This document shows positions 1 through 37,853 of a stretch of 37,853 bases of DNA, in pieces. Origin of the DNA: a virus; the IMG/VR virus record IMGVR_UViG_3300044732_003471, positions 1 through 37,853 of that record; one strand, given 5' to 3'. Position numbers and translations under genes: made by a program. Numbering within the stretch: position 1 is the first letter of the stretch; every line of letters begins with the position of its first letter. The notes beneath the pieces are model-generated. The model was not told the origin of the DNA, did no database searches, and was given only the letters and a program-made list of their open reading frames with translations.

Positions 1-139
1 AGTGTTCCTTACGAACTATTTTCATTTGCTCATCATAAGCACCTGCACGTCTCTCTTCTAAGACTCTATCAACAATATCACAGCATTCTTCGAATAGTTT
101 GAAGCGCTCTTCGAATTGTTTCTTTTTATCCTCTTCCAT
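1..139 (-). CDS. hypothetical charged small protein (partial, 3' end off window)
   Basis: An open frame starts at the ATG at 137-139 and runs 46 codons to the left edge. It is rich in Glu, Lys and Arg (starts MEEDKKKQFEERF) and looks like an amphipathic helix. The last visible residues are KEH, the same as the C-terminus of the next gene upstream, and the bases match the repeated junction motif AAGGAACACT, so the stop codon probably lies just outside the window. No family recognised; function unknown. Confidence 0.5.
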   Translation of the reverse strand, partial: MEEDKKKQFEERFKLFEECCDIVDRVLEERRAGAYDEQMKIVRKEH

Positions 140-151
140 GTAAAGATTATA

Positions 152-295
152 TCAGTGTTCCTTTGTCTCAACCCTTACCTTTAATCCCTGCTCTCTATAA
201 CTTAGAGCGCACTCTGCGGCATTACCATAGTCATCGTAATACACGCTGAACTTCTCATCTCCCTCTCCGACAATTACTATGAACATCTCCTTCAT
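152..295 (-). CDS. hypothetical 47-aa protein
   Basis: A short frame from ATG (293-295) to TGA (152-154). The protein begins MKEMFIVIVGEGDEKF and ends VETKEH. The hydrophobic beta-like N-terminus followed by an acidic segment (YYDDYGNAAE) suggests a small soluble domain. There is no Shine-Dalgarno sequence; TATAAT lies seven bases before the ATG inside a motif repeated at neighbouring gene junctions. Unknown function; accepted because it fits a tight run of small minus-strand genes with the same junctions. Confidence 0.5.
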   Translation of the reverse strand: MKEMFIVIVGEGDEKFSVYYDDYGNAAECALSYREQGLKVRVETKEH

Positions 296-317
296 ACTCT
301 TATTATATTGGTGTTCC

Positions 318-569
318 TTAGCTGAGCTTCTTGATCACGAGCAATTGCAGTACCATCGGATTACCATCGATGAAGAAGAGGATGGTGTTGTCTCCAATGC
401 TGATATTATCTACCTTGTCGAGATAGGTGAAATCTTGCATGTCATAGTCAGCAGTGTACAATCTATCTTGATCGTCATAACCAACATACTGTATGAACTC
501 GCTGTTAACAACAACAGCGTATGCGCTTGATACCAGGTCAATGAATTCGTCTTGTGTGATGGTCTTCAT
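318..569 (-). CDS. hypothetical 83-aa protein
   Basis: The frame is open further upstream but would overlap the next gene. The internal ATG at 569 (MKTITQDEFIDLV...) leaves a normal AT-rich spacer, so it is chosen. The protein is acidic with aromatic-rich strands (YVGYDDQDRLYTADYDMQDF) and ends KKLS. It resembles the many small early proteins of T4-like phages, but no family is recognised. Its stop codon begins the AAGGAACACC junction motif preceding the gene at 152-295. Confidence 0.6.
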   Translation of the reverse strand: MKTITQDEFIDLVSSAYAVVVNSEFIQYVGYDDQDRLYTADYDMQDFTYLDKVDNISIGDNTILFFIDGNPMVLQLLVIKKLS

Positions 570-591
570 GTTATGATTGTATTGTTTAGAT

Positions 592-894
592 TTATTTAAG
601 AACTGCATCGTTTTTAGACAGCATACTCGCTGGAACTTTCCATCGACCGCCACTAGTTTGAACCGTGACAAACTTAACGGCAATCTTGACAACATGTCCA
701 GTGGTCACACCTCCACTTCGTGGGCTTGTAAATTGAACATTGTCGCCTAGATGAAGAGAAGCTTTGGTCTTTTGAGCAAGGCGAGTGCGGGCAAAGGTGA
801 TGGCTTGGATTATGCTATTGAGATCATCATTTGCAAAGCCTCCAGAGATGATGGCTGTATTGATGTCTTGTACGCTGAGTGATGCTGTTTTCAT
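592..894 (-). CDS. hypothetical protein with C-terminal SH3-like barrel
   Basis: A 100-residue protein. Residues 1-45 are helical (MKTASLSVQDINTAIISGG). Residues 47-95 form a Gly/Val-rich segment (LHLGDNVQFTSP ... GHVVKIAVKFVTVQT) typical of KOW/SH3-like small barrels. The next gene upstream (930-1181) carries a similar 'VGDxVxxxS' segment, so the two may be distant paralogs. Its leader repeats GTAAGCAACAAACCAC, found downstream of the early promoter cassettes. Nucleic-acid binding is an inference from fold type only. Confidence 0.65.
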   Translation of the reverse strand: MKTASLSVQDINTAIISGGFANDDLNSIIQAITFARTRLAQKTKASLHLGDNVQFTSPRSGGVTTGHVVKIAVKFVTVQTSGGRWKVPASMLSKNDAVLK

Positions 895-929
895 AGGTGG
901 TGTGGTTTGTTGCTTACGTGGTTAGTTTC

Positions 930-1181
930 TTAGTCGATCGAGTCGTTCAACTCTTTGATGAGTTGAGCACGAGTGGTGATTTTGTCTTCGCGAGGGTCAA
1001 GTCTGAGCCAGTTGCCAAATTTGTCTTCAGCGATGATCGTCACCTTGTTGACCTTGGTAACAGTCATTGCCTTGTGCTTGCATTCAGAGGTACGACCGTC
1101 GAAGATCGAATATTGGAGGACGATTTCGTCTCCTACCTTGTAGGTTGCTTCTTGTTGTGGTGCTGTTTTAATCAGTTTCAT
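930..1181 (-). CDS. hypothetical SH3-like protein, first gene after early promoter
   Basis: An 83-residue protein (MKLIKTAPQQEATYKVGDEI...). Residues 14-60 show the pattern of a small SH3/KOW-like barrel (KVGDEIVLQYSIF, VTKVNKVTIIAEDKFG). It is the first gene downstream of the cassette promoter at 1210-1238, with a CA-rich leader and no Shine-Dalgarno sequence. Probably an early-expressed accessory protein; the specific role is not recognisable. Confidence 0.65.
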   Translation of the reverse strand: MKLIKTAPQQEATYKVGDEIVLQYSIFDGRTSECKHKAMTVTKVNKVTIIAEDKFGNWLRLDPREDKITTRAQLIKELNDSID

Positions 1182-1209
1182 TTGGTTGTGGTTTGTTGCT
1201 TACATGGTT

Positions 1210-1238
1210 ATTATAGCATAAACCGCGGCAAAAGTACA
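1210..1238 (-). promoter_or_regulatory. early promoter, cassette copy A
   Basis: On the minus strand: -35 TGTACT (1233-1238), 17-bp spacer, -10 TATAAT (1210-1215). It is followed by the leader CATGTAAGCAACAAACCAC and preceded by a T-tract/A-tract element (1241-1257). The same arrangement recurs at 4825, 18583 and 25157. Confidence 0.85.
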
Positions 1239-1257
1239 CAACTTTTTTCATAAAAGT

Positions 1258-1288
1258 GAAAAAAGGTCCCGGACGTAGCCCGGGCTTA
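1258..1288 (-). terminator. rho-independent terminator
   Basis: On the minus strand a CCCGG/CCGGG stem is followed by ACC and six T residues. It closes the unit ending with the gene at 1300-1566, directly before the cassette A promoter. Confidence 0.6.
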
Positions 1289-1299
1289 GAAAAATGACC

Positions 1300-1566
1300 T
1301 CAGCAAGGCCATTCCGGACGTGGTTTTGGCCACACGACCTCTAATCCACGGCACTTGAGAGCTTCAATCTCTTCGATCTTTGTGTATACATCGAGTGCCT
1401 CTTCAAAGGTGTCCCAACTTTTACCGCTTCTGTAGAAACTCGAGTCAACGTCAAATGGATCGATGTCATTCCACATCCATAACCACTTGCGTTGAATATA
1501 GTATTTTTCGTGTGACAGTTTTGTGTTTCTGTTGCGATAGTCCTTTACGATTCTGTATTTTGGCAT
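1300..1566 (-). CDS. hypothetical 88-aa protein
   Basis: Begins MPKYRIVKDYRNRNTKLSHE and is rich in Trp, Tyr and charged residues (RKWLWMWNDIDPFD). It ends with a Pro-rich tail (VWPKPRPEWPC). The pattern of an extended strand, a Trp-rich hairpin and a helix (TFEEALDVYTKIEEIEALK) resembles small orphan proteins common in phage early regions. It ends just before a terminator. Function unknown. Confidence 0.6.
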   Translation of the reverse strand: MPKYRIVKDYRNRNTKLSHEKYYIQRKWLWMWNDIDPFDVDSSFYRSGKSWDTFEEALDVYTKIEEIEALKCRGLEVVWPKPRPEWPC

Positions 1567-1570
1567 AAGT

Positions 1571-1819
1571 TTATTCTACTACAGTTCCTGTACGTGTTCT
1601 GTATTGACGCTCAAGACCTCGCTTCTTGTATTCTCTTTCGATGGTGTCATCGATATGCGCACCTCCTTCTGCGCCAATTACTTCGGCACCACATGAACAG
1701 CAACGAAACATCGGAATGTTTGCTATGACAGTTTGCCCAAGGCGATGTACGTCATAGGTTTCGGTGACGGTCACCCGCTGCAGAGTGCCATTGCATTCCC
1801 AACATTTTTCATTATTCAT
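1571..1819 (-). CDS. YgiT/MqsA-type zinc finger protein
   Basis: An 82-residue protein with two CxxC pairs: CWEC at residues 6-9 and CCSC at about 40-43, followed by GAEV. The layout C-x2-C-x-G-x-L ... V-x2-I-P-x3-C-x2-CG is that of YgiT/MqsA-type zinc domains, which occur in antitoxins of MqsR-like systems. The C-terminal helix is charged (IEREYKKRGLERQYR). No helix-turn-helix domain and no adjacent toxin gene are visible, so a toxin-antitoxin role is not supported here. Confidence 0.65.
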   Translation of the reverse strand: MNNEKCWECNGTLQRVTVTETYDVHRLGQTVIANIPMFRCCSCGAEVIGAEGGAHIDDTIEREYKKRGLERQYRTRTGTVVE

Positions 1820-1841
1820 CTAATAAAGATCTCCTTCAAAT

Positions 1842-2795
1842 TTATGCCTCCCAACTTGTAACGAGCATTGATTCTACACTCGGGATATCAAGTAAGTTTC
1901 TTCCGCCCGAGTAAGAAACCGCACTTTGAAGGTCCTGTTCTATCTCGAGCAGTTTTTCTGCATAGGTCATAGTGTCAAGATCTAGTGCACGCTTAACTCC
2001 TTCAACGTTTCGATATTCACCCTTGTTGTATTGAGAAGCACTTCCAAAATAAACTTTTTGACCGTCAATCATTTCAGCCGGTGAATCAATACATCGACTA
2101 AAGAGACCACCAACCATAACCATCTCTGCTCCGGCATGAATTGCTTTTACAATGTCGGCATGCTCACGAACTCCGCCATCTGCGACTATTGGTGGATCAT
2201 CAAGTTCTCGCACACGATCAATGAGTGTGATACAACTATACATTGGAAAAGTAAAGCCAGTTTTGTTTTTTGTGCTGCACACACCTCCACCACCAATACC
2301 AACTTTTACAGCATCTGCCCCCCATTCAACAAGCCTGCGATAGCCTTCGGGAGTGCAGACATTGCCGGCAATGATTTTTGTATCAAGAGACAACGAAGAA
2401 ATATGACTTAGCATCTCTTTCATAAGAATGCTATCACCATGAGCAATGTCGATTGTGACATAGTCTAACTTTAAATCTTCTGCTGCGATCTGCTCAAGTA
2501 GATATTTGTCGACTTCTTGCACACCTACACTGATGCTGATTGTTTTCCAACCTTGGGCAGCGCGAACAAATTCAAGGTTATCGACACCGAAACGATGCAT
2601 GACATAGAAATAGCCGCGTTCACTCAGCCATTTTGCATGTGATTCGTTTATGACACATACCATATTCGAAGGCACCACTGGTAATTTAAATTGTGATCCT
2701 AAAAATACTGTAGAAACTTCAGCTCTTTGACGAGTCTTTAGGCTACTATAGCGAGGTAGCAAACATATGTCTTTATATTGATATGCAGTTTTCAT
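1842..2795 (-). CDS. guaC: GMP reductase (GuaC), IMPDH/GMPR family
   Basis: A 317-residue TIM-barrel enzyme predicted to deaminate GMP to IMP with NADPH. It resembles the Firmicutes GuaC type: KLPVVPSNM (38-45), YFYVMHRF (62-69), YVTIDIAHGDS (112-122), IIAGNVCTPEGY (141-152), and the catalytic loop KVGIGGGGVCSTKNKTGF with Cys173. VADGGVREH and GRNLLDIPSVE follow. There is no CBS domain and the length fits GMP reductase rather than IMP dehydrogenase. The start codon overlaps the stop of a mini membrane protein (ATGA). Likely role: reshaping purine pools during infection alongside the reductase genes downstream. Confidence 0.88.
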   Translation of the reverse strand: MKTAYQYKDICLLPRYSSLKTRQRAEVSTVFLGSQFKLPVVPSNMVCVINESHAKWLSERGYFYVMHRFGVDNLEFVRAAQGWKTISISVGVQEVDKYLLEQIAAEDLKLDYVTIDIAHGDSILMKEMLSHISSLSLDTKIIAGNVCTPEGYRRLVEWGADAVKVGIGGGGVCSTKNKTGFTFPMYSCITLIDRVRELDDPPIVADGGVREHADIVKAIHAGAEMVMVGGLFSRCIDSPAEMIDGQKVYFGSASQYNKGEYRNVEGVKRALDLDTMTYAEKLLEIEQDLQSAVSYSGGRNLLDIPSVESMLVTSWEA

Positions 2796-2881
2796 TTGTC
2801 GTATTTTTCAAAAATTATAAGTGTGCCAATCGCAAGCGAAGTCATGAGAATACAATAGAGTACTATGGTCAAATCATTCAT
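2792..2881 (-). CDS. 29-aa single-pass membrane mini-protein
   Basis: A frame from ATG (2879-2881) to TGA (2792-2794). It is almost all hydrophobic from residue 4 to 25 (LTIVLYCILMTSLAIGTLII) and ends FEKYDK. Its start overlaps the stop of the upstream gene by eight bases and its stop overlaps the guaC start (ATGA), which argues for a translationally coupled gene. Function unknown. Confidence 0.5.
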   Translation of the reverse strand: MNDLTIVLYCILMTSLAIGTLIIFEKYDK

Positions 2882-3062
2882 AGTCATATCCTATTTTATG
2901 AGTCTCGATCCAGCGATAATTTCTTTTATCACCTACACGCTCAATAGTCATATGACCATTTTCATATGCTTCACGATGTGTTTTATTAACACCCATCCAA
3001 AAACCAGCAATCATACACAAAGCAGTATGAATGACCAATAAAATTACAATAACAATATTCAT
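2874..3062 (-). CDS. 62-aa membrane-anchored protein
   Basis: The N-terminal segment (IVIVILLVIHTALCMIAGF, residues 3-21) is a clear transmembrane helix. A hydrophilic tail (VNKTHREAYENGHMTIERV...) follows, likely cytoplasmic. It lies between the gene at 3066 and a second membrane mini-protein it overlaps by eight bases. No family recognised. Confidence 0.6.
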   Translation of the reverse strand: MNIVIVILLVIHTALCMIAGFWMGVNKTHREAYENGHMTIERVGDKRNYRWIETHKIGYDYE

Positions 3063-3065
3063 AAT

Positions 3066-3359
3066 TTAAGAATTCATCACCTTCAATAAATCTCTTCTAT
3101 TTTCAACCAAAATTTCTTCATCACCAATCTTTACTTGCATTCCTCTTTCTCCCATATCATTGTCATAGATATACCACATAATCCAACCATCTGGATCGAC
3201 AATATCTACTGTATCTTCAAATGCTTTCCAAACTGTATTGTAAATTGGACCATCTGGGTCTAAACACCCGACTTCGACTGCAGAGTCGATCACGCGCTTC
3301 AATGCAATATATGAATCTAAAATTTTGTTTAGTTCTTCAATAGTCAGTTGTTTGTTCAT
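3066..3359 (-). CDS. hypothetical acidic protein
   Basis: The start is placed at ATG 3359 (MNKQLTIEELNKILDSY) because it overlaps the phosphatase stop as ATGA; the longer frame would run far into that gene. The 97-residue product has a helical N-terminal half and an acidic C-terminal half (DPDGWIMWYIYDNDMGERG). Tight coupling to the metallophosphatase suggests co-expression. Function unknown. Confidence 0.6.
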   Translation of the reverse strand: MNKQLTIEELNKILDSYIALKRVIDSAVEVGCLDPDGPIYNTVWKAFEDTVDIVDPDGWIMWYIYDNDMGERGMQVKIGDEEILVENRRDLLKVMNS

Positions 3360-4027
3360 CTTATTTCTCCGATTTCTAGTTCGTCTAATATTGTACTCAC
3401 ACATCCATCAAAGTCAACTGAAGAAGAGGTATGAAAATGACCGCAATAATGACGAGACGCACCGCATAGTTTTAAAAGTATATCATGATCTTTGCGTTCT
3501 TGTACACACTCATCCCAAAGTGTAGAGTCACGATCACACCAGCCTAAGATTCCAGACTTATCACACGGTCCATTCCATGTTGGAGCACTGTGTGTAATGA
3601 GTACATCACACCGCTTTATCTTAGAAACATCCAAGACAAACTTTTCATCTGCCCAGTATGAAATGCCCTGTGCTCGCATACGTCGATCAATGCTGACAGC
3701 ACCACCAACAAACAAAAATTCTTTATCATCTAGAGTCATTGATGTATAATCTGGAAGCAACTTGAAATTACTCATGCTTACCTTTCCATCAAAATATGCT
3801 GGGTCATCATGATTGCCGCGAATGCCTAGAAAATCGATGTTTCGACTTTTGAAAAAGGTGTTGATATATTCAAACTGACGATCCTGTTGCTTCTCGAGTT
3901 TAAAACCGACTCCAAGGTCACCAACACCGATCAAGACAAAATCACGAATATCGCCAGCTTTTATCTTAAGAAAAAGCGCATCCCACTTGCCATGAATGTC
4001 TCCTATTACAAAGATTGGCTTGTTCAT
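3356..4027 (-). CDS. calcineurin-like metallophosphoesterase
   Basis: A 223-residue protein with the full motif series: GDIHG (9-13), VGDLG, GNHDD, a THS motif and GHFH near residue 197. These supply the Asp, His and Asn ligands of a binuclear metal site. Such enzymes cleave phosphomonoesters or diesters; the substrate cannot be read from the sequence. T4-like phages and lambda carry related protein phosphatases, but the insert around residues 155-180 (PTWNGPCDKSGILGWCDRDS) differs. Its stop overlaps the next gene as ATGA. Confidence 0.85.
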   Translation of the reverse strand: MNKPIFVIGDIHGKWDALFLKIKAGDIRDFVLIGVGDLGVGFKLEKQQDRQFEYINTFFKSRNIDFLGIRGNHDDPAYFDGKVSMSNFKLLPDYTSMTLDDKEFLFVGGAVSIDRRMRAQGISYWADEKFVLDVSKIKRCDVLITHSAPTWNGPCDKSGILGWCDRDSTLWDECVQERKDHDILLKLCGASRHYCGHFHTSSSVDFDGCVSTILDELEIGEIR

Positions 4028-4112
4028 AATTATTATTTACTCTACTCTATTAGCTAGTGACGCCGCCTTTACTCTTTGCTGAACTGCTCATTCGTCTATT
4101 GCATCAGTGATT

Positions 4113-4334
4113 TTAGACAACTTCATTAATGTCTGATACTGCCAACACATCAACACTTGTAATGCGATGCAACATTTGATTGCCAGTAGTGTAGTGTTTA
4201 TTTACATAATAACGATCAACGACATCTTGAACTGTCCTGTCTTTGAGCATATCGTTTAGAATATTAAAATTGGTATTGAATGAATCACCGTTATCAAGAT
4301 AAACTCTCAATGCTGTTCGGATATATTGCATCAT
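4113..4334 (-). CDS. hypothetical 73-aa protein
   Basis: Begins MMQYIRTALRVYLDNGD; either of two adjacent ATGs could start it. A predicted alpha/beta product (FNILNDMLKDRTVQDVVDRYYV) with a C-terminal strand (SVDVLAVSDINEVV). The gap before the phosphatase gene (4028-4112) holds nothing recognisable. Unknown function. Confidence 0.55.
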   Translation of the reverse strand: MMQYIRTALRVYLDNGDSFNTNFNILNDMLKDRTVQDVVDRYYVNKHYTTGNQMLHRITSVDVLAVSDINEVV

Positions 4335-4338
4335 AGTG

Positions 4339-4539
4339 TTATTTGTTTTTCGTCATGAATGGAATTTTTAGCTCCTTCATCTTAGCTATAGAAAGTGGTC
4401 GAGGAGAAGCCAACTCATAGACATTTAGAAAGTCTCCATAGATTTTGACTCGCTTGAGTTCCTTTTCTTTCATAACTCGATAGATTGGTATACTGCCTCG
4501 ACCAGTATCAGTGTATGATTGAACTAGATATGTTTTCAT
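4339..4539 (-). CDS. hypothetical 66-aa protein
   Basis: The start is placed at ATG 4539 (MKTYLVQSYTDTGRGS), just after the stop of the preceding gene; the longer frame would overlap it. The product looks like a small basic strand-helix protein (RVMKEKELKRVKIYGDFLNVYEL). It belongs to the unit driven by promoter cassette B. No family recognised. Confidence 0.55.
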   Translation of the reverse strand: MKTYLVQSYTDTGRGSIPIYRVMKEKELKRVKIYGDFLNVYELASPRPLSIAKMKELKIPFMTKNK

Positions 4540-4546
4540 AGTATTA

Positions 4547-4795
4547 TTAGGCATATTGAAGCAGCGCTTCTGGTGAGTTTGCATACTCTTCGAGAATTTC
4601 ATAAAGTTCCTGTAGAGCTTCTTGATGAGAATAGTATTCCTCAATGCTTACTTCCCACTTGTCGCGAAGAAGTCCAGTATTGGTAAACGTTCCAGTGATA
4701 AACTTATCTCCTTCTTTTACTACCTCGGTGGTGAAATACTCACCATTTGACATCTTGATCTCTACTGTTCCGTAATGTTTGTCGTCGTTGGTCAT
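4547..4795 (-). CDS. hypothetical early protein, 82 aa
   Basis: The first gene after promoter cassette B. The N-terminal beta-rich segment (HYGTVEIKMSNGEYFTTEVV) resembles a small barrel; the C-terminal half is a helix (SHQEALQELYEILEEYANSPEALLQ). There is no Shine-Dalgarno sequence; the leader is CATGTAAGCAACAAACCG. Function unknown. Confidence 0.6.
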   Translation of the reverse strand: MTNDDKHYGTVEIKMSNGEYFTTEVVKEGDKFITGTFTNTGLLRDKWEVSIEEYYSHQEALQELYEILEEYANSPEALLQYA

Positions 4796-4824
4796 TCTGG
4801 TATCGGTTTGTTGCTTACATGGTT

Positions 4825-4872
4825 ATTATAGCATAAACCACGACAAAAGTACACAACTTTTTTCAAAAAAGT
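4825..4872 (-). promoter_or_regulatory. early promoter, cassette copy B, with palindrome
   Basis: -10 TATAAT at 4825-4830 and -35 TGTACT at 4848-4853 with a 17-bp spacer on the minus strand. Upstream is the perfect palindrome ACTTTTTTCAAAAAAGT (4856-4872), a possible UP element or operator. Downstream is the leader with ATG-TAA. Confidence 0.85.
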
Positions 4873-4915
4873 GAAAAAAGCCCCGGAGTTAAGCCTCGTA
4901 TATAGAAAATAACAT

Positions 4916-5833
4916 TTAGGAGGCAAAAAAGGTGCTCAGAATATGAGCGATCGCGTTGTCTTTTGCCTTGAGTTCGACTTCCCATGTGACATCACGATTT
5001 GCAGAGACTACATGGGGGAGATGAGTTGCATAGTCAGTATGACTGCGAGTGCTGCCAATACCTTCGCTCCAATGAAACACCGGAGTATATTTTCCCCAAC
5101 TTTGACGAAATCGAGAGATGCTTTGAGACGAGTCACACGATGGGTTGCACGTGTCATGAAGATTGTCATAGACGAGTGGAAGATGACCAGCAAAATGTGT
5201 GTAGAGATTCTCGCAATTCCAGTATGCTTTGTCTTCGTTTTCTAACACAAGTCGATGACGAACGCCACGACTGCAACGTGCGAGATTTGCACAAAAGCGA
5301 GACACATACTCGCCAATCTTTTCACGCTTAAAGTCAGGGCTCTTGTTGAGATGCAGACACATTGGAGAACTATAGTTTGCTTTACATCCCATCATATCAA
5401 GTACATATGACTGATGGTCAAGTTCGCGAATAGTCTTGTCTACAACATCAGGGTTATAACTTGATAGGACATTAAACTGATCGGGATGTGAGCTGCATGT
5501 GATGTCATGCCGCCGAGCAAATTCACCAGCCTTCGCGAGGTTGCTTGCGATATCATTAAATCCATGTAGGTCGTCGTAGCGCAACTCGAGCGTATGATCA
5601 GTAAGCAACGGGAAAATTGAACTTGACACGCGATAGTGTCGAGCACCTGAGTCGATGCATGCCTGGAGAGTACGCAAGATGTGCTGTGAATTATGAAGTA
5701 TACGCTCGGATAGTACTTGCAACCCACGCTCTCGACCAAGAGTTACAAACTGCTTGCGAGTCATCGTCTTTGCTGAGATCTTTTGGTGTGTCAGTCTTTC
5801 GCTTATGCAAACTAGTCCCAGTCGTGGTGTCAT
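4916..5833 (-). CDS. uvsE: UV-damage endonuclease UvsE/UvdE
   Basis: A 305-residue TIM-barrel endonuclease that nicks 5' of UV photoproducts and starts alternative excision repair. Visible family motifs: RLGLVCIS (4-11), HYRVSSSIFPL (66-76), SSHPDQF (114-120), LENED (197-201), YDNLHDTCNPS (222-232), FHWSEG (253-258), HTDY (265-268) and EVELKAK (285-291), covering the expected metal-binding His, Glu and Asp residues. Length is normal. The promoter at 5839-5867 places the likely transcription start on the ATG itself, so the mRNA may be leaderless. Confidence 0.92.
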   Translation of the reverse strand: MTPRLGLVCISERLTHQKISAKTMTRKQFVTLGRERGLQVLSERILHNSQHILRTLQACIDSGARHYRVSSSIFPLLTDHTLELRYDDLHGFNDIASNLAKAGEFARRHDITCSSHPDQFNVLSSYNPDVVDKTIRELDHQSYVLDMMGCKANYSSPMCLHLNKSPDFKREKIGEYVSRFCANLARCSRGVRHRLVLENEDKAYWNCENLYTHFAGHLPLVYDNLHDTCNPSCDSSQSISRFRQSWGKYTPVFHWSEGIGSTRSHTDYATHLPHVVSANRDVTWEVELKAKDNAIAHILSTFFAS

Positions 5834-5838
5834 GATGC

Positions 5839-5867
5839 ATTATACACTAAGAGGGCTCATATGTAAA
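5839..5867 (-). promoter_or_regulatory. sigma70-like promoter of uvsE, probably leaderless
   Basis: -35 TTTACA (5862-5867), 17-bp spacer, -10 TATAAT (5839-5844) on the minus strand. The A of the uvsE ATG lies six bases beyond the -10 box, where transcription normally starts. Confidence 0.85.
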
Positions 5868-5875
5868 CAAGAAAA

Positions 5876-6202
5876 TGGTGGATGCGTGGAGGATCGAACT
5901 CCAGTCCATGACTTCTCGACAATATACTTCTACAATTTATTGATTGATATTAGGACAATCACAACCTAGATTGTTGTCGAGCAATCCCGCATAACATTTC
6001 GATGCTATGAGTCTATTATATTTTCGATATACAACTATCCGATCTTCCTCTGTGCCAACACGCTGCATCGGAGTCGGGGTGTTGGTGCGGTTATGCCGCG
6101 AGAGCTAGTGTATCTTTTTCGTTTTTCTCTTGCACTTATAGTCGTGCAGACTGTGCATTGCATATATTGCTTCAACAGTCATGTCGAAACCATGTCACAC
6201 CC
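5876..6202 (-). ncRNA. ssrA: tmRNA (ssrA), one-piece, complete
   Basis: 327 nt that rescue stalled ribosomes by trans-translation. The 5' end GGGTGTG pairs with the 3' strand CGCATCC, followed by A and an encoded CCA. Pair 3 is G3.U70 with A73, the alanine identity element. The 5' domain has GGTTTCGACATG, matching the tmRNA D-loop region (GGATTCGAC in E. coli). The T arm is TGGAG-TTCGATC-CTCCA. A tag frame at 6091-6135 ends in codons for LALAA then TAA. Helices CCAACAC/GTGTTGG and CTCGACAA/TTGTCGAG fall where pseudoknots and P2 are expected. The gene sits 11 nt from the FkbM gene and just before the uvsE promoter. Confidence 0.93.
6091..6135 (-). other. tmRNA proteolysis-tag reading frame
   Basis: Fourteen codons read VQEKNEKDTLALAA then TAA. 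The C-terminal ALAA is the canonical degradation signal for ClpXP-type proteases. Resume at GTG is inferred from the conserved A four bases upstream; the frame starting at the nearby GCA has no stop and is rejected. Confidence 0.75.
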
Positions 6203-6212
6203 ATTTAAGTTA

Positions 6213-6929
6213 TTAATTTCTCGTATTTAAAAATTTATTGGAAACATACCAGTCGTCCCACTGAGATATATCTGTAAGAATTCGAGTGTAATGGTTCTTT
6301 TCCATTAAATTTTTAATTTCTTCCCGTTTGCTATGAATATAATTATGTTCTACTGTAAAAATATCAACGTCATATTTATCAAAATTAAAATTCGATAGAA
6401 TATCAAATTCTGAACCTTCTGTGTCAATAGAAATAAAATCAATTGAAACCGGAATATTATAATCGTCTAAAAGATCAGTTAAGCTTATAGTTTCAACTTG
6501 ATATGATATATAGTTTTCATTTCTGATAATTTCACAATTATCCTCTAAAAAAGAAGAACATATTCCAGAAAGTTCTTCATTTCCAGATATTTCTCTAAAT
6601 TCAACCGTTAAATTACTAGATGAATATACTGCTCTATGATCTATAGAGCAGTTTCTATTTTGCGATAGCTTTGGTTGAAAACTTTTTAATGGTTCACATA
6701 CAACTCCACTCCAATTATATTTTTTTTCTAAAATAAAACTATTACTTAAAAATATTCCATCACACACTCCAAATTCTACAAAAATACCATTTGTTTTAAA
6801 ATTTTTTAAAATCAATACAAATAGATCTTGATTTAGTTGAGAGTTAGATTGAATTTCGCTGATGCAAAGTTTTTCTTTTATTTCATGTTCTAACTGTAAA
6901 ATAAAATTGTTATCATGAATTGATTTCAT
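6213..6929 (-). CDS. FkbM-family methyltransferase
   Basis: A 238-residue SAM-dependent methyltransferase. The SAM-binding motif GIFVEFGVCDGIFLSN lies at about residues 48-63, followed by WSGVVCEP. The second family signature, SIDFISIDTEGSEFDIL, is at about 161-177. FkbM enzymes usually O-methylate sugars or small molecules. Base composition is very AT-rich, unlike the flanking phage genes, and it abuts a glycosyltransferase gene (two-base spacing), so a role in glycan modification is likely. It was probably acquired horizontally. Confidence 0.85.
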   Translation of the reverse strand: MKSIHDNNFILQLEHEIKEKLCISEIQSNSQLNQDLFVLILKNFKTNGIFVEFGVCDGIFLSNSFILEKKYNWSGVVCEPLKSFQPKLSQNRNCSIDHRAVYSSSNLTVEFREISGNEELSGICSSFLEDNCEIIRNENYISYQVETISLTDLLDDYNIPVSIDFISIDTEGSEFDILSNFNFDKYDVDIFTVEHNYIHSKREEIKNLMEKNHYTRILTDISQWDDWYVSNKFLNTRN

Positions 6930-6930
6930 A

Positions 6931-7725
6931 TTATTTTTTTAGCATATCATAAATTTCGCTTTCAATATTTTTACTTAACCCACCGTGCGACCAAAATTGT
7001 TTTCTTATATTTAATTTATTTGAACCTTCTATAAAATTATAATCATCTGTAAATTTATCAGAAAACCATCCTAAATATTCAAATTCTTCAAATATAGTTG
7101 CCATTATTTCAAATTTACCATTGCTGCCTGTTATTTTATCATAAACATTAACATTATTTAATGCTAACTTATTTTTACAAAAATCATTATAAGATAATCC
7201 ATTTATTTCTATAAATTTACTATAAGCTTTTTCTAAAGTTTCTTTTTTAAATAAAAACGGAAATCCATTATACATATAATATTTATTCATTTCGTGATTA
7301 GTCATTCCAAATACGGCATCTTGCCATATTAACCATTGATTGTCATTATAATTTTCTTTAGTTCTATTTAAAAAGAACCAATTTATTTTACCATTGGATA
7401 TCATATCATTGTATGAAAAATAATCATTAAATATAACATCTGAGTCCAATATCATTATATAATCATTTTCTATATCCATAAAACACATACACTTAACAAC
7501 CATTTGCTTAATATAACCATTTATGTCATAAGTTACAGGTATTAGTCTTATTTCACAGTTTAAACTAATATTAGATATGATATTATCTAAATATTCTTTA
7601 CACTCATCATGATAATATATTACTATTTCATAATTATCATCAGTCAAAAACTTATTTAAACTAGATAAACTATATTTTAACCATTTTAAATCATTCTCAT
7701 ATGTTTTATATACTATACTATACAT
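6931..7725 (-). CDS. DUF6492-like glycosyltransferase
   Basis: A 264-residue protein resembling the DUF6492 glycosyltransferase-like family. The N-terminus is IVYKTYENDLKWLKYSLSSL. A DxD motif sits in YIMILDSDVIF (about 89-99) and GFPFLFKKETL is near residue 154, the arrangement of GT-A enzymes using nucleotide sugars. Tyr, Asn and Lys codons dominate, reflecting extreme AT bias. A palindromic late-type promoter lies in the divergent spacer. Likely modifies a surface or DNA-linked glycan together with its two neighbours; the acceptor is unknown. Confidence 0.7.
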   Translation of the reverse strand: MYSIVYKTYENDLKWLKYSLSSLNKFLTDDNYEIVIYYHDECKEYLDNIISNISLNCEIRLIPVTYDINGYIKQMVVKCMCFMDIENDYIMILDSDVIFNDYFSYNDMISNGKINWFFLNRTKENYNDNQWLIWQDAVFGMTNHEMNKYYMYNGFPFLFKKETLEKAYSKFIEINGLSYNDFCKNKLALNNVNVYDKITGSNGKFEIMATIFEEFEYLGWFSDKFTDDYNFIEGSNKLNIRKQFWSHGGLSKNIESEIYDMLKK

Positions 7726-7755
7726 ATATTATAGTTGTAATTTTATTCATAGTGT

Positions 7756-7767
7756 TATTTATAAATA
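7756..7767. promoter_or_regulatory. palindromic bidirectional late promoter
   Basis: TATTTATAAATA is its own reverse complement and presents TATAAATA on both strands (7760-7767 plus, 7756-7763 minus). It lies between the divergent genes at 7725 (minus) and 7779 (plus). Confidence 0.7.
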
Positions 7768-7778
7768 TAATCATAACT

Positions 7779-8585
7779 ATGTTAGTCAACTCGTATTTTA
7801 TAAAAGAAAAAGGAATGGGTTTAGGTGACTTTATACGAGGTAGTATTGCAAGTCAACAACTTTGTATTGAATATGGTTTACCGTTTCAAGTTGATTTGTC
7901 TCACCATCCAATTGGAAAATATATAGTTCAGCGATGCGATGCGCCTACACCAACTATAGACTCTATACTAAACTTGCAAGATATACCCAATTTTACTATA
8001 CGAGCTCTTAAAAGTCATTTAAAGTCAAACATAAATTTAAAAACGTTGCAACATGAAAATTTATACATTTATACAAATGTTTGGCCAACATTTAAAATTG
8101 CTTCAATTGTTTCAAAGCGAGTAAGAGATTTTTTTATTCCAAATCAGTGTTTAGAGTCTGCAATTAAAACAGCGTATGACGCGTATGGTAATTACGGAAT
8201 AATACACATACGTGCCGGCGACTTGTTAGCATTTAATACACAAATAGGAGATACTGTGCATCTATCATTAAATGAATTGATGGATATGCTTCACCCACAC
8301 CTAAAAGCATTAAGCGGAAAAAATTATATAGTTATGTCGGACTGTGCAGAGTTAAAGACTCTAGTAAGCAATAGATATGGCTTTTGTTGTACATCTTCAA
8401 AACCGTCTCATCTAGCACTTAATAATGACAACACTCTAGACACGCTAGTAGATTTTTTTATCCTATCACGAGCACGACATATACATCAATTTAGCGTGCA
8501 TGGTTGGGGCTCAGGATTTAGCGACTCAGTACACTGGCTCTATCGAGTGCCAATTACAAAACATAAGCTATCTCCCACAAACTAA
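7779..8585 (+). CDS. fucosyltransferase-like glycan enzyme
   Basis: One of only two plus-strand genes. The start is set at ATG 7779, 12 bp after the TATAAATA box; the open frame upstream is just AT-rich promoter DNA. The 268-residue protein starts MLVNSYFIKEKGMGLGDFIRGS. It has IIHIRAGDLLAF (like the HxRxGD motif of alpha-1,2/O-fucosyltransferases), VMSDCAELK, and a C-terminal TLVDFFILSRARHIHQFSVH segment matching the donor-binding end of such GT-B enzymes. AT-rich and probably transferred with its two neighbours. Family assignment is from motifs only. Confidence 0.6.
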   Translation: MLVNSYFIKEKGMGLGDFIRGSIASQQLCIEYGLPFQVDLSHHPIGKYIVQRCDAPTPTIDSILNLQDIPNFTIRALKSHLKSNINLKTLQHENLYIYTNVWPTFKIASIVSKRVRDFFIPNQCLESAIKTAYDAYGNYGIIHIRAGDLLAFNTQIGDTVHLSLNELMDMLHPHLKALSGKNYIVMSDCAELKTLVSNRYGFCCTSSKPSHLALNNDNTLDTLVDFFILSRARHIHQFSVHGWGSGFSDSVHWLYRVPITKHKLSPTN

Positions 8586-8822
8586 TTTAGCAAGCACTGC
8601 AGAAAAGCGATGGTCATCAACTGTTGCATCACGCACTTCACTTGTGGTGTCCCAACTATGAGTTGTGTGGTATGTTTCTGTCTTTAACACCTTGTTGCTA
8701 GCAGTGTCAATATAGTAATTTGATTGCCAATCATAGACTTCTCGTAGTTTATTGAGAGCGATTTGAAGAATTGTGCAATCATCAAGCTCAAACTGAACAC
8801 CATTTTTATCCTTGATTTTCAT
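8568..8822 (-). CDS. hypothetical 84-aa protein
   Basis: The start is set at ATG 8822 (MKIKDKNGVQFELDD); the longer frame includes an AT-rich leader. The N-terminal strand pattern IKDKNGVQFELDDCTILQIAL suggests a small beta-alpha domain. Its end overlaps the convergent plus-strand gene by 18 bp. No family recognised. Confidence 0.55.
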   Translation of the reverse strand: MKIKDKNGVQFELDDCTILQIALNKLREVYDWQSNYYIDTASNKVLKTETYHTTHSWDTTSEVRDATVDDHRFSAVLAKLVCGR

Positions 8823-8862
8823 GTTGTTATTATAACAATCTTTTTTAATTTGTAAATATAAA

Positions 8863-8892
8863 AGTAGCCAGTGCAATACAACACTGGCTACT
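8863..8892 (-). terminator. rho-independent terminator
   Basis: An 11-bp stem AGTAGCCAGTG/CACTGGCTACT with an eight-base loop. On the minus strand it is followed by TTTTATATTT, ending the gene at 8905-9123. Confidence 0.75.
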
Positions 8893-8904
8893 CGCTATTA
8901 ACCT

Positions 8905-9123
8905 TTATACTCTGTGCACAAATGCGTAGAGTTCTTCTGCTCTTTCGATAACCTTAGATACAGCTGGTAGTGTGACATCTACAGTAGACAAGTCTGATGT
9001 TTCCTGTCCGTCCTGATAAATCGTCTCTTTTTGACAATTTAGTGCTTCATGATATTGCGTCATAATATCGCCATGAGCGAGTTGCAATACCTCTAGTCGT
9101 ATTTCATATGCGTTTTTATTCAT
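8905..9123 (-). CDS. hypothetical 72-aa helical protein
   Basis: Begins MNKNAYEIRLEVLQLAHGDI and is largely helical (MTQYHEALNCQKETIYQ, AVSKVIERAEELYAFVHRV). The pattern resembles small conserved proteins of cyanophage-type T4-like phages that start 'MNKNAYEIRxDVL'; function unknown. It is isolated between a terminator on each side. Confidence 0.65.
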   Translation of the reverse strand: MNKNAYEIRLEVLQLAHGDIMTQYHEALNCQKETIYQDGQETSDLSTVDVTLPAVSKVIERAEELYAFVHRV

Positions 9124-9191
9124 TTTATTGTGTGTGTTTGTGTGTTAAGTATAGAAGACAACCGCGTCCTCTATAGAGTTATATATACGAG

Positions 9192-9224
9192 AAAAGCCAC
9201 TCAGAGTGACCTGAGTGGCTTTTT
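9192..9224. terminator. bidirectional terminator
   Basis: AAAAGCCACTCAG and CTGAGTGGCTTTT form a 13-bp stem with a six-base loop. Poly-A on the left and poly-T on the right make it usable in both directions. It ends the polyprotein unit on the minus strand. Confidence 0.85.
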
Positions 9225-9246
9225 CTATATTATTTTTTAATTGGTA

Positions 9247-12108
9247 TTAGTGTACTAATGCGAGATGCGTGATGCCTTTATATGATGAATTTACAACATA
9301 CCATTGCTCTGCATCAGATATATCTTTTGGAGATTCGAGTGCACCAATCTCAAGAAGATCTGTTCCCCATGCAACTGACACTGCTTTCCAGTCGCTGCCT
9401 AATTTTACATAAGACATAAGCTTGTCATGAGCAATTCGGTCAGAATCAGTCTTTGCAAGCATTTTATATGGGTCGAGTTGATAGAGTTCGCGGTCTTGAA
9501 TAAAGAAGATATATTTTCCTTTTACTGGAGTAATTTTAGCGGCTTCTTCAAGAGTCTCACCTTCGACTTCTGTGCCTTCGAAAATTGCATTATAGAGTGA
9601 CTCATAGTCACCAGCGTCTGCAAATTTTAATAGAGCTTTTTGTTTAGCACTATTCGCAGAAAGTGTAGAATCGAGCGCAGATGTTAAATTTCCCTTTGCT
9701 TTAAGCGGTTGGTAATTATGCGCCTTAAGTGAACCAACAATCAACTTTATGATTTGAGAATCAGTTAAACCAAGTTTTTTACCAAGAGCAAAGATATTTT
9801 CGTTGTACTTATCATTAGCTCCTTCTTCAAGAGTCTCACCTTGCACTTCAGTGTCTTCCATACGAATTGGACGCTTTGCATAGGCATCAGCTGCTGCAGA
9901 AATATGATCTGCTACTGCTGCCCATGCCTTTGCATTTGAATAAACACTTGTATTTTTATCTGGCATTCCAGGAGCATTTACTGGACGGCTCATATTAGAG
10001 ATGCCTTGCGCATTGTCTGCGAGTGCTTGTAAGAAAACTAAATAATCTTTAGGGCTCATTTCATCAATCTTGGCAATAAGCTTTTGTATTGCTGGTGTTG
10101 GAACAGCTTCTTCGAGTGTCTCTTCCTCCTTAACAAGATTTTTATAGACTCCACCTGGACCAGACAATTTACTGCCGGCTGGACGATACTTACCAAGTTT
10201 ATACTTTTTATTATAGTCATCACGACTCATAACACCAGCATTTACTCGGGCCATATCAACCTGCTTGCGGCGCTTTAGTGCCGCATCTGCTGCTTCATCC
10301 ATCTTTTCATCAGTCTCGCCCAACCAACCGAACAAGCCGTAGTCGTCGCTATCGCTGAAAGATGGACGATGATTCAAACCGAAAGTGCCATTGTGGTTTT
10401 TGTTTTTGTTTTTGTTTTCACGTTTATATGTACCAACAACCGGAACTTTAGGATCCCTGATGCCTTTTGCCTTTTGCTTGAGATAGTCTTCAGCATGATC
10501 CTTTGCCTCTTGTGGGGTATTATATGCAGCTGCAGATTGATACATAACTCTTTTAGTTTTCTTATCAAGTATAGTCGGACGATAGCCACCAAACTGACTC
10601 TTTTCAGAAGTAGTAAGATAGTCACCAAGCCAGTTGATTGCTTCATCAATTGTTTCTTCTTCGATGCTATCTTCTTTATAGACTGGATTGCTTCTCTGAG
10701 ATTTGTTGAGATCTGGATAATATTTGCGCACTGCTTCAATTGCTTTTTTAGCAATTTCTTTTGTCTTTTTAGCACCATTTGGTTGCATAATCTCAAACCA
10801 CATGTCTTCAACATAGTCATAAATCTTTGGAAAACGATCAAAAATATCTTCATGACTTAAACGAATAGACACACTTGTGACGTCCCAAAGTTTTGAATCT
10901 GGGGCGTCGACTATGCTTTGTAATTCGTCGATGAGGTCGGCTGGTTTGCGTAATGGCTTATATGCTTCATTAACACTCTTTAGACTTTGCTTGAGTTTGC
11001 CGAGCGTGGATGCATCACCAGTAATGATTCCAATAAGAGCCATAAATGTGCTTGCAATAAGATCTTTTTGTGATTGACTAATTGTCTTTCCAGACTCTAC
11101 TGCTTTCATTGCGGTAATAATCTTAGGCAACTCGCCAGAGTCGACAAGACCAAGAGTTGCAAGCTGTTTGAAACGAGTGTAGTCAGTCTCTTCTTCAAGT
11201 GATTCTTTGTTCAGTAAGTCTTTACCTTGTTTGATCCACTTTACATCACCTTTAGTATCATAGTAGGCTTCTTTTTCCGAATCATACGGACCTACAATAC
11301 GCGTACCAAAGTAAGCATACCATTTTTTTGGATCATACTTAGGGATTAAATCTTTTTCATTTATATTAGTGTTTGATAGATTGATGGTCAATTCAGTCTC
11401 TTCCTTTAATTTAATTGTCTTGAGAAGCAGAAATTCCGAGCTGCCCATCTTGCGTTGGTTAAACGCGATTGTTGTTTTTGGAAGATCTTTTGCCTTGAAT
11501 GTAATGCTGTTAGTCCCAATCTCTAGCACCTTGCCAAAGTTTGTAAGGTCGCCAACCTTTAGGGTGTCAACAATTGCCTTAACGTCTTCGACTCCTTCGT
11601 CAAGAGTTTCCACACTTTCACGAATGGTATTGTTATAGATGTCATTTATCAATGCATACTCATCATCGCTTAATAATGTTTTGAGACGTGCACTATAAGC
11701 TCTAACTAGCTTTTTACGCTCTTCGTTATTCTTTTTAGCTTCTTCTGTAGATTTTGATGAATAAGGAAAAGATTTAATTTGTGAAATAAGTTCTTTTGAT
11801 TTGCTGTCCTTTAAGATTTTATCAAGAGTACTTTTTAGAAGTTGTGCAGACTCCTTTGCGTCTCTTTCGTCTGCTTTATCTGAAAGATAATTTCTAAGAC
11901 GTTGCATTAACAACGCAGCTATGCCAATTCCTCCTCCAATTACTAATGCTGCTACAATATCAATAATGTCTTTTACATACATTGATTGGATAAGGTTCCA
12001 ATCAATTGCTTCGTCAAGAGTATCAGACTCTTGCAGTTGAGTTTTGCCAGTTAGAATTGCTGCAGCTGCAGCATACATCGGGTCTTGGTGATAGTGGAAG
12101 TTATTCAT
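9247..12108 (-). CDS. putative internal-head polyprotein with multiple (L/I)xE sites
   Basis: 953 residues. The N-terminus (MNNFHYHQDPMYAAAAAILTG) matches the leader of neighbouring genes and ends at LQE27. Further (L/I)xE sites followed by A, G or E occur at LDE33, LDE171, LEE306, IDE489, LEE667, LEE762 and LEE855, mostly in acidic linkers of the type (D/E)-x-ETLEE. They split the chain into segments of about 93-183 residues. Segment 34-171 has a membrane-like helix (51-67). Segment 307-489 carries a domain shared with the gene at 35140. Segment 668-762 carries a domain repeated in the gene at 13070. Segment 490-667 has an asparagine/lysine linker (562-572). T4 gp21 cuts at (L/I)xE, so processing inside the prohead is inferred. 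The late promoter is at 12118. Confidence 0.75.
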   Translation of the reverse strand: MNNFHYHQDPMYAAAAAILTGKTQLQESDTLDEAIDWNLIQSMYVKDIIDIVAALVIGGGIGIAALLMQRLRNYLSDKADERDAKESAQLLKSTLDKILKDSKSKELISQIKSFPYSSKSTEEAKKNNEERKKLVRAYSARLKTLLSDDEYALINDIYNNTIRESVETLDEGVEDVKAIVDTLKVGDLTNFGKVLEIGTNSITFKAKDLPKTTIAFNQRKMGSSEFLLLKTIKLKEETELTINLSNTNINEKDLIPKYDPKKWYAYFGTRIVGPYDSEKEAYYDTKGDVKWIKQGKDLLNKESLEEETDYTRFKQLATLGLVDSGELPKIITAMKAVESGKTISQSQKDLIASTFMALIGIITGDASTLGKLKQSLKSVNEAYKPLRKPADLIDELQSIVDAPDSKLWDVTSVSIRLSHEDIFDRFPKIYDYVEDMWFEIMQPNGAKKTKEIAKKAIEAVRKYYPDLNKSQRSNPVYKEDSIEEETIDEAINWLGDYLTTSEKSQFGGYRPTILDKKTKRVMYQSAAAYNTPQEAKDHAEDYLKQKAKGIRDPKVPVVGTYKRENKNKNKNHNGTFGLNHRPSFSDSDDYGLFGWLGETDEKMDEAADAALKRRKQVDMARVNAGVMSRDDYNKKYKLGKYRPAGSKLSGPGGVYKNLVKEEETLEEAVPTPAIQKLIAKIDEMSPKDYLVFLQALADNAQGISNMSRPVNAPGMPDKNTSVYSNAKAWAAVADHISAAADAYAKRPIRMEDTEVQGETLEEGANDKYNENIFALGKKLGLTDSQIIKLIVGSLKAHNYQPLKAKGNLTSALDSTLSANSAKQKALLKFADAGDYESLYNAIFEGTEVEGETLEEAAKITPVKGKYIFFIQDRELYQLDPYKMLAKTDSDRIAHDKLMSYVKLGSDWKAVSVAWGTDLLEIGALESPKDISDAEQWYVVNSSYKGITHLALVH

Positions 12109-12117
12109 GTGTTAATT

Positions 12118-12125
12118 TATTTATA
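12118..12125 (-). promoter_or_regulatory. T4-type late promoter
   Basis: TATAAATA on the minus strand, 10 bp before the polyprotein ATG and just beyond the stop of the gene at 12127. Confidence 0.75.
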
Positions 12126-12126
12126 T

Positions 12127-12570
12127 TTAGTTTAGTTCGTTAATTTCTAATTTTTGATCGAAGGTTTTGAAATAGTATTTGCTGTCGCTGTGTTGCTTTG
12201 CAATCTCATAGACCTTTTCTGCAGACACTCTTGGGTTCGCGATGTGTGTTACGTCTTGACTATAGACATTAAAATAACTTTCGCCATCTTCTTTTTCGAT
12301 TGTATAGAATGTGGTCTTGGTAATCCATCCTTTGTTCGACTGCTTGAAAATCATAATAGCAATTGTGTCAGCGTCTTCTTGAGCTGCAGAAAATCCACCA
12401 TTTTTACCAAATACATGATTGTTTTTTGACTTTATCATTGCAGCACCCTTAGAAGCTTTAAGTTCTTTAAGGGCAGACGCATGCGATGCATCTTCTGTTA
12501 ATGATTCTCTGCCGAGTATCTTTGCTGCAGCAGCATACAACGGATCTTGGTTGTAATGAAAATTATTCAT
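12127..12570 (-). CDS. putative internal head protein with targeting leader
   Basis: 147 residues. The leader MNNFHYNQDPLYAAAAKILG is nearly identical to that of the polyprotein and is followed by ESLTED, with LTE26 as a possible prohead-protease site. The remaining roughly 120 residues look like a small alpha/beta domain (FGKNGGFSAAQEDADTIAIM, FYTIEKEDGESYFNVYSQ) with a helical C-terminus. A weak late promoter (AATAAATA, 12578-12585) precedes it. No family recognised. Confidence 0.65.
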   Translation of the reverse strand: MNNFHYNQDPLYAAAAKILGRESLTEDASHASALKELKASKGAAMIKSKNNHVFGKNGGFSAAQEDADTIAIMIFKQSNKGWITKTTFYTIEKEDGESYFNVYSQDVTHIANPRVSAEKVYEIAKQHSDSKYYFKTFDQKLEINELN

Positions 12571-12579
12571 ATGTCTTAT

Positions 12580-13077
12580 TTATTCTGCTTCCTTTGTGCT
12601 CTCAATATAGTCACGAGCACTGACAACATATTCTTCTGCCTTTACAAGATTTGCTTGAACGTGCTCTGGTAAATTTTCGTCGTCGCTTAGCATGTCATGC
12701 AATCCTTTTGCGTTGCGAATGATTGTGCGAAGTGCGGTCTTTGCCATGCTGCCTTCAGCGTCATACTCGCCTGCGTCTTGTTCGGCAGCTTCCTTTACGT
12801 TTCCATACTGATACGAGACTGGAACACTTTCTCCATCTTTAAAAGTTTTTGCAGAAGCCTTTATAGAATTTAGTGCAGTTATAAGTGAGTTGATCTTTTT
12901 TGGATCAAAGTCACCACCGCGTTTTATTGAATCAACAAATTGTTGAAATGATTTGCTTAGCGTGTATAATTCATTGTTGATGACGTGTCCAGGCAAACGC
13001 ATAAAAGACTCTTGCAAGTCTTCGGGCTTGCCTTGAAGGATTCTTGTTGCTGCTTCTATAAGCGTGTTTTTATTCAT
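12580..13077 (-). CDS. putative internal head protein, helical
   Basis: 165 residues. The leader MNKNTLIEAATRILQG is followed by KPEDLQES, with LQE23 as a possible cleavage site. The remainder is helical and acidic (SFQQFVDSIKRGGDFDPKKI, VQANLVKAEEYVVSARDY). Its start overlaps the end of the gene at 13070 by eight bases, so it is probably coupled. It shares the leader layout of its neighbours but not their domains. Confidence 0.62.
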   Translation of the reverse strand: MNKNTLIEAATRILQGKPEDLQESFMRLPGHVINNELYTLSKSFQQFVDSIKRGGDFDPKKINSLITALNSIKASAKTFKDGESVPVSYQYGNVKEAAEQDAGEYDAEGSMAKTALRTIIRNAKGLHDMLSDDENLPEHVQANLVKAEEYVVSARDYIESTKEAE

Positions 13078-13639
13078 AACTGTTGTTTCTTTTTTTCCAA
13101 ATTTGGGCTGCTTTATAGATCAAGGCAGATATAGCGCTTGATTCTTTATAACCGGAACTTTCTCCTTCATCAAAATAACCATCAAGAGCAAATAAGAAGT
13201 CTTCTAGTTCATCTTCGTCTAGATTACGCACTGCTTCCATTGCCTTTTTAGTGAGTGGAAACTTAGCGGTATAATATTCCTGCAGCGTCTCACCTTCATC
13301 TTCAACACTTTCATTATAACCATACTTTTCACCAGTCTTTAATCCGCTTGCTGCTCTTGCTGCGTCATAGAGATGATCACTTATTTTTTTAATGACGCCT
13401 CTTGGATTGCCTTTGTGATCACGTGATGATGCATATTTTGTCATCTCATCCATATGATCGGCAAATGCAAGTAAAAATTCTTGCATTTGACTTCTATTTA
13501 GATTGTCAATTTCTGATAATAGGCGTTTTATAATTGCGCTCTGCGCTTCTTGAAGACACCCGTCATGAGTCTTGCCCTCCAGAATCGTTGCTGCAGCACT
13601 CACGAGAGAGTCATTTTTATAGTTGTCAAAGGCTTGCAT
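13070..13639 (-). CDS. putative internal head protein with duplicated domain
   Basis: 189 residues. The leader NDSLVSAAATILEG is followed by CLQEA (LQE31), and a second site GETLQE121 lies in an acidic linker. Residues 35-98 (IIKRLLSEIDNLNRSQMQEF ...) and 128-185 (LTKKAMEAVRNLDEDELEDF ...) are two copies of one helical domain. The same domain occurs in the polyprotein at about 672-745 (IQKLIAKIDEMSPKDYLVFL). A late promoter lies at 13647-13654. This gene looks like a two-unit version of the polyprotein plan. Confidence 0.65.
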   Translation of the reverse strand: MQAFDNYKNDSLVSAAATILEGKTHDGCLQEAQSAIIKRLLSEIDNLNRSQMQEFLLAFADHMDEMTKYASSRDHKGNPRGVIKKISDHLYDAARAASGLKTGEKYGYNESVEDEGETLQEYYTAKFPLTKKAMEAVRNLDEDELEDFLFALDGYFDEGESSGYKESSAISALIYKAAQIWKKRNNSYE

Positions 13640-13646
13640 ATAAGAC

Positions 13647-13654
13647 TATTTATA
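13647..13654 (-). promoter_or_regulatory. T4-type late promoter (left-going of divergent pair)
   Basis: TATAAATA on the minus strand, eight bases before the ATG at 13639. Confidence 0.78.
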
Positions 13655-13676
13655 CATTTTCATAATTCGAGAAATG

Positions 13677-13684
13677 TATAAATA
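13677..13684 (+). promoter_or_regulatory. T4-type late promoter (right-going of divergent pair)
   Basis: TATAAATA on the plus strand, nine bases before the ATG at 13694. With the site at 13647 it forms an almost symmetric divergent promoter (ATGTATAAATA on each strand). Confidence 0.8.
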
Positions 13685-13693
13685 AGATAGATT

Positions 13694-14152
13694 ATGAATA
13701 ATTTCACGTCATACAAAGAAGACCCATTGGTTTCTGCCGCTGCACATGTGTTGTCTCAAGAACAATTAAGCGAAGGCATCGTAACCTTTCCGAGCTATCG
13801 TGCCAAAGGCAAAGGCATCTACATTGGAAAAGATCTCATAAGCAAAGACGATCTTGGTTCATTTGTCGATACTGTAAACAGACAAGTAGACAAGTTTCCA
13901 CTCTTTGGAAAATATCTAGAAGTTCACTCTGGCTCTGACAGCATTCGTGGAGAGTGTGTTGGCTATGCTCATATTCATGGCGCGCCAATGCTACTCATTC
14001 GTGAGAGCAACTATAAAGAAGTATGGATCGATGCAGATCGTGCTCAACGGGAGATCTATGCATTTACTCCAGCGAAAAAAGAAGTCACTACAACCGGCAC
14101 CGGATCAAGTGATAATCCAATGCTTTACAGCTTTGGCAAGACTAACTATTAA
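13694..14152 (+). CDS. putative internal head protein with targeting leader
   Basis: 152 residues on the plus strand. The leader MNNFTSYKEDPLVSAAAHVL is followed by QEQLSEG (LSE27), the same plan as its divergent neighbour. The rest is a mixed alpha/beta domain (GKGIYIGKDLISKDDLGSFV, GYAHIHGAPMLLIRES) with a Thr/Gly-rich tail (KKEVTTTGTGSSDNP). Having its own late promoter on the opposite strand suggests inversion or independent capture. Function beyond head packaging cannot be read. Confidence 0.66.
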   Translation: MNNFTSYKEDPLVSAAAHVLSQEQLSEGIVTFPSYRAKGKGIYIGKDLISKDDLGSFVDTVNRQVDKFPLFGKYLEVHSGSDSIRGECVGYAHIHGAPMLLIRESNYKEVWIDADRAQREIYAFTPAKKEVTTTGTGSSDNPMLYSFGKTNY

Positions 14153-14154
14153 GT

Positions 14155-14238
14155 TGGTGGGCAAGGAGAGACTCGAACTCTCACGCATCACTGCACTAGA
14201 TCCTAAGTCTAGCGTGGCTACCATTACACCACTTGCCC
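14155..14238 (-). tRNA. tRNA-Leu (UAG)
   Basis: A class II cloverleaf with acceptor GGGCAAG/CTTGCCC, A73 and encoded CCA. The anticodon loop is CTTAGGA, giving UAG. It ends two bases from the convergent gene at 13694-14152. Confidence 0.92.
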
Positions 14239-14242
14239 AAAT

Positions 14243-14278
14243 AAAAAACGGAGCCAACATAAAGAAGGCTCCGTTTTT
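14243..14278. terminator. bidirectional terminator
   Basis: CGGAGCC/GGCTCCG stem flanked by A6 and T5. It separates the outer-membrane protein gene from tRNA-Leu. Confidence 0.85.
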
Positions 14279-14297
14279 GTTTTATATTCTTATAATA

Positions 14298-15026
14298 TTA
14301 GAATGTCTTCTTAAACTCAACCCCACCGAAGAAAAGATTCTTCATGTCTGAATGCACACCAACCGAGTCATCAAGACCAAGTGAGTATGAGACAAACGGA
14401 ACAGCGGTCACGCCTTGCACAACTGGAATGTCAGTCGATACAGTGGTCTCAAAGTGAGTGCACTGTCCTTCTTGAGCGAGATAGCCAAGCTCAGCGCGAA
14501 AGTCAAGCATCAATGAAGATCCAAAGTCATCACTGTATGTTGCAGCAAGTTCGCTATAAGCATTGTTATCACCCACAATACTCATATACTGAGTAAGCGA
14601 AAGATCGATTGGACCAACTGCACGTGATACAGTCAAGCCAGCTTCTTGCGCTTGTCCTTCCTGACCTACATAGTCTTGCGAATACCAGGTATAGCTCAAA
14701 GATACGAGATAGTCAGCAATCTCTTTCGAGAAGATTGCAGAGAGCTCAGTAGCTTCGTCCTTCCCAGTTGTTTCAGCGTTTGCATAGTCAGCGCTCAAAG
14801 CCAACGAAACGTCCGCAGGAAGTTCAGTTGTCGTTGTGACGATTGCATTTGCTTCATTTGCACCTAGATCAGCACCACGCCAGACCTTATCAGAAGAGTA
14901 GCCAGTTTCAAGCGTCACTGGCGTGAATGCTGAAGGAGCGTCTTCGATTGGGCCTGCATAGGCATAGTTAAGAGTAGCAAGTGCTGCAATAAGTCCGACT
15001 TTAACGATTTGTGTTTGTTTTTTCAT
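14298..15026 (-). CDS. outer-membrane beta-barrel, TorF/Gcw_chp-like putative porin
   Basis: 242 residues. A signal peptide (MKKQTQIVKVGLIAALATLNYAYA, written as two parts: basic start MKKQTQIVK, hydrophobic core, AYA cleavage site) is followed by alternating beta strands (TLETGYSSDKVWRGADLG, YLVSLSYTWYSQDY, SVGVHSDMKNLFFGGVEF) and a terminal Phe in KKTF, the usual assembly signal of outer-membrane proteins. The VWRG segment near the start is typical of TorF/Gcw_chp-type proteins. This is a host-type envelope protein carried by a phage. Roles in superinfection exclusion or permeability are guesses. It has its own terminator. Confidence 0.72.
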   Translation of the reverse strand: MKKQTQIVKVGLIAALATLNYAYAGPIEDAPSAFTPVTLETGYSSDKVWRGADLGANEANAIVTTTTELPADVSLALSADYANAETTGKDEATELSAIFSKEIADYLVSLSYTWYSQDYVGQEGQAQEAGLTVSRAVGPIDLSLTQYMSIVGDNNAYSELAATYSDDFGSSLMLDFRAELGYLAQEGQCTHFETTVSTDIPVVQGVTAVPFVSYSLGLDDSVGVHSDMKNLFFGGVEFKKTF

Positions 15027-15058
15027 ATTATATTATTTTTGTTTTTCAGGGGGAGAAG

Positions 15059-15133
15059 TGGTGGGGAGTGAGGGATTCAAACCCCCGGCCGACTCGGTGT
15101 AAACGAGATGCTCTATCGCTGAGCTAACTCCCC
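15059..15133 (-). tRNA. tRNA-Val (UAC)
   Basis: Acceptor GGGGAGT/ACTCCCC, A73, encoded CCA; D arm GCTC/GAGC; anticodon loop TTTACAC, giving UAC. The T loop is TTTGAAT, with U at the usual C56. Confidence 0.9.
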
Positions 15134-15153
15134 ATAAAAGTATCTATATGTGT

Positions 15154-15243
15154 TGGCGGAACGTGTAGGATTTGAACCTACGGTAGAGTTGCCCCTACAT
15201 TTCCTTAGCAGGGAAACACTTTCGACCACTCAGTCAACGTTCC
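15154..15243 (-). tRNA. tRNA-Ser (GCU)
   Basis: Class II with a long variable arm, G73 and encoded CCA. Acceptor GGAACGT/ACGTTCC; anticodon arm TTTCC-CTGCTAA-GGAAA, giving GCU. Confidence 0.92.
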
Positions 15244-15248
15244 AAAAA

Positions 15249-15338
15249 TGGCGGGTGAAGTAGGATTTGAACCCACGGTGACCTTTCAGCCACTCTTGTT
15301 TTCAAGACAAGTGCAATAAACCGCTCTGCCATTCACCC
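15249..15338 (-). tRNA. tRNA-Ser (UGA)
   Basis: Class II, G73, encoded CCA. Acceptor GGGTGAA/TTCACCC; anticodon arm CTTGT-CTTGAAA-ACAAG, giving UGA. It lies five bases from tRNA-Ser (GCU). Confidence 0.92.
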
Positions 15339-15349
15339 AAAAAATTTAT

Positions 15350-15559
15350 TTATAACTCATCAACGATGATGTCCTTAGCTAACTCCTGATTTAATGCCAA
15401 TCGTATGCCACATGTTGAGCAGACAATATTTTTTCCTTCGCGGGTTTTTGTGATATGTGTGTTTTCACAAAAACCCATATCACGAAGTCGAGCACATTCG
15501 ACCCCTTGAACTTTGCATATTATAGCAGTATGATTGCATGGCAATTCACATAGATTCAT
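15350..15559 (-). CDS. FeoA-like small SH3 domain protein
   Basis: 69 residues with the layout of FeoA domains: AIICKVQGVECARLRDMGFC (12-31, the family's 'RLxxLGF' strand-turn), a middle strand, and IRLALNQELAKDIIVDEL (52-69) matching the closing 'xLALxxxxAxxIxV' segment. It carries extra cysteines (positions 4, 8, 15, 23, 31, 47, 50), which might bind metal. Host FeoA acts with the FeoB iron transporter; no FeoB is present here, so it may act on the host system or be an unrelated SH3 adaptor. A late-like TATAAATC precedes it. Confidence 0.55.
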   Translation of the reverse strand: MNLCELPCNHTAIICKVQGVECARLRDMGFCENTHITKTREGKNIVCSTCGIRLALNQELAKDIIVDEL

Positions 15560-15567
15560 AATAAGAT

Positions 15568-16365
15568 TTATAAGCCGTCAGACAGGTCATAGATGCGATT
15601 CGAAACATCAACTGACTTGTCTTTCATAAGTGTTTTGGAAAGTGTGCTGTTGTATGACAGCAGCAGTGCAATCGCAAGTGGATCAAACACAGCGATGATT
15701 ATGCATATAAAGGCCATTACGATTGTATCGAGCGGCAGATTAAACTGATCGGCAATAAACTTAAACGTTCCAATGTCTTTTGATGCCGACATCTTGAGTT
15801 TTAGCTCTTGTATTTGTGTGTCAAGCTCTCTCTTGCTGTCTTGCAGTTGAACTATTCTCTCGCGCTGTGCCTGCATTTCAGCCGCTGTTCTTTCAATGTC
15901 AGCATAGATTGGTCGTGCATTTGCCGCAGACATCTTTGGCAAGCGTTCTTCTTGTGAGCGCCGCGCGGCGTTTAGTGTCTCTATTCGTGAGTTGATTTGT
16001 GAGACTTCAGAGTCGATGCCGCTCTTACGTTCTTGAAGAGACCCAACCTGGGAGTCGATGTTAGAAAATTGTATTGAGTTTACAGCATAGGCAGACGATA
16101 GATAACCAAAAATACCGAGTGAAGTTATACACATGAGTATGAGTGTAGCTGTGACGAGATAGCCTTTTAAGAGTGCTGATGTATGCGTCCAATAGTGATG
16201 CAAATAGGTCGTCGCCACAAGTTTGCCAATCTCTAGTGCACTCGCCATGATGAGCACTGAAACATAGCTGCCACTAAAGAGTGTAGCAATGCCGAGTACT
16301 GAAAACCATGCGGCACATCCAGCTACAAGTAGGCTCGTAATGAATAGCAGTGCACGTAAAACCAT
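15568..16365 (-). CDS. membrane protein with central coiled coil
   Basis: 265 residues. Four hydrophobic segments lie in residues 1-95 (LLFITSLLVAGCAAWFSVLG, LIMASALEIGKLVATTYLHH, LLKGYLVTATLILMCITSLG ...). A long coiled coil occupies about 100-195 (SQVGSLQERKSGIDSEVSQI, MQAQRERIVQLQDSKRELDT), and a C-terminal membrane helix lies near 215-240 (IVMAFICIIIAVFDPLAIAL). Similar membrane/coil proteins occur in marine T4-like phages without known function. The exact late promoter at 16373-16380 suggests a late role, possibly at the envelope. Confidence 0.72.
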   Translation of the reverse strand: MVLRALLFITSLLVAGCAAWFSVLGIATLFSGSYVSVLIMASALEIGKLVATTYLHHYWTHTSALLKGYLVTATLILMCITSLGIFGYLSSAYAVNSIQFSNIDSQVGSLQERKSGIDSEVSQINSRIETLNAARRSQEERLPKMSAANARPIYADIERTAAEMQAQRERIVQLQDSKRELDTQIQELKLKMSASKDIGTFKFIADQFNLPLDTIVMAFICIIIAVFDPLAIALLLSYNSTLSKTLMKDKSVDVSNRIYDLSDGL

Positions 16366-16372
16366 GTCATAG

Positions 16373-16380
16373 TATTTATA
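16373..16380 (-). promoter_or_regulatory. T4-type late promoter
   Basis: TATAAATA on the minus strand, eight bases before the ATG at 16365 and directly after the 3' end of the intron-containing tRNA. Confidence 0.78.
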
Positions 16381-16381
16381 A

Positions 16382-16664
16382 TGGTGGGCCCGGCAGGATT
16401 CGAACCTGCGACCAATCGATTATGCTTACCACTATAGTTTTCACTACCTTTTCAGTTTGTGGTCTGGACTATCCCTTAATCTTCAGCATAACCTGTTAAG
16501 ATTGAACTATTATAGTCTCTGCACGTCCCTCTTTCGAGGTTTCGCTCAGGATTGGCATCGGCATTACCCGTTAAGCGTTCCCTGAATTTAAGTTCTGCTA
16601 ACTTACTATTTCTAATAAGAAGACCCTATCGAGTCGACTGCTCTTACCGCTGAGCTACAAGCCC
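16382..16664 (-). tRNA. tRNA-Ile2 (CAU) interrupted by a group I intron
   Basis: The 5' exon is 16632-16664 and the 3' exon 16382-16424, with encoded CCA. The spliced acceptor is GGGCTTG/CGGGCCC with A73. The anticodon arm is GTCGA-CTCATAA-TCGAT. The exons closely match bacterial tRNA-Ile2 (anticodon flanks CGACTCATAATCG and TTGGTCGC), so lysidine-modified Ile decoding AUA is more likely than Met. The intron sits between U33 and C34. Confidence 0.85.
16425..16631 (-). ncRNA. group I intron (IC3-like) in tRNA-Ile2
   Basis: 207 nt. P1 pairs exon GACT with intron GGTC, giving the U.G splice-site pair. Core strings are visible: AATCCTGAGC (P4/Q-like), GCAGAGACTATA (R) and GATAGTCCAGA (S), with a final G before exon CATAA. 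Size and core resemble the 205-nt Azoarcus intron. There is no internal reading frame. Confidence 0.85.
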
Positions 16665-16670
16665 CTTTCA

Positions 16671-16856
16671 TTATAAAACTGGTCCGTTTCCTTTTTGTTC
16701 GTGATCTATGTATTGCCCAATATGTTGTTGAACATTCAGCGATCGACGAAATGATTCATGCTCAAGTTTGGCTATTCGCTCTCTAAGTTCATTCATCTCA
16801 GAGAGTAGCGCTTCTACTTCGGCGTCAATCAAACTTTTAATATGTTCTGTATTCAT
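16671..16856 (-). CDS. hypothetical 61-aa coiled-coil protein
   Basis: The start is set at ATG 16856 (MNTEHIKSLIDAEVEALLSE); upstream is tRNA sequence. A heptad-rich helix covers residues 5-40 (EMNELRERIAKLEHESFRR). The gene is wedged between two intron-bearing tRNAs, with only six bases to tRNA-Ile2. Function unknown. Confidence 0.5.
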   Translation of the reverse strand: MNTEHIKSLIDAEVEALLSEMNELRERIAKLEHESFRRSLNVQQHIGQYIDHEQKGNGPVL

Positions 16857-16869
16857 AATTTTTTTAAGA

Positions 16870-17155
16870 TGGTAGCTGTGGTCGGACTCGAACCGACAAG
16901 CCGAAGCAACGGATTTTCTTACCACTATAGTTTTCACTACCATTTCTGTTTGTGGTCTGGACTATACCTTGATCATAGTATCGCTACATTAGATCCCTGC
17001 CGTCTAGTCTCTACACCTTCCTAATTTCTTAGGCTTGGCTCGGGATTAGCATTTTAAAGCCTTCACCGAATTTGACAAGTTCTACTCCTGTTTTTTCAAA
17101 CAAGGCACTCAAATTTCTCTAAGTCCGCAATGTTTACCAATTTCATCACACAGCC
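16870..17155 (-). tRNA. tRNA-Leu (UAA) interrupted by a group I intron
   Basis: The 5' exon is 17121-17155 and the 3' exon 16870-16917, with CCA. The spliced anticodon arm is GCGGA-CTTAAAA-TCCGT, giving UAA. The intron lies between U34 and A35, the same position as the classic cyanobacterial and plastid tRNA-Leu(UAA) intron. The first ten bases of the tRNA also encode the last codons of the upstream HNH gene. Confidence 0.88.
16918..17120 (-). ncRNA. group I intron in tRNA-Leu (UAA)
   Basis: 203 nt. P1 pairs exon ACTT with GAGT inside TTTGAGTGCC. Core strings: AATCCCGAGCC, GTGTAGAGACTAGACGG, GGTATAGTCCAGA; it ends GTGGTAAG. The 3' third is nearly identical to the intron in tRNA-Ile2, showing recent common origin. 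No internal reading frame. Confidence 0.88.
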
Positions 17156-17601
17156 ATAATTTTTTTAATATTTTTTCCTCTATATGTATCAGTTTGAGAA
17201 TGACAGTTTGGACAAAGCATCCTAAGATTTCCTAAAGAATGATCATGTCTTATACCATTTATATGGTCTAATTCACAATTTATTTTGTCGCCATCCCATT
17301 CACTTATACTACATTTAGAACATTTGTTTTCAAAAATTTTTTCTTTAAGTAACCTTTGTTTTAATTTAAAAGTTTGGTAGTATGGATACTTTCCATCTAG
17401 TATTTCCGTTAAACTAATTAGTTTTGAGATATTTCGGGTCTTTTTACCTCCCTTAGCGCCCTGATTGGGTCTATATAAACCAAAAGATTCTGCTTTACGT
17501 TTAAATGTTGAAAAATGTAAATTTAATTTGATTGAAGCTTCTCGCATTGTATTAGAAGAATCAATCGCGTCCTTTATTGTATCGTATGAAATGATAAACA
17601 T
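17146..17601 (-). CDS. HNH homing endonuclease, stop codon inside tRNA-Leu
   Basis: The start is set at ATG 17601 (MFIISYDTIKDAIDSSNTMR), right after a TATAAATA box that lies inside the longer frame. The 151-residue protein has an N-terminal helix-turn-helix-like segment (10-60) and an HNH/zinc site: CSKCSISEWDG ... INCELDHINGIRHDHSLGNL ... LCPNCHS. The last codons ATG-GCT-GTG-TGA are also the first bases of tRNA-Leu(UAA). A free-standing homing enzyme beside an intron-bearing tRNA suggests it mobilises the intron or the locus. Confidence 0.82.
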   Translation of the reverse strand: MFIISYDTIKDAIDSSNTMREASIKLNLHFSTFKRKAESFGLYRPNQGAKGGKKTRNISKLISLTEILDGKYPYYQTFKLKQRLLKEKIFENKCSKCSISEWDGDKINCELDHINGIRHDHSLGNLRMLCPNCHSQTDTYRGKNIKKIMAV

Positions 17602-17606
17602 ATAGA

Positions 17607-17614
17607 TATTTATA
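17607..17614 (-). promoter_or_regulatory. T4-type late promoter of HNH gene
   Basis: TATAAATA on the minus strand, six bases before the chosen ATG at 17601. It decides the start codon. Confidence 0.7.
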
Positions 17615-17743
17615 AAAATAGTGTTTACCATAGTCATAATTTTAGAAAATTTAGAGGTTGTCGACGAGATGTTTGTTCGACTTTAGGGACCTCATGCTCC
17701 TGTAAGCGATACCACCACAGTACCGAAATTTTATTTATTAGTT

Positions 17744-17818
17744 TGGCGGGCATACTAGGATTCGAACCTAGGCGAAGGATTTAGAAGACCCTGATGCTAT
17801 CCATTACATCATATGCCC
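17744..17818 (-). tRNA. tRNA-Arg (UCU)
   Basis: Acceptor GGGCATA/TATGCCC, G73, encoded CCA. Anticodon arm AGGGT-CTTCTAA-ATCCT, giving UCU. Confidence 0.92.
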
Positions 17819-17826
17819 GAGTGTTT

Positions 17827-18030
17827 TCATATTGGTACGCCGTCATATGTGTCGACAACGATGTCATGCTGCTTAAGAAGACGAACCGCGCTGTCACGTT
17901 TATGTTTGCTGTTCCAGAAAAGCTCAAGTTCTGCAGCATCAACATCATAATAGGTATGAATGTCGCTTAATGTCATTGCTTCCATATAGCAATCAGAAGT
18001 ATGAAATACAATTGAATATCTAGTTTTCAT
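17827..18030 (-). CDS. hypothetical 67-aa protein
   Basis: Begins MKTRYSIVFHTSDCYMEAMT. A strand-helix-strand plan with an aromatic, acidic middle (IHTYYDVDAAELELFWNSKH) and a basic helix (KRDSAVRLLKQHDIVVDTYD). It is in the three-gene unit driven by promoter cassette C. No family recognised. Confidence 0.6.
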   Translation of the reverse strand: MKTRYSIVFHTSDCYMEAMTLSDIHTYYDVDAAELELFWNSKHKRDSAVRLLKQHDIVVDTYDGVPI

Positions 18031-18036
18031 GTTGTC

Positions 18037-18312
18037 TTAGTCGATGAGTGAATACCATTGGTTTTCAGTGTCACAAAAGAAAATATAACTGAAAATATAA
18101 CTTGAACCTTCATGATGCTTCTCTTTATAAGAGAGTTCTTCATATCGCATAAAGTGTCCAAACTCACCTGGTGACATGGTCGAAAAGACACCCGATTCAA
18201 ACTCAATCTCTACCGAGTCCTTTAAAAAAGAGATTTGCTTGATTGTCTCTTCATTTTGATAGCCGTGAGAGCCATGCCTTACTTTCTTGCCAATTGATTC
18301 AGTGATAGTCAT
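18037..18312 (-). CDS. hypothetical 91-aa protein
   Basis: Begins MTITESIGKKVRHGSHGYQN. Beta-rich (ISFLKDSVEIEFESGVFSTM) with an aromatic C-terminus (SSYIFSYIFFCDTENQWYSL). It may be a small SH3-like barrel as in the other early genes. Preceded by a copy of the AGGAACACTAATAA junction motif. Function unknown. Confidence 0.6.
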   Translation of the reverse strand: MTITESIGKKVRHGSHGYQNEETIKQISFLKDSVEIEFESGVFSTMSPGEFGHFMRYEELSYKEKHHEGSSYIFSYIFFCDTENQWYSLID

Positions 18313-18345
18313 ATAAAGATGTGGTGGTGTTTATTAGTGTTCCTA

Positions 18346-18543
18346 TTACCAGTGAGTGTATTCTTTGATGATACCCTCTTCATTCAGATAGCGAGCACAT
18401 GTATAAGCCTGAACGCAGCTATCATCACATGTCTCGAAAACATGAAACTTATCTTGCAACTCATACATAGCTTCGAGATACAATCTGCATGCTTCTTTTG
18501 CAGAGTCTAAGTTAGGATGGACATCGTTGGGTGGCATGGTCAT
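18346..18543 (-). CDS. hypothetical 65-aa early protein
   Basis: The start is set at ATG 18543 (MTMPPNDVHPNLDSAKEACR); a second ATG two codons on is possible. The longer open frame merely runs through the promoter cassette. Two helices, with cysteines in a CDDSCVQAYTCARYL segment. It is the first gene downstream of promoter cassette C, with leader CATGTAAGCAACAAAGAAC and the AACACCAATACAATAAGAGT motif. Confidence 0.6.
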   Translation of the reverse strand: MTMPPNDVHPNLDSAKEACRLYLEAMYELQDKFHVFETCDDSCVQAYTCARYLNEEGIIKEYTHW

Positions 18544-18582
18544 ACTCTTATTGTATTGGTGTTCTTTGTTGCTTACATGATC

Positions 18583-18627
18583 ATTATACACTAAAATGCA
18601 GAGAAAGTACACAACTTTTTTCAAAAA
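18583..18627 (-). promoter_or_regulatory. early promoter, cassette copy C, with palindrome
   Basis: -10 TATAAT (18583-18588), 17-bp spacer, -35 TGTACT (18606-18611) on the minus strand; palindrome ACTTTTTTCAAAAAAGT just upstream. Nearly identical over about 90 bp to copy D at 25157. Confidence 0.86.
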
Positions 18628-18661
18628 AGTGAAAAAAGGTCCCGAAGTTAAGCCCCGTATA

Positions 18662-18685
18662 GAGAAAAACTGACCTCCGAGGTCA
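18662..18685 (-). terminator. terminator at end of tRNA array segment
   Basis: TGACCTC-C-GAGGTCA inverted repeat followed on the minus strand by GTTTTTCTC. It lies immediately upstream of promoter cassette C. Confidence 0.6.
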
Positions 18686-18689
18686 CAAT

Positions 18690-18802
18690 TTTGTGAAAAT
18701 TTGCCCATGACAGATTGCTGCTACACTCACCCAGGGCTGGGGCTAGCTAGGAACCACACCTAGCTGCGTCATGACATATTTGGATTCGCGCATGATACGA
18801 AT
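18690..18802 (-). other. hairpin-rich non-coding segment
   Basis: No gene fits. On the minus strand it holds AGCTAGG-TGTGGTT-CCTAGCT, a perfect 7-bp hairpin with a seven-base loop, then CCCAG/CTGGG. It may be the 3' trailer of the tRNA transcript. Confidence 0.4.
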
Positions 18803-18871
18803 TGCGAGGGGGAGGGCTTTAACCTCCTCTCTAGACTATGGGCCTAGCGATCTCCGTATGATCCCTCTCGC
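18803..18871 (-). tRNA. divergent tRNA-Met-like (CAU?), no encoded CCA
   Basis: Acceptor GCGAGAG/CCCTCGC with one mismatch; D arm GATC-ATACGGA-GATC; anticodon arm CTAGG-CCCATAG-TCTAG; T arm GGAGG-TTAAAGC-CCTCC. CAU would be the anticodon, but position 33 is C instead of U, and CCA is not encoded. It could be the elongator tRNA-Met missing from the array, or a decaying tRNA. Confidence 0.5.
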
Positions 18872-18884
18872 AAAGTATTTTCCC

Positions 18885-19045
18885 CACTACCGAATAATTG
18901 ACCAGAGTCAACTTGAAGAAACGCAGTGACTATTTCATCTTGGTAGCGACTCCAAGCCTAGTTTAATTTGCGTCGGATTACATTCGGCGTCATCGGGTTG
19001 CCAACCCGCTCTTAGCCTCAATGCTCATTGTAGGATCATCGCCTA
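18885..19045 (-). ncRNA. structured RNA segment of unknown type
   Basis: Successive perfect hairpins on the minus strand: CATTGTAGG/CCTACAATG (9 bp), CGGGTT/AACCCG, CTTGG/CCAAG and TTGAC/GTCAA. This is denser than expected for a spacer. No match to tRNA, RNase P RNA or 6S RNA signatures was seen. Confidence 0.4.
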
Positions 19046-19056
19046 CAATGGCAGGG

Positions 19057-19163
19057 AAAAATTGGTGGGGTTATTCTCATGTCATTTAACCTTGCGCTGT
19101 CTAGTGTGCACCCATCAAGCGTAGAGGGTATGAAGAGAATCGAAGCCGCTAAGCTTCACCCCA
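19057..19163 (-). ncRNA. tRNA-sized element ending in CCA, not a cloverleaf
   Basis: The 5' GGGGT pairs with the 3' ACCCC before A-CCA; an inner stem ATTCTC/GAGAAT follows. There is no T arm with the TTC signature. It may be a remnant or a tRNA-like RNA processed with the array. Confidence 0.3.
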
Positions 19164-19166
19164 AAT

Positions 19167-19240
19167 TGGTGCGTCATGTGAGGGTCGAACTCACGCCTTC
19201 AGAGTGGAAGTCTAATGTGCTGCCGTAACACTTATGACGC
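19167..19240 (-). tRNA. tRNA-Gly (UCC)
   Basis: Acceptor GCGTCAT/ATGACGC, A73, encoded CCA. Anticodon arm TTAGA-CTTCCAC-TCTGA, giving UCC. Confidence 0.92.
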
Positions 19241-19248
19241 GAAAAGTT

Positions 19249-19674
19249 TTAACGTCTGATCAGGTCAGACACAGCACGTGTCATTTTACCAATGTCAGCC
19301 ATTGTTGGAAAGACACTGTTCGGGCTGTCGCCACCTCTAATTGAGAGGATTGGCTTGTGTGTGCCGGTTTTGGCGAGTGCTATATTGCCGCGAATATAGT
19401 CATCAGCACCCATCTTGCCCATGCTCATGGTGAGCGTATACTCTTGTCCACCAATCTCAAATGAGACACCAGTATAGCCAGAGTCGAAAAATTTGGCGTG
19501 TGTGATTGACCCACGGGGTGTGTCGGCAGAATTTAAAATTGCTTGCAGATAATCTTGAATGCTTTCTGGAACAGACCGTCCAAAGCCAGTGACTGGTGCA
19601 ATAGCGACCTTTTCGAGAATTTGCTTTGCAGCTTCAACTAATGGATCTGAACATGGAGAATTAAATGCATTCAT
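19249..19674 (-). CDS. putative internal head protein with targeting leader
   Basis: The start is set at ATG 19674 (MNAFNSPCSDPLVEAAKQIL), six bases after a TATAAATA box that the longer frame would translate. 141 residues. The leader has the DPLVxAAxxIL pattern of the head-gene cluster at 9-14 kb, with ILE21 as a possible protease site. The body is beta-rich (HAKFFDSGYTGVSFEIGGQE, YTLTMSMGKMGADDYIRGN). It is a lone member of the family stranded inside the tRNA array. Confidence 0.65.
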   Translation of the reverse strand: MNAFNSPCSDPLVEAAKQILEKVAIAPVTGFGRSVPESIQDYLQAILNSADTPRGSITHAKFFDSGYTGVSFEIGGQEYTLTMSMGKMGADDYIRGNIALAKTGTHKPILSIRGGDSPNSVFPTMADIGKMTRAVSDLIRR

Positions 19675-19679
19675 ACTAC

Positions 19680-19687
19680 TATTTATA
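19680..19687 (-). promoter_or_regulatory. T4-type late promoter
   Basis: TATAAATA on the minus strand, six bases before ATG 19674. It decides that start. Confidence 0.78.
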
Positions 19688-19816
19688 TGATACATTAAAA
19701 ATATATGAAGAGCTTACGCAGGCATACTTGTCATATTAACCCGAAGGCGTGAACCTAATCACCTATGTGCATCACCACTCTTCTTGAGCTCGGTTGCAAA
19801 ATTACTTATACAAAGA

Positions 19817-19902
19817 TGGTGGGCAGTCTGGGTAACGATCCCAGCGAGCTTTTAAGCGTCGGTTTTACAGACCGAACCGTCTCCTTAACGGCATACCTAC
19901 CC
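19817..19902 (-). tRNA. tRNA-Tyr (GUA)
   Basis: Class II with long variable arm CGCTTAAAAGCTCG; A73, encoded CCA. Anticodon arm TCGGT-CTGTAAA-ACCGA, giving GUA. The T loop is ATCGTTA, in which the usual T54/A58 pair is swapped to A54/T58. The acceptor (GGGTAGG/ACTGCCC) has one mismatch. Confidence 0.82.
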
Positions 19903-19905
19903 ATT

Positions 19906-19982
19906 TAGCAATGTATGGTTATTGACCCACACGGAATCTCAAGCCTTATGCGCATTTAACTCACCGATTGTCATTGCTAAAA
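19906..19982 (-). ncRNA. tRNA-sized structured spacer
   Basis: TTAGCAATG and CATTGCTAA form a 9-bp terminal stem enclosing about 60 nt, with an inner GTGTGG/CCATAC arm and an eight-base loop. No anticodon arm can be assigned. It lies between tRNA-fMet and tRNA-Tyr. Confidence 0.35.
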
Positions 19983-19984
19983 AT

Positions 19985-20064
19985 TGGTTGCGGGGGTGGG
20001 AGTCGAACCCACACCGAAGCCTAGCTTATGAGACTAGTTCAGCACCACTACTGACTGCCCCGCG
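19985..20064 (-). tRNA. initiator-type tRNA-fMet (CAU)
   Basis: The acceptor CGCGGGG/CCCCGCA is the same as that of E. coli tRNA-fMet, including the C1.A72 mismatch that marks initiators; A73 and CCA are encoded. D arm TCAG/CTGA; anticodon arm CTAGT-CTCATAA-GCTAG; T arm GTGGG-TTCGACT-CCCAC. It lacks the three G-C pairs usual in initiator anticodon stems, so initiator function is likely but not certain. Confidence 0.83.
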
Positions 20065-20069
20065 ATTGA

Positions 20070-20187
20070 AAATTGAGCCGACTAAAGAGGCGACATAGAC
20101 ACATTCCCGTACGCACCCGCATATGCAGTCCTGCACGTCATCTGCGCCTATGTACCGGGCATGGAGCCCGTGCACCTCTCTAGCGGC
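20070..20187 (-). ncRNA. structured RNA segment of unknown type
   Basis: Ends GCCGCTAGAGAGG and CCTCTTTAGTCGGC form a 13-bp stem with one bulge. Inside are CGGGC-TCCAT-GCCCG, ACATAG/CTATGT and TGCA/TGCA arms, suggesting a multi-way junction. It lies between tRNA-Gln and tRNA-fMet. No known family recognised. Confidence 0.45.
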
Positions 20188-20192
20188 AAAGT

Positions 20193-20267
20193 TGGTAGAG
20201 GTACAAGGATTCGAACCTCGACAAACAGAATCAAAATCTGTGGTGCTAACCGTTACACTATACCTCT
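20193..20267 (-). tRNA. tRNA-Gln (UUG)
   Basis: Acceptor AGAGGTA/TACCTCT, A73, encoded CCA. Anticodon arm ACAGA-TTTTGAT-TCTGT, giving UUG. Confidence 0.92.
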
Positions 20268-20268
20268 A

Positions 20269-20343
20269 TGGCACGTCACCACAGATTCGAACTGTGACAA
20301 AAGGTTTTGGAGACCTTTGTGCTTACCGTTACACCAATGACGT
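20269..20343 (-). tRNA. tRNA-Trp (CCA)
   Basis: Acceptor ACGTCAT/GTGACGT, G73, encoded CCA end. Anticodon arm AAGGT-CTCCAAA-ACCTT, giving CCA. Confidence 0.92.
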
Positions 20344-20348
20344 AAAAA

Positions 20349-20424
20349 TGGGGTGATCGACGGGACTCGAACCCGCAACAACCAGAATCACAATCTGGGG
20401 CTCTACCATTGAACTACAACCACC
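20349..20424 (-). tRNA. tRNA-His (GUG)
   Basis: The extra G-1 pairs with C73, the tRNA-His hallmark; acceptor GTGGTTG/CGATCAC; CCA encoded. Anticodon arm CCAGA-TTGTGAT-TCTGG, giving GUG. Confidence 0.93.
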
Positions 20425-20432
20425 AATTAAAA

Positions 20433-20508
20433 TGGTGGAGGCAATAGGGCTCGAACCTATGACTCATTCCTTAAAAGGGAATTACTCTACCAACTGAGTT
20501 ATGCCTCC
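20433..20508 (-). tRNA. tRNA-Lys (UUU)
   Basis: Acceptor GGAGGCA/TGCCTCC, A73, encoded CCA. Anticodon arm ATTCC-CTTTTAA-GGAAT, giving UUU. Confidence 0.93.
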
Positions 20509-20516
20509 AATTAAAA

Positions 20517-20594
20517 TGGTGGACCTGGTGAGAATCGAACTCATCATTTCACAGATTCCTTGCAAAGGATTCCGGCTGCCCACAGCTCAGGCCC
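20517..20594 (-). tRNA. tRNA-Ala (UGC)
   Basis: Acceptor GGGCCTG/CAGGTCC with the G3.U70 alanine identity pair, A73 and encoded CCA. Anticodon arm AATCC-TTTGCAA-GGAAT, giving UGC. The first eight bases also encode the last codons and stop of the HNH gene upstream. Confidence 0.9.
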
Positions 20595-21318
20595 CATATT
20601 TAATATCCCAAATTTGTATTTTTTCTAAAAGTTGTGCTAATGCCAACGAGCATTTTGTATGTTTTGAAACATTATCATTATGGCGCAATAGCATGCAATT
20701 AGCAGGATGCGATATAATCTTTGGATCAATATTGTTTTCGTAACCATATTTTACAGATATCATATGATCACGAGATACACCATTTAGATTATCTCCACGA
20801 TTTTTTGGAAGATACCATCCATATTTTTCTACAAGAGAAAAATCAAATTCAAGTGGATATTTTTTTAACGAAAAATTAAAAGCACATTCATTTCTATATC
20901 TTTTATAGTCATCCCAATTTCTTTTTCTATATTCTAAAATACATTTTTTGGAGCAATATTTTTTGCGTTTACCAGAAAATGATGTATTACAACACAGACA
21001 AGTATTGGTATTGTCTTTTAATAATTTTGCTCTAACCTTTGTTTTAAAATCTTCTGATCGTGGCCCACGAGCATTTGCACAACTTCTAGAACAAAATAAA
21101 TTCGGCGGAGGTGTTTGACCTTCTTTATATTTAACAGAAAATGTGTTGTTGCATTTTTTACAATTTCTTTCCAATGATAATATATTAGTTGAGGCTACTC
21201 GTTTTTTCCAATTATTTCTATCTGGATTTTTTTCACACCACCTAATATGATTAGCAAAAAGAGAAGTACTTAATGAAAATGACTCGTTGCAGTGTTTACA
21301 TGTTTTCAAACCATCCAT
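20587..21318 (-). CDS. HNH homing endonuclease, stop codon inside tRNA-Ala
   Basis: 243 residues. Several zinc-binding CxxC modules: CKHCNESF (7-14), CKKCNNTF, CSRSCANA, CLCCNTSFSGKRKKYCSKKC. An HNH-like end follows: GVSRDHMISVKYGYENNID ... SHPANCMLLRHNDNVSK. This matches phage homing endonucleases that read flanking DNA with zinc fingers. It is AT-rich versus the tRNAs. It has an exact late promoter at 21324-21331, and its TGA stop lies in GGGCCTGA, the 5' end of tRNA-Ala. Confidence 0.82.
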   Translation of the reverse strand: MDGLKTCKHCNESFSLSTSLFANHIRWCEKNPDRNNWKKRVASTNILSLERNCKKCNNTFSVKYKEGQTPPPNLFCSRSCANARGPRSEDFKTKVRAKLLKDNTNTCLCCNTSFSGKRKKYCSKKCILEYRKRNWDDYKRYRNECAFNFSLKKYPLEFDFSLVEKYGWYLPKNRGDNLNGVSRDHMISVKYGYENNIDPKIISHPANCMLLRHNDNVSKHTKCSLALAQLLEKIQIWDIKYGA

Positions 21319-21323
21319 AAATC

Positions 21324-21331
21324 TATTTATA
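21324..21331 (-). promoter_or_regulatory. T4-type late promoter of HNH gene
   Basis: TATAAATA on the minus strand, five bases before ATG 21318. Confidence 0.78.
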
Positions 21332-21369
21332 TGGAGTTAGTTAAAATCGAACTATTTACACACTATAAA
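21332..21369 (-). pseudogene. possible tRNA 3'-end remnant
   Basis: TAGTTCGATTTTAACTA on the minus strand resembles a T arm (TTCGATT loop). No other tRNA parts remain. It may mark the insertion point of the HNH gene. Confidence 0.3.
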
Positions 21370-21444
21370 TGGTCGGGTAATTGAGAATCGAACTCAACTA
21401 AACTTGCTCCCAAAGCAAGCGCCTCGCCAGTCGGCCTTTACCCG
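21370..21444 (-). tRNA. tRNA-Pro (UGG)
   Basis: Acceptor CGGGTAA/TTACCCG, A73, encoded CCA. Anticodon arm CTTGC-TTTGGGA-GCAAG, giving UGG. Confidence 0.92.
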
Positions 21445-21451
21445 TAAAATA

Positions 21452-21529
21452 TGGTACACCCAGTTAGACTCGAACTAACGACCCCACAATTATCAATCGT
21501 GTGCTCTAACCAAACTGAGCTATGGATGC
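21452..21529 (-). tRNA. tRNA-Ile (GAU)
   Basis: Acceptor GCATCCA/TGGGTGT, A73, encoded CCA. Anticodon arm CACGA-TTGATAA-TTGTG, giving GAU. Confidence 0.92.
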
Positions 21530-21538
21530 ACTTTAAAC

Positions 21539-21613
21539 TGGAGCCTCCTGTCCGATTCGAACGGACGACCTGCTCATTACAAATGAGCTGCACTACCACT
21601 GTGCTAAGGAGGC
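21539..21613 (-). tRNA. tRNA-Thr (UGU)
   Basis: Acceptor GCCTCCT/AGGAGGC, U73, encoded CCA. Anticodon arm GCTCA-TTTGTAA-TGAGC, giving UGU. Its 5' part is duplicated at 22074-22122. Confidence 0.92.
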
Positions 21614-21620
21614 GTAAAAT

Positions 21621-21701
21621 TGACTCCTGCGACACGGCTCGAACGTGTGACCTAGTGATTACCTACTACTATAGCTTTCGCTACCTTCTCAGTTTGTAGT
21701 T
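21621..21701 (-). pseudogene. 3' exon and intron end of a tRNA-Asn-like gene, truncated
   Basis: Matches the tRNA-Asn gene at 22130 from the intron segment CAAACTGAGAAGG through the exon start TAATCACTAGGT. It then diverges in the T arm and acceptor and ends TCA rather than CCA. The intron core and 5' exon are missing; the gene at 21710 follows directly. It is one half of a duplication. Confidence 0.75.
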
Positions 21702-21709
21702 TATTTATA

Positions 21710-22036
21710 TTAGGCTTTATGAACAAAACCAATTTTCATACCAAGGTATTGAACAACATTACCATCATCACCGAGAAGACGTGCTTCAACTTTCTCATCA
21801 TGAGTTCCGCGAATCACTACATCTGGAAACTCATTGCGAAGAGCATTAAGCTTTTTCATAAATGCTTCAAGGCGTACTTTGTTTTCTTTAGTAGGTAAAG
21901 TTTGTTTAAGTGCTTCGTCTAAATCGATCTCCATGGCGGATTCAAGTGCGCATGTTTGTTGAACAACCAGTGACTTGTTATACGAGTCCTGAGCCATTTT
22001 ACGATATGCATTGGTAATGTTGCTATGTGTATTCAT
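21710..22036 (-). CDS. hypothetical 108-aa protein inserted in tRNA-Thr/Asn duplication
   Basis: Begins MNTHSNITNAYRKMAQDSYN. Helical first half (LDEALKQTLPTKENKVRLEA, MKKLNALRNEF) and beta C-terminal half (DVVIRGTHDEKVEARLLGDD, VVQYLGMKIGFVHKA). An exact late promoter is at 22046-22053. It is flanked by two copies of the tRNA-Thr/Asn segment, one truncated on each side, so it arrived with or caused that duplication. No nuclease motif is visible. Confidence 0.65.
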   Translation of the reverse strand: MNTHSNITNAYRKMAQDSYNKSLVVQQTCALESAMEIDLDEALKQTLPTKENKVRLEAFMKKLNALRNEFPDVVIRGTHDEKVEARLLGDDGNVVQYLGMKIGFVHKA

Positions 22037-22045
22037 ATATTACCT

Positions 22046-22053
22046 TATTTATA
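22046..22053 (-). promoter_or_regulatory. T4-type late promoter
   Basis: TATAAATA on the minus strand, nine bases before ATG 22036. Confidence 0.78.
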
Positions 22054-22073
22054 TAAGAAGAGTTTTAAACTCA

Positions 22074-22122
22074 CGACCTGCTCATTACAAATGAGCTGCA
22101 CTACCACTGTGCTAAGGAGGCG
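22074..22122 (-). pseudogene. truncated tRNA-Thr copy (5' half)
   Basis: Identical to tRNA-Thr (21539-21613) from the acceptor 5' strand through the anticodon arm, but the T arm and 3' acceptor are replaced by unrelated sequence. Confidence 0.82.
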
Positions 22123-22129
22123 TAAAAAT

Positions 22130-22402
22130 TGGCTCCGACTCGTGGGATCGAACCACGGACCTAGTGATTACCTACTACTATAGCTTTCGCTACCCTTTCA
22201 GTTTGTAGTCTGGACTTTCTCATTATCTTCAACATTACTTGTAAGATACCAACCGTCAAGTCTCTACACGTTCCTCTTTCGAGGCTTCGCTCGGGATTGG
22301 CATTTTAAAGCGTTCCCCGAATTTGATTGGTTTTTCATAAAGTATTTCTACTTTAAGCTGCCATTATGACAGTCACCCGCTCTGCCGCTGAGCTAAGTCG
22401 GA
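22130..22402 (-). tRNA. tRNA-Asn (GUU) interrupted by a group I intron
   Basis: The 5' exon is 22369-22402 and the 3' exon 22130-22170. Acceptor TCCGACT/AGTCGGA, G73, encoded CCA. The spliced anticodon arm is GGTGA-CTGTTAA-TCACT, giving GUU. The intron lies between U35 and U36, inside the anticodon. Confidence 0.85.
22171..22368 (-). ncRNA. group I intron in tRNA-Asn
   Basis: 198 nt. P1 pairs exon CTGT with GCAG, with a U.G pair at the splice site. Core strings: AATCCCGAGCGAAGCC, GTGTAGAGACTTGACGG, GAAAGTCCAGA; it ends GTAGTAGG. Related to the other two introns through the 3' third. No internal reading frame. Confidence 0.86.
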
Positions 22403-22410
22403 TTGTAAAA

Positions 22411-22638
22411 TTATTCGTCAAATGAATTTAACCAACGCTTCTCACGTACGCGTTGGGCATGAGTAGACCACATGCGACCGCATGTAAATCCTAGAGCGTG
22501 CATTTCAAAATAGTTTTGAAAGCGTGAATGATCGCGAGTGACTCTAAAGCGACGTTCACCGCTCTTAAGCGGTAGTTTTACTAAAAGGTAAAATTGACCG
22601 ACCTTGATGTATGTTGAGGTGCGAATGACTATTTTCAT
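22411..22638 (-). CDS. hypothetical basic 75-aa protein
   Basis: Begins MKIVIRTSTYIKVGQFYLLV. Strongly basic (KSGERRFRVTRDHSRFQNYF, HAQRVREKRWLNSFDE), with a predicted strand pair followed by a helix. It lies between tRNA-Glu and the intron-bearing tRNA-Asn, with an AATAAATA box (22646-22653) as a weak late promoter. RNA or DNA binding is plausible from charge only. Confidence 0.55.
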   Translation of the reverse strand: MKIVIRTSTYIKVGQFYLLVKLPLKSGERRFRVTRDHSRFQNYFEMHALGFTCGRMWSTHAQRVREKRWLNSFDE

Positions 22639-22652
22639 TGTATATTATTTAT

Positions 22653-22727
22653 TGGTACTCACACGGGGAATCGAACCCCGATTGTACGGATGAAAACCGT
22701 AAGTCCTAACCGTTAGACGATATGAGC
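22653..22727 (-). tRNA. tRNA-Glu (UUC)
   Basis: Acceptor GCTCATA/TGTGAGT, A73, encoded CCA. Anticodon arm TACGG-TTTTCAT-CCGTA, giving UUC. Confidence 0.92.
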
Positions 22728-22739
22728 AGGTGTTGTAGA

Positions 22740-22813
22740 TGGACGCACGTTCCAGTAACGCTCTGGACTAGGCGGTTTTGCAGACCACTGCATGACTTCT
22801 CTGCCAACGTGCG
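22740..22813 (-). tRNA. tRNA-Cys (GCA) with unusual T loop
   Basis: Acceptor CGCACGT/ACGTGCG, U73 (the tRNA-Cys identity base) and encoded CCA. Anticodon arm GTGGT-CTGCAAA-ACCGC, giving GCA. T arm TCCAG-AGCGTTA-CTGGA: the T loop lacks TTC and carries A54/T58 as in tRNA-Tyr here. Confidence 0.8.
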
Positions 22814-22817
22814 AAAG

Positions 22818-22913
22818 TGGTACTAGAGGTGGGACTCGAACCCACACACGGCTCGATGACCGATTCTACCCCCTTATAAAGAAGGACCTTTAACCAATTC
22901 AGGACACTCTAGC
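22818..22913 (-). tRNA. class II tRNA with anticodon UAU (or UUA)
   Basis: Acceptor GCTAGAG/CTCTAGT, A73, encoded CCA; D loop GAATTGGTTAA as in Leu/Ser tRNAs; long variable arm; T loop TTCGAGT. The anticodon arm folds best as CCTTC-TTTATAA-GGGGG (anticodon UAU). Shifted by one as TCCTT-CTTTATA-AGGGG it would be UUA, an ochre suppressor. Neither fits the usual class II families. Confidence 0.7.
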
Positions 22914-23146
22914 ATTAGAAAAAAATTTATCGGTTAATCATATTGGCATGTTGATGAGGAGCGCAACGCGCTGCAACTACAATCGACTATGACTTTTTTA
23001 TAGGGACCGAAAACTCCTATATACAAACCTTTGACATCGCATCACTGAGTGATCCAAGCCGTACAACCACGGACGTTCTCAACTTTCATTAGCAGTTGAT
23101 GGTGCGTTCAGTTATGAAACCTTTGTTTCTCTTTGCTTACAGAGAC
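22914..23146 (-). other. structured leader of the tRNA transcript
   Basis: No gene fits. On the minus strand: CCGT-GGTTGT-ACGG, ATCACT-C-AGTGAT and AGCGC-GTT-GCGCT hairpins, the last inside a GTTG/CAAC stem. It lies between the promoter at 23147 and the first tRNA. Confidence 0.4.
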
Positions 23147-23175
23147 ATTATACACTAAACTCTCTCACATGTAAA
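23147..23175 (-). promoter_or_regulatory. strong promoter of the tRNA array
   Basis: -35 TTTACA (23170-23175), 17-bp spacer, -10 TATAAT (23147-23152) on the minus strand. The leader has CTGTAAGCAAAGAG, a relative of the cassette leader. Confidence 0.86.
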
Positions 23176-23198
23176 CATCTTTTTTATCTATAGGTGAT

Positions 23199-23795
23199 TT
23201 ATTTATATTGTAAAAAGTCTTTCCATTCATCGCGAATCGCTACACGTTCAGAGAGCGCGCTAAACTCGATGTCTTTTAGCATCTTAGGTTTTACCTCTGA
23301 GCCATGAATGTTGAAATATGGAAACTTGTTTGATTTTTTGGTATTGCACTTTTTGCAAGACAGGACAATATTGTCGTCACTATTTCCACCACCGCGACTG
23401 CGCGGAACTAGATGATCACGAGTCGCTGAAGTGTATGGAATCTTACGCAGACAATATTGGCACTCACCTCCATAGATGTAGTAGAGTTGCCGAAGGTTGA
23501 TCGCGCGCGGTTGCTTTTTTCCATGCTTGTAGTGACCAAAATAGCCTGGCACTACCACGATTGTAGGAATTGCCCATAGCGTGTCGACACTACGAAGCGC
23601 AGGATTTTCTGGGGCGAGGTGATCATCGTTAGCGATCCAACTGCTCCAGTCACGTATGTTTCCATACTGGTCATAGGCTTTTACACCTCCAACTATCATG
23701 TTTCTAATTGCAGATCGAGCAGAAAAGAAACCGCATGGTTGGAATCCAGCTGTCAACACAAGAGTAGTCTTATGAGACGGAAGTACTGGAATCAT
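23199..23795 (-). CDS. HNH endonuclease
   Basis: 198 residues. The C-terminal half holds a classic HNH zinc site: CQYCLRKIPYTSATRDHLVP (about 113-132) then RSRGGGNSDDNIVLSCKKCN with KKSNK. The N-terminal 100 residues (WSSWIANDDHLAPENPAL, TIVVVPGYFGHYKHGKKQPR) form a distinct domain also seen ahead of HNH modules in phages. Its start overlaps the stop of the gene at 23792 (ATGA). It may be a homing enzyme or a packaging/recombination nuclease. Confidence 0.8.
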   Translation of the reverse strand: MIPVLPSHKTTLVLTAGFQPCGFFSARSAIRNMIVGGVKAYDQYGNIRDWSSWIANDDHLAPENPALRSVDTLWAIPTIVVVPGYFGHYKHGKKQPRAINLRQLYYIYGGECQYCLRKIPYTSATRDHLVPRSRGGGNSDDNIVLSCKKCNTKKSNKFPYFNIHGSEVKPKMLKDIEFSALSERVAIRDEWKDFLQYK

Positions 23796-24124
23796 GAACA
23801 GACGAGAGTATAGCCACCAAACTTAGAGCGCACGACGTTGTTTATATAGACTGCAATGTGTGATGCATCTTCTAAACGAATTCTAGTGTGGCTGCGAAAG
23901 ATTGAGCGGCCGCTAAAAATAGAATATTTGTGACGATTTGGATTATTCTTTCCAAGGCGACCATAGAGATCAACTCGTTTAAATTTTCCAACATAATCGA
24001 AAGACTCCATCTCTTTTACACGTTCTTTCATGTTATGAATCTTTGCTTCATTGCGCAGCTGTTCAATATACTGTTTTCCAGCCTCGTTATTTTTAACCCG
24101 TAGTACTGTTCGTTGTGTGTTCAT
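23792..24124 (-). CDS. hypothetical basic 110-aa protein
   Basis: The start is set at ATG 24124 (MNTQRTVLRVKNNEAGKQYI), removing an unlikely N-terminal extension. N-terminal helix (EAKIHNMKERVKEMESF) and a basic C-terminal domain (VDLYGRLGKNNPNRHKYSIF, TRIRLEDASHIAVYINNVVR). Coupled to the HNH gene by a four-base overlap, so the two may act together. No family recognised. Confidence 0.62.
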   Translation of the reverse strand: MNTQRTVLRVKNNEAGKQYIEQLRNEAKIHNMKERVKEMESFDYVGKFKRVDLYGRLGKNNPNRHKYSIFSGRSIFRSHTRIRLEDASHIAVYINNVVRSKFGGYTLVCS

Positions 24125-24125
24125 A

Positions 24126-24239
24126 TTAGTTAAAGAAAAGATAGATTGCTTTGAACAGAGCGCTGATGAATCCAATCATACAGACTCCAAAAAATAGTGA
24201 TATCAAGATGGCTAGTGGATAAAAATCCGATGGTTTCAT
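24126..24239 (-). CDS. 37-aa membrane mini-protein
   Basis: ATG 24237-24239 to TAA 24126-24128. A hydrophobic helix covers residues 8-35 (PLAILISLFFGVCMIGFISA). It sits in a run of small minus-strand genes with one-base spacing to the next. Function unknown. Confidence 0.5.
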   Translation of the reverse strand: MKPSDFYPLAILISLFFGVCMIGFISALFKAIYLFFN

Positions 24240-24242
24240 GTG

Positions 24243-24320
24243 TTATTGATTTTCGATTGAAACGCTTGCAAGAATCGCAAGCGTTGTATAGATGCAAAAG
24301 AATATGTATACTGGTTCCAT
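24243..24320 (-). CDS. 25-aa membrane mini-protein
   Basis: ATG 24318-24320 to TAA 24243-24245. One hydrophobic helix (VYIFFCIYTTLAILASVSI) with ends MEP and ENQ. It begins one base after the stop of the gene at 24322. Too short to be sure. Confidence 0.4.
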   Translation of the reverse strand: MEPVYIFFCIYTTLAILASVSIENQ

Positions 24321-24321
24321 G

Positions 24322-24516
24322 TTATGCTTCAACGACCGTGATTTGAAATCTTTTGTCACCGATTGTGAGAACTAATCCGCTATTACGAGTGAGCATGCCT
24401 ACTTCGTCGTAGCTGCGAATGCCGATGCTTTCATCTGGATCATCAGAACCATACTCTTCATGATACATGTAAAGTGCTTCAGTGATCATGTCAATTACGT
24501 CGTCTTCAGTGTTCAT
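24322..24516 (-). CDS. hypothetical acidic 64-aa protein
   Basis: Begins MNTEDDVIDMITEALYMYHE; acidic helix followed by a beta hairpin (SGLVLTIGDKRFQITVVEA). Resembles small accessory proteins of phage early regions. No family recognised. Confidence 0.6.
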   Translation of the reverse strand: MNTEDDVIDMITEALYMYHEEYGSDDPDESIGIRSYDEVGMLTRNSGLVLTIGDKRFQITVVEA

Positions 24517-24528
24517 ATATTTGTGTGA

Positions 24529-24675
24529 TTAGCGATTCTTCAAGCGGACGAAGACATCCTTGTTGTCTTCCATGATTTGGCTCAGAGTTTGGAAGCAATA
24601 GTCAAACCAGACTTCTTGAGTGATTTGACCAGCTTGAACCTTGGCAAACATTTCTTTGTATTCGGTGGCATTCAT
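24529..24675 (-). CDS. hypothetical 48-aa protein
   Basis: The start is set at ATG 24675 (MNATEYKEMFAKVQAGQITQ). Predicted two-helix protein (VWFDYCFQTLSQIMEDNKDV). The longer frame crosses a GC-rich stem and is rejected. Preceded by a CA-rich leader without a Shine-Dalgarno sequence. Confidence 0.5.
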   Translation of the reverse strand: MNATEYKEMFAKVQAGQITQEVWFDYCFQTLSQIMEDNKDVFVRLKNR

Positions 24676-24709
24676 GATGTGTTGTTGTGGTTCGGGTTTT
24701 TTTGGGAAA

Positions 24710-24764
24710 TGGCACCGCAGGCTATGGAATTGCACCATGAAACTTTTTAACGCTCTCCCTGCGG
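24710..24764 (-). ncRNA. tRNA-like minihelix remnant
   Basis: CCGCAGG and CCTGCGG form an acceptor-like stem near an encoded CCA. ATGG-TGCAATT-CCAT looks like a T arm, but only about 19 nt remain for the other arms. It may be a collapsed tRNA gene or a terminator-like hairpin. The bases on to 24832 hold nothing else recognisable. Confidence 0.3.
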
Positions 24765-24832
24765 ACAAGAGGCTCGTTCCTTTTATCTCTGATTTCGTTT
24801 GCAACCTCCATCAGTAAATTTGTTTTTGAAAA

Positions 24833-24935
24833 TGGTGTCCCCTGCGAGGAGTCGAACCTCGTCTCCCAGGCTATTGATCGAGCTATTTGCACTTCGCTCA
24901 ACCTTAGTGTCTGGCGGGCCAGTACTTCAGGGGAA
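24833..24935 (-). tRNA. tRNA-like gene, anticodon not assignable
   Basis: A clear T arm (CGAGG-TTCGACT-CCTCG), acceptor TCCCCTG/CAGGGGA and an encoded CCA. The middle 60 nt fold as CCAG/CTGG enclosing TTGAGC/GCTC-TCAA rather than D and anticodon arms. It could be a degenerate or unusual tRNA; Phe and Asp are the identities missing from the array. Confidence 0.4.
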
Positions 24936-24943
24936 AATTGTTT

Positions 24944-25042
24944 TTTGAAAGTGATGAGCAGTTTTTAGAGATGCTCAACTCTCTAGAGCGGTTTAACGAG
25001 TGCCCGAAGCTCAAAGCTTTTTAAGAGATGCTCAGCTCTTGT
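24944..25042 (-). repeat. two direct repeats with AGAG/CTCT arms
   Basis: AGAGCTGAGCATCTCTTAAA and AGAGTTGAGCATCTCTAAAA lie about 50 bp apart on the minus strand. Each can form a short AGAG/CTCT hairpin followed by an A-rich run. No gene occupies this stretch. Confidence 0.5.
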
Positions 25043-25044
25043 GA

Positions 25045-25131
25045 TTACCAACTACCATTCATAGTTTGGATAAAGATGATGAACCAAACCGCGATATTGA
25101 TTCCGATGAAAATTCCTAATGTTTCTTTCAT
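25045..25131 (-). CDS. 28-aa membrane mini-protein under cassette D
   Basis: ATG 25129-25131 to TAA 25045-25047; MKETLGIFIGINIAVWFIIF then IQTMNGSW. A single membrane helix. It is the only frame immediately downstream of early promoter cassette D, with leader CATGTAAGCAACACAACAC, which supports expression. Confidence 0.5.
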   Translation of the reverse strand: MKETLGIFIGINIAVWFIIFIQTMNGSW

Positions 25132-25156
25132 ATTGTGTTGTGTTGCTTACATGGTC

Positions 25157-25205
25157 ATTATACACTAAAATGCAGAGAAAGTACACAACTTTTTTCAAAA
25201 AAGTG
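25157..25205 (-). promoter_or_regulatory. early promoter, cassette copy D, with palindrome
   Basis: -10 TATAAT (25157-25162), 17-bp spacer, -35 TGTACT (25180-25185) on the minus strand; palindrome ACTTTTTTCAAAAAAGT upstream. Nearly identical to copy C. Confidence 0.86.
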
Positions 25206-25289
25206 AAAAAAGGTCCCGAAGTTAGGCCCCGTATAGAGAAATCTAGTGCTTCCAGGTCTAAAAATGCTAAATTTATGATTTTTTATGTA

Positions 25290-25333
25290 AAAAATACCCA
25301 CCAAAGTGTGCATCGTTGAGAGGCATGGTGGGT
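25290..25333 (-). terminator. terminator downstream of clpP
   Basis: ACCCACC/GGTGGGT stem with a 24-base loop, followed on the minus strand by ATTTTTTAC. The rest of 25334-25421 shows nothing recognisable. Confidence 0.6.
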
Positions 25334-25421
25334 CTGCTATATGCAAAAACGTGAGTGTAGTCTTATTTCACATGAATGAGAGTTGCTTTAGCGTCTTTAG
25401 TGGGTTTGTTATATAGTCTAT

Positions 25422-26033
25422 TTATGCCTTTTGCTTCTTCTCTTCGGCGCGTATGCGACTCTGTATCTTTTTGCCGCGCTTTTCCAAACGATCAAGTACC
25501 TGATGTGCGTCCATCCAGATGTCTTTGTCTTCAAGCATCTCTTTAATCTCGCCTTCGGTAAGAAAGTCTGAATACATGTCTTTGAAAAGATTTGCACTCC
25601 AGTTGCGTTCATGAACCATGCCATGATACATCTCGCCACCTTTGCCAGCAGTACCAGCACTATAGTTATGAAATAGGAACATGCTATGATCTGTAATCAT
25701 ATACTCATCGGCCATCAAAAAGATCAGAGTTGCAGCACTCATACATGCCCCTTCAACACTTACCATAATATGGGCTTCAGTTTCAGAGAGTGCCTGCATA
25801 AATTGAATGGTAGTAAACAGATTACCTCCTGGGCAATTGATATGAATCTTTACTACATCGGATGGACGACTATTGCGTATATCATGAAACCATTGTATAT
25901 AGTCACTTGCATCACCAATCTCTTCAGAAAGATAATACTCTTTGACTGCACCATAGTCGCTCGTAAAGCAATCATTTGCACCACCCTTTAGTAGATCCAG
26001 TAAGCCCTTATTTTGTATGTTGTGTTTATGCAT
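25422..26033 (-). CDS. clpP: ClpP-like serine protease
   Basis: A 203-residue ClpP-fold protein; the start is set at ATG 26033, which overlaps the nuclease stop as ATGCATAA (a start 30 bases earlier is possible). Oxyanion motif INCPGGN (65-71), nucleophile Ser99 in EGACMSAATLIF, His122 in MFLFHNYS and a likely Asp171 in DKDIWMDAHQ complete the triad. The basic tail (EKRGKKIQSRIRAEEKKQKA) is unusual for ClpP. Phage ClpP homologs may act in head maturation or host proteolysis; it might also meet substrates tagged by the tmRNA, which is speculative. Confidence 0.82.
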   Translation of the reverse strand: MHKHNIQNKGLLDLLKGGANDCFTSDYGAVKEYYLSEEIGDASDYIQWFHDIRNSRPSDVVKIHINCPGGNLFTTIQFMQALSETEAHIMVSVEGACMSAATLIFLMADEYMITDHSMFLFHNYSAGTAGKGGEMYHGMVHERNWSANLFKDMYSDFLTEGEIKEMLEDKDIWMDAHQVLDRLEKRGKKIQSRIRAEEKKQKA

Positions 26034-26721
26034 GTCCAAATAGTTTTTTGGTATTATATTCATTTATAGTCTTAAAAAGTTCATCCGTCCAACAATCTCG
26101 TTTTTGCACAAAAACCAGTGGTTGCGAACTGTTTTCTACAGCCATAACGATTACTCCTTGACTTACTGGTGTGCCTGTACGCTCTTCACACATAATAGCA
26201 TATGCCGCCATCTGTATAAAATAACTGTCAATCTCATCTTCTGTTTTAGCTCGAGAACTTGTCTTAAAATCGATTATGCTCAGCCGACCATCAAATTCTG
26301 CGATGAGGTCAACTCGACCAGCGAGTCCAAGATGATCTGAGTAGAGTGGAGCCTCTTGAAGACACACGTTATCGATTCGGTCATCCAAGACAGGCTTGAT
26401 AGAGTTAAACATATCTTTTACATGAGGCATCTCTCCTTCAGCAAAATATGAATCAATATTATCAATATATCGTTCAACCGCTGCGTGTAAAGCTGTGCCT
26501 CGCGTGCTTGCATGCCGGGCTACACGTGCTGCTTCAACTTCGCCAACTCGTGTTCTCCATTCTTGAAGTGCACCTTTGTTACGAATGCCTAATACAGTAG
26601 TAATACTAGGATAGGCTTTACCATTAGGCGTCATATAAAAACGACCAGAAGTGGTAGTGTTTGCTTCTAGATCACTATAGCCAAGATCTATAGGTGAGTG
26701 CGTAAACTTTTTTCGATTCAT
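26026..26721 (-). CDS. PD-(D/E)XK exonuclease (MGME1/Cas4-like)
   Basis: 231 residues. Core motifs: GTALHAAVERY (about 75-85), LGLAGRVDLIAEFDGR with the catalytic Asp, SIIDFKTSSR with D-x-K, then FIQMAAYAIMCEERTG. These match the PD-(D/E)XK nucleases found in the replication modules of T4-like marine phages and related to mitochondrial MGME1. Predicted single-strand DNA exonuclease in recombination or repair. It overlaps clpP and the upstream small gene, so it is part of one unit. Confidence 0.82.
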   Translation of the reverse strand: MNRKKFTHSPIDLGYSDLEANTTTSGRFYMTPNGKAYPSITTVLGIRNKGALQEWRTRVGEVEAARVARHASTRGTALHAAVERYIDNIDSYFAEGEMPHVKDMFNSIKPVLDDRIDNVCLQEAPLYSDHLGLAGRVDLIAEFDGRLSIIDFKTSSRAKTEDEIDSYFIQMAAYAIMCEERTGTPVSQGVIVMAVENSSQPLVFVQKRDCWTDELFKTINEYNTKKLFGHA

Positions 26722-26888
26722 TAGAGTTTATCCCAATCAACAAATAGTTTTTGTTGTATTTCTTTATCTCTTCGATTGTCATCAAAGCGATTTTTCTTAA
26801 ATTTTTTATTGCGAGAATAATCATCATGACCATCATCGTAATAACCATGTCCCCTTTTCTTGTCTCTATTTTTTCTGCTGCGTCCCAT
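26721..26888 (-). CDS. 55-aa highly basic protein
   Basis: ATG 26886-26888 to TAA 26721-26723; the stop shares one base with the nuclease ATG (TAATG). Starts MGRSRKNRDKKRGHGYYDDG. Lys/Arg/Asp-rich, predicted disordered, ending LFVDWDKL. Likely nucleic-acid binding by charge. Found only by reading below the usual length limit. Confidence 0.65.
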   Translation of the reverse strand: MGRSRKNRDKKRGHGYYDDGHDDYSRNKKFKKNRFDDNRRDKEIQQKLFVDWDKL

Positions 26889-26891
26889 ATC

Positions 26892-27149
26892 TCAACGGGT
26901 TTCTATTTTTGCTTGTCTTCCACTTGCTTTTTTTACTTTGTTTAGTACGTCATTCCATCCACTACCAGCACGTTGAAGTATTGTCTTGCCTCCTTCATAT
27001 GATATACCAGGAGCGGAGATGACGCGTTTTACGTTTCCAGCCAAAGTGCAGTGCGGGCATGGTTCGCTTAGCGGCAGGTCACGCGAATCCATAGGCAAAC
27101 TTGCGTCCCAATAATAGTTGCAAGATGTGCAATTATATGTGTATGTCAT
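26892..27149 (-). CDS. FmdB-type zinc ribbon protein
   Basis: 85 residues. N-terminal zinc ribbon: YNCTSCNYYWDA (5-16) and PCPHCTLAGNVKRVISAPG, the CxxC...CxxC plus 'RxIxxPG' layout of FmdB-type regulators. The C-terminus GSGWNDVLNKVKKASG is conserved in T4-like marine phage homologs next to RNase H. Possibly a transcription or DNA-repair accessory; its role is unproven. Confidence 0.72.
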   Translation of the reverse strand: MTYTYNCTSCNYYWDASLPMDSRDLPLSEPCPHCTLAGNVKRVISAPGISYEGGKTILQRAGSGWNDVLNKVKKASGRQAKIETR

Positions 27150-27150
27150 A

Positions 27151-27603
27151 TTATTCTATGCCAAGATTTGAAAAGGCCTTTTTAATGAGTGAAGACGTAA
27201 GTAGACTATATTTTTTATGTAGTTTTTTATCTTTCATTGCAATTAAAATTTCTGCATCAGATGCATGAACATTTTCTAACAGTTTGATAAAGGCCATCTC
27301 CTTTTTAATCTTGTCATATGTAGTATTACCAACTAAAAGGCGAGGCAACACATCAATCTGTTTTCTTAGCGGAGAAAAATTTACTCCTGCTGGGTTTGGG
27401 CTAGGCGTATATGGAGGAGCACCTACCGGTAAATCAAATTTTATATCAGGACGAAATGCTGCCTGAAGTATAGTCTTTAATTCATAAGATTCATTTTCTT
27501 GAAGTATGCGCACTCGATCAGCGACTTTGTCTGTCGCCTGTATGCTTTCAAAAATTTCAAACGGATGTTTTGTTCTGTTGTTTGATGCAGTTTGTGGTCT
27601 CAT
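27151..27603 (-). CDS. conserved T4-like phage protein (DUF6433-like)
   Basis: 150 residues. The pattern FEIFESIQATDKVADRVRIL ... LKTILQAAFRPDIKFDLPVG ... PPYTPSPNP and a closing SLLTSSLIKKAFSNLG matches a protein conserved beside rnh in cyanophage-type T4-like phages. Function unknown; its constant place in the replication module suggests a DNA-metabolism role. Confidence 0.68.
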   Translation of the reverse strand: MRPQTASNNRTKHPFEIFESIQATDKVADRVRILQENESYELKTILQAAFRPDIKFDLPVGAPPYTPSPNPAGVNFSPLRKQIDVLPRLLVGNTTYDKIKKEMAFIKLLENVHASDAEILIAMKDKKLHKKYSLLTSSLIKKAFSNLGIE

Positions 27604-27614
27604 AATGTATGGTT

Positions 27615-28484
27615 TTATTTATGTGTAAAAAATTCTTCAGCACATGATACTAACATGTTGCAACGCTTAGAGATAAGATAGTTAAGTATCTTAGAGTTTC
27701 CGACCGAAGCACACTCGGAATATGCAGATAGAATTGAAGCTTTTACATTTTCTGGTGTTTTGCTAAGATCAATTATTGTGCTATTACGAATATAGTTGCG
27801 ATAGACTGTTTCTGGAAGAACACTTTGTAGTTTACCTTCATGCGCAGCAGCGATCCATGCTGTCATTTTAGTTGAACTGAGTGGTGTTTGGCGCCCGCCA
27901 TCAACAAATACAGTATCAGATGACAAGACATTTGGAATGCCATCACCGCTGTCACCGCGAAAGATATGCTCATAGAGATAATTAGCTGGGTTTTTATCAC
28001 TCAACATTTTCTTAGTCATAGGGCTGTACTGAGAGACATTATCATACTTTTGAAGTTGAATAAAATCTTTGTCTGCGCTGATAATCATTACGGGTTCGTG
28101 CTGGCCAAACTCTTGAGTAGATTCAACGAGTGTGCCAATAACATCGTCTGCTTCTGCGCCTTGTACAACTACTACTGGATATGGCATATGCTCAACTATT
28201 TCATCACGTATCTTGTTTATAATACCAAAAATTTCTTTCCAGTCAAGATCAGACGCCTCACGACTCTTCTTGCGTCCAGCTTTGTATTGCGGATAATACT
28301 CTTTACGCCAACTGCCGCCATCACATGCGATAATCATACGTCCATACTTTTCTCTATACTTGAGATTATACATTCTCAGCGAATTTAAGATAATATGTCG
28401 CATAAAGTCCTCTGTAATTTTCCCAGGACGTGATTGAGAAAATATAGCAGAGATTGCAATTCCAGAATAGTCGATTAGTAACAT
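27615..28484 (-). CDS. rnh: T4-type RNase H (5'-3' FEN nuclease)
   Basis: 289 residues; the start is ATG 28484 (MLLIDYSGIAISAIF), since a more upstream GTG would lie inside the -10 box. Removes RNA primers and flaps during lagging-strand synthesis. Acidic metal-site motifs: LLIDYSG (2-8), IIACDGGSWRKEYYPQYKAG, GAEADDVIGTLVE, IISADKDFIQLQ and GDSGDGIPNVLS (H2TH region). Length matches T4 RNase H. The promoter at 28491-28519 gives a probably leaderless mRNA. Confidence 0.88.
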   Translation of the reverse strand: MLLIDYSGIAISAIFSQSRPGKITEDFMRHIILNSLRMYNLKYREKYGRMIIACDGGSWRKEYYPQYKAGRKKSREASDLDWKEIFGIINKIRDEIVEHMPYPVVVVQGAEADDVIGTLVESTQEFGQHEPVMIISADKDFIQLQKYDNVSQYSPMTKKMLSDKNPANYLYEHIFRGDSGDGIPNVLSSDTVFVDGGRQTPLSSTKMTAWIAAAHEGKLQSVLPETVYRNYIRNSTIIDLSKTPENVKASILSAYSECASVGNSKILNYLISKRCNMLVSCAEEFFTHK

Positions 28485-28490
28485 GATATA

Positions 28491-28519
28491 ATTATACACT
28501 AGTGTGACTCAAATGTACA
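28491..28519 (-). promoter_or_regulatory. promoter of rnh, probably leaderless
   Basis: -35 TGTACA (28514-28519), 17-bp spacer, -10 TATAAT (28491-28496) on the minus strand. The ATG at 28484 lies at the expected start of transcription. Confidence 0.82.
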
Positions 28520-28951
28520 CTACTTTTTCCATAAACTTTTCACATGAGATGAATTTATTTTTACTCCAATAAATTCGTTGTAAAAATCATCTGTAAGCAG
28601 CACCTCTTTGTCAAACTGTTCCTTTGCTTCCATATAAGACAATTCACCTTTAGATTTGCAGAGATATATGATTCGACGAATAAAATCTGATTGGCGTGAT
28701 TCGACCAAAGCCTTTACAGTTTCACTGCTGCCATAGTATTTTTCCCAATCAGACTGTACACACTTTTTTCTTTTGCGCGTTTTGCCTTTTAGCGGAGCAA
28801 GTTTTTTTACACTAGACAACAGTTTTTTGCCAATATATTTTTTGCCATTTAGACTATCAGTTATTTCATAGACAAACCCAATATAACCTTCATCAATCTT
28901 CTCTTGAGCAAGTTCGCGAGTAAAAGGAAGTTCATTATATAGCCATGTCAT
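28520..28951 (-). CDS. GIY-YIG, segE-like endonuclease domain protein
   Basis: 143 residues. YIGFVYEITDSLNGKKYIGK (23-42) is the GIY-YIG strand pair. The Arg/Lys-rich segment and WEKYYGSSETVKALV follow, with EAKEQFDKEVLLTDDFYNEF at the end. Similar proteins are annotated as segE-like endonucleases in many T4-like phages and occur at a fixed place near rnh, so it may be a resident replication/repair protein rather than a mobile homing enzyme. Confidence 0.75.
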   Translation of the reverse strand: MTWLYNELPFTRELAQEKIDEGYIGFVYEITDSLNGKKYIGKKLLSSVKKLAPLKGKTRKRKKCVQSDWEKYYGSSETVKALVESRQSDFIRRIIYLCKSKGELSYMEAKEQFDKEVLLTDDFYNEFIGVKINSSHVKSLWKK

Positions 28952-28961
28952 AAATTATATA

Positions 28962-29162
28962 TTAAATTTCGTCATCACGAGAATCGTCTTCTGTTCCATA
29001 GATACGATAGGTTCCACAAAAAGGGCAATATTCTGGGTAGAGTTCTTCGCGTTCTAGATCTTCAAAATCTTCTTCGTCATCGCAATAGTATTTATCGTCC
29101 TCATCATCCCAAGAGACTTCGTAGACGTATTTGCATTTTGGACATCTGTTGTTTTCTATCAT
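28962..29162 (-). CDS. acidic double zinc-finger mini-protein
   Basis: 66 residues. CPKCKYVYEV (8-17) and CPFCGTYRIY (about 46-55) form a CxxC...CxxC zinc site around a strongly acidic loop (WDDEDDKYYCDDEEDFEDLE). Preceded by the late promoter at 29184-29191. Common in marine T4-like phages; function unknown. Confidence 0.7.
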   Translation of the reverse strand: MIENNRCPKCKYVYEVSWDDEDDKYYCDDEEDFEDLEREELYPEYCPFCGTYRIYGTEDDSRDDEI

Positions 29163-29172
29163 TATATTTAAA

Positions 29173-29367
29173 TTATTTTCTGTTATTTATATCATCAACA
29201 ACGGGGTCGTTCTTTCTTTCAAAATATGCGACAAATGGAACCAATGGCCAAACCAGCATTAATAAAAGAGCAGTGACGATAAATACTATTGCAACAAACG
29301 GAGCTACTGCAAACATACCAAGTGCATACCAAAATGGAGACAGTTTTATATAGTCTTTACCCTTCAC
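29173..29367 (-). CDS. 64-aa membrane protein
   Basis: Two hydrophobic stretches (FWYALGMFAVAPFVAIVFIV and TALLLMLVWPLVPFVAYF, residues 12-49) with a charged C-terminus (ERKNDPVVDDINNRK). Overlaps the end of nrdA by 11 bases, so it is probably translated from the reductase mRNA. Function unknown. Confidence 0.6.
   Translation of the reverse strand: MKGKDYIKLSPFWYALGMFAVAPFVAIVFIVTALLLMLVWPLVPFVAYFERKNDPVVDDINNRK
29184..29191 (-). promoter_or_regulatory. T4-type late promoter
   Basis: TATAAATA on the minus strand, 21 bases before ATG 29162; it overlaps the end of the membrane protein gene. Confidence 0.6.
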
Positions 29368-31015
29368 ATGTGCTGCAAGTTAAGATTGAACGTGCAAGTT
29401 CCTGTGCTGGATTTGCGCTACGTTGATAATACAACGACTTGACTCCTTGTTCCCAAGCAAAGATAAGAAGCTCGTTGACTTCTTTTGGCTTTGCAGTAGG
29501 TGCAATCATCAAGTTAAGTGATTGACCTTGATCAATATACTTTTGACGTTGTGCTGCCTGAATGACAATTTCTTTTTGACTAATTTCACCAAAGGTTTTA
29601 AATACATCTTTTTCTTCTGCAGAAAGAAATTCTAGATGTTGTACAGAACCACCATGAGTAAGAACATCCTTCCATGTTTCTTGATCATTTTTGCCTTTTT
29701 CTTTGAGCAACTTTTCAAGATATGGATTGCGATAGGTAAACTTGCCTTTAGCAAGATCCTTAACAAAATAATTGCTGTTCAGCGGTTCAATACTTGGAGA
29801 TACTTGTCCAAGTATAAACGAACTACTTGTAGTAGGAGCAATTGCAAGCGTAGTAGAGTTGCGTCGACCATAGCCTTCTAACATAAATGGCTCGCCAAAA
29901 AGTTTTGCAAGTTGGGAGGTAGCAGAGTCTGCCTTGGCACGGATAGTACTCCAAATTTGATTGTTCATCATCTTTGCTTCCATCGACTCGAATGGCACCA
30001 TCTTTGACTGCAACAATGAATGCCAACCAAGCACACCTACACCGAGTGCACGCTGATTGATAGCAAACTTACGAGGCGCTCTCATAAATTCATTGCCAGG
30101 ATTTCCAGTCTTCAAAATAAATTCAGACATAACTGCATCCAAGAAATATACAAGCGTCTCTACTGCATCTGTCTCTGCAATCTCGTCCCACTTTTCAAGA
30201 TTAAGTGAAGAGAGGTCACATACAAAACTTTCATCTTCTGATGTAGACAAAAAGATTTCTGTACAAAGGTTACTTGCATGTATCTTAAGACCCTTGTCCT
30301 TATACATCTGAGGTGCGCCGTTGTTTACATTATCAGAGAAAAAGATATAAGGATAACCAGACTCAAATCGTTTTTTAATGACTGTACTCCAAACTTTACG
30401 TTTGTCTTTGTCGCCGCCAATCATACTCTTCATCCACTCATCTGATACACACACGCCTATGGACAAGTCTTGAATAGCGTTACCTTCAGACCGAATCTTA
30501 AGAAACTCTTCAATGTCAGGGTGATCAATAGGCAAATAGGCTGCAAAAGAACCACGACGAACGTTGCCTTGCGAGACATAGTTGATAAGCGAATCGAAAA
30601 CTGTAAGTTGATGATGCACACCTGTAGCAGCACCACCGGAAGATATTGGGGCTCCTCGACCGCGCACATCTCCAAAATATGCAGAGGTTCCTCCGCCGAC
30701 TTTTGACATTGTACCAATCTCTCCGACCTTTGAGAGGATTCCATTCATGTCATCAGGTATATAACTACCAAAGCATGAGATTGGCAACCCGCGTTTACGG
30801 CCAAAGTTTGACCAGATTGGAGAAGCAAGAGAATAAAAACCTCTTGACATATAGTCTACAAACTTGTCTGAAAAACCAGGCATATCATCTAATAACGCCT
30901 GCGCTCTATCTCCAATGTCCTGTATTCTCTGTTCTGGAGTTTCTCCCTCTAAGAGATATCCTCTCTCTAAAAATTTTCTACTATCTTTATTTAACCAATA
31001 TATTTTATCACTCAT
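29357..31015 (-). CDS. nrdA: ribonucleotide reductase class Ia, large subunit NrdA
   Basis: 552 residues, short because there is no N-terminal ATP cone. Converts ribonucleotides to deoxyribonucleotides. Catalytic residues are in place: Cys81 (LPISCFGSYI), Asn249/Cys251/Glu253 (SNLCTEIF), Cys266 (FVCDLSSLNL), the radical-transfer YY pair in VKSLYYQRS, and a C-terminal CSTC pair (547-550) for re-reduction. The missing cone suggests loss of dATP inhibition. nrdB follows upstream in the same direction. Confidence 0.93.
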   Translation of the reverse strand: MSDKIYWLNKDSRKFLERGYLLEGETPEQRIQDIGDRAQALLDDMPGFSDKFVDYMSRGFYSLASPIWSNFGRKRGLPISCFGSYIPDDMNGILSKVGEIGTMSKVGGGTSAYFGDVRGRGAPISSGGAATGVHHQLTVFDSLINYVSQGNVRRGSFAAYLPIDHPDIEEFLKIRSEGNAIQDLSIGVCVSDEWMKSMIGGDKDKRKVWSTVIKKRFESGYPYIFFSDNVNNGAPQMYKDKGLKIHASNLCTEIFLSTSEDESFVCDLSSLNLEKWDEIAETDAVETLVYFLDAVMSEFILKTGNPGNEFMRAPRKFAINQRALGVGVLGWHSLLQSKMVPFESMEAKMMNNQIWSTIRAKADSATSQLAKLFGEPFMLEGYGRRNSTTLAIAPTTSSSFILGQVSPSIEPLNSNYFVKDLAKGKFTYRNPYLEKLLKEKGKNDQETWKDVLTHGGSVQHLEFLSAEEKDVFKTFGEISQKEIVIQAAQRQKYIDQGQSLNLMIAPTAKPKEVNELLIFAWEQGVKSLYYQRSANPAQELARSILTCSTCEG

Positions 31016-31036
31016 AATATAGATCTATATATCACA

Positions 31037-32029
31037 TCAAAACAGGTCGTCTTCACTAAAGCTTTGATTTTTCTTTGAATATTCAGTCGGGCGGGTGTGA
31101 AAAAAATCCGCCATATTATTGCCAAGTAGTTCTTCTTCAAACCACATAGTGGACTCAAGCAACTCTCTATCCACTTCAAATACTGGTTTAAAACTGATTT
31201 GAGCAAGGGATTCATTGATACGATTTTTAATAAACTCTTTAAGAATTGGTGCTGATAGCCCAGGTTCGTTTATGCCATTGATCATCCAGTCAACAATCTT
31301 AGCTTCAGACTTGTATGCCTCTTCAGCTTCATGCGCGATGCGTGCCTCAAGCTCATTGTCAAATAGTTCAGGATGCTCTTCACGAATTGTGTTGATAATC
31401 TTTATACCAACAAGAGCATGAATGTTTTCTTCATTGCGAGTATACTTTACTTGCTGATCTGTGTCTTTAAGTACATTTTTAAAACGAGCGAACCAGTTAA
31501 TAATATAAAACTGAGAAAATAACGAAACATTTTCAACAAAAAGAGTGAAAAGAATCAAAGCATAGAGATATTGTTTTTTAGAATCTTTATAAAACTTGTG
31601 AGTATACTTACGAAGATATTTAACACGACCTTGTATCCATTCAAGTTTAAGATTCTCTTCAAAAATATCTTCTAGTTCAAGCACACTAAGTAGACGCTCA
31701 TAGGCACTATTATGAATAACTTCAATGTTTGCCATAACATAGCCTAGATCTTGAAGACTAGGATGCGGCAAGTTTTCTCCCAGTTTGGCCCAAAAAGTTT
31801 TTACTGCAACTTCAATTTGTCCAACTGCTGAAAGTGTACGCACAATAATCTCGCGTTCTTGATCATTTAAATCAACCTTAAATTGCTGCACATCAGATTT
31901 AAAACTAAACTCTTTGTCTGTCCAAAATCCATTGTGCATGGCCTCAATAAACTGCTCTGTCCATGGATAGTGGTTTGGTTTGCGGCTAATTTGTTCTTCG
32001 AAGATGCTGTGTGTATTATTGTCATTCAT
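31037..32029 (-). CDS. nrdB: ribonucleotide reductase class Ia, small subunit NrdB
   Basis: 330 residues. The ferritin-like metal site is complete: Glu73 (in QIEVAVKTFW, where E. coli has Asp), Glu103 and His106 (IEVIHNSAY), the radical Tyr110, Glu166 (FVENVSLF), and Glu201/His204 (EENIHALVG). The C-terminal tail SFSEDDLF is the kind that docks on NrdA. The promoter at 32063-32091 drives nrdB then nrdA. No thioredoxin or glutaredoxin gene is seen in the window. Confidence 0.93.
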   Translation of the reverse strand: MNDNNTHSIFEEQISRKPNHYPWTEQFIEAMHNGFWTDKEFSFKSDVQQFKVDLNDQEREIIVRTLSAVGQIEVAVKTFWAKLGENLPHPSLQDLGYVMANIEVIHNSAYERLLSVLELEDIFEENLKLEWIQGRVKYLRKYTHKFYKDSKKQYLYALILFTLFVENVSLFSQFYIINWFARFKNVLKDTDQQVKYTRNEENIHALVGIKIINTIREEHPELFDNELEARIAHEAEEAYKSEAKIVDWMINGINEPGLSAPILKEFIKNRINESLAQISFKPVFEVDRELLESTMWFEEELLGNNMADFFHTRPTEYSKKNQSFSEDDLF

Positions 32030-32062
32030 GTTGGAAAATGTTACGCTGTGTAGCAGATGTTT

Positions 32063-32091
32063 ATTATAAACAGAAAAAGGCGAGTTGTAAA
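32063..32091 (-). promoter_or_regulatory. promoter of the nrdB-nrdA unit
   Basis: -35 TTTACA (32086-32091), 17-bp spacer, -10 TATAAT (32063-32068) on the minus strand, leaving a leader of about 27 nt before nrdB. Confidence 0.85.
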
Positions 32092-32114
32092 TAATTTTTT
32101 ACACGTCTCGTGAT

Positions 32115-32399
32115 TCATTCATTCATGGCACGTCTGCGTATGCTACGAAGAGCGCCACTAACAGAATCACGTAGTACAATTGTATGCTTGCTATTTTTCT
32201 TGGCATAATTATATAAAGCTTGCTGCTCCTCATCTGCCATATCTAGATATTTACACCAGCGTTCAAACTTATTTCGCCCGGTTTCAAACCGTCTAAAGAT
32301 GTCAGTTGGTACATTAAAAAGTCTCCATGTTGCTCCACTTTTAGGATAGTCAGAAGGTGGCATTGCAACGTCTCCAGTAACTACTTCTTCGTTTTTCAT
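32115..32399 (-). CDS. hypothetical 94-aa protein
   Basis: Begins MKNEEVVTGDVAMPPSDYPK. Contains TWRLFNVPTDIFRRFETGRN and a basic helix ending RSIRRRAMNE. The start overlaps the stop of the next gene (ATGA). It has the look of a small protein in T4-like structural clusters, but no family is certain. Confidence 0.6.
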   Translation of the reverse strand: MKNEEVVTGDVAMPPSDYPKSGATWRLFNVPTDIFRRFETGRNKFERWCKYLDMADEEQQALYNYAKKNSKHTIVLRDSVSGALRSIRRRAMNE

Positions 32400-32980
32400 T
32401 GCTTAATATCGTGTTGAGTTATTAATACTTTTTGTCCAGTCTTACAATGCACGGCGTCATACACATTTACGCCAAAAATATTTCCAACCGGGCATGAATT
32501 TTCTGCTATTGATATTGTTGTATTCTTGAGAGCCAATATGTCTCCAGTTAGTTGTAATGGTAGGTTACGCGTTAATCTGTATGTTCCATGACGAAGAGTG
32601 TTGTCTTCATTGAGATACCAAAAAGACTCTTCAAGATGAAGCGCACGTGGATCGCACCCAGTGGCCTCTTTGATAACCTTAGCAAGTGCTCGATCAGAAA
32701 CTCCAGTTTTTTCTTTTATGAGATAGAGCGCCGCAAGATACGAAGCAATTGTAGTCTTGCCAAATGGAATTACATTAAGCATACGTTTAACGTTAAAGAC
32801 CAATTTATGAAAAATATTATACTTACTTTTTTCTTCACTTGTTTCTGGTTTGCGAATTACATTTCCATTAGCATCAATAAGCCCCATCTTATAGGCTCCT
32901 GTTTTCGTCCATGGAGTAGTGAGTAAGCGTAAAAATCTAAATGCGTAAACAGTGTCTGTAGTGCGTGTTAGGAGTCCCAT
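32396..32980 (-). CDS. conserved T4-like phage structural-type protein
   Basis: 194 residues. The N-terminus LLTRTTDTVYAFRFLRLLTT with PWTKTGAYKMGLID, the middle segment FHKLVFNVKRMLNVIPFGKT, and the C-terminus GNIFGVNVYDAVHCKTGQKV match a protein conserved in marine T4-like phages and usually listed as a virion or internal protein. The function is not established. Coupled to the gene at 32115. Confidence 0.68.
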   Translation of the reverse strand: MGLLTRTTDTVYAFRFLRLLTTPWTKTGAYKMGLIDANGNVIRKPETSEEKSKYNIFHKLVFNVKRMLNVIPFGKTTIASYLAALYLIKEKTGVSDRALAKVIKEATGCDPRALHLEESFWYLNEDNTLRHGTYRLTRNLPLQLTGDILALKNTTISIAENSCPVGNIFGVNVYDAVHCKTGQKVLITQHDIKQ

Positions 32981-32984
32981 AGTT

Positions 32985-33353
32985 TTAAATTCTTTGAAGT
33001 GTTCGAGCTACGTATAGATCAATAGGTATATTTATATATTCGCCTTCTGGAATATAGTTTAGATAAAGCAAAAATGTCTTAAGTGCTGGCCAACTGTGTT
33101 CGTTTACTCGATTAAAACACATGCGTGTTGCTGCCTCAGGGTAAAACATATTGTGAAGTATAATGAGATGGTTTAAGATTAGCCTCTCTTGAAGTATACT
33201 TTTATCTTGATATTTTTTAAAGAGTTTTTTGATATACTTCAGATGAGCAAGATCAGCGTGAAACTCTTTTATATCTAGACAGTGTGGATTGTTATAATGT
33301 TTAGCCGCGTAGACTAAAAAATTTTTATCCGTTAACTCATTTACCAACTGCAT
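32985..33353 (-). CDS. conserved T4-like phage protein
   Basis: 122 residues, mostly helical: DLAHLKYIKKLFKKYQDKSI, LQERLILNHLIILHNMFYPE, ATRMCFNRVNEHSWPALKTF, LLYLNYIPEG. The 'LNHLIxLxNxF...EAATRMxF' pattern is a conserved feature of a small protein in the structural cluster of marine T4-like phages. Function unknown. A TATAAATT box (33359-33366) may be a late promoter. Confidence 0.68.
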   Translation of the reverse strand: MQLVNELTDKNFLVYAAKHYNNPHCLDIKEFHADLAHLKYIKKLFKKYQDKSILQERLILNHLIILHNMFYPEAATRMCFNRVNEHSWPALKTFLLYLNYIPEGEYINIPIDLYVARTLQRI

Positions 33354-33373
33354 ATTATAATTTATATCGTCGT

Positions 33374-33688
33374 TTACTTCGACAATAAATCAGTTACAGT
33401 CTGTCCCTTTTCCCAAAACTTACAGCTCCAATAACGAGCCTTCCACTTTGGACCCGGATCTGTATCACACTGATGGCGAGCTCTAAAGTTTTTTAGACGC
33501 TCTGGATCATCTCGTTTAATCTCTGCCTTTGGATCACCAAATCCAAGTTTTATGACGTTGCCCTTTTCATTACGCACATAGACATAAAACTTATGCTTTT
33601 CATCGTCGCTACGCCACGGTTCATTGAGAGTCACCTTACGACCATCATATTCTGCCTGCTCAGAGATATATTCTTTAAAACGCATCAT
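33374..33688 (-). CDS. putative internal head protein with T4-type targeting sequence
   Basis: 104 residues (two adjacent ATGs). The leader MMRFKEYISE closely resembles the T4 capsid-targeting sequence (MKTYQEFIAE), so cleavage after ISE10 is expected. The body carries KLGFGDPKAEIKRDDPERLK and FRARHQCDTDPGPKWKARYW with CKFW, a conserved phage module with possible metal-binding cysteines. This links the leader theory here to the well-studied T4 case. Confidence 0.7.
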   Translation of the reverse strand: MMRFKEYISEQAEYDGRKVTLNEPWRSDDEKHKFYVYVRNEKGNVIKLGFGDPKAEIKRDDPERLKNFRARHQCDTDPGPKWKARYWSCKFWEKGQTVTDLLSK

Positions 33689-33694
33689 AATATA

Positions 33695-34999
33695 TTAGCG
33701 TGAGATTTCTTCCCAATCTAGAGATGCGTGAATTTGTGCTGGATTACCACCTGAGGCAGTGCTCGCGGAAACTACTAATGATAATTCATTTGGAACTCCA
33801 CTTAAACCATTGCGTTCAAGTTGAAATTTAAATAGCGCTTCTTTTAAAATATCAAGGGAAGGTTTGCTCTGAGTTGTAGAGCTCATATAACCAGATGCCA
33901 ATATTCTTCCACCGGTAATTGCACTAGCATCCATCTTATATTCTACAGCTGAATCTGCCGATGCTGGCTGCCAAAGTCCACTTCCACCAGTAGTTGCGCC
34001 TCCTGAAACTACTTTCCATTTATAGTTAGTTGTTGATACAGGTAATATTGAAAGAGCAGTAAGAATTACAACTGCATCCAGTTTTGTAGATTTTAATCTC
34101 ATCGTAAGTATTGGATAATCAGTGCCCGCAGCAGTTATTAAATTATATGGAGCATTAATTGCAGTGCCTATGCTTTGTTGCGCTCCATATAGTTGATATC
34201 CACCTTCTGAAATTACTGTAGAGCATATTTGCTTAAGAGTACTTGTACTGCCAGTGTTAGAGGCATTTTCGATTTCGTATCGCAATGGCAGTGAAGCAGT
34301 AGTTATGTATGTAGAAGCAATTATATTAGCATGATGAAATGTATGACATACAACAAATTTTCCATTAATTACAAAACCAACTCGAACGCTGCCAACTCCC
34401 AACCATTCAAAATCCATCCATAAAATTTGTGCTTTAGAAATATCAAGAGTAAGCCCAGACGAACCGGTTCCATCTAATAGTTTATCACCATTCCACTGCG
34501 ATTGTGGTATTTTGATATTTTGCAAAGATCCATTTACAATTGTGCGTTTTACTATATTTAAAGTCGTGCCATCAAGTTCAAAATAGATGCCATTATCGGC
34601 ACCATAATATCCTACACGTTGCACTAATCCTGCTTTTGCAGATGACATTACAAATGTGTTAAGAACTAACAGTGACTTTCCGGGTTGATATGAAAAAACC
34701 TTCGTCGTTTCTCGCTTTACAGATGAGCCAGACAGTGCAGTAACACTACAATCAATTAGACCTTGGTTTGCATTAAATGTTGCTGTACCGCTACCAGCTA
34801 CACCAGTACTCCAAAGACCATTATCAGCAAATCTATGACTAGAATCAAATAGAGTAAGCGGCGATGATGTACGTAGTCGTCCAAATGCATCACCTGCTGT
34901 TTCAGACTGTAATATTGATTGATTAGTTGAAACAGTATTAGAATCAAGAAAGTCTTCTATCTTACGAGACAGCGTATAATTTTTAGTGTAGTTCGGCAT
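33695..34999 (-). CDS. virion structural protein (beta-rich, fibre- or decoration-like)
   Basis: 434 residues, Ser/Thr/Gly-rich and beta-stranded. The segment AGDAFGRLRTSSPLTLFDSS (near 35-55) is widespread in marine phage virion proteins. Later strands (LWMDFEWLGVGSVRVGFVIN) look like a lectin/jelly-roll fold. Probably a head or tail decoration or fibre protein. The gap 35000-35139 holds nothing convincing beyond a weak TGTAAATA late-like box near the start. Confidence 0.65.
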   Translation of the reverse strand: MPNYTKNYTLSRKIEDFLDSNTVSTNQSILQSETAGDAFGRLRTSSPLTLFDSSHRFADNGLWSTGVAGSGTATFNANQGLIDCSVTALSGSSVKRETTKVFSYQPGKSLLVLNTFVMSSAKAGLVQRVGYYGADNGIYFELDGTTLNIVKRTIVNGSLQNIKIPQSQWNGDKLLDGTGSSGLTLDISKAQILWMDFEWLGVGSVRVGFVINGKFVVCHTFHHANIIASTYITTASLPLRYEIENASNTGSTSTLKQICSTVISEGGYQLYGAQQSIGTAINAPYNLITAAGTDYPILTMRLKSTKLDAVVILTALSILPVSTTNYKWKVVSGGATTGGSGLWQPASADSAVEYKMDASAITGGRILASGYMSSTTQSKPSLDILKEALFKFQLERNGLSGVPNELSLVVSASTASGGNPAQIHASLDWEEISR

Positions 35000-35139
35000 T
35001 TTGTTATTTACATCTTGGGTTTGATTGGTATAATAATATACATTCCTTTCAATAAAAGCTTCCTAAAATACCTTGATAAAAAAACTATAACCTGAAAGTT
35101 CCGGGACGGATGGATAATGGGTTTTAAGGCGAGATAGAA

Positions 35140-36282
35140 TTAGTTGTTAGCGATGCTACTTTTTACCTTTGAGAGTACGCTTGTATCACCAGTTACAATT
35201 GCAATAAGTGATTGAAATGTTGAATTTATAAGATCTTTTTGTGACATTGACAGCGGTTTGTCTGCGTCAAGTGCACGCATAGCAAGTACGAGTTTAGGAA
35301 GTTCTTCTCTTGATACAAGTCCAGTAGAAGCAAGTTGCTTAAAGCGGGTCATATCAACCTCTTCGTTTACTTCTTCATACTCATCTGCATCAACTGTGAC
35401 TTCATATTTTTTATCTACGGTTTCATAGAGATCATCAAGTGCTAAATAGATTGCTGTAATACTTTCGCGCGTTTCAGAATCAATTTCATCAAGGTCAGAG
35501 AGAGTCTCATATAATTCATCTGCCATTTCACAAATGTCTTCTAGTTCTGATAGTGCTTCTCCGGTTGGATCAACTTCTTCATCTTCAGTACTTTCGCTGT
35601 AAAAATCTTCTCGATCAAATTCTGCTTTCGTTTTATCGAGCGCCTTAAGAGCAGCATTATAGTCAGAGAATATTTGCGAATCTGCACCGCGATAGACTAT
35701 TGCATATGGGTGAGTCTCATCGTCCAAGACCATAAAAAATAGATTTATCCAAACCCGGGGACGAGTTGACACACCATAGATATGCTGAATCTTTCCCTTT
35801 GTTATGTTTTTAATGCCAAAAAAATGACCAGCAAATTTATTAACTGGAGCCTCAACAAATCCGCGCTTTTTAAGCGCTTTAACCAAAGTGGCATCAACTT
35901 TGACCTGCTCATATATAGCATCTGTTTCGTCATCAGACTGCTCTTCTTTGATGGTACGTATACGCTTCATGAGTGCCTTATTGACATCATTTAATTTGGC
36001 ATAGCTTTCAGTGCCATCACGGTCGATTAAACGCCATGGAAGGCGGTCATCATACATAACTGCAAAAAAGATGTCTGCCCATTTTCCAGCACGCATTGGA
36101 ATGCCCCAAAGTTCTTCTACTTTTCCACGATTAGGTCCTGGTTTGTATGTAGAAGATCCGATTGGAGCCTTTTCAAAACCTAAAGATTTTAGCGTAGAAA
36201 TAAATACCTTATATTCTGCCATCATGCGACCGAGCAGCTCGTCACCAGATGATTCGTTTAAAATTTCGTTTAATGATTTCAT
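35140..36282 (-). CDS. putative prohead/internal protein with duplicated domain
   Basis: 380 residues. The leader MKSLNEILNE ends at LNE10. Residues 20-110 (FISTLKSLGFEKAPIG ... VEELWGIPMRAGKWADIFFA) and about 125-225 (LVKALKKRGFVEAPVN ... IQHIYGVSTRPRVWINLFFM) are tandem copies of one domain. An acidic linker (about 235-305) follows. The C-terminal domain TRFKQLASTGLVSREELPKL ... SQKDLINSTFQSLIAIVTGD is shared with polyprotein residues 311-377. Related domains occur in head proteins of marine T4-like phages. Confidence 0.68.
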   Translation of the reverse strand: MKSLNEILNESSGDELLGRMMAEYKVFISTLKSLGFEKAPIGSSTYKPGPNRGKVEELWGIPMRAGKWADIFFAVMYDDRLPWRLIDRDGTESYAKLNDVNKALMKRIRTIKEEQSDDETDAIYEQVKVDATLVKALKKRGFVEAPVNKFAGHFFGIKNITKGKIQHIYGVSTRPRVWINLFFMVLDDETHPYAIVYRGADSQIFSDYNAALKALDKTKAEFDREDFYSESTEDEEVDPTGEALSELEDICEMADELYETLSDLDEIDSETRESITAIYLALDDLYETVDKKYEVTVDADEYEEVNEEVDMTRFKQLASTGLVSREELPKLVLAMRALDADKPLSMSQKDLINSTFQSLIAIVTGDTSVLSKVKSSIANN

Positions 36283-37160
36283 GCTTGTTGAATATACTTA
36301 TTAAAGGCTTCTTTTAGTTCTACAATTGAAGAATAGCTTGGTGATGTGGATGCATACTCATAGAGTGCATCCATGTCTTTGCTGCCAGTAGCAAGTGAAA
36401 CTATCTTCATGATACGAAGAGTGTCTAAACCTATTTCAGTCTCTTCCTTGATTGGATAGCCAACTTGTGCAGTCTTTTTAGTCTTTACAATCTTTAGCTT
36501 TGACGGATGCTCACTTGAAATTGGCGGAAGGTGTGCGCTGCGTATGCTACGCTTTGCTCCGTCTTCACTTGATGAAGTTGCAACTACTGTGCCGTCTGTA
36601 GTGTCTACTACAGCATAGAGTTCGCGCATTTCATCAATTTGTGTAGACTCTTTTACACCTAATGTATTTTTCATCTTCTCAACTGCATCTTTATAAGATT
36701 TAGAACGTTCACGAGATTTCATCATCAACTCATAGGTACGTCCATCATAACCGTTTTTTGCCCACAATTCGTGTTCATCATCGTTTAGACCCTTCATTAA
36801 GTCAGCAATTGCTTTCCAGTTTTCTGTATCGATATATCGATTGATTTGACTTGCAGAGACTGTGCTTTCTTCAAGTTCAACTTCTGCTGTGCTCTCATTG
36901 CGTTGAGCAGCATAGTATGCACCGAGTGCCATATTGATGCGTTCTTTTTTTGACTTTCCGGCAAAGCGGGAGTTGTCACTGTCAATAAAATCACGAATCC
37001 AATCTCCGACCGGATCGCTCTTTTTTAGTATTTCAGATAAGCTTTTAGTTTTCATATATTGTTGTATGCTTTGCCCAGGGGTGTCTTTTATATATTTATA
37101 CAATAGGCCTTTTGTGCCCTCAAAGCCGGCACCATATTCTTCATCGAGTTCCAAATTCAT
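36279..37160 (-). CDS. putative prohead/internal protein with several (L/I)xE sites
   Basis: 293 residues. The module SDPVGDWIRDFIDSDNSRFA ... ERINMALGAYYAAQR (48-87) is common in head-region proteins of marine T4-like phages. Possible cleavage sites: LEE98, IDE177, IKE239. A TATAAATA box at 37093-37100 precedes a second possible start at residue 36 (MKTKSLSEILKKSDPVGDW), which has a leader-like N-terminus, so a shorter late product starting at 37055 is possible. Overlaps both neighbours. Confidence 0.66.
   Translation of the reverse strand: MNLELDEEYGAGFEGTKGLLYKYIKDTPGQSIQQYMKTKSLSEILKKSDPVGDWIRDFIDSDNSRFAGKSKKERINMALGAYYAAQRNESTAEVELEESTVSASQINRYIDTENWKAIADLMKGLNDDEHELWAKNGYDGRTYELMMKSRERSKSYKDAVEKMKNTLGVKESTQIDEMRELYAVVDTTDGTVVATSSSEDGAKRSIRSAHLPPISSEHPSKLKIVKTKKTAQVGYPIKEETEIGLDTLRIMKIVSLATGSKDMDALYEYASTSPSYSSIVELKEAFNKYIQQA
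37093..37100 (-). promoter_or_regulatory. internal late-type promoter box
   Basis: TATAAATA on the minus strand inside the gene, 38 bases before the internal ATG at 37055. It may produce the shorter form. Confidence 0.4.
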
Positions 37161-37853
37161 GACCTGCTACTCTTTGCATTTGTGCTTTAAATTCTTCGAA
37201 ATCTGGTTTGTCTTTGTAATATTTAATTGTACGTGAAGAGTCATCTTTGCCCTTTATTCTCCATTTATATCCAGCTTCTAAACGATCTGGTTTGGTAACC
37301 TTTACAACTCGACGCTCATAACCAGCCTCCCATGTTTCTTCGTCGAGCATCAACTTTTCTCGTATGTCATGTATAAAAAATTTAACTTGTTTGTTTTCAG
37401 TTTCATTTACACATGTCACATAATTAGGACCACGACTGGCAATCTTATATTCTGTGTTGTCTTTTATCGTCACTACAGAGTCTCCAACGTTGTATATCTC
37501 ACCAGAGATATAACGTTCACGAGTTTCGCTTAATGTATCAAACTGAACGTGTTTTCTAAAACTATGACTTTCTTTTAGTCCCATGCCTTTGCGCACTGCA
37601 TTAAAAAGATCCTTTACGTCGCCGTATGTCTTTGGCACGCCCTTTGCAAAAGTTTCAAGATCATTGTCTGCTGCTGCGCTTCTCATCTTGCTAGCACTAA
37701 CGGCAAAGGTACTTGCACCAGTACGACTGTCAATATCAGGATCACGTTGACCAGTTGATACAATGTTTATGCCATCAGGAAATTTATAATAGCCATGCGT
37801 GCCCTTTACGCCGTCATATTTACGAAGCAATGCCTTAAACTCTTCAACACGAT
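37141..37853 (-). CDS. nucleotidyltransferase-like protein with KOW-like C-terminus (partial)
   Basis: The 5' end lies beyond the right edge: the frame stays open to 37853 (RVEEFKALLRKYDG). The visible part has YYKFPDGINIVSTGQRDPD and VSASKMRSAA, the equivalent of the 'SSTxIR' motif of cytidylyl/adenylyltransferases, then VPKTYGDVKDLFNAVRKGMG. A beta-rich segment (YISGEIYNVGDSVVTIKDNT, YKIASRGPNYVTCVNE) follows, as in similar proteins of marine T4-like phages. The HxGH catalytic motif would be outside the window. Possible sites LSE and LDE suggest it too may be processed. Confidence 0.7.
   Translation of the reverse strand, partial: RVEEFKALLRKYDGVKGTHGYYKFPDGINIVSTGQRDPDIDSRTGASTFAVSASKMRSAAADNDLETFAKGVPKTYGDVKDLFNAVRKGMGLKESHSFRKHVQFDTLSETRERYISGEIYNVGDSVVTIKDNTEYKIASRGPNYVTCVNETENKQVKFFIHDIREKLMLDEETWEAGYERRVVKVTKPDRLEAGYKWRIKGKDDSSRTIKYYKDKPDFEEFKAQMQRVAGHEFGTR

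Follow-up and report, generated by a model that had tools for sequence, protein, structure and literature searches.

A leader-bearing cassette polyprotein with candidate prohead-protease junctions in T4-like environmental phages

The window analysed here, an IMG/VR virus record of 37,853 nt taken at its full length, carries on its minus strand a 953-aa open reading frame with an ATG start (P0001, 9247-12108), a cassette polyprotein gene that occurs in six length forms among its relatives. The sequence-only reading had given this frame without a strand, and we confirm it. Nine nucleotides before the ATG stands an TATAAATA box (12118-12125, minus strand), which we take to be a T4-type late promoter motif; boxes of this type number 16 in the window against 3.2 expected, a count of sequence matches and not of expression. 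The protein opens with a leader (aa 1-33; 12010-12108, minus) that holds two putative cleavage sites, LQE27|S and LDE33|A, and the same type of leader is found on five other genes of the window. These encode proteins of 147 aa (LTE26|D; 12127-12570, minus), 165 aa (12580-13077, minus), 189 aa (13070-13639, minus), 152 aa (LSE27|G; 13694-14152, on the opposite, plus strand) and 148 aa (19249-19695, minus, with the start probably at 19674). An [LI]xE that ends at aa 14-31 occurs at least once in each of the six leader genes; as a control, 22% of 174 ORFs of at least 120 aa in a relative, G001, have one ending at aa 15-32.

Behind the leader we distinguish about ten cassettes of 62-138 aa, all on the minus strand: D1 (aa 34-171; 11596-12009), which contains a long hydrophobic stretch, D2 (aa 172-236; 11401-11595), a small beta domain, D3 (aa 237-306; 11191-11400), D4 (aa 307-381; 10966-11190), D5 (aa 382-489; 10642-10965), D6 (aa 490-605; 10294-10641), the basic D7 (aa 606-667; 10108-10293), D8 (aa 668-762; 9823-10107), D9 (aa 763-855; 9544-9822) and D10 (aa 856-953; 9250-9543). 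The cores of D3, D4, D5 and D10 are acidic or neutral. The earlier count of seven domains of 93-183 residues between regularly spaced sites has to be revised on both points; the gaps between strict sites range from 6 to 318 aa. The eight sites it had named (E27, E33, E171, E306, E489, E667, E762 and E855) are all [LI]xE, and two are to be added to the list, at 605 (MDE|A) and at 381 (VNE|A). P0001 belongs to no PHROG family and to no Pfam family above the cut-off, found no match at 1e-5 by tblastn against 50,697 phage records and has no relative in a PDB search; for nine other modular proteins Pfam gave a single match, below the cut-off. The full-length AlphaFold model of the 953-aa protein (mean pLDDT 39.2) is too poor for placing domain borders. 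D2 was modelled as a compact domain (mean pLDDT 85.6) for which Foldseek returned no match at E <= 0.001. As a lead only, it was matched best by the beta domain of MscS (E 0.04) and, in the search of viral models, by four cytidyltransferase proteins (E 0.1-0.4).

Judged against 2000 shuffles of the 953-aa protein, bare [LI]xE occurs 17 times where 11.2 are expected, a number reached by 4% of the shuffles; this is barely above the shuffles and makes the short motif alone weak evidence. The form [LIM]xE[AGS] occurs 10 times against 2.7 (reached by 0.1% of shuffles) and E[ST][LIM]xE[AGE] six times against 0.03, which no shuffle reached, so that the extended motif is not a product of chance. A reading in which (L/I)xE is there by chance and the indels are random could draw on the weak enrichment of the bare motif (17 vs 11.2), but it would have to account for the extended motif (6 vs 0.03) as well as for the ends of the indels, the exact site-coding repeats and the homologous cassettes in other genes that are described below. 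The tests that we ran disfavour it and we regard it as highly improbable.

Relatives of P0001 were found at 12 loci in a scan of IMG/VR viral contigs, and the comparison of orthologues covers those read out, with L008 and L012 left out. Their lengths are 953 aa (L004), 818 aa (L005, L011), 716 aa (L010), 698 aa (L006), 687 aa (L007, L009) and at least 611 aa in L013, where the ORF is cut off. The six length forms among IMG/VR relatives correspond to four cassette architectures because the 716-, 698- and 687-aa forms share their cassettes, the differences being some 30 aa at the D6 end and smaller indels; these 30 aa or so are absent in G003, G006 and G007. D1 is lacking in the 818- and 611-aa forms (the G001, L005 and L013 orthologues), while D3 and D4 are both absent from the 687-, 698-, 716- and 611-aa forms (D3 from G003, G005 and G006) and the place of D3 is occupied by a different domain in the 818-aa form, as seen in G001. 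D9 is present, among the orthologues read, in the window and L004 only. A further domain, Dx, lies between D6 and D7 in the 818-aa form and after D2 in L013, which additionally carries a domain Dy and two more. We considered that collapsed 21-25-nt repeats might have produced such differences as an assembly artefact, and rejected this since the inserted cassettes have open frames, several of them with homologues elsewhere, and two of the length forms were each met on more than one contig, that of 818 aa on L005 and L011 and that of 687 aa on L007 and L009. Selection appears to maintain the cassettes, with dN/dS below 0.5 for D1, D2, D4, D5, D7, D8 and D10, those with enough synonymous differences.

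Four gained cassettes, in the window, in G001, in G007 and in the gp22 gene of G003, are flanked by exact direct repeats of 21-25 nt that encode the site. The window repeat is 21 nt long and exact, with one copy at the D8/D9 junction (GETLEE|G; 9822-9842, minus) and the other at the D9/D10 junction (GETLEE|A; 9543-9563, minus). Dx is flanked in G001 by a 21-nt repeat that encodes DEKMDE and in L013 (G007) by a 22-nt repeat that encodes EETLDE|A. When exact repeats of at least 15 nt lying at least 90 nt apart are counted, three of three in six polyprotein genes encode a site at both ends, where 0.07 would be expected; no exact repeat of this minimum length flanks D1, D3, D3b or D4. For the non-redundant genes that contain Dy, 49 in number, the figure is 14 of 27 against 0.68 expected, a count that includes L147 (the G007 gene again) and three repeats from one gene, L112. 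For 429 other ORFs of the same loci it is 3 of 22 against 0.48, and two of these three are the polyproteins themselves. The DNA coding for a junction can thus be a short direct repeat, and recombination there would swap cassettes in frame.

Among the nine non-redundant indels between orthologues there are four whose two ends both lie within 8 aa of a strict site (0.16 expected). The remaining five fail this strict two-site rule, some of them partly because gaps slide or because the D3 and D4 junctions read LEE|E and VNE|A. Change points in silent or codon differences fall near some of the sites (608 vs 605, 669 vs 667 and 240 vs 236) and elsewhere within cassettes (61, 73 and 332). In a broad set of BLAST alignments breakpoints lie near [LIV]xE[AGS] in a proportion of 0.168 against 0.117 at random (1.4x), and in other ORFs of the same loci at 1.9x random; these general breakpoint statistics are thus only slightly positive, with no specificity for the Dy set, and we gave them no weight.

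The same cassettes are met in other genes. The 189-aa leader protein of the window (13070-13639) contains a paralogue of D8, and a paralogue of D4 forms the C-terminus of a 380-aa modular protein (35140-36282, minus). The earlier claim that two domains recur in other head-region genes is therefore right as to the two domains; the head region itself is not visible, as none of gp20-gp24 was seen in the 37,853-nt window, and on the contig of G001 gp21-gp23 are found at a distance of about 80 kb. The C-terminal module of the 165-aa leader protein is fused to a D8 paralogue in a 173-aa leader protein of G003. Next to the 380-aa protein, a 293-aa modular protein (36279-37160, minus) carries Dy, the cassette known from L013, which is widespread and was found in 97 viral-contig stretches. 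D2 is met again in two small leader proteins (L182 and L187), in further polyproteins (L188-L190) and in the gp22 scaffolds of L191 and L192 (Pfam T4_CASP, E 1.3e-61 and 1.8e-56); L193, whose truncated ORF carries D2 and starts like L191, was not counted as gp22. D9 has a paralogue in the gp22 of G003 (BLAST E 2.7e-6 in a small set).

Our survey of gp22 covered 80 ORFs, those that ranked best among at least 140 relatives. Among these best 80, the gp22 of L199 carries D4 in its interior, that of L203 contains D2 together with a stretch resembling D9 (E 4e-4), that of L198, with its 5' end cut, has a module of a G003 leader protein, four further ORFs hold only modules defined from gp22 itself, and 73 match none of the module profiles used. 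The part ahead of the conserved region spans 90-339 aa with a median of 139 in the 75 of them that have their 5' end. Closely related gp22 genes differ by whole segments: L201 and L202 (flanks 99.0 and 95.3% identical) by one of 113 aa with a 14-nt repeat starting at the site Glu, and G003 and G001 (flanks 94-98% identical) by two, namely a cassette of about 104 aa present in G003 and absent from G001, whose 25-nt repeat encodes KKMTE|A, and a segment of about 84 aa present in G001 and absent from G003, without a long repeat. Similarly the L190 polyprotein has an extra 71 aa relative to L189, with a 15-nt repeat that encodes ELEE|A, and L189 has a 54-aa tandem duplication relative to L190 whose longest repeats do not encode a site.

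In the prohead core gp21 has gp22 as its classical substrate, as passages of PMC9026906 describe, so that cassettes inside gp22 should enter the core. The presence of D2, D4 and D9 within gp22 itself also suits the main rival to our reading, in which P0001 would be an extra scaffold or core protein like T4 gp67 or gp22 and its cassettes a degradable filler that sets the size or charge of the core and is not delivered, the gp21 fragments mostly leaving the head. There is precedent in T4, where cutting turns gp22, gp67 and a third core protein each into several fragments, most of which are removed, according to passages of the same source (PMC9026906). Yet purifying selection acts on the cassettes, whose sequences are conserved and distinct, and for D2, modelled as compact, 20 columns are invariant in an alignment of 13 sequences. 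A related leader protein with two modules has a DUF5856 domain (E 5.3e-08, just under the Pfam cut-off) and weak Dps matches (E 0.3), a variety that a filler would not need. We therefore hold the filler reading to be unlikely.

A cytidyltransferase-type protein at the window edge (37141-37851) adjoins two modular proteins, and a passage of PMC3037559 lists a cytidylyltransferase (T4-GC190) as found in virions of cyanophage S-SM1. This neighbourhood fits packaging and is no proof of it. In cyanophage P-TIM68 a 1006-aa modular protein adjoins the cytidyltransferase of that phage.

The gp21 protease that the cutting would require was not seen in the 37,853-nt window. Peptidase_S77 was detected on three of nine relative contigs searched and Gp23 on the same three, with gp21-gp23 of another type in G002. 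The columns of T4 gp21 His85 and Ser140, presumably its catalytic residues, are invariant in five sequences (T4, G001, G003, Melnitz and HTVC008M). By its capsid protein G001 is nearest, among named phages, to Pelagibacter phage HTVC008M and Methylophilales phage Melnitz (about 57% identity). In the capsid-protein alignment T4 FLTE65|A corresponds to YLAE|G in G001 and G003, FLSE|A in Melnitz and FLGE|I in HTVC008M, and the gp23 of G002 has no LxE at the aligned maturation position; T4 gp23 sheds a 65-residue propeptide, as stated in a passage of PMC9026906.

The junctions of the Dy set, taken as acidic windows of the form E-x(1-2)-P3-[DEQ]-E, show a comparable preference, in counts that are not independent because the Dy proteins are related. 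P3 is L, I or V in 120 of 213 (33.7 expected), P1 in the junctions with L/I/V at P3 is Glu in 120 (26.1 expected) and Asp in 12 (20.7 expected), and P1' is Ala in 37 (11.5 expected). The control of 92 other G001 ORFs of at least 200 aa has 12 motifs against 8.0 in shuffles and is without such a preference. These counts bear on a second alternative, that P0001 works in one piece as a multidomain protein which loses at most its leader, the acidic segments being flexible linkers and recombination joints. The acidic linkers and the mildly site-specific breakpoints of the broad BLAST set are in line with it, and multidomain conflict proteins delivered as one chain are known from passages of PMC5512222 on polyvalent proteins. 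A generic acidic linker would, on the other hand, not be expected to favour Glu and deplete Asp at P1, to have an aliphatic P3 and Ala at P1', nor is the pattern found in the 92 other ORFs of G001, and the maturation site of the capsid protein is likewise L-x-E. A protein acting in one piece thus seems to us quite improbable.

Several known systems resemble the polyprotein that we propose. The T4 capsid targeting sequence directs internal proteins to the core, and T4 internal proteins are basic, unlike the cores of D3, D4, D5 and D10, a point that speaks against our reading. IPI-IPIII and Alt of T4 share with the window protein an N-terminal leader followed by L/I-x-E, a late promoter box and a gp21-type protease (here in the relatives), but they have one protein per leader where the window protein has about ten domains; the leader itself is of another type than the T4 targeting sequence as judged by eye and recall, not by alignment. 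Like T4 gp22, gp67 and gp68 the window protein has several L/I-x-E sites per chain, and some of its cassettes are common to the gp22 of relatives. It differs from these core proteins in lacking T4_CASP (absent from P0001 in Pfam above the cut-off), in the distance of its gene from gp21-gp23 (in G001) and in its exchangeable conserved domains. To our knowledge DarA and DdrB of phage P1 have no repeated site-delimited cassettes. Both are cleaved and packed into the head, as passages of PMC5512222 report. The polyvalent proteins treated there, known from phages and from conjugative elements, have in those passages 2-15 domains per chain in mosaic architectures and are presumed to come apart into units (Iyer et al. 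2017, PMC5512222). Several distinct domains per chain and a mosaic architecture are features that the window protein has as well, but processing of polyvalent proteins is credited in the same passages to an embedded MPTase (PMC5512222), whereas the window protein would need a separate capsid protease: no MPTase or other recognised enzyme domain was found in P0001 by PHROGs or by Pfam above the cut-off. In the passages of PMC10052503 on the giant phage SPN3US, the capsid protease gp245 cuts nine head proteins after A-x-E, some of the propeptides having multiple sites, while 13 of 14 sites remove N-terminal propeptides and cassette exchange is not mentioned.

What had been held to be new about the cutting needs to be narrowed, because multi-site cutting by gp21 is itself known from T4 gp22, gp67 and the third core protein in passages of PMC9026906. 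Each element is known by itself, whether leaders, the cutting of core proteins by gp21 at multiple sites or multidomain proteins that are delivered. What we did not find described in open-licence PMC full text is the combination of these, with the DNA of the protease site as the joint of exchange and with cassettes borne by the scaffold, and the cassette system is wide in T4-like environmental phages and apparently undescribed.

The proposal of a prohead-protease polyprotein made by the sequence-only reading gains from the presence and absence of cassettes at sites, the site-coding repeats, the cassettes in gp22, the capsid sites and the gp21 homologue of the relatives. On these grounds we assign a probability of roughly 65% to the reading that the 953-aa gene encodes a leader-targeted cargo polyprotein of the prohead core of a T4-like phage, cut by a gp21-type S77 protease, with its domains packed in the head. 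As judged from its junctions the polyprotein would very probably be a substrate of gp21, and its pieces would presumably be present in the virion. The gene may be expressed from the late promoter box that precedes it, and the N-terminal helix xDPxYAAAAxIL...L(Q/T)E would target the product to the core by analogy with the T4 capsid targeting sequence. A gp21-type S77 protease would then cut after Glu in the acidic L/I/M-x-E|A/G junctions and so release, within the head, the leader as well as some ten small domains, and these domains would be packed with the DNA and probably be ejected with it. Recombination at the junctions is a plausible route by which whole cassettes are inserted or removed in frame and a cut site is left behind. 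The polyprotein gene shares cassettes with small leader proteins and with gp22 in its N-terminal part. One may go further and see a general system of cargo cassettes, a proposal that we think could equally prove right or wrong. In it, domains bounded by protease sites move among leader polyproteins, small leader proteins and gp22, the DNA of the site serves as the recombination joint so that an exchange keeps the frame and provides for its own release, and a single round of maturation sets many different proteins free within every head for delivery to the host.

If our reading is correct the capsid maturation protease would also process a mosaic polyprotein and a cargo-bearing scaffold, and several small proteins would be loaded per virus particle from a single gene with about ten swappable domains. 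This would account for the ability of T4-like environmental phages to carry and exchange many proteins of the head at little genome cost. A set of unknown proteins would become a testable class, with Dy alone in 97 stretches. There would then be a sequence rule for the prediction of phage cargo, and a natural design for loading multiple proteins into a phage head.

A second class of leader was seen in the same phage on further genes, at 45846-48908 of the related contig G001 and at 33374-33688 of the window. These MKSFKEYITEA-like leaders resemble the capsid targeting sequence of T4. At the relative locus L187 a leader protein (5896-6636) is built of two modules, the second of which matches DUF5856 just below the cut-off and Dps weakly, and judging from these sequence matches the protein is possibly a DNA-binding or ferritin-like cargo. 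The relative contig G002, the contig of locus L007, carries a polyprotein of the window group, yet its gp21-gp23 (protease, scaffold and capsid protein) genes are of a different type; the two sets of genes lie at 59027-62581 and 124792-126855 of the contig. Either G002 is a distinct phage with the same cluster or the contig is chimeric.

The minus strand of the window encodes a tmRNA (5876-6202; 81.8 bits with Rfam, and found by ARAGORN) whose tag is long and unusual according to ARAGORN, and a tmRNA gene is also annotated in the related phage Melnitz. The same strand carries a cluster of 18 tRNA genes (14155-22913), two group I introns (16936-17130 and 22190-22378) and a match to the abiF RNA (25296-25332; Rfam RF03085, 47.1 bits). 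An ORF that looks HNH-like by eye (17146-17637) adjoins the first intron. Close to the second lies a partial tRNA match (22058-22114), and the two together are perhaps an intron-split tRNA. A further phage-borne ORF (14298-15026, minus strand) resembles by eye a beta-barrel protein of the outer membrane and seems to carry a signal peptide.

Late-promoter boxes of the form TATAAATA, the T4 late-promoter motif, occur in the window at for example 12118-12125, 13647-13654 and 16373-16380. Half of them (8 of 16) end only 4-10 nt before a start codon, as do 26 of the 50 boxes of G001 and 15 of the 29 found in the related contig G003. This spacing is rarer in Melnitz (2/25) and the Pelagibacter phage HTVC008M (6/21), and in a 12-kb piece of T4 none of seven boxes showed it. 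Taken with the distance from box to transcription start in T4, these positions suggest that late mRNAs would be leaderless in this phage group.
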